This document shows positions 1 to 64,000 of a stretch of 64,000 nucleotides of DNA, one piece after another; within the stretch, counting starts at the first letter, position 1, and each line of letters begins with the position of its first letter. The notes under the pieces were generated by a model. The model did not search any database. It was given only the letters and a program-made list of their open reading frames with translations, and was not told where the DNA came from. The stretch lies in assembly GCA_016490735.1 (NCBI GenBank), contig JAEMWC010000385.1, forward strand, positions 65,001-129,000. Direction: 5' to 3'. The stretch is from Pachyseris speciosa (taxonomy: Eukaryota > Cnidaria > Anthozoa > Scleractinia > Pachyseridae). The position numbers and the translations under genes are program-made.

Positions 1-195
1 GACATTATATTTAGTTTGATCCAGTAAATAACAAGTAATTTAAACTCCATGGCTTCTTTAAAGTCATTAATATTTTGACTCCTTCGTAAATTCGAACGTA
101 TTTCAATGGGGACATATCTCCCAGAGCAATTATTTTGAATTTGAATTTCATATTTTGACCCGAGATGTTTCAGGAATGAACCACGTTTATCACTG

Positions 196-276
196 AAGAG
201 AAGAGAAGAAAAGAGAAGAGAAGAGAAGAGAAGAGAAGAGAGGAGAAGAGAAGAGAAGAGAAGAGAAGAGAAGAGA
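196..276. repeat. GAAGA-type simple repeat
   Basis: Uninterrupted AAGAG pentamer repeat with a few variant units. It directly precedes the inverted pair of tRNA-like repeats. No coding signal. Confidence 0.9.
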
Positions 277-397
277 TGACAAGAGGAACAATAAACAACA
301 ACAAAAAAATATCACACTCAAATTTCAAATGAAGAATGATCCTTGCAGTTGTGAACGCAATTTATGCAATTGCGAAAAGAAGCCTGAAAAAAATTCA

Positions 398-445
398 GGA
401 CTTCAACGGGGTTTGAACCCGTGACCTCGCGATTACCGGTGCGAT

Positions 446-471
<26 letters not shown>
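398..471 (-). tRNA. tRNA-Thr(GGT)-like repeat, copy 1 (probable SINE head, not a functional tRNA)
   Basis: The 74-nt block folds as a tRNA: a 7-bp acceptor stem (GGCTTCA with TGAAGTC), D arm GCTC...GAGC, T arm ACGGG-TTCAAAC-CCCGT. The anticodon arm is wrong: TCGCA-CCGGTAA is followed by TCGCGA where TGCGA would pair, so one extra C sits in the 3' strand. The base before the GGT triplet is C instead of the universal U33. All copies in this window share the extra C, so they descend from one source. I treat it as a SINE-type repeat. Confidence 0.6.
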
Positions 472-482
<11 letters not shown>

Positions 483-509
483 TCAACGTCAACCAAAGCC
501 AACGTCAGT

Positions 510-583
510 GACTTCATAGCTCAGTTGGTTAGAGCATCGCACCGGTAATCGCGAGGTCACGGGTTCAAACCCCGTTGAAGTCC
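510..583 (+). tRNA. tRNA-Thr(GGT)-like repeat, copy 2
   Basis: Same 74-nt block as copy 1 in the opposite orientation, with the same extra C in the anticodon arm. The 5' end reads GACTTCA instead of GGCTTCA, which breaks or weakens the top of the acceptor stem. It is the right arm of the inverted pair. Confidence 0.55.
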
Positions 584-699
584 TGAATTTTTTTTCAGGT
601 TTCTTTTCGCAATTGCATAAATTGCGTTCACAACGGCGAGGATCATTCTTCATTTGATTTCATTTCCGCAGTTCATATATGATTTATTTCATATATCAT

Positions 700-754
700 T
701 CACACTCATTTCTTTCACTGGAAAATATGAACCCACAATTGACCTGCTCCCAAT

Positions 755-785
<31 letters not shown>

Positions 786-960
786 TATCGCACCGGTAAT
801 CGCGAGGTCACGGGTTCAAACCCCGTTGAAGTCCTGAATTTTTTTTCAGGCTTCTTTTCGCAATTGCATAAATTGCGTTCACAACTGCGAGGATCATTTT
901 TCATTTGATTTCATTTCCGCAGTTCATATATGATTCATTTCATATATCATTCACACACTC
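700..960 (+). mobile_element. tRNA-like SINE copy 3
   Basis: The tRNA-like block occupies 761-834. It is preceded by a leader (GAACCCACAATTGACCTGCTCCCAA) also seen before the copy at 59.2 kb, and followed by the tail TTCAGG...GCAATTGCATAAATTGCG...TTCATATATGATTCATTTC shared by all copies. The D stem has GAGT for GAGC. Shared leader, head and tail show that the repeating unit is larger than a tRNA. Confidence 0.7.
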
Positions 961-1100
961 AAATTTGATTGCAATATTTTATTTCTACCAATTTTATTGT
1001 CCTCTTTTTTTTCTGACGTACTGTATCACTCTACATTAGGTATTTTAAGCATTGTCATCTCCAATAATCGAGTTTGGGTTCAGAGCGGTATTTATTTATC

Positions 1101-2708
1101 TCAAAGTTCCTCGTCACAGTCCAACTCACGGGCAAACGAGCAGATGCTTCTTCTGTACTGCTGTTGCTTTTCCTAGAAAGAAAAAATTAGAAGTACCATA
1201 TATTACCGGCCAATACAATGTGACTATAATATTATTTGGAACTGACTTCACTACCTTTCATATTTTACCACGGCTGTTCCTTTGTTGACTTAACTGACCA
1301 AAGGCTACATATTAAGTTACCTAGGAGATAACTTTTGGATTTTGACCATGGGGAAACAAAACGGAAGATATGAAGTCGTAGTTAAACCCTACAGGGTTTT
1401 TGTGACAGTTTTGAAATTCTAGTTTGATTTTCTCTTGTTGTAGTTGGGTAGACAACGGTAAAATAATGTAAGACGAGAAAGAATCTTACTCGGCATTGTG
1501 ACCTCGTGTTTGGAACGAACTGAATACATAGGAGAGACCTAGTGTAATGGTTTACCATGCTTACCTCTCTGATGCTTGCGTCCTCAAACTCATCGAACTT
1601 CCGACGCCTCTAACATTAAGTAAAATATAATTTCTTTAGTTTTTCTTTCATGTTAGCTACTATAGTTGGGAGCTCACTCTGCTGGTAAATGTTTAATGCA
1701 GGCATAAACAAAAAGACGAGAAGGACGAGGAGTTGAAAAATAAGCAGCAAAATAGGCTGTGGAGCCTGTGGAGCAGGCTCCACAGGCTCTTGTCAATTGA
1801 TATTCTACCTATCTGTTATTGGCATGAGTATTTGGAAGTGGTCTTTTTCTTTAAGGCCACCAATGGTGTTGTTTGTGTATCACATGACGTGCTCCGGTCC
1901 CTGAACGCATTGTTCCCACAAGGTTCACTAGAGCAAGCGCTAGCAATGCAAAATCTTTCAGACCAAAGAAGTGCCGTACTTCTACTTATCAACACTCTTT
2001 TTTTGTAAGAACTTCTAGAATCTGGAACGCTCTCCCCCTGCAGTTAAGATATGAACATGTAACTCCAAACCAATTTAAATCTCTGCTCTCCTCATACTAC
2101 AAAGATGCACTTATCTCGCGCCTCGATATTGAGGACCCTAGATCCTGGAAATCTGTCCGCTTAAAATGTAATACGCCACGCAACCTTTCAGAGCCTATTT
2201 CGTGTTGTTATTAGTTTACTATATTTTACTATTTTATTCGAGCGTTTAGAAATTTGTTAATCTTGGGCCCACAATAATTGGCGTCAGCTGTTGTTGACAC
2301 CCTGCCTTAACCACGTATTTGTTTATTTTTTTGTGTACGTCGTCATGTTTTTGTTAATAGTTTCTTTAGAAGGCGAAGTTAAATAAATAAAAATAAATAA
2401 ATGAATAAAAATAAGAAAGAGGAAACTTGGGCAATAAAAGGGTTTTGCTAAAGGATACAGTTATGGTTCACATACCCGGTGATTAGATTGACTTAGGACT
2501 TAGTCTTTCAGAGACGCGTAAATGACATAATATCTCTTAAGGATCTGGCTGTAAGTACTCAAAGATCAACCACTCACAACTAAAGTACAGCACGTTTTTG
2601 ACCTACTTTAAGACGGCCTTTTATTCCAGGTACCAGGCTATCAACATGCATCATCGTGGCTATGAAGAGAAGAAGGAAAACACAACGCACTGCAGCAGTC
2701 TTCTTCAT
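1101..2708 (-). CDS. Small secreted peptide precursor, copy A (two exons)
   Basis: Not a family I recognise. Exon 1 is 2708-2607 (34 codons, phase 0, donor AAA|GTAGGT). It begins with a clear signal peptide, MKKTAAVRCVFLLLFIAT. Exon 2 is 1172-1101, behind the acceptor TTTTTTCTTTCTAG, also phase 0. The model gives 57 aa. After a dibasic RR, exon 2 encodes SICSFARELDC then DEEL and a stop, so a two-Cys loop follows a possible proprotein cleavage site. Copy B has GGA where copy A has this TGA, so A is shorter at the C terminus. The 1.4-kb intron holds a LINE tail in the opposite orientation. A middle exon cannot be excluded. Confidence 0.5.
1733..2400 (+). mobile_element. 3' end of a non-LTR retrotransposon (LINE), fragment
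   Basis: The frame at 1733-2008 carries LPICYWHEYLEVVFFFKATNG, then shifts by one in a T run near 2001 to RTSRIWNALPLQLRYE, followed by LDIEDPRSWKSVRLKCN and a stop near 2215. This is the usual C terminus of coral LINE reverse transcriptases: a W-N-x-L-P motif and a DPRxWK block. A 3' UTR of about 170 bases ends in an AATAAATAAAAATAAAT tail near 2383, typical of LINE 3' ends. It is 5'-truncated and frameshifted, and lies antisense in the intron of peptide gene A. Confidence 0.75.
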
Positions 2709-3273
2709 TTTCAAACCTTATAAATGTTCTCAGATATTAGTTGGCCCTTAAAACGTTTGAACACTACTTTCGCTTCTCGGGAAGTTATGTTATTGCATTC
2801 TTGATAGCTTACTCAAAATTTTGCTTAGTCGTGCTGAGCTGGCCAATCAAGTGCCGGAACGGTTGATTGCAGTGATGGCTATTCAAAAGAAGACGACACC
2901 TAACCTGAGTAGACCTGACAACTGTCTGCTTTCGTTTTGATTGGCTTGTTGATTGTGGTAGACATCTTTGTGACGGTGGAACAGCTTATTGCTTATGAAA
3001 GATTTTGTAATTGGCGCTTATAGACCTTATAGTTTAGAGAAGCCCTAAATATATGGAGATATAACGTCGATTTCATTCTTTTCTTTACGTAAAAGTAAAA
3101 GTAAAAGTAAAATTAAAAGTAGTGCTAAGCTATAAATCCAGTGTTGCCGAAATTTCTGCACCAGTGCTACTTATTTCGCTGCCTGTTATAACGAGAATGA
3201 AGTTTATTAAGGAAGAAAAGGAAAATAACGCAAGAAATTGTTGTTGGATTTGTAATATAAACTGACAGTATAC

Positions 3274-3505
3274 GTTTCTAGATATTTCTGTTCGTAGGGT
3301 GAATGAGCAAAAACCTGGGTGCCGGTTTCGGTTAATTGCACGTTTTCCATAACAAATTGTTTGTCTTGCCAAAAAACAGCTGAAAATCGCATAAGTTTCT
3401 AGATATTTCTGTTTTGTGTTAATGAGCAAAAACGTGGGTGCCGGTTTCGGTCAAGTAGTTTTCCATAACAACTCATTTGTCCTACCTAAAAACAGCTGAG
3501 AATCT
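3274..3505. repeat. Tandem duplication, unit about 121 bp
   Basis: Two adjacent copies start with GTTTCTAGATATTTCTGTT at 3274 and 3395 and share GAGCAAAAACnTGGGTGCCGG and AAACAGCTGA. The copies differ by substitutions and small indels. No coding signal. It lies upstream of peptide gene A. Confidence 0.8.
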
Positions 3506-4492
3506 CTGTGATACTTTGCTTGGGTTGCTGGTTCCGAGTTTTCCGAGTTTATTTTGCTGGTTGTTTTTAAACGAAACAATTACGGGGGAAAAGTTCGAGT
3601 TAACATAATAATAATTATAATCTTACCACTTTCTTAGGAAGGAATTTCGCTCGTATGTCATAAAAACTGTTGTCAAAAAATATCTGAAGAAATGTTTCAA
3701 TTTAACTCTCTCCCAGGAGCTGAGCATTAAAACGTCAGCTTACCGTTACCATTCAAAATGAGGGTTTTTATTGAAGTGAAGGATCCCAAGGACTATGGTT
3801 TAACTTTTATTGAGAAATTTTTGTGCGCAGCCTGTAGAACCTATTAATTAAAAAAATTCTCTTCGTTTCGAGTGTTTTGAGCAAACTGTATTTCGAATAT
3901 TTGACTGGACTGGACTTGACGTGGAAAACGAGGAAGTATACAGTAACAAACAAACAAGATTACATAATGATATTAACAGCCAGTATTAGAACGGACATGT
4001 ACACATAACATAAAACTTGATGCATTGTAAACCGATGAGAGAAAAATGTTATTGCACCGCATCTTGTTTTTCTTTTACAAGAGCAATAATAGAAGCTTAT
4101 GTCGTCGGCAAAAGACGGGGCTTAACCATGAGGCAAACTGCAATGGTTTGAATGCGCCCGCGAAAATGTGCGTCCAAATAACGCAAGAAATTGTGCCAGG
4201 TTTGGATCACGTTACATGGTGTTTAACTTTCTGTTAAAGAGCTTGCTTCGGTATGAAAAGCACACCCAAAGACAAGGCATGTTTCGTGGCCACATCTTGG
4301 TGGTTTTGATAAAAGTCAGATAGAATGAGTGGATCCTTCTTTACATGCTTGTGGTAATATGTGTACTTCCTTTGCTGCCATTTTTCTTGAAAATGTCCTT
4401 ATGATTTGCATATGCACGCGGTTTTGGATTTTTTTATTTACTTATGCTCAAGTTAAAATTGTGGCTTTGTGTGGCTTTCTTTAGACGATAAT

Positions 4493-5364
4493 GGCTGTGG
4501 TCACACTTGGGATTTTACGTTAGTAAAAGACTTTAACCGTGGTAAAAAGGATGTAAAAAAACTTTACTATAGTAAAACTCATTAGTTGACTTAACACGTT
4601 CCAGATGGTTTCCTAAGAGAAATGTGTCACTCAAATGGTGAGCCTGGGGACAGGTGATAATTCTTACGACTGAATGTTTTATTTTTCATCCAGTTGCGTG
4701 ACTGTCTGTACATCTTTATCTCTAATTCTGCTGGATGGAACCCCGTAATGGAACCCCAACGTGTTATTTCTTTAATTGTCGCTCTTTTGTTTCTGATTAT
4801 TGCCATCAGAAAGGCCCAGAGATTGAGATACAGAACAGATAGAAGAAATTTGGCTACACGGAATAAAAAACACTTGAATTGAATGATTTACTTCTAAATT
4901 TATGCTCGACTCACAAATGAAACACGAACATCAGATGTAGGTGTATGATTCCTTGAAATCCAGAATTTACTGTGGACTTACCTCGAATGAAAGCGAAAAT
5001 TGTCTGACCACTGTGACATCTCTACTGTACTGTTTGGCGCGAAAAAAGGAAAAGAATAGGCTGGCGGCGCTGAAAATACATGTATAAGTATTCAGCAACG
5101 TGACACTCAAGGAACGCATCTCAAATAATGCGACAAGATGTCAACTGAATAAACAAAGTTTAGATATATCAGCGATAAACCATATCGTTTTAGGAAAGTT
5201 TACTACGGTAAACTTTGCTTTCATCCTACCGCCGTTGCCACCGCAACAGACTAGATCTGTGTTTACCATAGTAAAATGAGAAAAGCCGGTCACATTAGAA
5301 AACGTGTTTACAGTAGTAAACTCGACTTTACTATAGTAAAAAAAGCCCAAGTGTGACCACAGCC
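4493..5364. mobile_element. 872-bp TIR DNA transposon (non-autonomous)
   Basis: The ends are GGCTGTGGTCACACTTGGG and its reverse complement, and the inverted similarity continues inwards through TTTTACT..TAGTAAA. The element is flanked by AAT on both sides (4490-4492 and 5365-5367), a 3-bp target duplication as in PIF/Harbinger elements. A 62-codon frame at 4694 has a hydrophobic stretch followed by basic residues (KAQRLRYRTDRR) but no transposase domain I can name. Confidence 0.75.
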
Positions 5365-6357
5365 AATGAGGCGATTTAAGGAAATCGTTGTGGAAATTTC
5401 TCTTGTTAAATATTTTCAGTGACAGCAATTTTAATTTGCTTTATTGCTTTGCTTGTTAAAATAATTTCCATACCCTAATAAACATATGGTGGGAAATTCG
5501 TTTATATTTATTCTAATACAAGTTTTTCTGTTCATTTACTGTTCACTGATATATATGTATACGTGTTTAATTTAAAATGGTAGGATTACTTTTCTTCCAT
5601 GGTTTGCAAAGGACTGAATAAATCAAATTAAAAAAAAAAAGAAAACACAGAACTCCTGTGCTCACAGGTGACAAAAAAATTAACTGAAAACGTTTTGCAT
5701 GAATTCAGCAAGCATAAGGTTATTTATATCATGGACTGAAGTTTCACTTCAAGAAATAATCAGAGGGTTCTTCGTAGGCCGCGTTTTTCTTTCATGCTAT
5801 ATTTCATGTGTGAGAGAAAATAAAGGCAAGATATTTTTCGAAGAGGGCAAGAGCGGTTCACTAATAACTGAAGGTGTCAGAAACGCGCACGATTAGTACA
5901 TGTAGATCCCCTTTTTTCTTTTGTTTTCGAACAAGTCAGATTTCGGCTTTAAGGCCCTTAGATACAGGCTTCATAAACCTCACCGCCATAATTTAAATTC
6001 GATGTTTACTCCCTTTAGAGCTAAACCACACAGGACTTTATTGCCTTTCCCTCTAAACAGTGGAAGGTAAGTTTCGTTGGTATTGAGCTTTAAAAGCGAG
6101 GGGCTAATGAGTTGAGTTCTTCGAAAAGAATAGGGGACGCAGTTCCCGGTGTTTTAACCTGAGATGCTACAGCAGTGAAGCGCTTTTATAAAGAAAAAAA
6201 AAATAGCCGAGGCACTCCAAAAAATTCATTTAACTTTCTTTGCAGCATTTTATTTCCTTCATCTATAATTTAACATATTTTCTATATCCCTTTTCTTTAA
6301 CTTCCATTGACAAGCTGTACCGTGAGGATTTCAAGGATCAGGCGCCATTTCCAGTAA

Positions 6358-7384
6358 TCAAGCCTGGTTCCAGGACGACGTTTGTTCAACTCCAAGCTCC
6401 CTGTCACAGTCCAACTCACGGGCAACTGAGCAGATGCTTCTTCGGTAGTACTGTTGCTTCTCCTAGAAAGGAAATACAAACAATAGATATACTAACCGTA
6501 GAGTAACTGAAATTCAATTCCAAACGTACATCGAAGGCATTTAGTCCTTATTAAACTCGCTCTTTGTTTGACGGAACTAACTCAACCATTGATTAATTGA
6601 GAATAATTTAATAACCAAGAGTTTAAAAGAAAACAAATATTAAGGTGTGAAATCGTAACTTAAGCCTTAAATTTCGATCTGGCGGCTTTGAAGTTGAGGA
6701 AAAAAGAGAAAAATTTACCGTCTTTTCCTTTGGTATACCGACAACAGTGCGAAAGTGTGTTAAAATGGACGACGCAAGCACGGACACTGACAGAAATTGT
6801 TTTCTCACTTGAGCACCGCTTGTTGTAACTTACTCGTTGATGCAAGAAGTGAAAGTTTTTTGGATTAAGTTTTGAAATACGAAAATTTGAATCGAATTAT
6901 CTGAAGTGGTTTGGTTTTGTGAAAGGCATTTATGTGATCTCACTGCTTAATCTTGAAGGAAGGGTTTTTATTAACTCAATGATGCTGTCTTGGGATTTAA
7001 ACTTAAATTTATATAGTTGGAAAGGCGAGAAACAACCGAAGACAAACGCAGCCTGCAGAAAGTACATAAAATGTAAATCATGTTCAGAATTTCTGTAACA
7101 TACGATGGCTCCAAACGATAGTTTCTTAGAATAAATTACAGCGATGGTAATCTGCAGGAAAAGAAAGTAAAGGTTGTCTTTTAATGGTGCCAAACGTGAG
7201 TAATTAAAAGCTTAGTTGTCGAAGCCCTGAGAGTTTATAACTATGAGAGGTTTTAATTCACCTGTTTGTCAGGCGGGCTGGGTGGATGAGTTGCAAAGGG
7301 CCCGAAAGCTCCAGCATGTACACTGAACAATGAGCATGCTTGTAGCAAAAGAACAATGCAATACAGCGCTGTACTCTTTTTCAT
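6358..7384 (-). CDS. Small secreted peptide precursor, copy B (two exons)
   Basis: Family unknown. Exon 1 (7384-7262, 41 codons, phase 0, donor CAG|GTGAAT) starts with the signal peptide MKKSTALYCIVLLLQACS and continues into a short Pro-rich spacer (THPPSPPDKQ). Exon 2 (6462-6358) follows the acceptor TTTCCTTTCTAG in phase 0 and encodes EKQQYYRRSICSVARELDCD, then an acidic/Ser tail ending WNQA and a stop. The total is 75 aa. The predicted mature part after RR has two Cys separated by eight residues. Copies A, B and C keep this splice acceptor and the RRSIC core. I chose this frame over the one reading EEASAQLPVSW because phases agree with exon 1 in both A and B and the stop falls cleanly. Expression is untested. 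Confidence 0.55.
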
Positions 7385-7475
7385 CTCGGCTGTTTAAGGA
7401 TTAGTTTCTGCGATGTCAGGTTTCGCTCCTAACCAACTGTGTGTTGCAGCTGCTTTTCGAAGGAAGCTTCTTTCT

Positions 7476-7482
7476 CTTTATA
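7476..7482 (-). promoter_or_regulatory. TATA box of peptide gene B
   Basis: TATAAAG on the minus strand, 92 bp upstream of the ATG. The same CTTTATAACTAAGT block is kept upstream of copy C (near 20541), so the core promoter was part of the duplication. Confidence 0.45.
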
Positions 7483-7641
7483 ACTAAGTAAATATACAGG
7501 GCAGCTGTTAAGTTTTATGAAAACATGCGTGGTAATTACTGGGATCAGTTGTCATACTGACTTAACACAATACTTCTCTACATTGACAGGCAGGTTATGG
7601 AGTTGACATTTACTTCCGCGCTAATTGAGAGCAGAGTTTAA

Positions 7642-8072
7642 AGTGCCTATGAAGCGAAATTTGTTTCTCGCTAATTTTAAAGTTTAATCCATAAAACTCA
7701 ACATTCCAAAATTTGACGTGCTCTTGATTAAAATTGGTGATTTTACAAGCGTTTGAAAATGGCATTTGAATCGCGCGGCCAAAAAGACACGTGACAGTAG
7801 CTGTGACGTAATTTTGGGGACAAGTATTCCAACTATTTCACTATATTTCTTAAGCGCAAACACATTTTTGTACCCAAAATGACGTCACATCATAGAATTT
7901 CGCGAATAAACTCGACCCAGACCCCTGACCATTTTTAAAGGCAAAATAGCCCAACTTCAAATGCTCGAAAGATCGCCAATTTTAATCACGAGCACCTCAA
8001 ATTTTGAGATTCTTGCGTTTTTAGGGGTAAACTTTAAAATTAGCAAGAAACAAATTTTGCTTCATAGGCACT
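7642..8072. mobile_element. TTAA-flanked MITE (piggyBac-type)
   Basis: AGTGCCTATGAAGC at the left matches the reverse complement of the right end, GCTTCATAGGCACT, with long extended TIRs covering AAATTTGTTTCTnGCTAATTTTAAAGTTT. TTAA flanks both ends exactly (7638-7641 and 8073-8076), the target site of piggyBac transposases. No transposase frame. Confidence 0.8.
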
Positions 8073-8079
8073 TTAATTA

Positions 8080-11000
8080 CTTAAAGTCGAAGACAAGAGA
8101 AAATAACGCCAGAAATATATGTTTATTCCACAACGAGGTTTTTTAAATGAAATGCCTGCGACCGAAGCAAGGAAATATGGAATTTCCTATCCTCAGATGC
8201 TTTAGACGAAGGATTGGAACATTCAGCAATGAATCAAATCCCCCGTCGTATGATGAGCCCTGCGTGTTGTTTTAAGCAAAGGATACAGTTTTTTGAAAAA
8301 AAAAATTCCACCTTTGAGCATAAAACAGCCATAAAACAGCCATATTTTGCCCATAAAATGCCAAACCGAGTGAGAAAAACGAAAAAAACACGAATTTTAG
8401 CATTTTTGATTAAGCTCAGATCATGTCTTTTAGCGGAGCTCCGGCGGCCCGAAGGGCACCCAAGCGGAGCACCATACCTATAGAAAACCGTCAACTGCTT
8501 TTCTCATGGCAATCATGGCTAGCGGTATTGCTCGTGGTCGCTTACGCACGACGACGACGACGACGTTGTCCAATAATTAATAATATCCTAATATATAATA
8601 ATCATAATAGTCCAACATGGAGGTCATACTCTACCTGGCCCAGCTGTCTACTGCGTACGTCTTTGATACTGGACATTCATCTTATAGCCAATTAACAGAT
8701 TGGCACCTGTCAAAACAAGGTATCCGCTGACCAGTGTCACGTAACCATATCGTGGGCTTAAGTTTAGACCTAATCGGGGTCAGCTGTTTCTTTGAAGTTG
8801 AACGCTGACCAGGTACTTGCTTTCGATCGCAGGCTCAAGCCAGGTGTGGACACCCAAACCAAAACAAGGCTTAATTGTTTGCGCGCTTTCTGGGGCTCGT
8901 AATTTCACATTGCGTTGGTTTCTTCATTTTGAGCAAAAGAACTTCATCTTCTTCGATCAAAATTTGTCTTTTAATTCGCGTAAAAGGCATAAAAATCAAG
9001 AACTTGTCAAAAGAGACTCCGGAAGGTGAATTTTCAAGTAATAAAAGGAGGAGAGAAAGATTTTTCTCAGGAAAAGTTTCAAACTCGGATCGATTGTGTA
9101 GTTGAAAACAAAATAGTTCAACGATTCAAGGGCTTTCACTTTACCGCGGCATCTTGCACCTCACCAAGAAAGGTCAATTAACAGTTCACGGGCATCAATG
9201 GGAGGAACGAGTAGCTCAAACTCTGTGGAAGAAGCTCTTTCTTTGGACAAACCGTTTGCTATTTTTGCGGATGCTTGTTTTTACTTTACTGAAGCTTACG
9301 TATTTTCAAGTGGTAGAAACCTCTACAACACAGGACAGTGAGGTAAATTAAATAAATTGAAGCTTAACATTTAGTTTAATCGTCGTTACTTTTGTTCAGG
9401 AATGGAACTTGTATTTTTCTCTCGACTGGATATAAATAATAAACATCTGTACTCGTTTTGGACGCAAGACGTTGTTTTGTGAAAGCGAACGAGTATTTTT
9501 ACTGTGCTTGGCTGACTGTTTTTCGACCTCGGTGCCTCAACAGCGTTAAGAAACTTTTATCCTTATCTTATTAACACGTATTCGCAATGAGTCCTCTTAA
9601 GATTAAGGATTAAAGCTAACGTTCGGTGGCTGAACGGACAAACAATATTTGGACCAAACACTAGACAGAGCGAGTCCACAGAACGCGAAGCTCCGCGCGC
9701 CGAAGAGGCGCCCGAGGAGCACCATGGTTAAGAAAATATGGTAACCCATCTGCTCGAGAAAATTTGGTTTTGGTCACCGTACGACCGACCGTACGACCGA
9801 GCGTACGCCTACCCCTCCATGTATGCCAAGTGAAAATTCAGACTCGAGATAAACCTGAAATCGTTGGAAAAACGAATAAAAAATCTGAAGACAATAAGAG
9901 AGGAAACTTATGATCTTTTAGCGGTATCGGCATTGTATTTTCTGGGCCGTAGGCGGACGAAAATTGTTACCGAGGCAATGCCGGTTAAAAAAGAACACCT
10001 TTTGAAAATAATGTATGTCCTCTTACAGGAACCTCAAACAAATGCTTAACGCAACTGTGAAACTGGAGAGCCTGCTTTATATTTTCTTAAGACACACACA
10101 ATAAAAAAAATACCATAAACTCTACATTTTTACCGTGGCTAGTGCCCTGATCAAATGCATGTGCACATCTCAAAATCTGATAGAAAGTGTCAATAACTAG
10201 CGCAATTCACACTTCATTGATAAGGACTGTAAACAATCCACGTTTTGCCCTATCACTTTGATTAATTCTCGAGTTTTTGTTTGTTTGTTTGTTAGTATGA
10301 ACCGGTAAGGATCAACGTTACTTTGGATATTTTTGCTTGCTGTGTACGTGTCTGCGAGGGAAATTTGTTTTTAAAAACTTTAATTATAAAATCTGACATA
10401 AAGTTGTCAAAAAGCTGTCAAAAATGTCAAAAACCAGCGCGCTTCATTTGAAAAAGTTTTAGAGATCTTCGTCGAAAGCGGCCTGTAAACAACAATTAAG
10501 TTTCGCCGTCTATAAAAATGTCGTCTTTAATTTGTTTGAACCCGTAAGAAACAGCGTTCGATGTTAAAAACAGGTTGACTGGCTAGCTGGCTGTGTTAAC
10601 ATGTTGACGGGTCTGCGAGAGAAATGTTCGTGTGGTTTGGCAAGCGCTTTCTTCGTTAACTGGATGATTTTTTGCAACTGAGAATCATTAACTGAAGAAA
10701 ATTTTTCGGAAGACATGAGAGGTAACAGTAAAACTAACAAAGCACTTTAGGGTTTTGTGTCTGCTTAGCCAAGGAAAGATTTTGTGGGAAACGGTGCTAT
10801 TATTCAGCTCTGCCGTGTTCCGAGGGATTGCTGCCTGTGATTCCTGTTGGCTGCTCTAAACTGGTGCGGACCTCTTTTTTGTCTTTTCTACGGGCATTTA
10901 TGTCAAAATTGCTTAGCAATTTTTCTAGCTTAATAAAAGATATTTTTGCTACTTTTCGCAATTTCTCAACCTTCTCCAAGGATCTTCGAAGAAAAATTAA

Positions 11001-11330
11001 TTCTTTGTGCTACAATTGTATGTGGTCTTGTTTAATTTCTCCACCATCTCCAAGAATCTTCGAACAAACATTCCGCTTTGATCCGCTTTGAATTCCTTTA
11101 CGCTTTTATCTGAAAGTAGTTTGGACTCAAGAATGTCTGTCTTTTTCTTTTCTCTCTTCGTTTTCCCTGCTGCTGCTCAATTTTTTTGGAAACAAATTGA
11201 ACTGGCCCAAGGAAAGCCATGCGAAGTTACTCGGCGATTTTAGGCTAAGCCTGGCTAAATTGATTTAATTGGATTTGATTTGAGATTTGTAATTAGTAGG
11301 CGAAGAGCCACCTTTTGGAAGTACTACTAA
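8080..11330. other. Intergenic stretch, no supported gene
   Basis: Contains short frames up to 90 codons without recognisable domains, two GC-rich repeats of the type GGAGCTCCGGCGGCCCGAAG (near 8435 and 9690), a CGACGACGACG run near 8550 and repeated CGTACGACCG near 9780. Near 11270-11335 an AGTAGGCGAAGAGCCACC segment leads into the TTA repeat and looks like a retroelement 3' tail. I see no exon with both splice sites and coding signal. Confidence 0.4.
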
Positions 11331-11336
11331 TAAATC

Positions 11337-11376
<40 letters not shown>
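11337..11376. repeat. (ATT)n microsatellite
   Basis: About 13 uninterrupted ATT units following AATAAATCG. The position after AGTACTACTAATAAATCG suggests the tail of a degraded non-LTR element rather than a free microsatellite. Confidence 0.85.
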
Positions 11377-11377
<1 letters not shown>

Positions 11378-11379
11378 AA

Positions 11380-12415
11380 GTGAAACCGGAAATAACAATA
11401 TATAATTATATATCCCATAAAAAGGTAGATATAAGGCAAAGAACAAAATGATGGTCGAAAAGGGTAACTTTTAATGCCATATATTACGGCGAGACATGAC
11501 AAACCTTCTTCAGGGGCAACACTGAAGCAAAGTAAAAATGGAGAAAACGGTTACAATACAGAAATAGAAATAATAGACGTGTACTGAAGCGGCTACCAAA
11601 AAGTGGCATTCCAAGGTGGCATTCCCAAGGTGGTAAGAACAACGATAAGTTGTGATGAATTTGCAATTTTGTTAGACTCTGCAACAAAGTTAAGACATAA
11701 GTAGATACTGCTACGTAAGGGGTAGAACCAGAAGAAAAAAGTACAATCAGTTGAAGGTTCAGAACCCCTGCCCCACCCATTCATGCACTACTGACTTATT
11801 ATTTAGACCTTGTAGACATTGTTTCTCTCACTTAACTTCTCATGGTTTTGAAAGTTGTTTGTTGCTGAGCCAGCAAGCCAGAGCTTACTAATAAATGTAA
11901 AAAAAAAAAAAATGGTTGTATTGAAATTTGGGGGTTAAATGTTGTACAGACGGAAGATTGTATTCATATTTTTGTGGATATTTATTATGAGTGGGCTTGG
12001 ATCGAGGCAAGTGTATTTGTACTTCTTTGGGAAAATAGTTGATTATTTTTCTTTATTATTTTTACCTTTTTTAGTTTTTGCATATTAATTCATTCATACC
12101 AGAAATCACAAGTGTTAGTTGAGAGAGAGAGGGAGAGATGCTCTGAAAACACGTCTATCCGCTCTTGTTCTGACAGTTTTTTTAGTTCGCGATAAACCAA
12201 AAATTAAATGTTTTGCAATTTTTTTCTTTGGTTAAAATTACGAAGGAAGACATTGCCCGCTATGTTTGTCATTGAATCGTAGATTCTCCACACCTCGCGA
12301 TTCACGCGTCATTTTGTTTAACCAATCACAGAAAGTGAATCGACCTTCTGAAACGAAGCGACGGTTTGCTTGCGACAGCGCTGTAGCTGTGGTGAAAGTG
12401 GTATTTGCGGTCAAG
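11380..12415. other. Intergenic stretch, nothing recognised
   Basis: Minus-strand frames at 11484-11784 overlap one another and carry no domain. A short GAGAGAGAGG run lies near 12121. No splice-consistent exon seen. Confidence 0.4.
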
Positions 12416-12419
12416 TTTA

Positions 12420-12860
12420 ACAAAGTAATGGGAAATTTCTAGTCCGAAGCTTAACTACATTCAAAACGGTGAAACGATTTTGAAATTTGGTTCATCCTGT
12501 CTCATAAAACCTTAGACCAAGTCAGTGGATTAACGAGCACATGAACGCTGTGCGATACCTCGTTCGACTCTCTCGTTCCGCCACTTCGACTAGGTCACCT
12601 GAAGATGTGTTAGACTGTGAAAAGATTTGTGTGGTGAAAGAGCTGTGGTGAAAAGCTGAAAAGGTCGCCAAAATGGGAGATTTGCCGTCAAATTCAACTA
12701 GGTAATGGAAAATTTCTAGTCCGAAGCATAAAACTTTAGATCAAGTCAGTGGATTAACGACGTCCACGTCAACGCTGTGCGATACCTCGTTCGACTCCAC
12801 TCTCCTTCCGCCACTTCGACTAGGTCACCTGAAGATGTGTTAGACTGTGAAAATATTTTT
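12420..12860. repeat. Imperfect tandem duplication of about 230-280 bp
   Basis: TTTCTAGTCCGAAGC occurs near 12437 and 12713. AGTCAGTGGATTAACGA and ACCTCGTTCGACTC...CGCCACTTCGACTAGGTCAC occur about 226 bp apart (from 12518 and from 12744). GAAGATGTGTTAGACTGTG closes both. No open reading frame runs through either copy. Confidence 0.75.
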
Positions 12861-15154
12861 AACTGGCTACTCTGGAAAGAATTATATCAAGGCTTGATGG
12901 ACGGCTTTTTGGATGTATCTAAAGCGTTGTGAAAGGGATTGTATTCGCGCCGCGACTGCATTCGACAACACATAAATTTTCACGCTGTGCTTTGAGCATG
13001 ACTAAAGACGAAGGATGTGCGATTTACGCAGTGGCCCGAAGTAGCCTTTTCGACGATTGGAGAAGGTATTTACCGTTGACCTTTTATTTAGTCGTTTTCT
13101 TCAAAAAACTTACGGTCAACCGATAAGCCAGATAAGCGTTGTCTTTGTTTATGTGCCCAACTTTTGTATGGCTCGGCAAGTAGTTAAGCCTACTCTCAAA
13201 TTTGGTTTTCAAGTTTATCGTCAGTTTGTTTGTGAAGAAGATTTTCAGGATTTCTGTGTTGGACCCATTCTTATAGCAAATTACATTTTAATTTCCCCTC
13301 AATTTAAAAAATAGATTCAAATGAAATTTACCGTAAGCTTAAGCTTATAATTTAAACATTGTTGTAAAAAGGTTTTTCCTCAGACTACCATTGTAAATAG
13401 GTGCCACAAACCAGAAGCGTAACACTTTGTAAAACTGCCAAATCGATTAAAACAATTATTTGCTAATCTTTCTTTGTTTTTTTCGACTGGTTCTTGGTCG
13501 GTTTTGACATAAACTTAAGTACTTGACGTCTTCAGAGTTATTAAGCTTAGGTACTTTCCGCGTTTAGCGCGCACGTACACGAACTCGCACAAACAGCCGT
13601 GATTTTAAAACTTTTCTCTGTTTCTGCTGAATCGTTGACATACAATTTTTAGCTTTATAAAATTGAATTAAATTATGTGAATCCCCATGCATTACAACCC
13701 CTGTGAAAACGTTTTTTGTAGTACAGTAATTTTTCAGATACAACAAAATGTTTTGCCACTCAAATTAAACTTTTTATGTGTCGGAATCGTGTAATTCATT
13801 AGGGTAATCCATTTGAAAGCACGAACTGTTCCAGTATTTGTTTATGCGCAACTATTTTTCTTATGCCAATACTTTGAATAATGGCTTTATTGTACACTTT
13901 GCTATAATTGTAATAGGGAATTTAGTTCATGGACAGTATAAAATAAAGTTTTGATGTCTGTGTGAATGAAGGTAACGTTTTAAGTTCCGGTTGAAAATAA
14001 AGTAATCATTTATTCCGTCACTGTTTAAGATACGCTTTTAACCTTCAAATATCGTATTTAGTAAAATTACTGAGCTTGCATCGGTTGCCTTAAACAACTT
14101 TAATTGTTTCATTTAATGTTAGCATTAATTTGATTTCATTCGCATTGCTGCAACTTCTGGTTTAAGTTTTATAATTTCAAGAATTAAACAACACTTTTTC
14201 GGTGGGACGTGCATTTAAGTGTACCACAAACGCGCTTTTTTTTTTGTTTTGTTTTTTAACAAACAGCAACAACTATCTGTATCAACTTACCTTGTCAAGT
14301 ATACATTGTCCCTGAGCAGACAGCAGCCATAAAAAAAAAAAATTAAAAAAGTCGTCAAAAGTTCCGTTTAAAGAAAATGCAAGTCCAGTCCGTTGTCCAG
14401 TCCTTGGAATTTTTTTTTCTAGCTAACCTTTTGTGGCGCGGCGTCGCAGTGAACAAAAAGCGCGCGAAAGTATAGCCTCGTTTTCGTTCTTTCCACCAGG
14501 CCCTCTCCTCTGAAAAAAATCTTAAACATCGATCCTCGCCAAAAGCAATTGAAATTAGAAGAAACTGACAACGCCATCATAAAGAGCATACTCTCAAGCC
14601 TTAGGCAAAATTTTCTTTTATTCCTACCTCAAATGGTTGTTGAGCAGGAAGCTGGCAAACTTTTCAGTTAGATTTTCTACTGCCGCACTTTTTTAGGAAA
14701 AAGTAATCATGGCCATTTATTAAAACACTATTTATTAAACTACAACTTCGCTTAAAAATATTCTTGGAGAAAGGTTCTAGTAAACTTTTAGAGCGAATAT
14801 TAAACTTCGGTCCGTTCTGGTCACGTGACCAATGACGTCACAGCATTAAAAAATGACAAAAATGTATATTTCATAAAAATATCTACCAATAGAGTACTTA
14901 AGTGTGACGTCACGCCCCATGGCAACGAGATTTTCAGTTCTAAACAAAATTTTTGAAGCCTAGCAACGCTACTGCGAGGCAATCAAGTTTGCGTTGACGT
15001 ACCGTTGTAAGGTTATAACCATCAAAGATTTCTTCAATGAATCGATTTATGGTTTTGTTTTGAATCTGAGACACCCAACAAACCTTTGAAGCCCTTGAAA
15101 AAGGAATATTACTTTTTAACTGTGTAGAATAAACGCCGGGATTGAAAGACCGTG
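12860..15154. other. Intergenic stretch, no supported gene
   Basis: Two overlapping plus frames at 12929-13314 (65 and 85 codons) show no known domain and share no frame with flanking splice sites. The rest is AT-rich with T and A homopolymers. Confidence 0.35.
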
Positions 15155-16960
15155 ATGGTTGAATGTTTTGCTCCAGGCTGCAATCACCATTCAGAATCAC
15201 ATACGTGCAAATTCTTCTCGTTTCCAAAAAAAATCAAGAAAAGTCCGAATACCAACGATGGATTCGACTAATAAGGTAAGATAAATTTATATTTCTTTGA
15301 GTAAAACGTAGGCTTCAGTCATCAAATTTTGTTTTTAAAGCGCCGTGTTTGATCGTTCAGCTTAAACACGCGGCCTACGCGGCTTCTCTCTGTCTGTGTA
15401 GTTGTTGGAGGGTTTTCTTTATTTTTTTTTACCGCAAAAAATTAAATAATTTTGTTTACCGCTAGTTCTGTGAGTATAAAAGAACAATTTCCATCACATA
15501 CATGTATTTACAAAGTGTGTTAGAAGCTGTCTCTAATCTAGTGTTGATTTAGGTTTGCGTATTGACGTATATTAACATGGTAAGAACTGACTGAATAGTT
15601 TTGTTTGCTTTTATGAAAACGTACGTTGGAGAAAACCTGTTAACTTCCACCCAGTCCCAGATGATGTGTTTTTTTCCTAGGTGGTTACACTCAATCGGTG
15701 AAAACTTCCTGATGCGTTAAAACAAAAACAATAAAATCGTGCATTTAAAACTGTGCTAGTTTTGACTTAAGTGAAGATTTGCTCACAGAGATGGGATCAG
15801 TTTCTCACTTATTGGTTTAATTTTAAAACAGTAAAATTAAAAACAGTTTAGAGTTTGGTTTCAGGTAGTGTATCGGTATTGTAAGGCTCAATCTTCCTTT
15901 GATTTCGGCTATGAACGATTCATAACTTCTTCCTAGAAACTTCGGTTTTTCGCGTGGAAAGTTAACTAACGTTTTTATTCTTGTAACAGGAGGGAAGACA
16001 GAGAGCCTAGTGGGCATTCCAGAATTTGCAGCTGCCATTTTCGAGACGGAAACAAATCTGCTGGTCCAGAAATCTACTCCCGAAATTCTGATAAACTGTT
16101 TCCATCAGAAATGTCTCCCCCACAAAAGAAGAAAAAGCAGAGTGCTCCTGTGAAAGAGGATGTGGTAAAGAAGATATGGTAAGGAAGATATGGTCCGAAA
16201 ACAGGAAGAGGTCACCCTTGAAGAACTGAAACCTCCAACTGATAAGATTATTCTTGAGGCCGAACTTGATCTTGCAAAAAGACAGATGAAGCAGCAGGAA
16301 TGCAATGCCCAGTACCAAAGATCGCATTACTCAGCTTCTACTCTCAGTGCAGACGTTATACGTATGGAGACTGGACTTCCAACAAAGGAGGTTTTCCAGA
16401 TTGTTGTAAACTATGCTTCTAGATTTAGGGACTCCATGTCGTACTACGCGGGTTGGAAAGTAGAGTCAATGCTGTTTGAAGATCAAATCTTAATCACGTT
16501 AATGAATTTGAGACAAAATTATACTAATCTCTACCTAGCTCAACTGTACTCTTGTAGTGTCACAACAATTTCTAATATTGTGACAACGTTCGTTCATGTG
16601 TTACATAAGATTTTGTTTAAGGACGTGATGACATCCATTCCTACTAGGGAGAAAAACAAGTTATGTTCACCGTCATCTTTCTCAATGTTTAGCAGCTGCA
16701 GAATAGTCATTGACTGTACTGACATAGAAATTGTAACACCCTGTCTCATGAGCCAACAAAATGCAACCTACTCAAGTTACAGGGGAATGAATTCTTTTAA
16801 AGTTATAGTGGGGTTGCGCCCAATGCAGTCATTACATATGTTAGTAACCTATATCCAGGGTCAATATCAGATAAGGAAATAGTCCGTCAATCGGGCTACT
16901 CAATCATATGGTACCAGGTGATTTGATCCTCGCCTCATTTCATAAATCAGACAGTCTGAT
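15155..16960 (+). pseudogene. THAP-domain / DDE_Tnp_4-type transposase pseudogene
   Basis: Exon 1 (15155-15275, donor AAG|GTAAGA) opens with MVECFAPGCNHHSESHTCKF, the C-x4-C and FxxFP start of a C2CH THAP DNA-binding domain. The frame then shifts in an A8 run before YQRWIRLIR. Exon 2 (from 15990, after TTGTAACAG) completes the THAP domain with SRICSCHFRDGN and KLFP. A TAA at 16180 follows a local GATATGGTAAGGAA near-duplication. A frame from 16190 carries the helix-turn-helix region and the first catalytic motif IDCTD. Single-base losses near 16815 and 16895 shift the frame again; the second motif (SDKEI) is visible in another frame. Sequence similarity ends at a palindrome near 16936. Domesticated THAP genes exist, but the four disruptions argue for a dead transposon. 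Confidence 0.8.
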
Positions 16961-16970
16961 TTATGAAATG
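16936..16970. repeat. Perfect 35-nt palindrome
   Basis: CATTTCATAAATCAGAC, a single A, then the exact reverse complement. It sits exactly where recognisable transposase homology stops, so it may mark a deletion or end-joining junction. Confidence 0.95.
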
Positions 16971-16999
16971 TTATTCATAAAGAAGAAAAGGCCATGCTT

Positions 17000-17640
17000 G
17001 AACACACAATCAGACTCCATACGTGCAAAAACTATTTATTTAAACTTGTCACTTGTTACCTGCATATTTTACATTTTATCGCCTTGCACGGTATATATTA
17101 TGTTGTAAATTTTATTCTCTGTTCACTTGAAAATGATGACATGGAGTCATCGAAACGTTGTGTAAAACTTCTTTCGCTTATTTTTATTATAAGATATTTA
17201 ATTATCATTATTATTAAATGGTCTTCAGCTCTTCTTTTTTCAATCGCAACATAACAGACTGGAATAATATTCCATCGAACATCATGCATGCACCTTCTTA
17301 AGCAGTTTTAAGTCCTATCTATTACATTATTTGTGTCAAATTTAAATCAGATGTAACTTGTGAGTGACAAGTATGTAGTTTAATTAGGTTAGCTTTGGGT
17401 TGTATTTAAATTTTATTTCTTAATTTTTAGTGTCAATCTCAAATCAGGGGTGACTTGTTAGAGACAAGCATTCGATTTAATTTAATTAAGTTAGCTTTTG
17501 ACCGCGTTTAAATTTCACCTCTTAGTTTTTAGTATGTTTAATATTGGACAATATTCTTTGTATGGAAATTTATTTTCTCCCAATTATTCTCCAGTCATAC
17601 ACTTTTTTTGTTTTGTATCAACTTACCTGTATGTTCATGA
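17000..17640. other. Repeat-derived intergenic stretch
   Basis: Near 17133-17160 GATGACATGGAGTCATCGAAACG resembles the conserved core of a hammerhead-type motif found in Penelope-like elements. Near 17255-17330 the frame TDWNNIPSNIMHAP, shifted into SSFKSYLLHYL, resembles the C-terminal tail of a LINE reverse transcriptase. Both are short, degraded and low confidence. Confidence 0.35.
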
Positions 17641-18047
17641 CAAAGTATTATTTGTATAGCGCTTTATACAAAAGTTCTAAGGCACTTCACAATAAAAGAA
17701 GAAAATAGAATTATAAAACTTACATTACCAAATGAATAAAATAACGTTTAAAAAGATCAGTTTTTAAAGATGATTTAAAAGTGCTGACACTGGAGCTACG
17801 CCTAATATAGCTGGGAACGCAGTTCCATAATTTGGGTGCATAGATAGAAAATGCTCAGTCTCGATAAGTTTTCAGATTTGATGTAGGAACTTGAAGCAGA
17901 AATTTAGATGAAGACCGTAATAAACTATTTGGGGTGTATAAGTGCAGAAGGTTACTAATGGAACAAGGAGCTAAGCTATTAAGAGCCTTAAGGGTTATTA
18001 AAAGTAATTTTAAAGTATTGCGATGTTCCATGGGCAGCCAATGAACT
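17640..18047 (-). mobile_element. LINE reverse transcriptase C-terminal remnant
   Basis: On the minus strand the frame reads LKALNSLAPCSISNLL...YTPNSLLRSSSKFLL...LKTYRD, a stop, then AFSIYAPKLWNCVPSYIRR and SVSTFKSSLKTDLFKRYF. This is the classic tail of L2/CR1-like reverse transcriptases (APxYI...LRSS...GDRAFSxAAPKLWNSLPxxIR...FKxxLKTxLF). The conserved Gly of GDRAFS is replaced by a stop, so it is an inactive 5'-truncated copy. Confidence 0.75.
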
Positions 18048-18145
18048 TAAACTTAAACTTAAAGTAAGCTCTTTCTCATCAATGTACACATCCTTTGGAC
18101 TTCCTTCTTCTGCATATAGTCTTTAATTTTATTAGTAGCTGGTAT

Positions 18146-18177
18146 CTTGTCCAGAACTGCTAGCAGTTCTGGACAAG
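18146..18177. repeat. Perfect 32-nt palindrome
   Basis: CTTGTCCAGAACTGCT and its exact reverse complement, without loop. It lies in a 64-codon minus frame (18059-18253) with no recognised domain. Confidence 0.95.
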
Positions 18178-18552
18178 GGGCTAAAATCTGATCCACAAGC
18201 AGGTCTGGGCTGGAGGGTGCAAATCCGCGGGGGATCCAAATCCGCTGTACCACTGGTTCAGATCACCTTTCCGTACTATTTTCTACAGCATTGCGTCTGA
18301 AGCTTGAGTGAGGTCAGATGGGTGATATGACAAGCAGACTATATGTAAAGTCCAGTAAAAAAAATGCTTTTGGAACTCCGCTTTTAGTCTTGGCTAAATA
18401 TATATATATTACACAGGTACACCGTCGCTTTGAAATCGCTACCGTTTGAATAAACATAAACAAAGTAACAGAAACAACACGTTTGAGGTGCAATTAGTGG
18501 AGCGAGATGTATTCATGAGCTGGCTCACAGGAGCCTTTGATTTTTATAAGAC

Positions 18553-20572
18553 CAGTTTTTCTGTTCATTTACTGTTCACTGAAATGTGTGTATAGGTGTT
18601 GGAATTTCAAATCGCGGAATGTTTTGGTATTTTCAATGATTTGCAAAGGATTGAATAAATCAAATGGAAAAACAAGAACAAAAACATAGAACTCATCAAG
18701 AAATAATCAGAGGGTTCTTCGTAGGCTGCGCCTTTTCTCTCATGCAATATTTCCTTGAACTTCATGTGTGAGAGCAAATAAAGATAAGGTATTTTTATCG
18801 TAGAAGTCGAGAACGAGGCCTCCAAAGGGTGGTCTGGTGTTTTGGGAGAAGACTGCCCGATGTTTTTGGAGCCATGTCGCTTGTCGCTTCTACCCTTTGT
18901 AAGGCCTCAAGAGCGGCTCACAATTAAGTGAAGATGGCAAAAACTCACAAGATTAGTAAGCCCCCTTTTCCGTACCAGTAGTTGTTTCGTTTTGGAAAGA
19001 GACAGATTTCGACTATACGGCCATTTGTGTACAGGCTTTTTAAACTTCCCCGCCATAATTAAAATTTGATTTTTACTCACTTTTAGAAATGAAACGCACG
19101 GGATGTAATTTCCTTTCTCTCTAAAAAGTATGAGGCAGGTTTTGTTGGCACTGAGTGATAAAAGCAGGGTGTATTGAGCTGAGTTCGATTTTTTTAACTT
19201 AAGATGCTATTTCAGTGAGCCGCTTTGAGCCGAAACACTAAAAAAAAATTCATTTCACAGAATTTACAGAATCGCCATTTTCAGTAGGACGACGTTTGTT
19301 CATCTCCAAGCTCCCTACTACAGTCCAACTCACAGGCAACTGAGCAGATGCTTCTTCGGTAGTACTATTGATTCTCCTAGAAAGAAAATGGAAACAATAG
19401 ATATACTAACCGTAGAGTAACTAAATTCAGTAAATTCCAACCGCGCATCCAGGGCATCTAATAATAATTTAATAATAATAATAATTTATAACGTATATAG
19501 CCCATTTTCCATGTGTATATGATCAAATGATCTATCCATATTAAACTCGCTATTTGTATGACCTTTGACGGAACTAAATCAGCCCTCGATGTAATATATC
19601 AACAACCAGTGCGAGTATTTCATCAGGGGTTCCAAACACCAAGAAATTGATGAAAGCGCGAAGCCGAAGACCGAGCGCTTTTATTGTTTCGAGGTGGTTG
19701 GAACCTCTGATGAAATACGAAGCCCGAGTTGTCGATATGACTTCTCAAAGGAAACATTACAGAATTCTTCAGTGTTAAAGTTTTGTCCTTTTCCACTTAT
19801 ACAAGAACGTGTTTGCATGCATGTTTAAGTAGGGTCCGACCACGAGGGAAGAAGGAACGTAAAGTTTGGGGATTCGAATACGATCTACGAAGAAGAGAAT
19901 TCAGTTGGTCGAGAAAGCTATCGCCCGTCAAGAAAGCATAAGAGCAAGAAGGCTACAAATAAGAAGCGAGAAAGTGAGCTAAAATGTACGATACACGCAC
20001 GAACACTGGCAGAAGTTGTTTGCTTACTTAATCACCTTTGTTTTGTAACGTCCTCGGTGATGCAGAAAAATATGAAAGTTTTTAGGATAAAGTCTTGAAA
20101 TATCAAATTGGCATCGAATTGTTTGACGTCGCGTTTTCTGGGTTATAAAGACGAGAAACGAGAGAAAGTACATATAATGAATCGAAATCTTGTTCAGAAT
20201 TTCCTTAACATGCGATGGCTCCAAAAGATAGTTTCTTAGAATAAGTTACGTAACTATACTGAGCGCTAGGAAAACAAACTAAAGGTTAAGACTTTCGAAG
20301 CCCTGAAAGTGTGAGGATCCTCTTGCCCATGTGTTTTGGTTTACTCGGTGGATGTGTTGCTGCGATTATGAAACCTCCATCTACACTGAACAATGAACAT
20401 GCTTGTAGCAAAAGAACAATGCAACACAGCGCTGAAGTTGTTTTCATCTCGGTTCTTTAAGGATTAGTTTCTGCGACGTTCAGCTTCACTCTCAACGAAC
20501 TGTATGTTGCTGTTGCTTTTGGAAGGAAGGTACTTTCTCTTTATAACTAAGTTAAAGGGCAGCTGTTAATAT
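18553..20572. repeat. Duplicated block carrying peptide pseudogene C
   Basis: Direct-orientation partner of 5522-7512 (see there). It has extra sequence between the two exons, including an AATAATAATTTAATAATAAT run near 19465, absent from the first copy. Confidence 0.8.
19281..20447 (-). pseudogene. Small secreted peptide precursor, copy C (decayed)
   Basis: Exon 1 starts at 20447 with MKTTSALCCIVLLLQACS, nearly identical to copy B. The base pair that forms the GT donor in B is GG here, so the exon reads on to a stop. Exon 2 (from 19376, after TTTTCTTTCTAG) keeps YYRRSICSVA and ELDC but has an in-frame TAG at codon 4 and Arg to Cys before ELDC. Loss of the donor plus the early stop makes function unlikely. 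Confidence 0.6.
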
Positions 20573-20954
20573 CTGTTTGTAAACTAAGTTGTTGGCTTGA
20601 TGGGCAACCTTTGCCAAGTAATGGTGTAGATGTAGCTCTTTTCTTGGCACTGAGGATAGCGTTACTTTGGGCATGTGTTCCTTGTGTCAGCTGCTAAAAG
20701 TATGTTTTAAAAGAAAATTGTTTTTTTTATAGCCTATACGTTTGAGCTTCATTCTGTCTTTGTAGGCGCAATTTAAGCTTATGATACACGCAGCCATCAA
20801 ATATCAGTGTTGACTACAAATCTTGAGACTGCCTTTAAATATATGTTGAACTGTTTATTATCTGTTAAATATGGAATAGCTGTTGTCAGGAGATGACATC
20901 GTTGAAAATAGTTAATGTTTGTCACTGACTTGTAATCAGTCTTTATGCGGTTCT

Positions 20955-21935
20955 TTAAGACGTTAAGCCTTCATCAGTTATAACGACGCTTGATATTGCG
21001 TGATTTAAAATTAAAAATAACGTTGCGCGAGCGCTACGCGCGTGACTACAGAGAATGTTTCTGCGCGAGAGTCTTAAGTTAAAAGGGGCGCCAAACACTT
21101 ATAGACTTCTGGGATGACGATATGGTCGTTCCCAGCGTTCGTATCTTTCATTGACATCCAAGCTTCAAGGAAAAGCCGTTTATGGTAATTTGGCTCATGT
21201 CCGACGACTTTAACATTGTCAAAGTCCATCTGATGGTGACATTCGTGGACATGGCTCGCAACGTTTGAATTTTCGTCAAACATCAATACAAAGTTGAGAG
21301 CCATGTCCACGAATGTCACCATGAGATGGACTTTGACAATGTAAAAGTTGTCGGACATGAGCCAAATTACCATAAACGGCTTTTCCTTGAAGCTTGAATG
21401 TCTGTGAAAGATACGAACGCTGGGAACGACGACGTATGCGTTTAATCTGATTTTATCTCTTGTTATTCCTTTTTCAGACAACTGAAATTATGCATATGAA
21501 AGCGAGTATCTGTCTATTCCTCATTTGTTGAAGTCATCATAATTGAACGAGATCCTAGACCAACAAGCCATCCGTGTTTTGTTTGATTTAATTTCTGCTT
21601 CGTGTAAAAACCAAATGAAAGATGGTTGTTAGATAATTAAGGCACTCAGCGTTGTCTCCCAAATTTTTGCAACAGGAAACACGGGGTTGATGTTTAAGCT
21701 TATTTATCAATTATTAATTAACACCTCGCTCAAATCCTTATTTCAAATTCGATCGAATTCGAATAAACCAGGAGTAATTTTGGATTTTCTGATTCCTAAA
21801 TGACGACGGACGACGGGCGACCTTACTCTGTTTTGTATCTAATTCGAAAATTGTAAAACCAGGCGCTGTTATTTTAGGTATATCAAACCGACGTTTCGGC
21901 AATGCTGCGTTCTTCAGGGTGCAAGACTAAAAACC
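20955..21935 (-). mobile_element. Penelope-like element remnant with GIY-YIG C-terminus
   Basis: The minus frame at 21074-21481 contains SNVASHVHECHHQMDFDNV and HKRLFLEAWMSMKDTNAGND...VIPEVYKCLA. I read this as the C-terminal endonuclease region of Penelope-like retroelements. A hammerhead-like core lies upstream on the same strand (21887-21918, CTGAAGAACGC...GCCGAAACGTC) and a second, CTGATGAAGGCTTAACGTC, lies downstream (20959-20977), fitting the pLTR layout of these elements. The reverse transcriptase is gone. Confidence 0.65.
21125..21431. repeat. Inverted repeat of the Penelope-like C-terminus
   Basis: Arms at about 21125-21254 and 21298-21431 are reverse complements with few mismatches, separated by about 45 bp. 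Each arm encodes the same HHxMDFDNVKVVGHEPNYHK segment outwards on its own strand. Confidence 0.85.
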
Positions 21936-22141
21936 GTTAAAAGGTTCGTTAAAATTAGCTCACATGTCTGATTGCAACACTCGCGCGCGTGCCACATGAA
22001 ATTGCGCGCGTCGGCGCGCGAGTAGGTAAAATAAGGGAGCGATTCACATAAAACTAAAGTCTTGGTTAAGGCCACCAGGACCTGTTTACTCTGTTTACTC
22101 TGTTACTCTGTTACTATGTTACTCTGTAGGCGGGAGCATCT

Positions 22142-22151
22142 GGGGGGGGGG
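22142..22151. repeat. Poly-G tract
   Basis: Ten or more G in a row after short TGTTACTCTG-type tandem repeats at 22080-22125. A candidate assembly or replication trouble spot. Confidence 0.9.
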
Positions 22152-22474
22152 GGATGCTTCTCCGGGAAAATGTTGATGTTAGTGCACGTAAATACGACGA
22201 TTTTCAGCATTCTCAGGCGCAAATGGAAGTGAACTCTTGCGTCAAAATGAAGAAGAAGAAACAAGAAGCTAACCCTAGGAAGAAGCACAACAATGCTTAT
22301 ATTAGCATCAACATCAGTATGTTATGTTATGTTATGTAGATCGAAATAAACGTTACATTTGCTACTGTGAGCGACATGCTCCATTGCTTTTATTTCTTTA
22401 CCTTATTTTATTTTTTCACTAGAGTTTTGTGGTAACTGAATGTTATTTAATAGTTATTGGATGAGTTTGAGCAC

Positions 22475-22544
22475 GATAGCGAGAATTACCATGTTCAAGG
22501 TTCGTGTTATCTGCCAAAGCCCAAGGCTGATAATTCTCGCTATC
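22475..22544. repeat. 70-bp hairpin element
   Basis: GATAGCGAGAATTA at the left pairs with TAATTCTCGCTATC at the right, loop about 42 nt. Probably a very short MITE; no coding content of its own. Confidence 0.7.
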
Positions 22545-24820
22545 ATGCGAAAACCGAATCAAACAATTTGTGTTATTATGCATAAACTTGAGCGTTGTAA
22601 AAGAAAGAGCGCGTACAAGAAACTAAACATGCTACGTCAACTTGTAAACAACTTTATTTGTAAGATTACAACATGAAATTTGCAGCGTATTCCGAAAGTT
22701 TCCAGCAACATTTTACAGAGATCTTCTCCAAAACATGTTTTAAAACTTAAAATTAAACTTTTGACTGAACTCAGACCCGTTTAAGTGAAACCTTCTGTGA
22801 TGCAATTCCAGGAAAGCTTCATCAAAACAAACGTGTTTGTCGCGTGTGTAAAACTATTGTCTGCAAAATGACGTCACTTCTGCATGTATAAAACCTAATG
22901 TATGTAGGTATGACGTAACGAAAATAGTGCCAGCGGTTATTAGCTGAGTGTTTTAGCCAATCAGAATTGAGATAGTGACACCAATGCATAATTATAGACG
23001 TCAACGCCTTAATTTTAGGGAATTTGACTGAAAAGTCAGTCAATGTGTACTCCATCTCTCCATCTCCAAGAACAATATATCAAAGTCCTGAGGCTATGTA
23101 AAATATAACTGCCCTTTGCTTTCATAGTAGTAGTTATAACCGGTTTTCCGTTACAGGCACAGAGCTTATCTTCTGTCTTTCTTTCGTTTCCAATAAACTC
23201 AGAAATGAGCTCATTAAAGTCGATTTCCTTATGTTTATGAAGATGTATCGTTGATAACGAGGACAGCCTCCCAGCTGACATTACGCTCCGTCTTGAGCCT
23301 TTTCACGATACTAAACAGTCTTCTTCAGTGTCATTTTTTCAGTGCCGATGGTAAAGAAATAATCTGAAATTGATTGTTTTGGCCATGGAAAACCTAGCAG
23401 AGCAAATTAAAAAGACAGGCCGATCCAAAGGCTATAAAACGAAGTGACCACAACACGTTCACTCTTTACCATCCCGCTTGCTTTCTAATCGCTTTTTCCC
23501 GCTTTGTCTTGACCATCCGGTCCACCAATGAGTCACGTCGCTTCTCTCTCTTGTTTTATCAACAGCATTTCAAAGAAATAAGCAAGGTTAAATGAATAGA
23601 ACTGAGTAAATTGTGTTTTTTACTGAAAAAAATCTTTTATGTATTTGCTTTTTTACTCATATATTTTATAATTCTTTTTTCCAACTTTTTCAGGTACACA
23701 CTTTCGTACGTGCGTACAGGTAGCTACCCCCCTGCGTTGATTTCACATGTTTTTACAGAGGCGATGATAAGTTAAGTATCAGCTCGTCCAGAGGGCCTGT
23801 CCCTCCGATCGTCCTGTCCGCCAGAAAAAGCCTGGTGCTAGGCGAAACAGGAGACAGGAGGTTACGAGCTGTTGTTATCGATACAGAAAAGAAAGGCAGG
23901 AAAAAAAATTAAGCCTGGATTCTTAACTAACTTCTCTCCTCCTGTCCATCATAAAATGTTTGACTATTTCATCGGTTTGTTTTTGGAATGCGTCATCCAT
24001 TAGGGGAGGCATCTATAGAAAACGTATTGAAGTAAAGAAGTACTGTTAAACAATGAAAAATTGGGCTTTTTTGGAGTTTAGTTTGATAGTAGCAACTGCG
24101 TATCAAAACGGACTCTCCGAAGTCCTACATAGTACAGTTTCATTTTTTTTAAACACTTAGGTTAAAAAATGTATACATGACGATAAACGCTTTATGTTTT
24201 TTGATGTAGGTTTGGTAGGCACTATTTAATTAGTAAGAAAAACCTAGAATTACAAACAAAATATCCACAATGCAAAATGTTTCCCTTTCTGTTTTAATTA
24301 CCTTTTCTCGTCATCCTTTAATAATTTCTGTGGTCTTGCCAAATTGAAAGCCGGCAAATATCGCGTCCTTCTGTCGTGTTTATGAGGAAAGCTAAGACTT
24401 CGGTAATTTTTGCAGGACGCTGGAATGACATTAAATTTGCATGGTGAGGAATTTGGCCAGGGCTCTATTTAGGATTAGAGGCATTGATTCAATTCTAGAT
24501 TAAGAAGGGAATTGGAAGGTAAAAGATTGATCTGGAAACGTCATTTGTTATCGGGTGGTCATTTGCCGCCGAGTACGAACGCGCAACGAATACGTTTTGT
24601 AATTGTATAGTGTTCGTCTCCCTCACATAAATACGTTTTTCTCCAAGATCGATATGTTCACAGATCGGAAATTTTGAAGGCTCAGAAAGAGTAACGTGGT
24701 GCCTCTCTAATAGAGGTGTTAATTTCCTTGCCATCGAAATGTACGCAGTGAATAGACATTTAATATATTTCAAATTACATTTTAATTAGCGTTCAAGTGA
24801 CGATGTTTACACAAATTATT
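22545..24820. other. Intergenic stretch, no supported gene
   Basis: Contains minus frames at 22822-23281 without recognised domain. An imperfect hairpin at about 23772-23872 has CAGCTCGT and ACGAGCTG at its ends. Directly downstream of the ZP gene stop (24821), ATTAAA on the minus strand at 24781-24786 is a plausible poly(A) signal. Confidence 0.4.
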
Positions 24821-27800
24821 TCATTTCGCAAGCAAATGATAACTGTCGACATGTAATCTCTTCCTTAAGGCTATGACTGCGACACCAAATATGGTTAGAG
24901 CTGCAATGGCGGCCATAGCTGTAACAAGAGGGATGTTCATACCAGCTGGGAGAAAAATGGTAACGGCACATATTGTTAATACTAAATTGTCATTATTGCG
25001 TCGGGTCCAGGGCACTGCAGCTAGTTCCTTTTTAAACTTTAAGCCGTATACATAGAAATTTCTTCAAAAAGCGAACTTATTGAACGCGTAAAAATGCAGA
25101 GAACCTGATACGAAAGGCAGATTTCAAATAATTACAGTCAAACCTGTGTTTAACGGTCACCCTTGGGAAATGGCTAACTGACCGCTTAAGGTGGGTACAC
25201 ACAGTTTTGTTAGGTTGAGTATGTGTCATTCGTTAAAGCGTTATGTGAGAAATATTGAAGCTTAGTAGCTGAAACTTGGCATAGGAAAAATATAGTGATG
25301 GAAGATTTTTATTACGACTAACATTGGGACTTTCGTGTGTCTTCGTGGTAATGCGATGATTAAAAGTAGCTCTAAAGTTTCACTTCTATATAAAGTCTAG
25401 TCATTAAATTTTGGAATGAACTTGCACACAGCTTTCAATAAATAAAGTATTGCTTGAAATGAATTCAAACAAATTTAACAAACGGATTTCTAAAATTAAA
25501 GAATAACTGTCCAGGGAAAATTGATTGTTTCATAGAATTTCTCTGTTAGACTTCTCAGTATATGAAATGCGTTGAAAATAATTCTGCCAAATTTTATCGA
25601 ATTCTAATGAGTAGATTTTGAAAATTTCTCGTTTGCGTGCGTCGTCTTAAAAAGGTAAAAAAGACAGTAGTCTCTCATGCTTTCCTTAGTACGCACGCGT
25701 ATCACAAGATAATAAGTGGAGTTTGCCAAAGTTCAGCTCGTTTTTCCATTTCTTGGTTGAGGACCGCGTTTCAATAGCCGACAAAAACAGGCAAAAACGT
25801 TTTCGACCCATATTTTTATTTTTTGATTTAAAACCTATGCTGTCCCGTGAATTTCAGCTGACGTCGCAGAAACTGTGTTCATCCAGCTTAATACAGGTTC
25901 GTATGTCAGTGTATTACGAATTTGACGTTGGAACAGCCCTAAACAAAATTGGCCATTGTAAGAGATTTATTTCTCTTGCTTATTTGTTGTAATTACGGCT
26001 TTTGAGTACTAGTTTAACCGTACATAATATACATTCGTTTAGTTTCCGCTTAATAAAGGGTGACAGTAAAATACAGGTTTGCTTAATACAGGTATGGCTG
26101 TAGCTTAGTTTGCCTTGGAATGGAATATATCTTTAAACATTTACTCAATAACCTGCAGCATTAGTAGTTTTTGCTGAATAGGTATCTGCAGAACCGTCAC
26201 TGTAATCCAGAGTGATTGGTCCTTGTGCCAGTGAATATACGGTGTGATGGCCGATGCTACGTCTTCGACGGGAGTCCTTCTGACATCCCCTGGCGCACCT
26301 GGACTGAGCATCGGTTGCATTGCAAATAACCACGTGACAGTGAATGAAGACAAACGGATGCTCCACAAACTCGAAGGCTTCCAATCCGAATCTATAGTTA
26401 CCACTGCGAGAAGGGTAGATAACTGCTGTATTGTCGAAAGCGCAGCTAATTAAATAAAAAGATAATAGTTATTTAATTTTGGGGTAACCTTGAGGAGGTA
26501 ATAAGAACTCTTTTAAAAGCTGTGTTTCAGGTTTGAACTTGTGGACAAAAAGCAGCAGAGGATGATGATTGTTTTAGTATATACCACAGAAGTTGAATAA
26601 TTAATGGACCAAACTTTACTTTATATGTGCCAATATAGCGACAAGTGGTCCGAAATTGTAAAATCCGCGCGCTGGCTGCTCGGAGGTGAATGGTCTTTGC
26701 TAATCACCTCCGAATTGAGCAATCAGAGCACGCGAAAAGCACTATTCACTTGTATGGTATATACTAATACTGCCTATTTTCTATGCTGATAGAAATTTTT
26801 ATCAAGACATGGGGGCTACTATAGGTATTTAGTTTAAGTAATGTACTCAACGAATCGTTTGTAAGCTGTTAATTGCTGTCGCAAAATGTGAATTGTGAAT
26901 GAAACAGCTTCCTCTATAGGTGCAAACGACGTAATGAGGCGCATTACTGAATAGAAGACAAAAAAGGGATAATTGTAAGGTCTTCACAGAGTGATACGTG
27001 TCAGATACGGAATTTCCACAATTACGCTCTTAGGTCGTATTCTTTCCGAAAATATCTTGGTTCTGTACCAGATTGCCTGTGCCCTAAAGTGGATAAGAAT
27101 GTTTGCCTTTTTGCTGTTAAAATTTCGCCAACAGCCGAGTTGCAAGTTATGTAGTCATGCAGTCGAATGGTTTTCATACTTAGAATAATCAGAATGTCAT
27201 GGAATCCAATGGTATCGTCATAACGGTGCGCGGGTTATTTAAAAAAAGTGTAACTTGGGAGACTAAGATGGTTTACTAGGTGGAAATTTGTTTCAAAAGT
27301 AACAACATATATTTATCTCACAAAGCCAGACTTTCCTTACAAATTATATAACAAAGCTAAAACACCTCAATAGCATCTCGGTACAGAGAAAAAAGTTGAG
27401 CTTATCGTTTTTGTATGTAACAAACAGTATTCGGAGAGATTCTTAGGCAAAGTTAGAAAATAAAAATACAATTGGTGAATTCTTACCCATTTTTTAATAT
27501 TAAAAGTTTGTTTGCATCATTCTCGTTGGGGGTTGGTGTAGCAAAACAGTTTACGGCCATTGTTGTCAGCCTTTCGTCGTCGCTCTCGACTTTTGCTTGC
27601 AAGTAGAGTTGTTGCCGAAGCTTCAATGTCACGGGAAAATCGGCTTGACTGTATGCGTCGGCATACCTGAGAATAAAGAGACAACCAAAAATATTATGCA
27701 GACATGCCTCAGTAGTTTGCGATTTCACGACTGGTTATAGCAATTATTATTATGGCAGTCTATTTGTGAGAGTTGTGTTCATCTCAACGAAATTGTGAAA

Positions 27801-29997
27801 TATGCATTCAGTATCGTCTCTGTTAACTTTCACTACTGTTGTTTTTTGGCTAAACTTTTACGATACAGATACAATTTTTGCAGGTGAAATATACTTTGGA
27901 GGGCATTATGTTCACCATGGCCTAAATCTAGGCGGACTTTGATATCAAACCTTTTGCTGTGGAACAATTCTAAGACAACGGTGAAGTTTCCTTGGCCTTT
28001 CTCCGAGAAAACAAGCTTTCGATTATTGGGTTTCATTCCGACAGCTGTTGCATCCCTGTAGTTGGAATAATAACAACTGAAAGGGATCTCAATCTGCCTG
28101 ACGCGTGTTATGATGTCGGATTGTTTCAGTGGAATCTCCAGCACTTTGTTACTGTAAACAATAGCCGCCTTGGTGTGCCTTCGTTTGGTGCTGCATCCTG
28201 TCAGCGGCGTTCTGAGACTGAAGTGGGTGGGAGTTTCAGTTGCTCCGCATCTCGGGTCCAGGAGCTGAAGATGTTCTCGGTCCATTCCTTTGAGGATGAG
28301 CTTGGGGATAGTAATCGACATATTGTTTTCAAGACAGCTGACGATGACACCCTTTGCTGGAATGCAAAAAGACAAGACAAATTGACATAAAGTTGTAAAG
28401 AAATGTGGGAAAGACGCACTTCTCAAGTAGACAGCTAAGGCATTGCAGGTGATTATCGTCAACAAAGGTTGATTGAATGATTATTTTCTTAATATGCTTT
28501 GTGGTACTCACCATTTAAGTAGTTTTGTTGAATATTGGAATTACCAATTGAGCTGCACTTGGAAGCGATTTCAACTGAATTCTCTAGAGAATAATGATTT
28601 CGATGTTGTGCAGATCATTCAGTGTCTTCATCTTACCTTCACAGGAATGTCCGTCATCAGCTAACGACAACTCTGGGTCAAGACATGAGCACATGTAACT
28701 TCCGTTCGTGTTGATACAGTCGTGAGAGCATCCGCCATTTTTTACCGAGCATTCGTCGATGTCTGAGAATAAGAAAGCCCCGTCAGCGATTACTTTCACC
28801 AGATTAGTTCACCTCTTAGACGTCAAAAGTGTGGCGGATATATATTTTGTTGAAAATTTAATTCTGAGTGGTCAGTCCACTGTAAATCGTCCAATGCCAA
28901 CACGATTCTCTTGTTTTTTCAAAGCAAGCGAGTCTCTCGTGGCTCGGTGATAGAGCAGCTGAACTAGCATTGGAAGGTCATAGGTCCTACTCCTGCTGGG
29001 AGAACTCGCAATTCTTTTTTTCCTAGTTTGCGTGAAACAGTATTGAATAAATCACATCTTCCATCCATTTATACAAGTTGTTAGTGTTTGTCTATAGCGA
29101 AAATGTGTAAATAGAGATCTGTAAAATTCAGTGTCATGTTTGTCTGATGAGAGTCATATTTAGAAGATTTGCTCAACAAAAGAGAAAGAAAGAAACTACG
29201 TATATCAATCTTACCTTGTTCACATATCGCTCCTTTGAATCCCCTGGTGCACTGACAAGAGTAGCTATCGCTTGCAGTAACCGAACAAGTTCCTCCGTTC
29301 TTACATGGGTCGCTGGCACATGGATTCACTGAGATTAGAAAAGATTATGTAGGTCAACGCATTTCAGTGCAGAAAATGGCGTGTGTTGGTCGCCACTTGT
29401 TTTTGGTTTTAGTTTAGCGCTCTAGGATCACCGGTTGCTGATAATGTTCTCCCAGGTGCTGAATGTTTCGGGTAAAATTTTCGAACAACCCGTAAATATC
29501 GCTTATGCACTCAACCACTCTTTCATAATGTCCAGAAAAGCTTGAGTTAGGAAAAATAATGGGCTATTACGGGCTTTAATAAATGAATTGTTCGATGTAA
29601 AATAGCCCATGAAGATTCGAATGATGTATAAATTTCTACACGCACGTTAAAACTAGAGACAAGGCAATTATACTGGACTACTCTTTTGAAGTTTTATGTA
29701 GTTCATTACCAGAGGTACTCGTCTGACGACATATACGTTTTTAAGCAATTTGCTTACAATAGTTTACCTTGGAGTTTGTTCAGCATTCTAATTTCTAAAA
29801 CTAAGTTTTCATAGCATCTTGGCATATATCTTACCACCCGAGGAATCTTCAATGAATGCTCCAGCTGGGAGAAGAGCAACTTGGTTAAGTTGGTTTGTGA
29901 GCGTATTATACGTTTCGTCTGTTTCAGGCCAAACTCCTTTTCCATCTGCAGTAAGAATGCGACAAAGAATCAGCAGTAGCACAACAACAGGACTCAT
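24821..29997 (-). CDS. EGF-ZP domain transmembrane protein (7 exons, 468 aa)
   Basis: Exons: 29997-29835, 29328-29215, 28762-28637, 28356-27951, 27666-27487, 26445-26153, 24945-24821. Phases are 1,1,1,2,2,1 and match at every junction; the sum is 1407 nt. Exon 1 has the signal peptide [19 protein letters not shown]. Exon 2 is a six-Cys EGF ([14 protein letters not shown]...CQC...GAIC). Exon 3 is a calcium-binding-type EGF starting DIDEC. Exon 4 is ZP-N with four Cys (VSC, RC, GC, SC). Exons 5-6 hold the linker and ZP-C (GCAFD, CHVVIC, RCARGC), then RRRR, a furin-type cleavage site. Exon 7 has a TM segment ([19 protein letters not shown]) and a short basic tail. The donor of exon 4 (GTTTGA) is weak. 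The layout recalls mesoglein and ZP proteins of coral skeletal matrix, so extracellular matrix assembly is likely by inference. Confidence 0.9.
25135..26100. mobile_element. TA-flanked TIR element in a ZP-gene intron
   Basis: The left end CAGTCAAACCTGTGTTTAACGG and the reverse complement of the right end CAGCCATACCTGTATTAAGC match at 13 of the first 17 positions. TA flanks both ends (25133-25134, 26101-26102), the Tc1/mariner target. It fills most of the intron between the ZP-C and transmembrane exons. No transposase. Confidence 0.6.
26667..26742. repeat. Hairpin repeat in ZP-gene intron
   Basis: CTCGGAGGTGA(A)T and A(A)TCACCTCCGA form a stem around GGTCTTTGCTA, flanked by GCGCGC/CACGCG-type sequence. 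Likely a tiny MITE. Confidence 0.55.
28930..29010 (+). mobile_element. tRNA-derived SINE-like fragment
   Basis: GTGGCTCGGTGATAGAGC has the shape of a tRNA D arm (box A), and GAAGGTCATAGGTCCTACTCC that of a degenerate T arm (box B). A short T run follows. The acceptor stem does not pair. It lies in the second intron of the minus-strand ZP gene. A weaker relative (AATGGAGGTCATAGGCTCTCC) is at 37240-37290. Confidence 0.5.
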
Positions 29998-30980
29998 GGC
30001 GAACCTACAATGTATTTTCAGTGCCTTGCTCGATCAGAAAAACGACAGAAAATGCAATTAGTGCATTCAACTTGGACCTTTTATAAGTCGTAGGTTATTT
30101 TTCATGCATAGTTTCATGCAAATCTTTCTTCACTGAGCAAGTTGACAATGCGGCGTGATTTATCAAAACCCGTTAAAGATGTTTTTTTTTTTCTGAAAAG
30201 GATGACGTAATGTTTTATCACTAAATGTAAGGTTCATCAGACTGCATGTTTTTTTGTTAAAATTATTGCTTTCAATAGTTCACTTACGAAAGTATTGCTA
30301 TCTTTCTCAACTTGCTTATCTCAAAGTCACTACTATTATCGAAACTTGTTAAGAATTTGTGTTTTGCTCGCACAAGGATGATTTAGTCGTATCTAATTGT
30401 ATGACAGGTTCATGACGTTGTTGCTGACAAATGCGAAGCATTTGAAAGCTAATTGGTGCACATATTGTTCATCTTTCGCAACTTATTTTGTCAAGGTCGT
30501 TGCCACTATGTTTTATTCCCATGAAAGTTGACGTAATCTGTCCTCATGCATGGATGTTTTTCTCTACCTTGATAGCGACCATTAAGTTTCTTTGATTGTT
30601 TCAAACGCTTATATACTAACGTGCACTCTTTAAAACTGGTTCTCAAGGCGAGTTTGGTTTCGTTCTGAAAAATTGCCCCAATGCAAACTAGTTTGATTTG
30701 CATTCTGCATGCAATGCTAATTAAAGAGGAGGGCATTCCGTTTTCCACTGTTGACGACTGATTTCTAACACCTCGCTTACCACTCAAATTGTTAACTCGA
30801 CAGTTTGACGGCTTATAACTTGCGTTATTTTGCGTTCTGTTGAAAGTAGCGACAAAAATTCCCAAGCTTTCCATGGAAGCCTTAAAAATGAGATGAAAGC
30901 AGTTCATTCCTTGACATTCTTCGTCTTTCGCAGTAAGCGCCGTTCGGTTTTGATCCAGTACTGAGGTTCTGTTATCCGAA
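29998..30980. promoter_or_regulatory. Shared intergenic region between divergent ZP genes
   Basis: Separates two head-to-head start codons. Contains the TATA box for the minus gene. No equally good TATA is seen close to the plus-gene start. A 133-codon minus frame (30506-30907) has no domain and no splice context, so I regard it as chance. Confidence 0.5.
30077..30085 (-). promoter_or_regulatory. TATA box of the minus-strand ZP gene
   Basis: TATAAAAGG on the minus strand, 80 bp upstream of the ATG at 29997. It is the strongest core-promoter match in the 983-bp interval between the two divergent ZP genes. Confidence 0.6.
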
Positions 30981-33900
30981 ATGCCGATTTTGAAATTTGT
31001 CTTTCTACTCCAATGTGTTTTAAACGTGGTGTTTTGTCAAACTTTAACTTCTCAAACGTTAACTTCTCATGTTACGTCGGGAAAACAAGAAACAGCTGCT
31101 AACAAAGGTAATTCATGTACTTTTTAGCTGAACACCTTAAAGCAAACTAGAACCTTTTCCAGTCGAGTTGATATAGTATCGTGTGTTCGATTCAGACGTT
31201 GTCCTGAACTTGTCGAAAACGCGTTGCTTTTATCAACAACACGACATGTTCAGCTCTGCGCGGATACGTTCGCGAATGTTTTTAGACAAACTGGCTCTGC
31301 TTCTACAACTAATTGCTCCATTACCACTTCATTAAGGCACGGATTATTTGTTTTTTTATGCGTGAACAATCTTACACAGTCGGCAAAATCTACGGTATGG
31401 AAAGAAACTGACTAGCCTAACAAGTCTCTTCAAATTTCTTGCCTATACCTTTAAAAAATGGCCAACATAAATAGTAAAAATATACATAGCCACGTTACAC
31501 ACCGAACTTCGCATGCATGTCTTATGGAAAATGGCTGCCTAACAGAGTTCAATGACTGCTTCAACTAATGCCACTTTGTGGAGGACAATGAAAGGACTTG
31601 CTGCATATATGAAATCTCAAGAGTCGTCTGTAAAACGGTCACGGTTTAGGTGTACATACGCATCATCGAGTAAAATCCTTTGACAATGCATTTATAGGGT
31701 TTCAAGCCTCTTTAAACATTAACCAGCTAAAAAAACTAAAGCAAAACAAACAAAAAGCCAAAAAGTTTTTAAGTTCATAAAACTGTCGTGAACAGCTCTG
31801 TTTTCAACCTCAGTGGAATGGAAAGATTTGTCTCCATTCTGGTGTACGAAACATGGCCGAGTGAAATTAACAGAGGACCAAGTGCCAAAGTCCGAGGACT
31901 GCAAGAAGCTGCGTGTCAAGTTGAATCCAAACTGCAAAGCTGTTGAGTGGTGGGCAAAGGCCGGCGGACTGTGCTTTCTATGTATTAAACCGTGGTTATG
32001 TACACGATACCGAGACCCCACCGACTTGGCCCATCCCCCTCACGTGTTTAAGTTACAATCAAGCGGTAAGAGCAAATGTGCAAGCAATCTCGTACCCAGA
32101 GTCCTCGGGCTATTTGGTCAGCGGGTGGACAGTAGTATACTATGTTGTTTTTACTCCGTTTTGGTGTCGAGCCATGTCGAGTTAGCTCGAGTTAATGCAT
32201 TAATATGTATAAGCTGGGTTCCCTTGAGTCGAGCCAGGTCGAGTTAGGTCGAGTCAATGACTTCAGCTATTGTAATAACCTAGGGAAAAAATGCGTTCCT
32301 CAATATCAATGAAGTGTCTAGCTAACTAGGTAAAAATGGGTTCCTCCATACTAATAAGCGTCGCTCTAGTACAATGAAAACAATAGACCTGCCCAAACTT
32401 GCCCGGGCTCTTTTTAACCCTGATTGGTTAGTCAAGAGTCTATTATGACTTCAAAATAAAAGCGGGTAGATTTCGAAAGCGCTATCGTTCAAGCAATTGC
32501 AATTGGCGGTGGTGGCGGTGGAAAACAATAGAATTGTGGTGGTGGAGCAGGAGGAGGAGGAGGGAAAACAATAGAATTGAGGAGGAGGAGGAGGAGGGAA
32601 AACAATAGAATTGAGGAGGAGGAGGAGGAGGAGGGAAATAATAGAATTGAGGAGGAGGAGGAGGAGGGAAAATAATAGAATTGAGGAGGAGGAGGAGGAG
32701 GAGGAGGAGGAGGAGGGAAAATAATAGAATTGAGGAGGAGGAGGAGGAGGAGGAGGAGGAGGAGGGAAAACAATAGAATTGAGGAGGAGGAGGAGGGAAA
32801 ATAATAGAATTGAGGAGGAGGAGGAGGAGGGAAAATAATAGAATTGAGGAGGAGGAGGAGGAGGAGGGAAATCTTTGATATAACTTTACTAGAAAATATA
32901 CGGCGAGGGAAAGTTTAAAGTCTTTTGTAGTATAGAGAAACTTGATTGATTTTTATTCATTGTGTATTTTAATCTTTCTGTATTCGCTAATAATGATTCA
33001 AGAAACGTGTTGTTCCAAAACATTCTGGTTGTCACGCAGTGCAACACTTTGATTCAGAAACTTTTAAGAGGAGTCATTATCTTCCAAGCGAAGATGAAGA
33101 CTATTGATTTTTCCTCCACACGAATTTTAAGAGGATGACTGATGTTTATTCATTGCAAATTACTTTCTGTATTGTTTCTGTATTCGCTGAGAAAAGACAA
33201 TAAAATTTATGTTTGTCTCTCAAGAAACGTGTAATTCATATTAGTCGCGTGTTTATATTGATCGTTCCAAACAACTTAAGCCGTCTATTGTCGTTGTTGA
33301 ATGGTAGAAGGTTGTCCCTTGGGTCTTTTTACTTCAGAGTTTGTATGCAAATATAGGGTAGTTTGGATCACTAGTTTTGAATAATTAGTGACTAACGGAG
33401 CGGAAAAGTTAAAGTTAGCTAAGTCGAATTTATTTTTATAGGCGAAGCTGTTAACACTTTCGGAAAATCGAACGATAATCTCGGAGATAAATTTTCTCAG
33501 CAAAGCAATTGCTTGAACGATAGCACTTTCGAAATCTACCCGCTTTTATTTTGAAGTCATAGACCCTTTTCATAATGGCGCCCGACAAATTATTCTTTTA
33601 TTCTTATGATAATGAGCCCTACTAGCCTCGTCAGCATGTGCAAAATTCAATAGAATTTTTTCATTAAAGTGAGGTTAGTAGGGCTAATTAACACATATGC
33701 AAAAGAATAATTAAAATCGTCCGCCATTATGAAAAAGGTCTATAATAGACTCTTGACTAACCAATCAGGGTTAAAAAGAGCCCGGGCAAGTTTGGGCAGG
33801 TCTATTGTTTTCATTGTACTAGAGCGACGCTTATTAGTATGGAGGAACCCATTTTTACCTAGTTAGCTAGACACTTCATTGATATGGAGGAACGCATTTT

Positions 33901-36900
33901 TTCCCTAGGTTATCACAATAGGTGACGTCATTGACTCGACCTAACTCGACCTGGCTCGACTCAAGGGGAACCCAGCTTATACATATTAATGACTTAACTC
34001 GACCTAACTCGACATGGCTCGACACCAAAACGGAGTAAAAACAACATAGTATACTACTGTGGACGCCCGGAGAGTCTCTGGGACAATGGACCGCCATTTT
34101 CCCAGAAAATCTAGGGTAAAACAATGGAAGCCGTTATGGGCCAGCCAATCAAAAATCTGATTTTTTTCGATTATTCCAGAGTCTCTCCCGGCGACTAACC
34201 GCTGGCCAAAGAGCCTGAGGACTCTGGGTACGAGATTGATGTGCAAGGTAAGAGTCTAAATTTACGTATCATTCAAGGTGAATACTGTTACAACTAGCAT
34301 TTTACACTCTGTAGACTGTATTGCACTATTGTTATAAAAGGGAATGTGGTATTTTTCCTATTCCCGTTTTTAAAGGGCCAAGGTTAGCCCACCCATAATT
34401 CTGTTAGTTCCGAATTGTTTATATCATGATTTATCGCTGTAAGACACGTTTGGTAGTTCCCGCTGACCATGAACAAGACCTCCATAATTTGTTTGGAAGT
34501 TCAGTATTCGTTTGTGTGGTCGCATTAGTTCAACTGGCTTATATAGCTAGTTGTAATTGGAGGCTGGTTAGTAGTTTTCAGCGTTAGAAGAACACTACAG
34601 TGAGAACTTAAAATATGAAGTTGACATAAGAGATAAAAGAGAATAAACGTTAGAGCGTGTTCAACAAGTCAATACAAAATGTATGTGTTGCAGCAACGTA
34701 TGGAGGGGTGGGGGGCTAACTTAACTACAGATTCAGCACTGCTCTTAAGGAAATGTTTAGGGTGCTATTTTATCAACACTGTTTTTTAGAGTTTTGTGCC
34801 ACCATTTCAATGAAATGTGTCATCGTAAACGTGTTCATTTCTAAGATCGAAATGGCACTTGCCTAACAAGTCCAGTCTTCAACCATGCACCAGATAAATA
34901 TTGTTAAAACTCAGACAAGGATTTGGGTTTCGATTAATTTTCGCGAATTGCCGAAATTACTGCGCTGTTTATAAACTTAGGCGAGCAATTATATCTTAAG
35001 GAAATCATCCTAATGCTAATGAGGAAGCCGCTTAAATTTACGTACCTGTGACGTCATAACTTCTATAGTAATGAGAATTTGAGTATCGTTTTGCCTTTTG
35101 TTGATGGTTAAACATAAAATGCCAGTGATCGAAAGCAGCTTAAAACCTGGAATGAGAAAAAGTGAAGAACAATGTCAACTTGTATGGCAAAGAGTCTGGT
35201 TATCGCTGAGAACAAAAAGGAAAATTCAGGCTTTTACTAACGGGAAACTTGTTCACCTTTTGAACATATCTGTATCAAGAAAGTTTGTTTTTGCGCCATA
35301 AGAAAGAAGATGAACGTTTCCGAATCTCCTACCCCGTCCTCAACCATCAAGATGGCCTCCTAAACATTTTTGTCCTGCAAGAAAAGTATAACTTGATATT
35401 TGTTGCAGTTCATGGTCATAAGTGTGAGCCCAATCCTTGTAAAAATGGCGGAACATGTGAAAACAACAGCAAAGAAGGATACGAATGCGCCTGTCCAACT
35501 GGCTTCAGAGGATCGCACTGCGAGAACGGTAAGCCAATTTCCCTTGAATTTAAGGATCAAGTACCGTCGTTATGAATTACACGTTGGGTTGTTGCGTTCA
35601 AAGTCTATCTTTAAACCTAAGACAACAGTTAATTACATGTGTACTAGGCGATTGTGTTCACTGCCGTTTATTACATCCTTGCGGAACATTCAATTCGTAA
35701 CACCTATTGATTAACTTTCTTAGTTGCCTCGGAAGACGTGTTTTCTTTTCGGCAAGGAACGATTCCTTAGGAAACTGTTTAACGCTGAAACGAAGGAGAT
35801 AACATTTAACTTTTACGCTTATTAAAAGACAACTAATTTAAACAAAATCAACTTCCATGAACGAAATCCTAATATGCTGCTCACAAATTTCCTGGCATGT
35901 GATGGTGATAGTGTTTAGAATATTTCTGAACTAGAAGGAAAAGCTTTTTTGGGCAACTGATTCAACCCTTTAATTGGCAAATTTTGGTAAAAAAATTTCA
36001 GCAATTTTCTTGATGCAGGTTTCTTGATGCAGGTAAGTCATTGTGGATGGATTCTTGAACCTAGCAAGGCAATTTTGTCAGTAGGTCCAGATGGTTTGCC
36101 ACAAATCTAGAAAATGATGTTGGCGTGACTTCATTTCGCTGTGGGTTTTAAATTGCCCACAACTCAATTAGGGCTCAAAAGAGGAAAGCAGAGGCTTTCA
36201 AACGTGGCTCAAATGAAATAGCTGTTGCTCGACTTGCTGCAGACGTGAGAGGCAAAATAGTTATGAGATTAAAGTTTGTTGTCATTAGCGAACTTTGCTT
36301 TCAAAAGAGATCTTAAATTAAATAATTGAAAGCAAAGATGTGTAGTTCTTAGTTTTGCTCCAAGGTGCAAAAACCGGACATTTTTTACTTTGCTTGAAAA
36401 CAAACAATAATATGGAACGATAAATGAAGGTTATCCTCAGTTCATTGGCTCTTGAGGCCTAAAAAGGTTACTGGTTTTACACTATAAACAGGGTATAACT
36501 ACCAGCTTTCTAAAATTTTGAACGCGGCCAAACCTAAACGCGGTAGCCCTGTGTAGCGTACAAATTTCGTACGATTGCCAGTTAAAGGGTTAAGAAATTT
36601 GTGAGTCATTCACTTATAGAAATTAAAGCAATTCAACTGAAAGTACTTCATTGACTGTTCAGTTTATAGAGTTGAATCTTGTCGATGATATGATGCTAAA
36701 GCCAAACAACAGCTGTCTGTTATAGATTGTTAACCAACGTCAAGTCTGCATTATTTCACAATCTCAATTGGTGGAGCTGCTGTCAAAGGAAATTGTAGCG
36801 TCTTACAATGACCTTTCGATCTAAGCACAATTCAGCAATATGAATGTTTAATTCTTTTGCAGATCTGAAAGAGTGCATGAAACAAAATGGTGGATGTTCA

Positions 36901-39900
36901 CACAAATGCAATAACACGGTTGGCAGCTATATCTGCTCTTGCCCAGACCCCGAGCTGAACTTGGCACCAGATGGTCATACTTGCGTTGGTTAGAATAACT
37001 GAGTTTATATTAGCTAAAGAGTTATAACATTTCAATAGGCTTTAAATTTCTTTCCTATAAGACCATGCATTGAATTAAAAAAAAAAATACAAACTCTCTC
37101 CGCGCCGAAAATCCAATGACAAACTAACACCAAGCATGCATGAAATCAATGTGGGATTCAAACCTGGTCACATTGGCGGAAAGCCTATTGGATACATTGA
37201 CGCACCATCCCTGCTTTGTAATCAGTTTCTTTTCCCTACGTAATGGAGGTCATAGGCTCTCCTACCTCTGCAATCGACGTTCCAATCAAACGCAAGCTTC
37301 CTACTGGCCTTATTTGCCATTCAGTTATCTTCTGTTTTACGCTGTAGATTTATTTGAGCATACGAGCTAACTTGTTTTGTGTTCAACTCTAACAGTTTCA
37401 GGTGTCTCCGTGGAATGCCGCCAAAACGAAATGTCAATAACTTTGCCGAATGGTCTAGTACTGGGTTTGAAGCGCGAACATATCACTCTTCGAGATGTCA
37501 AGTGCGTTGCAAAGGAAATAACAACCCATTACACCCTTACAACCACATTGTCTGGCTGTGGAACGACTGCCAGACATAGGAAAGGCGCTGTAGTCTACAG
37601 TAACACGGTCTTGGAAATCCCAGTGGCAGATGAGGCTATTATTACGAGAGTTCGTGAAATCGAGATTCCCTTCAGCTGTTATTACAAGGCCTCGGGTGAT
37701 GCTACTGCTCTTGGAATCAAACCTGACACAAGGAAGTTGGTTTTTGATGAAGATGGAAAAGGAAATTTCACCATTTCGTTGGAAATATTCGCAGATGACA
37801 AGTAAGTCAAACTTGACATTAGAAATTTCACGAATTTTCGTTTGGAATTGCATAAGTTCCCTTCTTAAGATCTAGAAATCATACAATATTTTGGTTCTTG
37901 TTCTTTTCTCTCAATGACATTAATCCAAAAAGGGAATTTGAGATTCAAGGCCTACGTGAACCAAATGTCGAAGGACCGTTAAAGACTTTTTAAATGCAAC
38001 AATCTCCGTGGGAAAAAAAGCGAGCTAAAATGAAACAGTTTCTCATACACCATGTTTTGAATAATTTATTAATATGAATTTAACGAGGCAACCGTAGGAA
38101 TAGTGCAATTACGTAACAATGTTTCTTACTGACGTAACAGCTTTGGTTTCTTTGCAAATAACTTAGCCCTCCTGTTTAGAAATTCTTATCGACCATTTTC
38201 CTACTACGTCAATATAATTGAGATCAAAAGGGGAAAAATTGAAATGGGTCGCCATCGAAATTGAACTACACTTTGAAATGGCAAAGAAATGGTGCATCGA
38301 ATTGAGCTGAAGTTTAATTTGTCCGTTAAATAATTCCAATCCATGTTTGACATCAGGTTTGCGTCAGCCTATACTCAAAAGGACTATCCTATGGAAGTCA
38401 AGTTACGGCAGTCCCTGAATTTCCAAGTGTCCGTGAAATCGAAGGACAAGATTCTGTCCGTCTTAGCTGAGAATTTCTACGCCACACCCTCCAACGAGAG
38501 AGACGATGCTACTAAATATTACCTCATTCATTGAGGGTACGTTGATATATGTAACAGCCTGTGAGAGGTTATTTAAACATCTGAGGAAATTTGAATGTCC
38601 GTAAACTATTCATACCCGGAAAGTGACGGTTTTTCACGACCTCATAGAACATCCCAAGTGACAACATAATGAAATACGGAAACATAAGGAAGAATTACAT
38701 ATGAAGATAATTTTATGCAAGAAATGGGCAAGGACAAGCGCCGGCGCTACATTAGTCAATTTCTGTTGTGAAAGTTCTTTTTTCAATGGGTAACGTCAAT
38801 GTCCTTTGGCTAAACTCCGAGTTGTGTTTCCTTATTTACGAAAATTTAAAACCGTCTGCATACTGCAGAATTAATTTTACATGCATCACTGTCATACTAA
38901 AGGCCTGTTTAAACGTTTCCAACAGTTGAACGAATGTTGGGCAAATTTTGCACGCAAAAACAAAATTGTGCGGAGACCGTTCAAACGGTTCCAACATTGG
39001 GCCAACAAAGGAACCAACACTTTGAATTTGATTCCGAGAAACTAATAACTAGAAACCAAACCCTCCCGTCGAGATTTTACGGCCTGATGTGGGCATGCGT
39101 GTGTTCCACAGTTGTTCAATGGAGTGTTCAAACGGCTCCAACGATTCAACATTTTCGAGAACAAAGGAAAAATGGTTGAATCGATGTCGAATGAAAGTTT
39201 AAGCCGATTTAAATTTGATTCAACACGCATTCAACAAGCTTTCAACATTTTTATGCTTTCAACAATGTTGACGACCTGTTCAAACCCAAACGACTTTTGA
39301 TTTTCAAAGTGTTGAGAGCATGTTGAAGCAAATGTTGAAACTGTTTAAACGGTCCTTAACCCTATTCCAAAAACGGGTAGCATGAATACAATTTGATATA
39401 CAAAATGTATACATTAATGTATAGCGCTGTGCGGAAATCATGCCAGGAACTTGAATATTAACCAACTATCAGTGTTTCTTGGGAGCCAATTTTGGATTAC
39501 AACTTTCAAAACTCGTTTTTTCACTTATCGCCAGTAAATTACAACACCTCCGTGCAGTCTTAAAGTAATATTTTGTAAGGACATGCTTTTCTTCCGAATA
39601 GATGCCCACTCGATGAAACCACCACTATCCTCAAATCATCAAGGGTGGGCGTGTCCCGTTTCAGGACAGAAGGCTTCAAGTCTATTGCTGATCACCCATT
39701 CGTGTTTGTCCACTGCCAAGTAAGAATTTGTGATGCAAAAAACTCAAACTCCAGATGTGCCCAAGGTTGTGTGAACGAATCCTGAAAGAGACGTGGCGTC
39801 AGCAGTGACGATAAAATGTACCCAGTGGCACAAGGACCGCTTACTCTTGGTAGCGAAGTATCGGAAATGAGTGTATCTCGAATGTCGACTTTTGGAGGTA

Positions 39901-40591
39901 GTTAGAAAACTGTTTCACAATAAAAACAACGGAAGAATATCTTCCGAGATAATTTTTCAGACCTTGAATAAGGCAAACATTTGTAAGTTCCCATCATACC
40001 ACCGCTAAGTAACGAATATACCAATATAGCCACGTGAGATTGCCTCAGACGATTGTTGGTCTATTTTTTACCCCTCTAGGTGTCGGTGTTTAATTACCTT
40101 ATAACTGGTCAAATCCGATTTCAGGATTTTGTCTCGTACGTAACTGTGAACTCGTGATTTTTATATAAAATCACGAGTTCGCGATCGTTGTCACCTTTTG
40201 TACCTTACATCCATAATTGCGGACGCACGCGGTTGTCAACTGGCTTGCATTTATCAAAGCTCGTGGAGCTATATGAGACAAAAATATTTGTAGATAAAGT
40301 TCATCTGTCAGAAATTTAAGTTTTTACTAATGTTCAACTGAGGCTAATGATAAAAGATGCAATAGAGGCCAATAGAGATAATAAGGGATCGGATTTCAAA
40401 ACATTCTCCATTATTAACAAATATGGATTGTTCAACATGCATACTTTCTCTGTCGTTTAGGTGTTACTCTACCATCCATTCTTGCCATTGCAGTCCTATC
40501 TGCGCCTTGCATTCTGGGAATTGTGTGGCTGTCACGCAAGAAATCCAGCAACGTTAGACCCTACTCTCCGTTGACGGGACAAGACGACTAG
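30981..40591 (+). CDS. Cys-module/EGF/ZP transmembrane protein gene (8 exons; two in-frame TGA)
   Basis: Exons: 30981-31107, 31814-32065, 35409-35528, 36863-36988, 37402-37801, 38357-38536, 39602-39897, 40461-40591. Phases 1,1,1,1,2,2,1 fit at every junction; 1632 nt. Exon 1 is a signal peptide ([19 protein letters not shown]). Exon 2 is a six-Cys module with AVEWW. Exons 3-4 are EGF domains. Exon 5 is ZP-N with four Cys. Exon 6 is exactly as long as its paralogue's exon 5 (180 nt). Exon 7 is ZP-C (GCPLD, CQVRIC, RCAQGC). Exon 8 has a TM segment ([18 protein letters not shown]) and tail. TGA codons fall at 38532-38534 and 39783-39785, the second directly before KRR of the expected furin site. 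Both could be CGA to TGA changes. Reading frame, splice sites and TM exon are otherwise intact, so this is either a young pseudogene, a null allele or an assembly error. Confidence 0.75.
31814..32065 (+). CDS. Exon for a six-Cys AVEWW module (phase 1-1)
   Basis: Second exon of the plus-strand ZP gene. It follows the acceptor TTTTCAACCTCAG and ends at G|GTAAGAG. It is 252 nt, symmetrical phase 1-1, so it could be shuffled as a unit. Cys are at module residues 11, 29, 40, 53, 56 and 62, with [15 protein letters not shown] as its hallmark. The paralogous minus-strand gene lacks it. I recall similar EWW-containing Cys modules at the N terminus of other coral secreted proteins but cannot name the family. 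Confidence 0.65.
32527..32872. repeat. GGA-rich minisatellite (about 9 units)
   Basis: Unit GAATTGAGG(AGG)nGAAAAYAATA, 31-46 bp, varying mainly in GGA number. It forms the core between the two arms of the fold-back element. The 94-codon minus frame full of Pro and Ser is a by-product of the repeat and not a gene. Confidence 0.9.
33562..33740. mobile_element. 179-bp MITE, copy 1 (nested in fold-back arm)
   Basis: The ends are GACCCTTTTCATAATGGCG and its near reverse complement, with ATTATTCTTTT/AAAAGAATAAT inside each end. TA flanks both ends. The other arm of the fold-back element has the empty site (GAAGTCATAATAGACTC), which proves insertion after the arms formed. Confidence 0.85.
38898..39358. 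mobile_element. TIR element in ZP-gene intron 6
   Basis: TAAAGGCCTGTTTAAACG at the left and the reverse complement of GTTTAAACGGTCCTTAA at the right. Internal sequence is rich in TTCAAAC and GTTGAA motifs in both orientations. No transposase frame. Confidence 0.6.
40148..40180. repeat. Hairpin with 14-bp perfect stem
   Basis: GAACTCGTGATTTT, loop TATAT, AAAATCACGAGTTC. It lies in the last intron of the plus-strand ZP gene. Confidence 0.9.
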
Positions 40592-40696
40592 TCACTCGCG
40601 TTTTCTCTTCTCCCACGCCTCTGGCATCTTAAAACACCGAATGAGGCTTTGCTGAAGAATTATAAAAAGCTGCAAAAATGTTATGGCTATAAATTT

Positions 40697-40702
40697 AATA
40701 AA
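40697..40702 (+). terminator. Poly(A) signal of the plus-strand ZP gene
   Basis: AATAAA 106 nt after the TAG at 40589-40591, the first canonical signal downstream. Confidence 0.55.
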
Positions 40703-41273
40703 TCAATAAGTAAGACATCAACGTGAAGATGCACTTCCTCTGTTGGGCTTGACATTCAAGGATGACAAACCTTGTTCCCATTCTGCTCCCCCCCTTTCCT
40801 AACTGCCTCCCCCCAAACAAATTAAACAAACCGAATGAAAGAAGACACAACCTGCACAACTTAGATTTAGCTTACCCTTTGCCAATTAACATCGAGACGC
40901 CTCATTCTCGTTTTTATTCCAATAGAAACCTGAAACTAGCAATCCAAATGTTTTAGAATAACACCTCGACCATCAATTCAGCAAGAAATTTTTGCAAAGT
41001 ATGATTTGTAACCGTCAAAGTTTGTCACCGTTTTAATCAAGCTCTCTTAGACAATCTATCACCGTAATACATGATTAGGTTATTCTTGATTTAGTTTTAG
41101 CGTTGTACTGACGTCCCTGTTCTTCGTTCAGTTACTGGCAAAATCTATTGTTGACATCAATTGCAATCATTCTTCGGAGAACTAAAACTAATGACATAAT
41201 GGCTACAAATCAGACTGTTTAATTATAACCACGTTCGAGATGAATTAATTTATCAACTAAAACAGACTAGTTA

Positions 41274-41424
41274 CAGTGGAACCTCGATCTGACGAACCTC
41301 TATAGAACGAAACCCTCGATATAACTAACGATATTCTTCAGCTGACCTTCTAAACATATGGACAGGGACCTCGACATATATAACGAAGCGTCGATGTAAC
41401 GAGCCAATTTCCCAGGTTCCACTG
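41274..41424. mobile_element. Tigger/pogo-like MITE, 151 bp
   Basis: Begins CAGTGGAACCTCGAT and ends with the inverted CAGGTTCCACTG; the interior repeats CTCGATATAACTAACGA and TCGATGTAACGA. From memory, CAGTnGAACCTCGATATAACGA ends belong to TcMar-Tigger elements. TA precedes the left end but the right flank is TC. Confidence 0.6.
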
Positions 41425-41991
41425 TCACAGGGAAAAAAGCAACCATCATAACTTTGTATCACACCGAAACTGGCGTTCGGGATGCTCGACTGGTGACTGA
41501 TATTCATGTCAATATTCGTGTTATTACTAGACTTCCATTCTATGAGAAGGCTGGCGACAGAGGGCTGTTCCATTTCATTAATCCATTATATATTAAAAAT
41601 ATTTACCTTTTTCTAAATTAGTTTTATTACACGCTGTTAAAAACCTAAAGCATGGCTTATCTATCCACAGAACGAAATTTGGATTTGAACACGATGTGAT
41701 TACTCTAAAGCAAAATTGGAAGTAACTAAACATTCATTCGAAGAATAACCACATTTAAAAGAAACAAATTTATGCCAAACACCTCAAACAATAAAAAATG
41801 CTTTCTTAGCGCCTTAAATGTTAATAGATAATTAACTCCTCGTGTGCTAGAAATGAAATTAGTTTCACTTGTCATCGGTGCGGAGTGAAGATCCCGTCCT
41901 GTGTTCGCTTCATTTCCTCTCATTTTGGCTACAGCATCATCACTTGGGTAAGGCTGGCACAGGCTAGACAGATTGAGCAGAACAGGCCTGT

Positions 41992-42000
41992 TATAAAAGG
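41992..42000 (+). promoter_or_regulatory. TATA box upstream of the DEG/ENaC fragment
   Basis: TATAAAAGG, 211 bp upstream of the first ATG of the channel fragment. It suggests the fragment is the authentic 5' end of a gene and not a retrocopy. Confidence 0.4.
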
Positions 42001-42210
42001 ATATTGTGCGTTAACGTTGCGATGTTAATTTTAAAACACCTGTCATATGCAGTGAAATATCTGATTGGCGAATTAACGAACGGGCGACAAGTCTTAGATA
42101 TACAATTCATCAGGCATTTTTCAAGCTGTCCCGAAGTTTGTTTAAGCAGGAGAGACTCACGAAGAATAAGGAATAGTGACCATCTTGTTGTGGATGTTTA
42201 AGACACAGCG

Positions 42211-43127
42211 ATGCCTTCCAGAGTAAAAGTATTTGATTGTGGACCCAGAAAAGATGCGGAGAAGAACGTAGCGGAGATGAGTGTTATTAACAGAACAATG
42301 CAAAACGTTGAAGATGGAGAACTTGAAACAACCGAATGCTTTCTGAGCGACACAACTTTGCGTGGCGCTCGTTACCTCTTCGCAGAAAGCACTCTGAGGC
42401 GATTTCTCTGGACTTGAGCGCTTTTGGCATCTCTTGCATATTGCAATAATCAAGCAAGTCAGTCTTACAAGGAGTACCTCCGCAGGCCGTTCAACACAAA
42501 AATTACATTCGAGTGCCAATGAGGGAGGCTTTATTTTCCCTGCTGTCTCCTTGTGTAACTTCAACCCTGTGAACATGAAAAGAGTAAGAAATTTCCTTTC
42601 AACTCCCAATCTAACAAAGGAGGAAGTAGAGAAACAAAGTGGAAGAGGTTTCCAAATTGCTGATACAATCGACATATGCAATTACTGCCGAATTTCAAGA
42701 TAGATATCGTTCATTATTCAATCGTGATACATTAGAGGACCTATTAAAGACAACTGCTCACCAAATCGAGGAGATGCTTTTTCCAAATGTCCCCCCGACG
42801 TTTATGTCTTGTTCTTTAGCCGGCCTGTCGTGTGGGGCTGACAACTTTACCTCTTTCGTCAGCTCAGTTTTCGGACAATGTTTCACGATTAACTTAGGAA
42901 CGAATGATAACTCACTTTTGAGAGCTTCCATTGCTGGTAAAAACGACGGCTTAAGACTTAGCATGAATATACAACGAGAGAGCTACGTTAAAAATGCCGC
43001 GGATCCTTTTGCTGGGATTACAGTTCTGGTCCACGACCAAGATAACTATCCCCTTATGCGTGAGCACGGTTTCGGTGTTCAACCTGGAGTTCACAATTTT
43101 TGCTCTATTGGAATGAAAGAGATATGA
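42211..43127 (+). pseudogene. DEG/ENaC (ASIC-like) channel, N-terminal exon, broken
   Basis: Starts MPSRVKVFDCGPRKDAEKN. The cytoplasmic segment FLSDTTLRGARYLF...RRFLW is the pre-TM1 HG-type region of DEG/ENaC channels, with Arg for His. A TGA at 42416 interrupts the TM1 start. A frameshift near 42522 leads to GGFIFPAVSLCNFNPVN, the family's post-TM1 signature. Another shift near 42640 leads to the extracellular part, with FGQCFTINLG, GLRLSMNIQRESY, GITVLVHDQDNYPLMREHGF and VQPGVH, ending at TGA 43125. Family members would be amiloride-sensitive or acid-gated Na+ channels. At least three disruptions make this copy inactive. Confidence 0.8.
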
Positions 43128-43129
43128 AG

Positions 43130-44320
43130 ACATTTATGCTTAGTTAGCCGTTTTATCCTTTTGACTGAACAACTCGTAAGGCAATGTTACGCAGCGTAAC
43201 AGAGCAGAACTTGCAGTGTCTTGCAGACTTGACTTACAGTGACATGACACCTTATGACATTACATAATATGGGATTGCCTGATTTTCCAAGAAAGAGAAT
43301 GGCCTTGACCTGTGACTTGAGGAGGCGATATGCTTTTGAACTAAAATGTTAACGATCCTGCCAGTTTCAAAATTCAGTTGGACGCTATTTACGGTGAAGG
43401 CCGGTTACTTGTACGATCTTCCAACAGCTAAGAAAGACTGGTTTGGGAAGAGGCGTTACAGACCCTATAGAAAAATGGCTGCCTGTAGATTATTCTTTTC
43501 TTCGTATTCAAAATAGCCTCACTAACCTCGTTCGGGATAACAAATTCTTTAGAATTTTTAACTTAAGAGCGAGGCTAGTGAGGCTATTTTGAATAAGTAC
43601 AAAAGAATAATTTAAAGCCAGCCATTTTTGCATAGGGTCTCTAACAGCAGCATATTGGCTTTAGATCGTCATTGGTGTCTCAGAACGGGTCTTTATAAGC
43701 GTCTCTTTATTGTTTATGGGGGCTTGATACCCTAGAAAATGTATGGGAACCTTACGTATTCAAGCAATACATTTATCTACTACTGCTAGCTGGACTTAAA
43801 TTAATGTACTTTGAATAATTTTAGAATTAGGTTCTACACTATTGTTTCTTGCAGATTATCAATTTACCTGAGCCATATTAAGCCAAATGTGTTGACAAAA
43901 GACTAAATGTGTTTAACAGTGATACCTCCTAAGCTTACTCTAAACCCGCCTGCATGATGCAGTGCGTGAACGAATTTACTACGAGGAAATGTCGATGTCA
44001 CCTCTTGGAGCTTGAAGGTAAAGTGTGCTTCCTGGTATACCTATGAGACCTGAGATCATAGAGCCAACGTAACACTTATGTGCAACATGTCTGCCTGTAA
44101 TAAACAGGGGTGTTTTTTTTTGGGCGTGGGTACTTGGTCAGCCCATCAACCCCTAGATGTATAATATGGAGAGACCACAGCATCGGGAACTACGTTACTC
44201 CCTTTCTACGATCGGTGTGCGTTCGAGATTGAGGTGAAGGAGACAAGGCTAATGGCTTTAACACTCCATGACGCGATTATTTATCTGAACTAATCTTACA
44301 AGTTTTAAAAAATATATTTT
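43130..44320. other. Intergenic stretch with one MITE
   Basis: Besides the 179-bp MITE copy at 43461-43639 I see no exon. A GGTGTTTTTTTTTGGGC run lies near 44106 and mixed unique sequence around it. Confidence 0.4.
43461..43639. mobile_element. 179-bp MITE, divergent copy
   Basis: GACCCTATAGAAAAATGGCTG at the left against CAGCCATTTTTGCATAGGGTC at the right. Internal ATTATTCTTTT, CTCACTAACCTCG and AAAAGAATAAT blocks match the copies at 33.6 and 59.4 kb, and the length is the same. Confidence 0.75.
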
Positions 44321-45536
44321 TTAAGAGGCTGTCTCTGTAAAAACCACCCAATCAATTTCGCATCAAAAATAATTTCGCCTGGAACTCTGATAACTGAAAG
44401 ACTTTACTAAGGTTAGAATAAAAACAGATTTGGTTTGAATCGAAATGGTTTTTCGGTGACGTTAGGAGCCATAAAATATTTCGCCCGGTCAGCGCCCTTC
44501 GCAACGTCTCCGAAAAGCATAAAATTGGCATTTTTCGTGGTGCTGTAAAATATTTGATTCGTTTCATCCAGTAATGAATCTTACGTCATTTCACTTCTTA
44601 ACTCTTGCAGTTTTCCGAGATACAAACACATTTTCGGTTGCTTTATGTTTCAAGACGAAATCAAGCATATTACTAAACACAGTCAATCGCCGTCGAACGA
44701 TGGCCGGAAATAGCCTTGCGTCGAGCTAATTTTGAACGTTTGGGACCTAGTTGAACACTCTAGTCTACACAGCCGAAAAGTGTAGTCCTTTATCGGCGAA
44801 AATATGCAAAAACCGCTGTACGTTTTCAGTATTTCAAAAGTTATGGCCGTTTGTATCAACACATGTACGAGCATTTGCGACTTTCAGGCCTATCACAAAA
44901 TCGACCTATCTCGAGGAGATTTTGTCATAAGTACAGCTTACCTGCCTCACAACTCGGGCTTATTTTCACCTACAGCTATATTCCAACGCTTTACATCATT
45001 GAATTGAATGGCAGTTGCAGTAAATAGGTGGTTATTGCGCTCGAAACTTGAGCACGGCGTTTGTCGATTTTCTTGTCAGTTACAAGCGAATAAACTTTAG
45101 CTTGATTCCACGGCCACATCTTCCGACGACAAACATTCCTTTGAAACATCTTTTCAGGGCTGGGTTTCTTCGTGAATCAGTCAATTAACTATCCAAATCT
45201 TGTATTAAGGAGAAAATCGTGATTTGAAGGCTTAAATATTTTGAAGAAACACTCACCATTACATCCAGTAGGTCGTTGGAACACGAGGGGGTTTACCGAA
45301 AAGCAGGAATGTGGAATCCGGAATCCGGAATCCAGAAAGTGAAATATAAGAATCCAGGAACCCGGAATCTAGAAACTGGAGTGCAGAAATCAGAAAGAGC
45401 GCACATGGAGGAGAATATTTGAGACCAAATGCCTGTGTTCAAATTATCGAACTGCTCTTTAGCAATCTCAACAAATGTCTTTCAAGATGATATGGAAAAT
45501 TGGCGTCAATAGCAAAATGTTCCTGTTTTGTATATA
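44321..45536. repeat. Inverted 1.2-kb duplicate, left copy
   Basis: Reverse complement of 57050-58572, from AAGAGGCTGTCTCTGTAAAAACC to GTTCCTGTTTTGTATA. Both copies share a 60-odd-codon frame (44804-45007 here), but it lacks domains and the flanking sequence is equally conserved. This copy has no MITE. Confidence 0.85.
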
Positions 45537-45619
45537 TGAACAAAGGGGGTTTGTTTCTAAGGATCTGTGGTGCTGCGTCGGTGTGGGAGTGAAACACGAA
45601 ACTTGGGTTTGTCAACGGA

Positions 45620-45748
45620 GTTGACAATGTAAATTGACCAACGTCTCTAGCGTTAGCCTTTCATCAGAGCGAAGGGCTCTGACAAAAGGCTAAGCCTGGA
45701 AACGTCAGTTTTTTAATCTCTTTACGGTGGTCAATTTACATTGTCAAG
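45620..45748. repeat. Head-to-head hammerhead-like repeat
   Basis: TTGACAATGTAAATTGACCA and its reverse complement bound two opposed cores. The minus strand reads CTGATGAAAGGCTAACGCTAGAGAC; the plus strand reads CTGACAAAAGGCTAAGCCTGGAAAC. Both resemble hammerhead ribozyme cores (CUGAnGA ... GAAAC) of Penelope-like elements. Each carries changes from the catalytic consensus (GAGAC for GAAAC; GACAA for GANGA). Confidence 0.55.
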
Positions 45749-45769
45749 TCTCTTGATAAACCAAATTAT

Positions 45770-47118
45770 CGTATTTTGTATATAGTTGCGTTGCGCGGTA
45801 ACTATCGCCATTATGTATGAAGCACGTGATTTTGTTTACTTATTTATCGATTTCGATTTTCCTCCTCTGAGAACAAAACCTCAAGACACTTGAGTCTTAG
45901 TGTCACGTTAACGACACCATTTTGGTCACGTGCACGTTATAATAAATATGGCACTTAGCTGGCTTAACGCATCAGTACAAAAATTACAGTTTGTGGTCAT
46001 CTCAAGAGAAAAACATGTTGCGTGCAACATTGTGTGCAATGTTACTGCGTATGTATGATCCTATATTCTTTATTGAGTTAAAACAAAATTAAGTGCTGAC
46101 CAACTCAATACGAGCATTGGTAGACGCCCAATTGGTGTCCCATGCAGATACAGGCATTGCACTAAATGGAGAATATATTATCTCATTTTTAAATACCCTT
46201 AAAGAATAGAATACTAGTTTTATTATTCACCAGCATCTACGAGAGGATTGTTTTCGTTTCTCTTTTTATAAGAAAGCGGTCTTAAGATTTGTTTATAAAC
46301 CTCCTTCGCAACAGCTACGTTTCCGCGCAAAGTTGACAGGCTTTATTGGTACGTGCAAGCAGCAAGAAGCCCATAATCACCATGAAGGATAATCTTCCTG
46401 TTGTTTACTGCTCTGGACCTGTTACCCTTGCGTCCACTCCTTGTTTTCCTCCAGGTTGATTTTGTGTAAAGTAGAGAAAGAGACACAGATCACCGAAAAG
46501 CACTGGAAATAGGATACCGAAATAACATTCTTGGAAATGAATGTAGATTGAAATTGAGTTAACGCAATACGTAGTACATGTAAGTTAAAAGCAGTCAGAG
46601 AGGAAAGTGTTTGTTTTCTTTATTTTTCTTTTTTTCGTAACTAGCCTATCACAACCATAATATGAACAGCTCTTGATACTTTTTTTTTGGACATTTTTGG
46701 CTTTTTTCCGCCATGTATGATTATAGATGTTTATTTCAGATTCTGACAGTTGGATGTAAGCACGAGCAGTAAAAAAATCAATAATTTCTTACGAAATTGA
46801 AAAAGCGAAAGTTAATGTATTCGTAGTAAAGCAAATACAGCGTTCGTGTAAATATTTTTTGTTTGTTTATTTGTTTGTTTGTTTGTTTTTTTTGGTATTT
46901 TTGTGCCTGTTTAATTTTGCTCTCAAAAGACCTTTTGCAAATGTAAGTTTTTTTTAAATGACAATATGTTGATTAAAACAGATATAAAGTAGCTACAGCT
47001 GTACAAATTACAGTATAAAAATACAAAACAAAAGAAATAAAAAAACCTATTTATATACATATAAGGGCACAATATAAAGAAGCAATTGCAATGTTACATT
47101 TACGACACTACCACTAAC

Positions 47119-47120
<2 letters not shown>
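45770..47120. other. Intergenic stretch, nothing recognised
   Basis: AT-rich, with a GTTTGTTTATTTGTTTG simple repeat at about 46860-46890. No supported exon. Confidence 0.4.
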
Positions 47121-47179
<59 letters not shown>

Positions 47180-47186
47180 GAGTGAG
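47121..47186. repeat. (AG)n microsatellite
   Basis: About 28 AG units followed by AGTGAGAGTGAGAG. It lies about 100 bp beyond the stop of the LINE and may have grown at or near its 3' end. Confidence 0.9.
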
Positions 47187-48054
47187 AGGCATGAATTATT
47201 ACAAAAGATTCTAAAAGCCCGACCATTTTTCCTTTAAAAAATCTTTTTCCTACCCTGACGCCATATATAAAGCTCAGTTTCTTACTTTATTTGAACTTTA
47301 AGTTTGAATCCAGTAATATTTGGATAAACTTGGTTCCTTCTGCAGTCCCAAATATAAAGCTTTGCAATAAGGAGAAAATAGTTGAGTAAGGGACAAGAGT
47401 GTGTCAAAATACCGACCAAGACATCTTGTAGAGTGAGGTGAATTTTTTCTTTTATAGATGAATACCAGAACAGTTCAAAGTTAGCCCAGAAGGTTTGAGA
47501 GTGAGGGCAGTTAGACAGCAAATGATACAGTGTTTCTGGCTCGGATTTGCAAAATGTGCACTTGTCATCAGTACTATAACCTATTTTTTGAAGTTTCGTA
47601 TTGATATAAAGAATGGAATTTAAAACTTTGTATTGAAAGGCTTTCACATAAGTTTCAAGAGCCACCTTGTGGGGTAAATTAAATACCTTTTCTACTTGAG
47701 AAGTCGTAAGATTAAATTCATTCTGTAACTTTCTGGCCGCACTGGGTAATTGCGCTTTTATACTTATCAATAACGAATAGAAATGTTTTCATTTCTTTTT
47801 TGTCATATCAAAATCGTTATTGTCAATTATGATGGATATCTAGGATGTTGGCACCGAATGTCAAAGTCCTGCCCAGACTTAAAAGTTAGTTTTATTTACT
47901 TTGCTGTTAATGACTTTGAAAGAATCGATATTATTTAAAGAAAATATGTTAGTTAAAGAAAATAACAAGTCATTTACAAAAACAATACCAGAATCGAAGT
48001 AATTTTTATAGAATACTGGAGTGTTGTTTATTCGAATATCTTTATTATTCCATA

Positions 48055-49320
48055 TTACATTGCGCCAAACCTTCGTTTTGCCAAAGTTTTCACGAAACGC
48101 CGACCACCACTGCAAAAGCTCGGCATAGAATTGTGAATCAAGTGAATAATCTTTAATTTCAAGTTGCAATTAAATAAAAATAAACCTCCATACCTTTCCA
48201 AAATATATCGTAGATAGGTTTTCCAAGTGCCGTCATGAGCACTAAATATCCTTTTTAACCAGGCTAAGCGCAGTGACTTAATCATACAGTCTAGATCAAT
48301 CATTTGTAATCCACCCTTGTCATAATCATTTATAGTTGACAATCGTGTAACTTTATCTGTACCATTCCACAGAAATTTATACAGTAAACGATTGAGTTCT
48401 GAAATAATTTCTTTGGGAGTTGCCATTAATGAGGAAACATAGACAGACTTGGGCATTACAAGAGACTTGATAACTGTCACCTTTCCATAGAAAGATAAAC
48501 CTCGAGAATGCCAGATATTCAAGAGTTTCTTTATTTTATCTAAATTCTCTAAAAAGTTTTTTTCTTGAAGACGTTTTTGATCGTGCGTGTAAAAAATCCC
48601 AAGTGCTTTTATTGGTTCTTTAGACCAATTGGTACGAAATGGTTTTGCTTTGTTGGCTCGCGTAGACCCAATCCACATACCCTCCGTTTTAGCGCAATTA
48701 ATGGTAAGACCTGAAGCTTTTTTAAAAGAGTCGAGAAGGCTAAAAAGTGCTAGAGCCGAATCGGTATCTGAAAGTACTGCAGTCATATCATGTGCATATT
48801 GCAGCAATTTTGTTTCCTGCTCGCCTATAAAAATGCCTTTTATTTCGGTGTTCTGTCGAACAGCTATTGCAAGAGCTTTGGCTGCCAATAAAGAAAAATA
48901 GGGTGATAAAGGGTCGCCCTGCCTAACACCACGCTCGAGAAAGAAGTAATCAGAGGTGTTGCTGTTATTTATTACACAACTTGCAATATTTTTATAAGAG
49001 GTTTTAACCCAGCGACTAAAATCTTGACCAACGTTAAAGGCATCCAGACAACCAAAAATAAAGTCCCATTCAAGGCTATCAAATGCTTTCTGAAAATCAA
49101 TAAATATCAACATACCGGGCACATTCCTTTTAACGCTAAATTCCATTATATCAAAAATAGAGCGTATGGTTTCACCAATGTAACGATCCTGAACATAACC
49201 AGTTTGATTATGATGGATAATATTAGGTAAAACACTTTTGATTCTATTAGCTAAAACTTTCGACATCAATTTTGCATCTACATTTACAAGAGAAATTGGT
49301 CTCCAGTTCTCTAGAAACAT
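48055..49320 (-). pseudogene. LINE reverse transcriptase domain
   Basis: 421 continuous codons from MFLENWRPISLVN. RT motifs in order: PISLVN and KVLANR (residues 5-25), TGYVQDRYIGE, FIDFQKAFDSLEW (first catalytic Asp), RQGDPLSPYFSLL, and YAHDMT where YADDMT is expected. The thumb and C-terminal region follow, with FYGKVTVIKSLVMPK and KFLWNG. The frame then breaks and continues at 48169-47879 (FYAELLQWWSAFREN). The lost catalytic Asp alone would abolish polymerisation. Confidence 0.85.
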
Positions 49321-49529
49321 ACGACTTTTTTCCTTTCTTTTCTATAAGAGTTATCACTGCTTGCTTTTGAGAATTTGACATTTCTATCTTTTCAAAACAT
49401 TTATTTGCACATTTTACAAAGGGTTCACTAATTAAATTCCAAAATTTTTTGTAGAACTCGGCAGGAATTCCATCATTTCCAGGAGCTTTATTACCCTGAA
49501 ACGTTTCCAAAATCAGTTTGCATTCCATT

Positions 49530-49672
49530 TGCAGTGTTTCACAATACGTGAAACATTCGGATTAAACCAAAACACGCACAGATTTAACTTGCCAGTCTAA
49601 CACACGCCATGTGCTCACTTTAATGTCCCATAATTCCACTCGATCTCACATGATTACATCATCAATACTACA
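49530..49672 (-). repeat. Gypsy 3' LTR
   Basis: 143 bp, same ends as the 5' LTR, about 95% identical. Preceded on the minus strand by the polypurine tract AAGGGAGAGAT (49673-49683). Confidence 0.95.
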
Positions 49673-49871
49673 ATCTCTCCCTTGTTTGGAATAAAATGTC
49701 CACTGTCCAACTTTTGCAAAATAACAGCAACAAATACTTGAGCTTCTCCAAAAGTTACTAAATCAAAGAAAAGTGTTCCAATGTCCAAACCTTAAATCAG
49801 AACAAACACAACGACTAAAAATGTGAAATATGACTCAGTCATGAAATGTGCATCTCATACGCAAGTTATTC

Positions 49872-52812
49872 TTAACCAAGTTCATAATCCTGGAACCTCT
49901 CTGGTAGACGATTGCGTTTGGGTCTCAACAAATAATGCTGAGTGGGAACGTTCTGCTCCTTTTCCTCACTCGGTTTCGGATCGTGTGGTAATGTCTCTTG
50001 TGAATCACTGTCTGCTGGTTCCAGTGATTTGTCTTCCACGTACTTTTGTAGGTGAGTAATATTTCTCTTATAGCGAACACCAGCAGGAGACTTAATTTCA
50101 ACATGACTTCCTTGCTTGTTGACCACCTCATGGGTATGGTTTCAAATGATGGGGACAGCTTATCAACTTTGGGTTTCTGTAGAAGCACTTTGTCTCCTTC
50201 CTTCAGATCAGACTCACAAGCACCTCTCAAATTGTCAGCATAGTCTTTGCCCTTTTGCTTTCTTTCACGATCCCTGTCCAGAACTTCACTGTCATTACTA
50301 GCTGAACGCAATTCTTCCAGACCAGGTAGCTTTGAACGAATCTCTCTTCCAAATAACAGTTTTGCTGGGCTTACTCCAGTAGTCGTGTGTGGAGTGCTTC
50401 TGTAATCGAGTAAGAATTTCTGCATTTCTTTTCGCCAGTCACGCCCTTCACTGTGTGCAATCCGCATAGCTTTCAGTAGACTCCGATTCTGTCTCTCGAC
50501 CTCCCCATTGGCTTGCGGCCATAAAGGAGTTCGAGTTTGAGGTAAGTTTCAAATTCTTCGAAAACAAATTGTGGTCCATTGTCAGTTTTTATTGACAGCG
50601 GTAGTCCATGAGTAGCAAAGATTTCTTCTAGACACTTGGGGGATCAGTTTGCCTGAAGTTACTGATTTGGTTATGGCTACTTCAAAGAATCGACTAAAGT
50701 AATCAACAACTACCAACAAATATTCTCCTGTCGGAAGGGGTCCTAACAGGTCTGCTGCAAGGTCTTGCCATGGCTGTGTCGGCAGCTCGGTTCTCTTCAT
50801 TGGTTCCGGGGGCAATGGCTTACCAACAAGCTGGCAACCATGACATGTTCTACACCTCTGCTCTGCTTCGCGGTCTATGCCCGGCCACCACACCTTTGTG
50901 CGGAGTCTTTGCTTGGTCTTAACAATGCCCTGGTGACCTTCATGTGCAAGTTCGAGCACTTGTTTGCGAAGTTTCTGTGGCATTACTAATCTCGTCCCTC
51001 TTAGCACCAACTTTCCCAGCACAGTTAATACGTCTCTCACAGCTTTGCAGGCTGGTTCGCCAACAGTCCAATCACTGGTCAGCACACACTTTCTTAACGA
51101 CGTAACTTCATCATCTTCGGCAGATGCTTGTTCAATTTCTTGGATAGGTATGGCTTTGGGAGCTGCATTCTCCGCAACATATCGAAAATATTCTTCTGCC
51201 ACATTCTTGTCTTCATTGCAGACTTCTTGGGTTAGGCGAGACAAAGCATCAGCTATGTTCTGTGGTCCGGGACAATACTTCACTGTGAACTCGTATGGTT
51301 GAAGTCGTAAGACCCAACGTTCAATTCTTGCAGATGGGTGAGATTTACTTGAATAGATCACTTCAAGTGGTTTGTGATCAGTTTCTAATTCAAAATGTTT
51401 TCCATACAGGTAAACATGAAATCTTTCACAAGCCCAGACTAGAGCCAAAGCTTGTCTTTCTGTTTGAGAATATCTTCTTTCAACTGCTGTTAAACTTCGG
51501 CTTGCGTAGTAGACTGGTCTCCAATTTCCATCTTGTTGCTGGACAAGAACTGCACCTAGTCCAACTGGACTTGCATCAGCAATAACCTTTGTTTTGGCAT
51601 CCTTATCATAGTAGGCTAGTGTTTCAGCAGTTGCTCAAGATTCTTTCAGAGCCTGGAACGCTTCTTGCTGCTCCTCACCCCATTTGAACGTCACGCCTTT
51701 CCGTGTCAGCTGTCGAAGTGGTTCAGCAACTGTGGCTAGGTTTGGAATGAATTTCGCACTGAAATTCACGAGTCCTAGGAAGATTCTCACTTCTTCTACA
51801 GACTCAGGCTCTTTGGCATTGACTACAGCTTTAACTTTGGATTCTGTTGGTCTAATACCACGTGTGGACAATAGGTATCCCATGAACTCTAACTGGGCCA
51901 TCCTGAACTTACACTTTTCTGGGTTCAAGGTCAAACCCCTCTGTTGCAATCGTTCTAATAACTTCTCCAGCCTTTTATCATGTTCTTGGTCATCTCTAGC
52001 ATGGAGGATGATGTCGTCAGATATGTTGTGCACTCCTTCGCATCCATGTAGAGCTTGTTGAGTGGTATGCCGATAGATTTCAGGGGCGGATGTTATGCCA
52101 AACATCAACCTTTTATACCGATAAAGACCAGCATGTGTCGTGAATGTTGTGATGTCGCGCGATTCTTCACTCAGCTCTAGTTGATGATAACTCCATTTGA
52201 GATCTAACTTGGTAAACACACTGCTTTGGGTCATGTCCTGGAGGACCTCATCAACGGTGGGAATTGGATGTCTTTCCCTCACAATGGCTTCATTGCCCTG
52301 CGCATGTCGATACATAATCTAATCTCCCCCGACGGTTTAGGAACTACAACTATCGGGCTGACCCACGGTGTTGGTCCCTGTACCTTCTCAATGATATCCA
52401 TCTGCTCTAACTCATGCAACTTTCTTTCCATTTTCTCTCTCAGACTAAATGGCACTCGTCTAGGATGCTGAGCAACAGGGTTGACTTCTTTGTTCACATG
52501 AATTTTAACTTGATAATCAGTTAACTTGCCTACTCCTTCAAAACATGCTTTGTATTTATCATCAATTTCTGGTGTAAGCACAGAATTAACTTGTGGTCCC
52601 AGTCTAAGCACATATAACTCTATGGCTGTCTTTCTGCCCATTATTGGTCTGCCATCATTGGAAATGACAATAAATTCAGCAGTAACTTCTTTGCCAGCTA
52701 CGTTTACAGGGGCCTCAAATTTTCCCAAGGTGTTCAGTGGTTCTGAGGTTCCATAAGGATACAATTTCTGATTGGTTCTCTCTGATTTGCACTTGATTCT
52801 ATTTTGCTTCAA
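49872..52812 (-). pseudogene. Gypsy pol (RT, RNase H, integrase), frameshifted
   Basis: RT begins with TPWVSPIVVVPKPSGEIRLC (52.3 kb), continues in a second frame with FTKLDLKWSYHQLEL and the NISDDII catalytic motif. RNase H shows ELETDHKPLEVIY and NIADALSRL (51.3 kb). Integrase has the H-H-C-C zinc motif (HEGHQG...CRTCHGC), and its D, D and E fall in three frames: VVVDYFSRF, KTDNGPQF (near 50560) and NGEVERQNR (near 50490). The C terminus ends RPKRNRLPERFQDYEL. Clade resembles the K02A2.6/Mag-like metazoan Gypsy group. At least four frame breaks in pol. Confidence 0.85.
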
Positions 52813-52818
52813 TTTCTC

Positions 52819-53797
52819 TCAGGTCTTCTGATCAATAATATTACAAGATGATCCTGAGTCAATCAGAACTCCACTGAGAGTAACACCTCCAACTTGCATA
52901 TCAACCGTCTCTAAGCTACTTGTTTCACATGACTTACCGAATCCCACAGTGAAAGCGTATTTATCATCTTCATCTTCTTCCACACAGTTAACTTTTCTCC
53001 GTCCACTCTGTTTTCCAATGTCCTTTTTCTTCTGCTCTTGTTTATTCTTCGTTTTGCAAACTGAGGCAAAATGTTCTGCCATGTGACACTTTGTACAGGT
53101 TTTAGATCTTGCTGGACAATGCCTATCACGTGCAAAATGTCCGCTTTGTCCACATCGATAACATTGCAGACTTTTCTTCTGATACCTCTTCTCTGATCCT
53201 TTGAATTTTCTGTCTTCTTTGATCGTATTAACACTCGCTCCCGACGCACCTTCTATCTTCTTAGCTTGTGTCTGCGACAACTCCAACGATCGAGCGATTA
53301 TCTGCGTCTGTGTCAGTGTTAGTTCTTGTCCCTTTTCCAGAAGTTTTCGCCGAAGCTCCGTAGAGCTTCTTTGTAGCACCAAAATCACAATTCGCAGCTT
53401 GAGTACTGAGCCGTACTACAAATTGATCAACCGTTTCATGCTCTTCTTGCTTCATTTGACGAAAGATGTGCCTTTCGTATAGTACATTTACTTGCGGTGT
53501 GAAATAAGTATCGAGTGTTCGAAGTGCAGCTTTGTAAACATCGTCTTCCTGTCCTGCAGGTGTACCTGGATCTGTTAGTGTTTCAAATATATGTTGAACC
53601 TCCATTCCTGCACAATGTAAAAGTAACGCCTTCCTTCGAGCAGCTGATGTGATCCCACGGCCATCGACATAAAATTCGAACGCCTTTCGCCATCGCCGCC
53701 ATCTTGGCCCCACACTCGTGCTATCTCCTCGACAATCAAATGCTTGTAATCCACGAGGTTCTTCACTTGTCGCCATAACTTTTCTTCCAATAGGCAC
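52819..53797 (-). pseudogene. Gypsy gag-protease, frameshifted
   Basis: The gag frame starts at 53797 with MPIGRKVMATSEEPRGLQAF and shifts near 53370 into a second frame. Zinc knuckles are CYRCGQSGHFARDRHC (spacing longer than CX2CX4HX4C) and CTKCHMAEHFASVC (standard). The aspartic protease active site LIDSGSSCNIID follows. Products would package RNA and process the polyprotein. Confidence 0.8.
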
Positions 53798-53813
53798 GTC
53801 TTCACACTATTTA

Positions 53814-53826
53814 GTCCTCGTCGCCA
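53814..53826 (-). promoter_or_regulatory. Primer binding site, tRNA-Ser(GCU)-type
   Basis: TGGCGACGAGGAC starts two bases after the 5' LTR. It is complementary to the 3' end of a metazoan tRNA-Ser(GCU) including CCA (TCCTCGTCGCCA as I recall it), matching 12 of 13 bases. Confidence 0.6.
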
Positions 53827-53828
53827 AT

Positions 53829-53971
53829 TGTAGTGTTTCAAAATACGTGAAACATTCGGATGAAACCAAAACACGCACAGATTTAACTTCCCAATCTAAC
53901 ACACGCCATGTGCTCACTTTAATGTCCCATAATTCCACTCGATCTCAAATGATTACATCATCAATACAACA
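53829..53971 (-). repeat. Gypsy 5' LTR
   Basis: 143 bp, begins TGTTGTATTGATG and ends GAAACACTACA on the minus strand. Followed directly by the primer binding site. Confidence 0.95.
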
Positions 53972-54465
53972 CCATTGGACAAATTTTACCTTCACACGCA
54001 TTTTTTTTCTTCAGACAGTTTTTGGGATATCAAGCGTATCTAAGAAGCCCATTACCTCGTCACTGCCCTGGTGACCGCTGGCATACAAATCCTGATAGAA
54101 ACGCTTTTGCTCAGAAAGTATAGTGGAAGGATCGGTAGTTACTGAACCATTAATTTCTAATTTTCGCATGTGTTTTTTAATGTGGTTTCTCTTTTCCAAA
54201 TTCAAGAAATATTTTGTACTTCTCCTCTCACCGTGTTCATTCCAGCGAGCTCGTGCACGTATAATTATTCCTTTAACCTTTTCTTCATAAAATAATTCTA
54301 GCTTCTCTTTTGCTGAATTCAACTGATCTGCAGTTATATTATTAGTGTCCTCTTCATACACCTTACTTGCCCTGGAATAATGAGCTTGGAGGGACTTCTC
54401 CCTTTGTTTTCTTTCATGAGCTCTTCTAATTGAATGCTCTATTGCATTTGCTCTTATATTATACT

Positions 54466-55341
54466 TTAGCCATTCCCAAATACTGCGATTATATTATCCG
54501 TGAGGTCTTTTTCACCTTCAGCAATCCACACTGGAATTTTCTCCGTAACGTCATTAACATAACTTACATCTTCCAATAAAGAACAATTCATTTTCCAGAT
54601 ACCGGAGCCTTTCATTTGATTGTCTTCATTTTTAAGATCTATGACAATAGCCGCATGATCGGTCTTAATGGCTGGAAGTATGCAAGTAGACGCGATAAAG
54701 TCCTGTAAATTGTTTGAAATTAGCCAGTAATCTAGTCGGCAGAATATTTTGGGAGACTTTTGGCTCCAAGTGAAGCTTTTAGTGATCGGATTTTGAACTC
54801 GCCAAATATCAACTAAGTCGAGTTCTTCAATCAATACTTGTAACAACCGAATTACGTGGGGTAAGAGAACCACATTTCTTATCCAATACTGGATTAAGGG
54901 GGCAATTAAAATCTCCTCCGGCAATGAAGTATCCAACTCTTCTCTACGTATAGTGACCAACAAATCATTAAAGAATTTAGAAATTTCTTTATCCTTATTT
55001 GGAGCATAGACGTTAATCAAGACGTACAAACTATCTTCAATCTCCACCTTAACAATAATAAAGCGACCCAAAGGATCAATTATCTTCGATTGAATACAGT
55101 AGTCCACACCTTTTTTAAATAAAATCGCAACTCCGCGTGCGCTGGGACTTCCGTGTGAAAATGTGAATTCAGCGCCCCATTCATTTTTCCACTGAGATTC
55201 TAATTCTTTCTTTGAATGTGTTTCCCGTATAAAAATAATGTCTGCTCTTTTCCTCCGAAACCATGTAAACATAGGTCTTCGCTTCTGAAAATTGCTAATG
55301 CCCCTTACGTTCAGGGAAATTAATCTAATTGTATCTGACAT
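54466..55341 (-). pseudogene. LINE AP-endonuclease domain
   Basis: The frame carries SLNVRGI, the metal-binding ETHSK, FSHGSPSARGVAILFKKG, VYAPNKDKE, RLDYWLIS and KTDHAAIVIDL, the order of APE-type endonucleases. The GGDFNCPLNPV motif is only in another frame between two compensating indels (about 54900 and 54835). A further indel near 54490 ends the frame. Confidence 0.8.
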
Positions 55342-55659
55342 TATATAACTTATACTGGAGTAGAAGACTGAATTGCAGGAGGAACCAACATTCCAACATA
55401 ATAACGTAAACAACGATCTGCAAACTGCTAAACAAATCGATATATGAATCAAAGCACACTACAAAGGAAACAGGGCTTGGGCATAGCAGAAAAAAAAGAA
55501 AAACAGATGTGATACTAGAAAAAAAAAATAAAACTCATTCAAGAAGTAAGGGCAAGAAAAACAAAATGAATAACGCAGAAAAACACATATATACATACAG
55601 TGAACAAGACGTGCCTTGTTTTGCAACGTTCCATCCGTGAAATTTAGGTTCAATTTACA

Positions 55660-57049
55660 TTATAGCTCCGTAATGCACGAGATCATTTGTTTCCGTACCT
55701 CTATAGACTTGGCCGTTTATAATCAATTTATCAATTTTGAAAAAGCCGATTGCTGATCTTGTTTCGCCTTCTTCAAAATCGGGTACAATCGCTCGTGGAT
55801 CTCATCGATCTCTTTTGGGAAGTCATTTGAAATTCCTATTCCAGTTCCTTTGAGATTCTTGACTGGCCGCAAGTATCAAGGGTCGAAATTTAGCTTCAAC
55901 TTTAATTTTTATTTTTGTTTTGCTTTTGGACCATTTTCATTCAACAACTTTAGTTGTGAACACACTGTACATATTTACGATTTCGATAATTCCGTGCTTA
56001 TCAGTAACACTTTAATTTAATTTTTAAAGCGCCCGCAAACAATATTGTTGGTTCGCGTGCCGAAAATGAAACTTATTTCATTTAATCGGGTGCGAATTGA
56101 GTACTTTCTTTTCGTTTCGTCGTTACCTTTGAGACCAATTCTGGAACGCACCGACGTATTTATTTACTGGGATTTCGATAATTCGGTGCTTACCTATAAC
56201 ACTCGGCCTTAATATAATTTAAATCCTCTGCAGGCGATATTGTTAGTTTCGCGTGCCAAAATAAGGTTTTGAATTAAAAAAGGAGAACTGTTGCTTCCTG
56301 AAACCGTCATTCCAATTTTACTCGCAAATATTCTGCTTGATAAAAAGATAGGGTCGAAAAGATGCCTCAGATGCATTATGGTTCTGATTGCCAGCTACTT
56401 ATGAAGACAACTGAAGTGAAAACAAAAGCCGTAACACGAAAGGCAAAAGAGTGGGAATACAGTTCATATATACAATATTTACAATTGTTCACACTTACGA
56501 GATCCCATTGGGACATGTTTACCACAAATATTGTTAATTTATCTTGACATAACAGGGCTAACTGCATTTCTAGCCTTGAGTTCTAATTTCTTCTGGCCAG
56601 AATGCATGGGTACTGGTATGAGCAACGCGGACGCAAGTTATGCCCTATGTCATGTCCCTGTTTGTCACAGATCCATAGTCGCTCAAGTTGGTCCGAGGAA
56701 AGATCATGTGACAAACCCGACCTGTTCAGGATTAACTCATATTCTTTCAGGACTTTACTGATAAGGTGGCTGAGGTACCACGATTTTAACTGGTGATCAA
56801 TAAATGATCCTCCTCTGCTCTCAAATAAACACGTTTTTCATTGCTTTCCCTCATGATTATGGCTTGTTCAGAAACACGCAAGCGGATTTACTAAACCGAT
56901 AAAACCGATACTCCATCTTTGAGTGATCTAAATGTTGGTTCATTTCTTCAAAATTTAAACCTACAAAACACGATTTTCGCCTTAATACAAGATTTGGATA
57001 GTTAATTATCTGATTCACGAAAAACCCAGGTCGGAATTTTCATTCATAT
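55660..57049. other. Intergenic stretch, nothing certain
   Basis: Frames at 56362-56796 have no domain. Near 56935-57030 an AAGATTTGGATAGTTAATT...GATTCACGAAAAACCCAG segment repeats part of the inverted 1.2-kb block (57340-57390), so that block's edge is locally duplicated here. Confidence 0.4.
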
Positions 57050-58572
57050 TATACAAAACAGGAACAGTTTGCTATTGACGCCAATTTTCCATGTCATCTT
57101 GAAAGAAATTTGTTGAGATTGCTAAAGGCATTAATTTCAACAGAGGCATTTGGTTTCAAATATTCTCCTCTATGTGAGCTCTTTCTGATTTCTGCACTCC
57201 AGTTTCTAGATTCCGGATTCCTGGATTTCAATTTCCGGATTCCTGCTTTTCGGTAAACCCCTCGTGTTCCAACGATTTACTGGATGTAAATGCTGGGAGT
57301 CTCTTCAAACTATTTAAGCCTTCAAATCACGATTTTCTCCTTAATGCAAGATTTGGATAGTTAATTGACTGATTCACGAAGAAACCCAGCCCTGAAAAGA
57401 TGTTTCAATGGAATGTTTATCGGAAAATATGGCCGTGGAATCGAGCTTAGTTCATTCGTTTGTAACTGACAAGAAAATCGACAAACGCCGTGCTCAAGTT
57501 TCGAGCGCAATAACCACCTATTTACTGGAACTGAAATTCAATTCAATGATGTAGAGGGTTGGAAAATGGCTGAAGGTGGAAACAAGCCCCAGTTGTGAAG
57601 CAGGTAGGCTGCAGTTATGACAAAATCTCCTCGAGATAGGTCGATTTTGTGATAGGCCTGAAAGTCGCAAATGCTCGTACATGTGTTGATACAAACGGCC
57701 ATAACTTTTGAAATACTGAAAACGTACAGCGGTTTTTGCATATTTTCGCCGATAAAGGACTACACTTTTCGGCTGTGTAGACTAGAGTGTTCAACTAGGT
57801 CCCAAACGTTCAAAATTAGCTCTAGCCTCCTTCGCAGACGTCTTTGGGCTCGTCACGCGTTCAATGCCCACGAACGTATGCTGAACTGAACTATCACGTC
57901 CGTTCGCGGCGGTTAGCCAATCATAGTTCGTTTTCCAATTTATGGAAAGTAGGACTTCGACCCCGGGATTATTTTCACAGACGATGCACCTGAATCGGGT
58001 GTCGATTTCCATTCTTACGCAGCTCTTTATTGGTTTCTTCAAAACAAAGGTTAACCGCCGGCGAACGGAAGTGGCAGTTCAGTTCAGCAGACGTTCGTGG
58101 GCAAGGAACGCGTGACGAGCCCAAAGACGTCTGCGAAGGAGGCTAAATTAGCTCCTGACGCAAGGCTATTTCCGGCCATCGTTCGACGGCGATTGACAGT
58201 GTTTAGTAATATGCTTGATTTCGTCTTGAAACATAAAGCAAGCGAAAATGTGTTTGTATCTTGGAAAACTGCAAAAGTTAATAAGTTAATTAAGAAGTGA
58301 AATGACGTAAGATTCATTGCTGAATGATGGGAATCAAATATTTTACAGCGCCACGAAAAATGCCAATTTTATGCTTTTCGGAGACGTTGCGACGGGCGCT
58401 GACCGGGCAAAATATTTGATGGCTCCTAACGCCACCGAAAAACCATTTCGATTCAAACCAAATCTGTTTTCATTCTAACCTTAATAAAGTCTTTTAGTTA
58501 TGAGAGTTCCAGGCGAAATTATTTTTGATGCGAAATTGATTGGGTGGTTTTTACAGAGACAGCCTCTTAAAA
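57050..58572. repeat. Inverted 1.2-kb duplicate, right copy
   Basis: Reverse complement of 44321-45536, interrupted by a 323-bp MITE. The two copies flank the LINE/Gypsy region as inverted repeats about 11.5 kb apart. Confidence 0.85.
57823..58145. mobile_element. 323-bp MITE with 9-bp TSD (MULE-type)
   Basis: TIRs of about 95 bp start TAGCCTCCTTCGCAGACGTC. AATTAGCTC flanks both sides (57814-57822, 58146-58154). The left copy of the inverted duplicate (near 44725) has the empty site, confirming the boundaries and that insertion followed the duplication. Confidence 0.9.
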
Positions 58573-58938
58573 AGGTTTCATGTGCACAATCCAAAAACCA
58601 GAAACCAATAGGAAGCGAGTAAATACCTTGATTATCAAAGACTGTGCTGTCAATAATTTTAAGCGATAAATTTCTACCCAAAATAGAGCCTGGATAGAGT
58701 GAGAGGACGTTTTCTGCTATCTTAATGTAACAAAATTTCCAATTATGCTAAGTTTCACTAACCAGCAATAGCGGACGAGATATTTTTCAATTTATTCCTT
58801 CTTTCACTGAAGTTTGTTTTACCGACTGATTAACCATTTCTAATCATTTGGCTTTAAAAATGAAGTGAAATGAAGTGAAAATGCGATTTGTGAGGTTGTG
58901 CGAATGTTCAAACGAATAAAATTGGAGTATTGTGATTA

Positions 58939-59136
58939 ATATATGAAATGAATCATATATGAACTGCGGTAATGAAATCAACTGAAGAATGATCCTCGCA
59001 GTTGTGAACGCAATTTATGCAATTGCAGTTCAGTTCAGGCTTCTTTTCGCAATTGCATAAATTGCGTTCACAACTGCGAGGATCATTCTTCAGTTGATTT
59101 CATTATCGCAGTTCATATATGATTCATTTCATATAT
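58939..59136. repeat. Palindrome of SINE tails
   Basis: Arms 58939-59026 and 59049-59136 are the SINE tail (TTCATATATGA...GAGGATCATTCTTCA...GCAATTGC) in opposite orientations around AGTTCAGTTCAGGCTTCTTTTC. The head of the left copy is missing. Confidence 0.9.
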
Positions 59137-59139
59137 TAT

Positions 59140-59185
59140 TCACACTCATTTCTTTCACGGGATCATATGAACCCACAACTGACCT

Positions 59186-59226
<41 letters not shown>

Positions 59227-59347
59227 ATCGCACCGGTAATCGCGAGGTCACGTGTTCAAACCCCGTTGAAGTCCTGAATTTATTTTTTCAAGCTTCCTTT
59301 CGCAATTGCTTAAATTGCGTTCACAACTGCGAGGATCATTCTTCAGT
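59140..59347 (+). mobile_element. tRNA-like SINE copy 4
   Basis: tRNA-like block at 59201-59274 with the same extra C in the anticodon arm, and a G to T change that breaks the T stem (ACGTG). The leader (GAACCCACAACTGACCTGCTCCCAA) and tail are shared with copy 3 near 0.8 kb. Confidence 0.75.
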
Positions 59348-59369
59348 TGGTTAAAATTCGAGTATTATA

Positions 59370-59548
59370 GACCTTTTTCATAATGGCGGACGATTTTAAT
59401 TATTCTTTTGTATATGTGTTAATTAGCCCTACTAACCTCGCTTTAATGTAAAAATTCTATTGAATTTTGCACATGCTGACTAGGCTAGTAGGGCTCATTA
59501 TCATAAGTATAAAAGAATAATTTGTCGGGCGCCATTATGAAAAGGGTC
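59370..59548. mobile_element. 179-bp MITE, copy 2
   Basis: Same element as at 33562-33740 in inverse orientation and of identical length, TA on both sides (59368-59369, 59549-59550). Confidence 0.85.
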
Positions 59549-59624
59549 TATTGAAGTTAAAATGAATTTATTCAGCGAGCTAATATCAGAGACAATAATG
59601 GGTGCTGATTGTTTTGCTACTTAG

Positions 59625-61618
59625 GTAAAACTTCGGATTGTGGTCCAAGCGATCTATTGCTATGTGTGCACCCAAATCTCGGTAAGTACAACTTATATAG
59701 CCTCTTGTCTGAAGGTGGAAACAATCGTTGGTACCCAACGGTGTAAAACCCGGGTAAGGATTTGGCCGTTAAAAAAGATATTTGAACGACATTCAATTAT
59801 TTGATCTCCTCGGATGTTTGAGCTGAAAATTCAACTCTAAGAAAAGTTAAGGGCTTAAATGGAATCTTGGCTTTTAATCGCAATAATCTAACTGGCCCTA
59901 TTTTTCGTCTCTATTTTCAAAACTTTCATCTGACTGCTCTTTAAGAATAAAAACCTACTATTCAGCACGATGAAAACATGTATCAAATATAAAAAATCTG
60001 AGAAGAATTAGCCACTTACGGTAACGAACCACTGTCCTTGTTGTTATTCACCGGGTTCTTGCATTCAATTATAAAATATTCTTATCCCGAAAGGCCAAAT
60101 ATATCATATCTCGGGGGAGATAACGCGAGTCCTGTTCATGGCAGAAATTGTTTTCTTGCAAGGACTAAGGTCTATTTTATGCTTCGGAAAGGAACATCGA
60201 CTCATATTTGAAATCAATCAATTAGCACAAGTCACTTTGCAGAGGTGTTAAGTTTATCCAAAGAAGGACATAAATGTCAAGAAGATTGTCCCAGGGCATG
60301 CCACCATGTGGGGTATGAAACATCTTTGTCATACGCCAAGCTGCAACGGAATGTGTTCGTGGAACATTTCTTGTCCTTCCTAAATGCAACACCAGAGTCC
60401 CCAACGAATACATCATTATACGAGGAATATCGACCATTTCTTAACATGACGAAATCAGAGAGGCATGAGTTCACAGAGTAAGTACATTGTTTGAAGTACC
60501 TGAGGGAGGTAGGGCCTACTCTGTTTACTTATTCCAGGTGTCATGGGTTTATTTGTTGAAAAGCAACAGGCCAGCAGTATTCACTTATTGTCTTTGTAAG
60601 TTGTATAGGTAATAATTCAGGGGGTAATCGTGCTCGTAATTTCAAATCAGCCTCGCGCCCTAATTGTACGACACGAAGTCCCGATTACTATACCTATTAA
60701 TTGTGTCAGTAACAAAGTGCAAGAAACTCAAAGGTTGTCAAAACCTGAGTAAAACATGTCGGAATAAATATCATTGACAAGTGAATTTCGTCCATGTTTG
60801 TTTTCATTCTATACCTGTCAAACTGATCACTTAACAAATTTTCCTTGATTTTGAATGCTTAGCATGGGCTAAGTAGTTAAAGTGCTTAACTTTTATTGGC
60901 TGCTTAACTGTCCGATTTGGCCTGTCCAATGGACCTGAAACAGCGAATTAAGCCGCAAATAAGGGCTGTTAAGAACCAATTTCTATTCCAGCATTTTGTT
61001 ATTGACGCAATTAGTATTATTATAACATTGAATTTTTTTTCTGAATTATGTGTAAATCAAACTCACAGGCAGCCGAAGCTCAAGTCCAGAACTTGGTCCT
61101 GCGATCCAAATCATAACTTGCCATATATGTTCTGGATCGCAAATGAAGCCTTATTCGGTTTTAAGCAGCAAGAGCGTTTAAGAAGCATTTTCTGAGTCTG
61201 GAAAACGTGTTAAACATAAGAAAAAATAATGATGATGTCAAGAAGATATTGATTCATTGTCTGATTCAAAATTTAGCGCCCCCCCCCTCCCCCCCCCCCC
61301 CCCATTACTTGAAAAAAAAAGATTCAAAAATTGTCTTCGTTACTTGGTGTAATCTTTTTCGCCGGGTCAGAACAAGGTGGTGAAACTCACCAGAATGTAG
61401 TATATTAGTTGACAAGTTAGGTTGCAGTATGATGAAGCATTCGCACGACTTAGATCGATTGATAAATCCATTTAAACAACTTATGATCATTGTTTTATTC
61501 CATTGTTTTTTTTTTTTTTTTACATAGTGACAATATCATTTCCTTGGATATCTATTTTAAGCATCTGTACTATGACGCAATTGAGCAAACTCTGCTTTAG
61601 AGTTATGGATTTTCGTTG
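59625..61618 (+). pseudogene. DEG/ENaC channel, three downstream exons
   Basis: Exon a 59625-59681 (after GCTACTTAG, donor G|GTAAGT) reads KTSDCGPSDLLLCVHPNL. Exon b 60243-60477 (after CTTTGCAG, donor GA|GTAAGT) reads GHKCQEDCPRACHHVGYETS, the Cys-rich C-x3-C-x3-C...Y...S segment of the palm/knuckle, with NAT and NMT glycosylation sites further on. Exon c 61528-61618 (after a T run and ACATAG, donor GTAAGT) reads SLDIYFKHLYYDAIEQTLL, then TAG where Glu is expected, then SYGFSL. Phases 1, 2 and 0 agree between exons. The TM2 exon was not found downstream. The in-frame TAG (61598-61600) suggests decay. This may be the same gene as the fragment at 42.2 kb. Confidence 0.7.
61277..61303. repeat. 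Poly-C tract
   Basis: GCGCCCCCCCCCTCCCCCCC-type run inside the DEG/ENaC intron; G-quadruplex potential on the minus strand. Confidence 0.9.
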
Positions 61619-61619
61619 G

Positions 61620-64000
61620 TAAGTTATTTACAAGAAAGCTAGCCATTTATAAATTGCTTAAGTAGAGCTTAGATCGATACATAGCAACATTTCCATCGAT
61701 ACTTGATATATTAACCCTAAATCAAGCATGGTGTTCAGACTGTACAGGATGGGAATTTCAGAGGGGGTATTGATCGAATACTATGCCTTCGTATAGGTAT
61801 TTGGTGGGGAGAGCAGTATACATTGATTGTCCCCCTCTTGAATGAACAGTCTCCTTAGACCCTTGAAGGAAAACTAAAAAGTTCCAACTACTTTGACTTT
61901 TTAATAGTTCATGCTTCCAAGAGATCTTTTAATAATTCGTCAATCTTTTTGTAATATTAGATTAGCTCTATAGTGAGTGGTTGTAGTTTTCTCTGGAAAC
62001 CAGTTTGTATCGAACCTCGTTAATTAATGCCTACTCGAATTTACTGTGATGCTAATGACCACTTCATCGAAACTATTAAAAATTCTTTCCATTTAAATAA
62101 ATAAACGTCAGTGCGATCGGTATTAATCAGCGATGTATTTGAAAAAGAACTTTATTTGTATTTAACAATTATTCTACGAGGGCGTGCTGGATATGAAGTG
62201 ATAAATAACGCGCCGAGTTGGTTATAATCATTAATCCAGCAAACCCGAGCAGAATAATTGTTTTATTAAAAACTCTACGACGCATAATTGAGAATCTGAA
62301 TAAAAAAAATCGAAAGAAAGGAACTCAGAGAAAAAGAAAACCGAAAAAAAAGGAAACATTTGTCCAACACATGACTAAGCAAAAAGGGCGCGAAAACCTT
62401 TCGGTGTTTTGCAACGTTGCCGAGCAAAGTTGAATGAATTCAATGGATCTGTCCGAGAACAACGTTGAAGCTTCAGTTTAGGGTCCTTTTTGGAAAAAGG
62501 GCAGAGTTTATTTGCTCTCAATGTTGTAAATGGTCTGTAGTTTGGTAAAAAATATTCAATCATTGCTCAAAGATGGTGTAACGGCTTTCCCGTACATGTA
62601 CGAGCCGAAGGAAGCCAATTTTTAACCCATCAGAACAACAGCAATATGGGCGAATTTCGTCAAAGTGAAGACACAATTTCAATTTATTTTGATGGACTGG
62701 AACATTGTCTCACCAGAGCTGGTGGGAAACAAAATATACGAAGCTGGATAAGCAAGAAAAATGTCCAGGTTATGTTTCAAGAAATGGCTTATAGAAATTT
62801 GTCTTGATGCGTGGAACCAAAAACTGGAACCGCGGCCGAACAGAATACCAAAAACAACAAGAACTGCGATTCTTCTCATTTTTTTTTTACAAAAAATCGT
62901 ATCTGTAACCGGAAATTGAAAAGTTAAAAGACGTTCTCTGGATAAAATTTTTAAAAAACACTGGGCTTTCGATTGCCAGTCTGCAATCTTCAAAAAGTGA
63001 AGTGTAAAAAGAAGGTAAAAATATATATGTACAAAAAGGTGAGAAAATAACAAACGAATATAAATAAATACAAGAAATACAAAAGAAATACTTGTGTGAA
63101 AATAAAATGCTAATAACATGGATAAGATTACAATAAAATTGAGTATTGTCTTGACAGCTGCTTAGAATTATTGTCTGCCTGGCTAGTAATTGCAGTGTGC
63201 CAGGATTCCAGCGTTTTTCTTACGCATGAATTGCCTCTGTTTCAGTTTGTTTTGAATAGACTGGCCCGTGAGCATAGCTACAGATTGGTGACGTCGACAC
63301 TTGTTGTTGAATACATATTTTCAATTTCGTTTAGTTAAGTAAATAAAAGTGCGTTTTACTATTAGCTAAACATCAACAGCCCGGAAAATTTTCTTATCGC
63401 TGCAAGAAATTTTTTAACACGATCCCAGCACTGTTTCTCGTCGTTCCAAAACACTCAGCAATGAAAAGTTAAATTCTATTTGAATTTCGGTTCAGTTTCG
63501 AAATTTCTAATCGTTAATTCCGCTGCGAGACAATTCATGTTTTAATGGCTGCTGTTTCGAGGGAAAATTTTATTGAGCTTTCTCTGTTTGCTGAAGCGTT
63601 CATTGACCATATAAGGTAGTGTAGGCATATGAGCTGAAGCTGGTTTCCAGCTAGCCAATGAAAATGCTGGAAATCTGATATCCGTAGTTCAGTTTTTAAT
63701 AATATACTATATATACTATATATACTATATATACAACTATGGTCTTTTTGTGGGTATGAGTATTCTTACTGTTTGCGAATTCCTGGACTATGGTATCAGA
63801 AAAATATACCACAAGATATTCTCTGGCGAGAGAAACAAACGCTGAGGAATACTGTGCTGCCATATCTCACGTGACTCGTTAGCGATATTGACCAATGTCT
63901 AAGTAGAATGTTAAGTTTATTACAAACAAGACAACTTTGGCGCCTTTCCAGAAAGTTCCAGCGCCTCGTTACCACTGTTTCCAACCAGCACAATGACACA
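61620..64000. other. Intergenic stretch, no supported gene
   Basis: I looked for the missing DEG/ENaC TM2 exon (GxS motif) and did not find it. A lysine-rich plus frame at 62218-62433 and a hydrophobic minus frame at 62679-63119 are low-complexity AT sequence. A TATACTATATATACTATATA repeat lies at 63707-63735. Confidence 0.4.

What the first reader, a model, noticed from the sequence alone, without database searches (positions are those of the whole stretch)
1101..20447. Candidate family of small secreted two-Cys peptides in three copies
Three minus-strand loci share a signal-peptide exon and a second exon with the same splice acceptor (TTTCTAG|GA) and the core RRSICSxAxELDC. In A and B the junction is phase 0 on both sides, and the stop codon falls after an acidic tail. 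A dibasic RR precedes the two-Cys loop, as in processed neuropeptide or venom-like precursors. I know no named family with this core. Seen: exons, frames, splice signals. Inferred: that they are translated and processed.
Basis: partly seen in the sequence, partly recalled or inferred. Interest (0 to 1): 0.75.

Follow-up and report, generated by a model that had tools for sequence, protein, structure and literature searches.

The report
Orphan small secreted-peptide gene trio
Three neighbouring copies of a tiny two-exon animal gene, two apparently intact and one broken, probably encode a short secreted peptide with one cysteine pair that matches nothing in the databases reached here, although the reading frame of its second half is not fully settled.

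Summary
Three minus-strand loci (A 1101-2708, B 6358-7384, C 19281-20447) share a signal-peptide-like exon and a second exon behind the same acceptor, beyond chance. A and B splice in phase 0 from their best-scoring donors into the shared acceptor, giving 57 and 75 aa. An AATAAA starts 118 and 104 nt after their stops. C is broken: no usable donor, an in-frame stop, a 16-nt deletion in the tail.

The exon-2 frame is in doubt. Splice phase favours the two-Cys frame. Dibasic processing is unproven: residues before RR are as conserved as those after it. A variable spacer before a conserved C-terminal unit looks more hormone-like than venom-like. No relative was found in Pfam, PDB, the protein database or two DNA collections, which hold little animal sequence. 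The own-genome search did not complete. Interest is moderate.

The parts
2607..2708 (-). Copy A exon 1: signal peptide and short spacer (34 codons), donor AAA|GTAGGT at 2606
1101..1172 (-). Copy A exon 2: EKQQQYRRSICSFARELDCDEEL and stop; acceptor TTTCTTTCTAG|GA
978..1100 (-). Copy A 3' UTR candidate; AATAAA starts 103 and 118 nt after the stop (another at 5 nt)
   Evidence: one search counts one base too many for A
7262..7384 (-). Copy B exon 1: signal peptide and spacer (41 codons), donor CAG|GTGAAT at 7261
6358..6462 (-). Copy B exon 2: EKQQYYRRSICSVARELDCDRELGVEQTSSWNQA and stop
6249..6357 (-). Copy B 3' UTR candidate; AATAAA starts 104 nt after the stop, in a local context like that in A
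7477..7482 (-). TATAAA 98 nt upstream of the B start codon (also in C; not at this place in A)
20331..20447 (-). Copy C exon 1, end approximate: signal peptide kept, no GT at the donor place
19281..19376 (-). Copy C exon 2 remnant: core kept but a stop codon interrupts the two-Cys frame; 16 nt missing in the tail
7070..7139 (-). Intron segment conserved between B and C (89%), possibly regulatory or an alternative exon; no counterpart found in A

Best explanation
A and B are paralogous two-exon genes for a small secreted peptide. Shown from sequence: exon 1 encodes a signal-peptide-like start and a variable spacer, exon 2 (in the frame that splicing in phase 0 gives) a conserved C-terminal unit of 23 residues that starts at the splice junction and holds two cysteines with seven residues between them; C is a broken duplicate. 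Inferred: that exons 1 and 2 are joined and translated; that the two cysteines form one disulfide, either a loop within the peptide or a bridge between two peptides; that the conserved unit is the active part; and that it acts as an extracellular signal (paracrine or hormone-like), since the spacer varies in sequence and length while the C-terminal unit is 20 of 23 identical. The RR may or may not be a cleavage site.
For: Only three copies of each exon in the window, same order and strand. Best donor, in phase 0, plus the shared acceptor in both A and B. Exon 1 coding P 0.0026; exon 2 two-Cys frame A-B P 0.013, dN/dS 0.23; joint P 0.00045, while 0 of 10 non-exon B-C blocks reached P 0.05 in any frame (these are B-C, not A-B, and blocks under 65% identity or under 45 nt were dropped uncounted). 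Signal-peptide rank 5-7 of 452. In the B-C block the signal-peptide part of exon 1 (95%) and exon 2 (91-94%) are among the most conserved windows, though one intron segment also reaches 91% and the 3' part of exon 1 falls to 52%. AATAAA at a similar place in A and B, TATAAA in B and C. Single-sequence AlphaFold2 of B exon 2: helices 2-14 and 19-22, mean pLDDT 61, low confidence.
Against: The rival exon-2 frame is open in A, B and C, and A-B similarity continues past A's two-Cys stop with a coding-like pattern in that rival frame (14 codons, P 0.018). The joint test with exon 1 is slightly better for the rival (0.00015 against 0.00045). B-C substitutions do not support the two-Cys frame in exon 2 (P 0.83) nor the MKK frame in exon 1 (P 0.42), and A-C does not support the two-Cys frame (P 0.28); this fits only if C is dead. 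In B another acceptor (7151) scores higher than the shared one (8.5 against 7.3). No transcript or peptide evidence. No homologue in anything searched. No conserved amidation signal.
Confidence: 0.42

Rival explanations
1. Exon 2 is read in the other frame (..RSNSTTEEASAQLPVSWTVTGSLELNKRRPGTRLDYW..), giving a secreted or other protein without the two cysteines, through a phase-2 donor or an unseen middle exon.
For: Open in all three copies; A-B P 0.012 over 37 codons, B-C P 0.043, A-C P 0.041; 3' part alone P 0.018; joint P with exon 1 0.00015; nucleotide similarity runs beyond the two-Cys stop of A.
Against: No phase-2 donor within 30-200 nt of the ATG joins it to exon 1: the one competitive site in A (2577) lies after a stop, and the best in B scores -7.2. 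In the first 23 codons alone its P is 0.12 against 0.013. C lacks a donor, so its open frame means little. One search ran 18 such tests and and 58 more, so P near 0.01 is weak for either frame.
Confidence: 0.23
2. Two-Cys frame is right, but the peptide is an effector (venom or host-defence peptide) rather than a signal.
For: Small, secreted, locally duplicated with one dead copy, which is common for such genes (recalled).
Against: The C-terminal unit is conserved (20 of 23, dN/dS 0.23) while the spacer varies, the reverse of the usual fast-evolving mature toxin (recalled); only two cysteines; the part after RR is acidic in A, unlike cationic antimicrobial peptides (recalled). No match in Pfam.
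Confidence: 0.17
3. The whole set is decaying: A and B are also non-functional, or transcribed without a translated product.
For: C is broken; no homologues found; short open frames occur by chance.
Against: B keeps splice sites, frame, AATAAA and TATAAA; coding-like substitutions in exon 1 between A and B. No Rfam family there.
Confidence: 0.13

Closest known systems
Cnidarian neuropeptide preprohormones (passages seen in PMC7523074)
   Same: Signal peptide, small precursor, basic residues near the candidate peptide.
   Different: Those carry multiple peptide copies with G before KR, RR or R; here there is a single unit, RR lies before the candidate peptide, and there is no conserved G-basic signal (A alone has a GR in its spacer).
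Insulin/relaxin superfamily
   Same: A short SICS string before a second Cys, with RR just upstream, recalls the end of an insulin A chain (recalled resemblance).
   Different: Two cysteines after the signal peptide instead of six, spacing seven instead of eight residues (family features recalled), no B chain; no Pfam match at E up to 10 and no PDB match of the 23-residue unit.
SCRiP coral cysteine-rich proteins (PMC2652719, search listing only)
   Same: Taxonomically restricted family (title); small and secreted (recalled).
   Different: Cysteine-rich by title, where this has two cysteines after the signal peptide.

Membership tests
Cnidarian amidated neuropeptide preprohormones | Multiple peptide copies each followed by G plus basic residues | tested here: not met
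   Models A and B hold one unit and no conserved G-basic site; feature as in passages of PMC7523074
Cnidarian amidated neuropeptide preprohormones | Signal peptide | tested here: met
   Rank 5-7 of 452 by a home-made score; SignalP not available
Insulin/relaxin superfamily | Six conserved cysteines in B and A chains (recalled) | tested here: not met
   Two cysteines after the signal peptide in A and B; no Pfam hit
SCRiP family | Cysteine-rich mature peptide | tested here: not met
   Two cysteines after the signal peptide; eight in SCRiPs is recalled
Small secreted peptide gene family (general kind) | Transcribed, spliced and secreted | not testable with these tools
   No RNA or protein data; splice and signal features only

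The most novel reading that the evidence does not exclude
A new animal peptide-signal family with a single disulfide, whose conserved C-terminal exon is unrelated to any named hormone, neuropeptide or toxin; at the extreme, exon 2 is under constraint in two overlapping frames.
Probability: 0.22. Interest if true: 0.55.

Novelty: new member of a known kind. Interest (0 to 1): 0.36.

Why it matters
If translated, it adds an unnamed secreted peptide family, of a size that gene callers easily miss, to the candidate ligands of this animal. If only the rival frame is real, it is a useful warning that a neat cysteine motif in a short exon can be an out-of-frame reading.

Tried and rejected
Homologues: three protein-database searches, with model B, with B exon 1 joined to the rival frame, and with model A, found no candidate sharing three words. 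Pfam up to E 10 gave 0 families for 3 of 3 queries. PDB gave 3 weak matches for B (E 0.61, 0.62, 1.2; judged chance) and 0 for the 23-residue unit. DNA patterns gave 0 hits in viral contigs and genome contigs, collections of viruses and of bacteria and archaea. Papers: motif-string searches found 0; topical searches listed 20 of 40, 12 of 70, 0 of 0 and 4 of 4 papers, none naming such a family in title or abstract start.

Considered and rejected: an insulin relative (cysteines, no hit); a middle exon in B (strong acceptor at 7151 and a conserved segment, but C reads into a stop there, by eye, and blastn shows no counterpart in A); a known RNA family (one search lists only four tRNAs); more distant copies in the window (none). 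One search timed out and was rerun in faster form, with fewer replicates. The long low-score listing was cut by the tool; what is shown beyond A, B and C is noise.

Full report
What is there. On the minus strand the window holds three copies of a two-exon unit. Exon 1 is at 2708-2607 (A), 7384-7262 (B) and 20447 to about 20331 (C); exon 2 is at 1172-1101, 6462-6358 and 19376-19281. A degenerate pattern for the core, with three mismatches allowed, matches these three places and no other; 100 shuffles gave no match. DNA profiles of each exon find the three copies with E from 2e-65 to 2e-28, and nothing else below E 0.69 (exon 2) or 1.5 (exon 1); the profiles were built from the copies themselves. 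The window is animal DNA: among 10 ORFs scanned, Pfam finds an amiloride-sensitive channel, ZP-N and EGF domains.

Gene structure. In each of the two intact copies the best-scoring donor 30-200 nt after the ATG lies in phase 0 of the exon 1 frame (A AAA|GTAGGT, score 2.6, next best 2.2; B CAG|GTGAAT, score 4.7), and the shared acceptor scores 8.4, 7.3 and 8.8 in A, B and C: the best in A and C, second in B after a site at 7151 with 8.5 (weights recalled, not trained on this genome). Splicing gives 57 and 75 aa. The three ATG starts look like signal peptides, rank 5, 6 and 7 of 452 ATG starts with 30 open codons in the window (home-made score). AATAAA starts 118 nt (A) and 104 nt (B) after the stop in a similar local context; A has two more, at 5 and 103 nt, and none was found in the 300 nt below C; B and C share TATAAA 98 nt before the ATG. 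In the global alignment of the B-C block, identity is 95% in the signal-peptide part of exon 1 and 91-94% over exon 2; one intron segment (7132-7076) also reaches 91%, the 3' part of exon 1 falls to 52%, and much of the intron is at 38-54%. blastn finds two intron pieces, 161 and 61 nt, at 77%.

Copy C is broken in the two-Cys frame. There is no GT at the donor place (best donor 30-200 nt after its ATG -1.8), exon 2 has a stop after three codons, and its tail lacks 16 nt that B has (with that gap 43 of 50 bases agree, without it 35). Between B and C the two-Cys frame shows no constraint (dN/dS 1.32 with the stop codon left out, P 0.83).

Which frame. Replacing the observed substitutions at random positions, the A-B score of exon 1 in the MKK frame (22 codons) has P 0.0026. 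In exon 2 the two-Cys frame has P 0.013 over 23 codons (dN/dS 0.23) and the rival frame P 0.12 over the same stretch, but P 0.012 over 37 codons, because similarity continues past A's two-Cys stop (14 codons, P 0.018). The other pairs favour the rival: B-C 0.043 against 0.83, A-C 0.041 against 0.28, which counts only if C is alive in that frame. B-C exon 1 in the MKK frame is not distinguished from chance (P 0.42). Joint A-B P with exon 1 is 0.00045 for the two-Cys frame and 0.00015 for the rival. As a control, 0 of 10 non-exon B-C blocks reached P 0.05 in any frame (lowest 0.065; blocks under 45 nt or 65% identity were dropped, their number not printed). So the exons look coding, but substitutions do not choose between the two frames. 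Splice phase does: no usable phase-2 donor joins exon 1 to the rival frame in A or B. I put the two-Cys frame at roughly three to one.

Processing and function. Between A and B the spacer after the signal peptide differs in sequence and length, while exon 2 is 20 of 23 identical, including the eight residues EKQQxYRR (7 of 8). If RR were only a cleavage site, the residues before it should drift like the spacer; they do not. The conserved unit therefore begins at the exon border. Single-sequence AlphaFold2 of B exon 2 suggests a helix over residues 2-14 and a short one at 19-22, at low confidence (mean pLDDT 61.4). Two cysteines eight positions apart would not meet within one regular helix, so a bend or a bridge between two peptides is needed if they pair (inference). 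A conserved C-terminal unit behind a free spacer is the pattern of a ligand more than of a fast-evolving toxin (recalled generalisation).

Known relatives. None in Pfam, PDB, the protein database or the two DNA collections. These reach few animal genes, so absence is weak evidence. Papers: passages of PMC7523074, PMC11087051 and PMC9545775 and the abstract and outline of PMC13044578 were seen; the passages seen describe no peptide of this kind. Other papers were seen in listings only.

Verdict. A real, small, probably functional secreted-peptide gene pair with a broken third copy; an orphan of a known kind; frame and function unproven.

Noticed in passing
42398-43127 (+): Two ORFs match the amiloride-sensitive (DEG/ENaC) channel family PF00858 (E 5e-4, below the curated cut-off, and 3e-18).
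   Followed up: partly
27833-28480 (-) and 37371-37805 (+): Two ORFs with ZP-N domains on opposite strands.
   Followed up: partly
398-471 (-), 510-583 (+), 761-834 (+), 59201-59274 (+): Four tRNA-like genes, with repeated flanks at least around the first three; ARAGORN gives a four-base anticodon reading (ggta) for all four.
   Followed up: no
7070-7139 and 20180-20249 (-): Intron segment of B and C 89% identical, with a strong acceptor at 7151 in B.
   Followed up: partly
21125-21430: Inverted repeat with 141-nt arms, 94% complementary, 24 nt apart.
   Followed up: no
16169-16882 (+): Transposase-like ORF between copies B and C (HTH_Tnp_4 above, DDE_Tnp_4 below the curated cut-off).
   Followed up: partly
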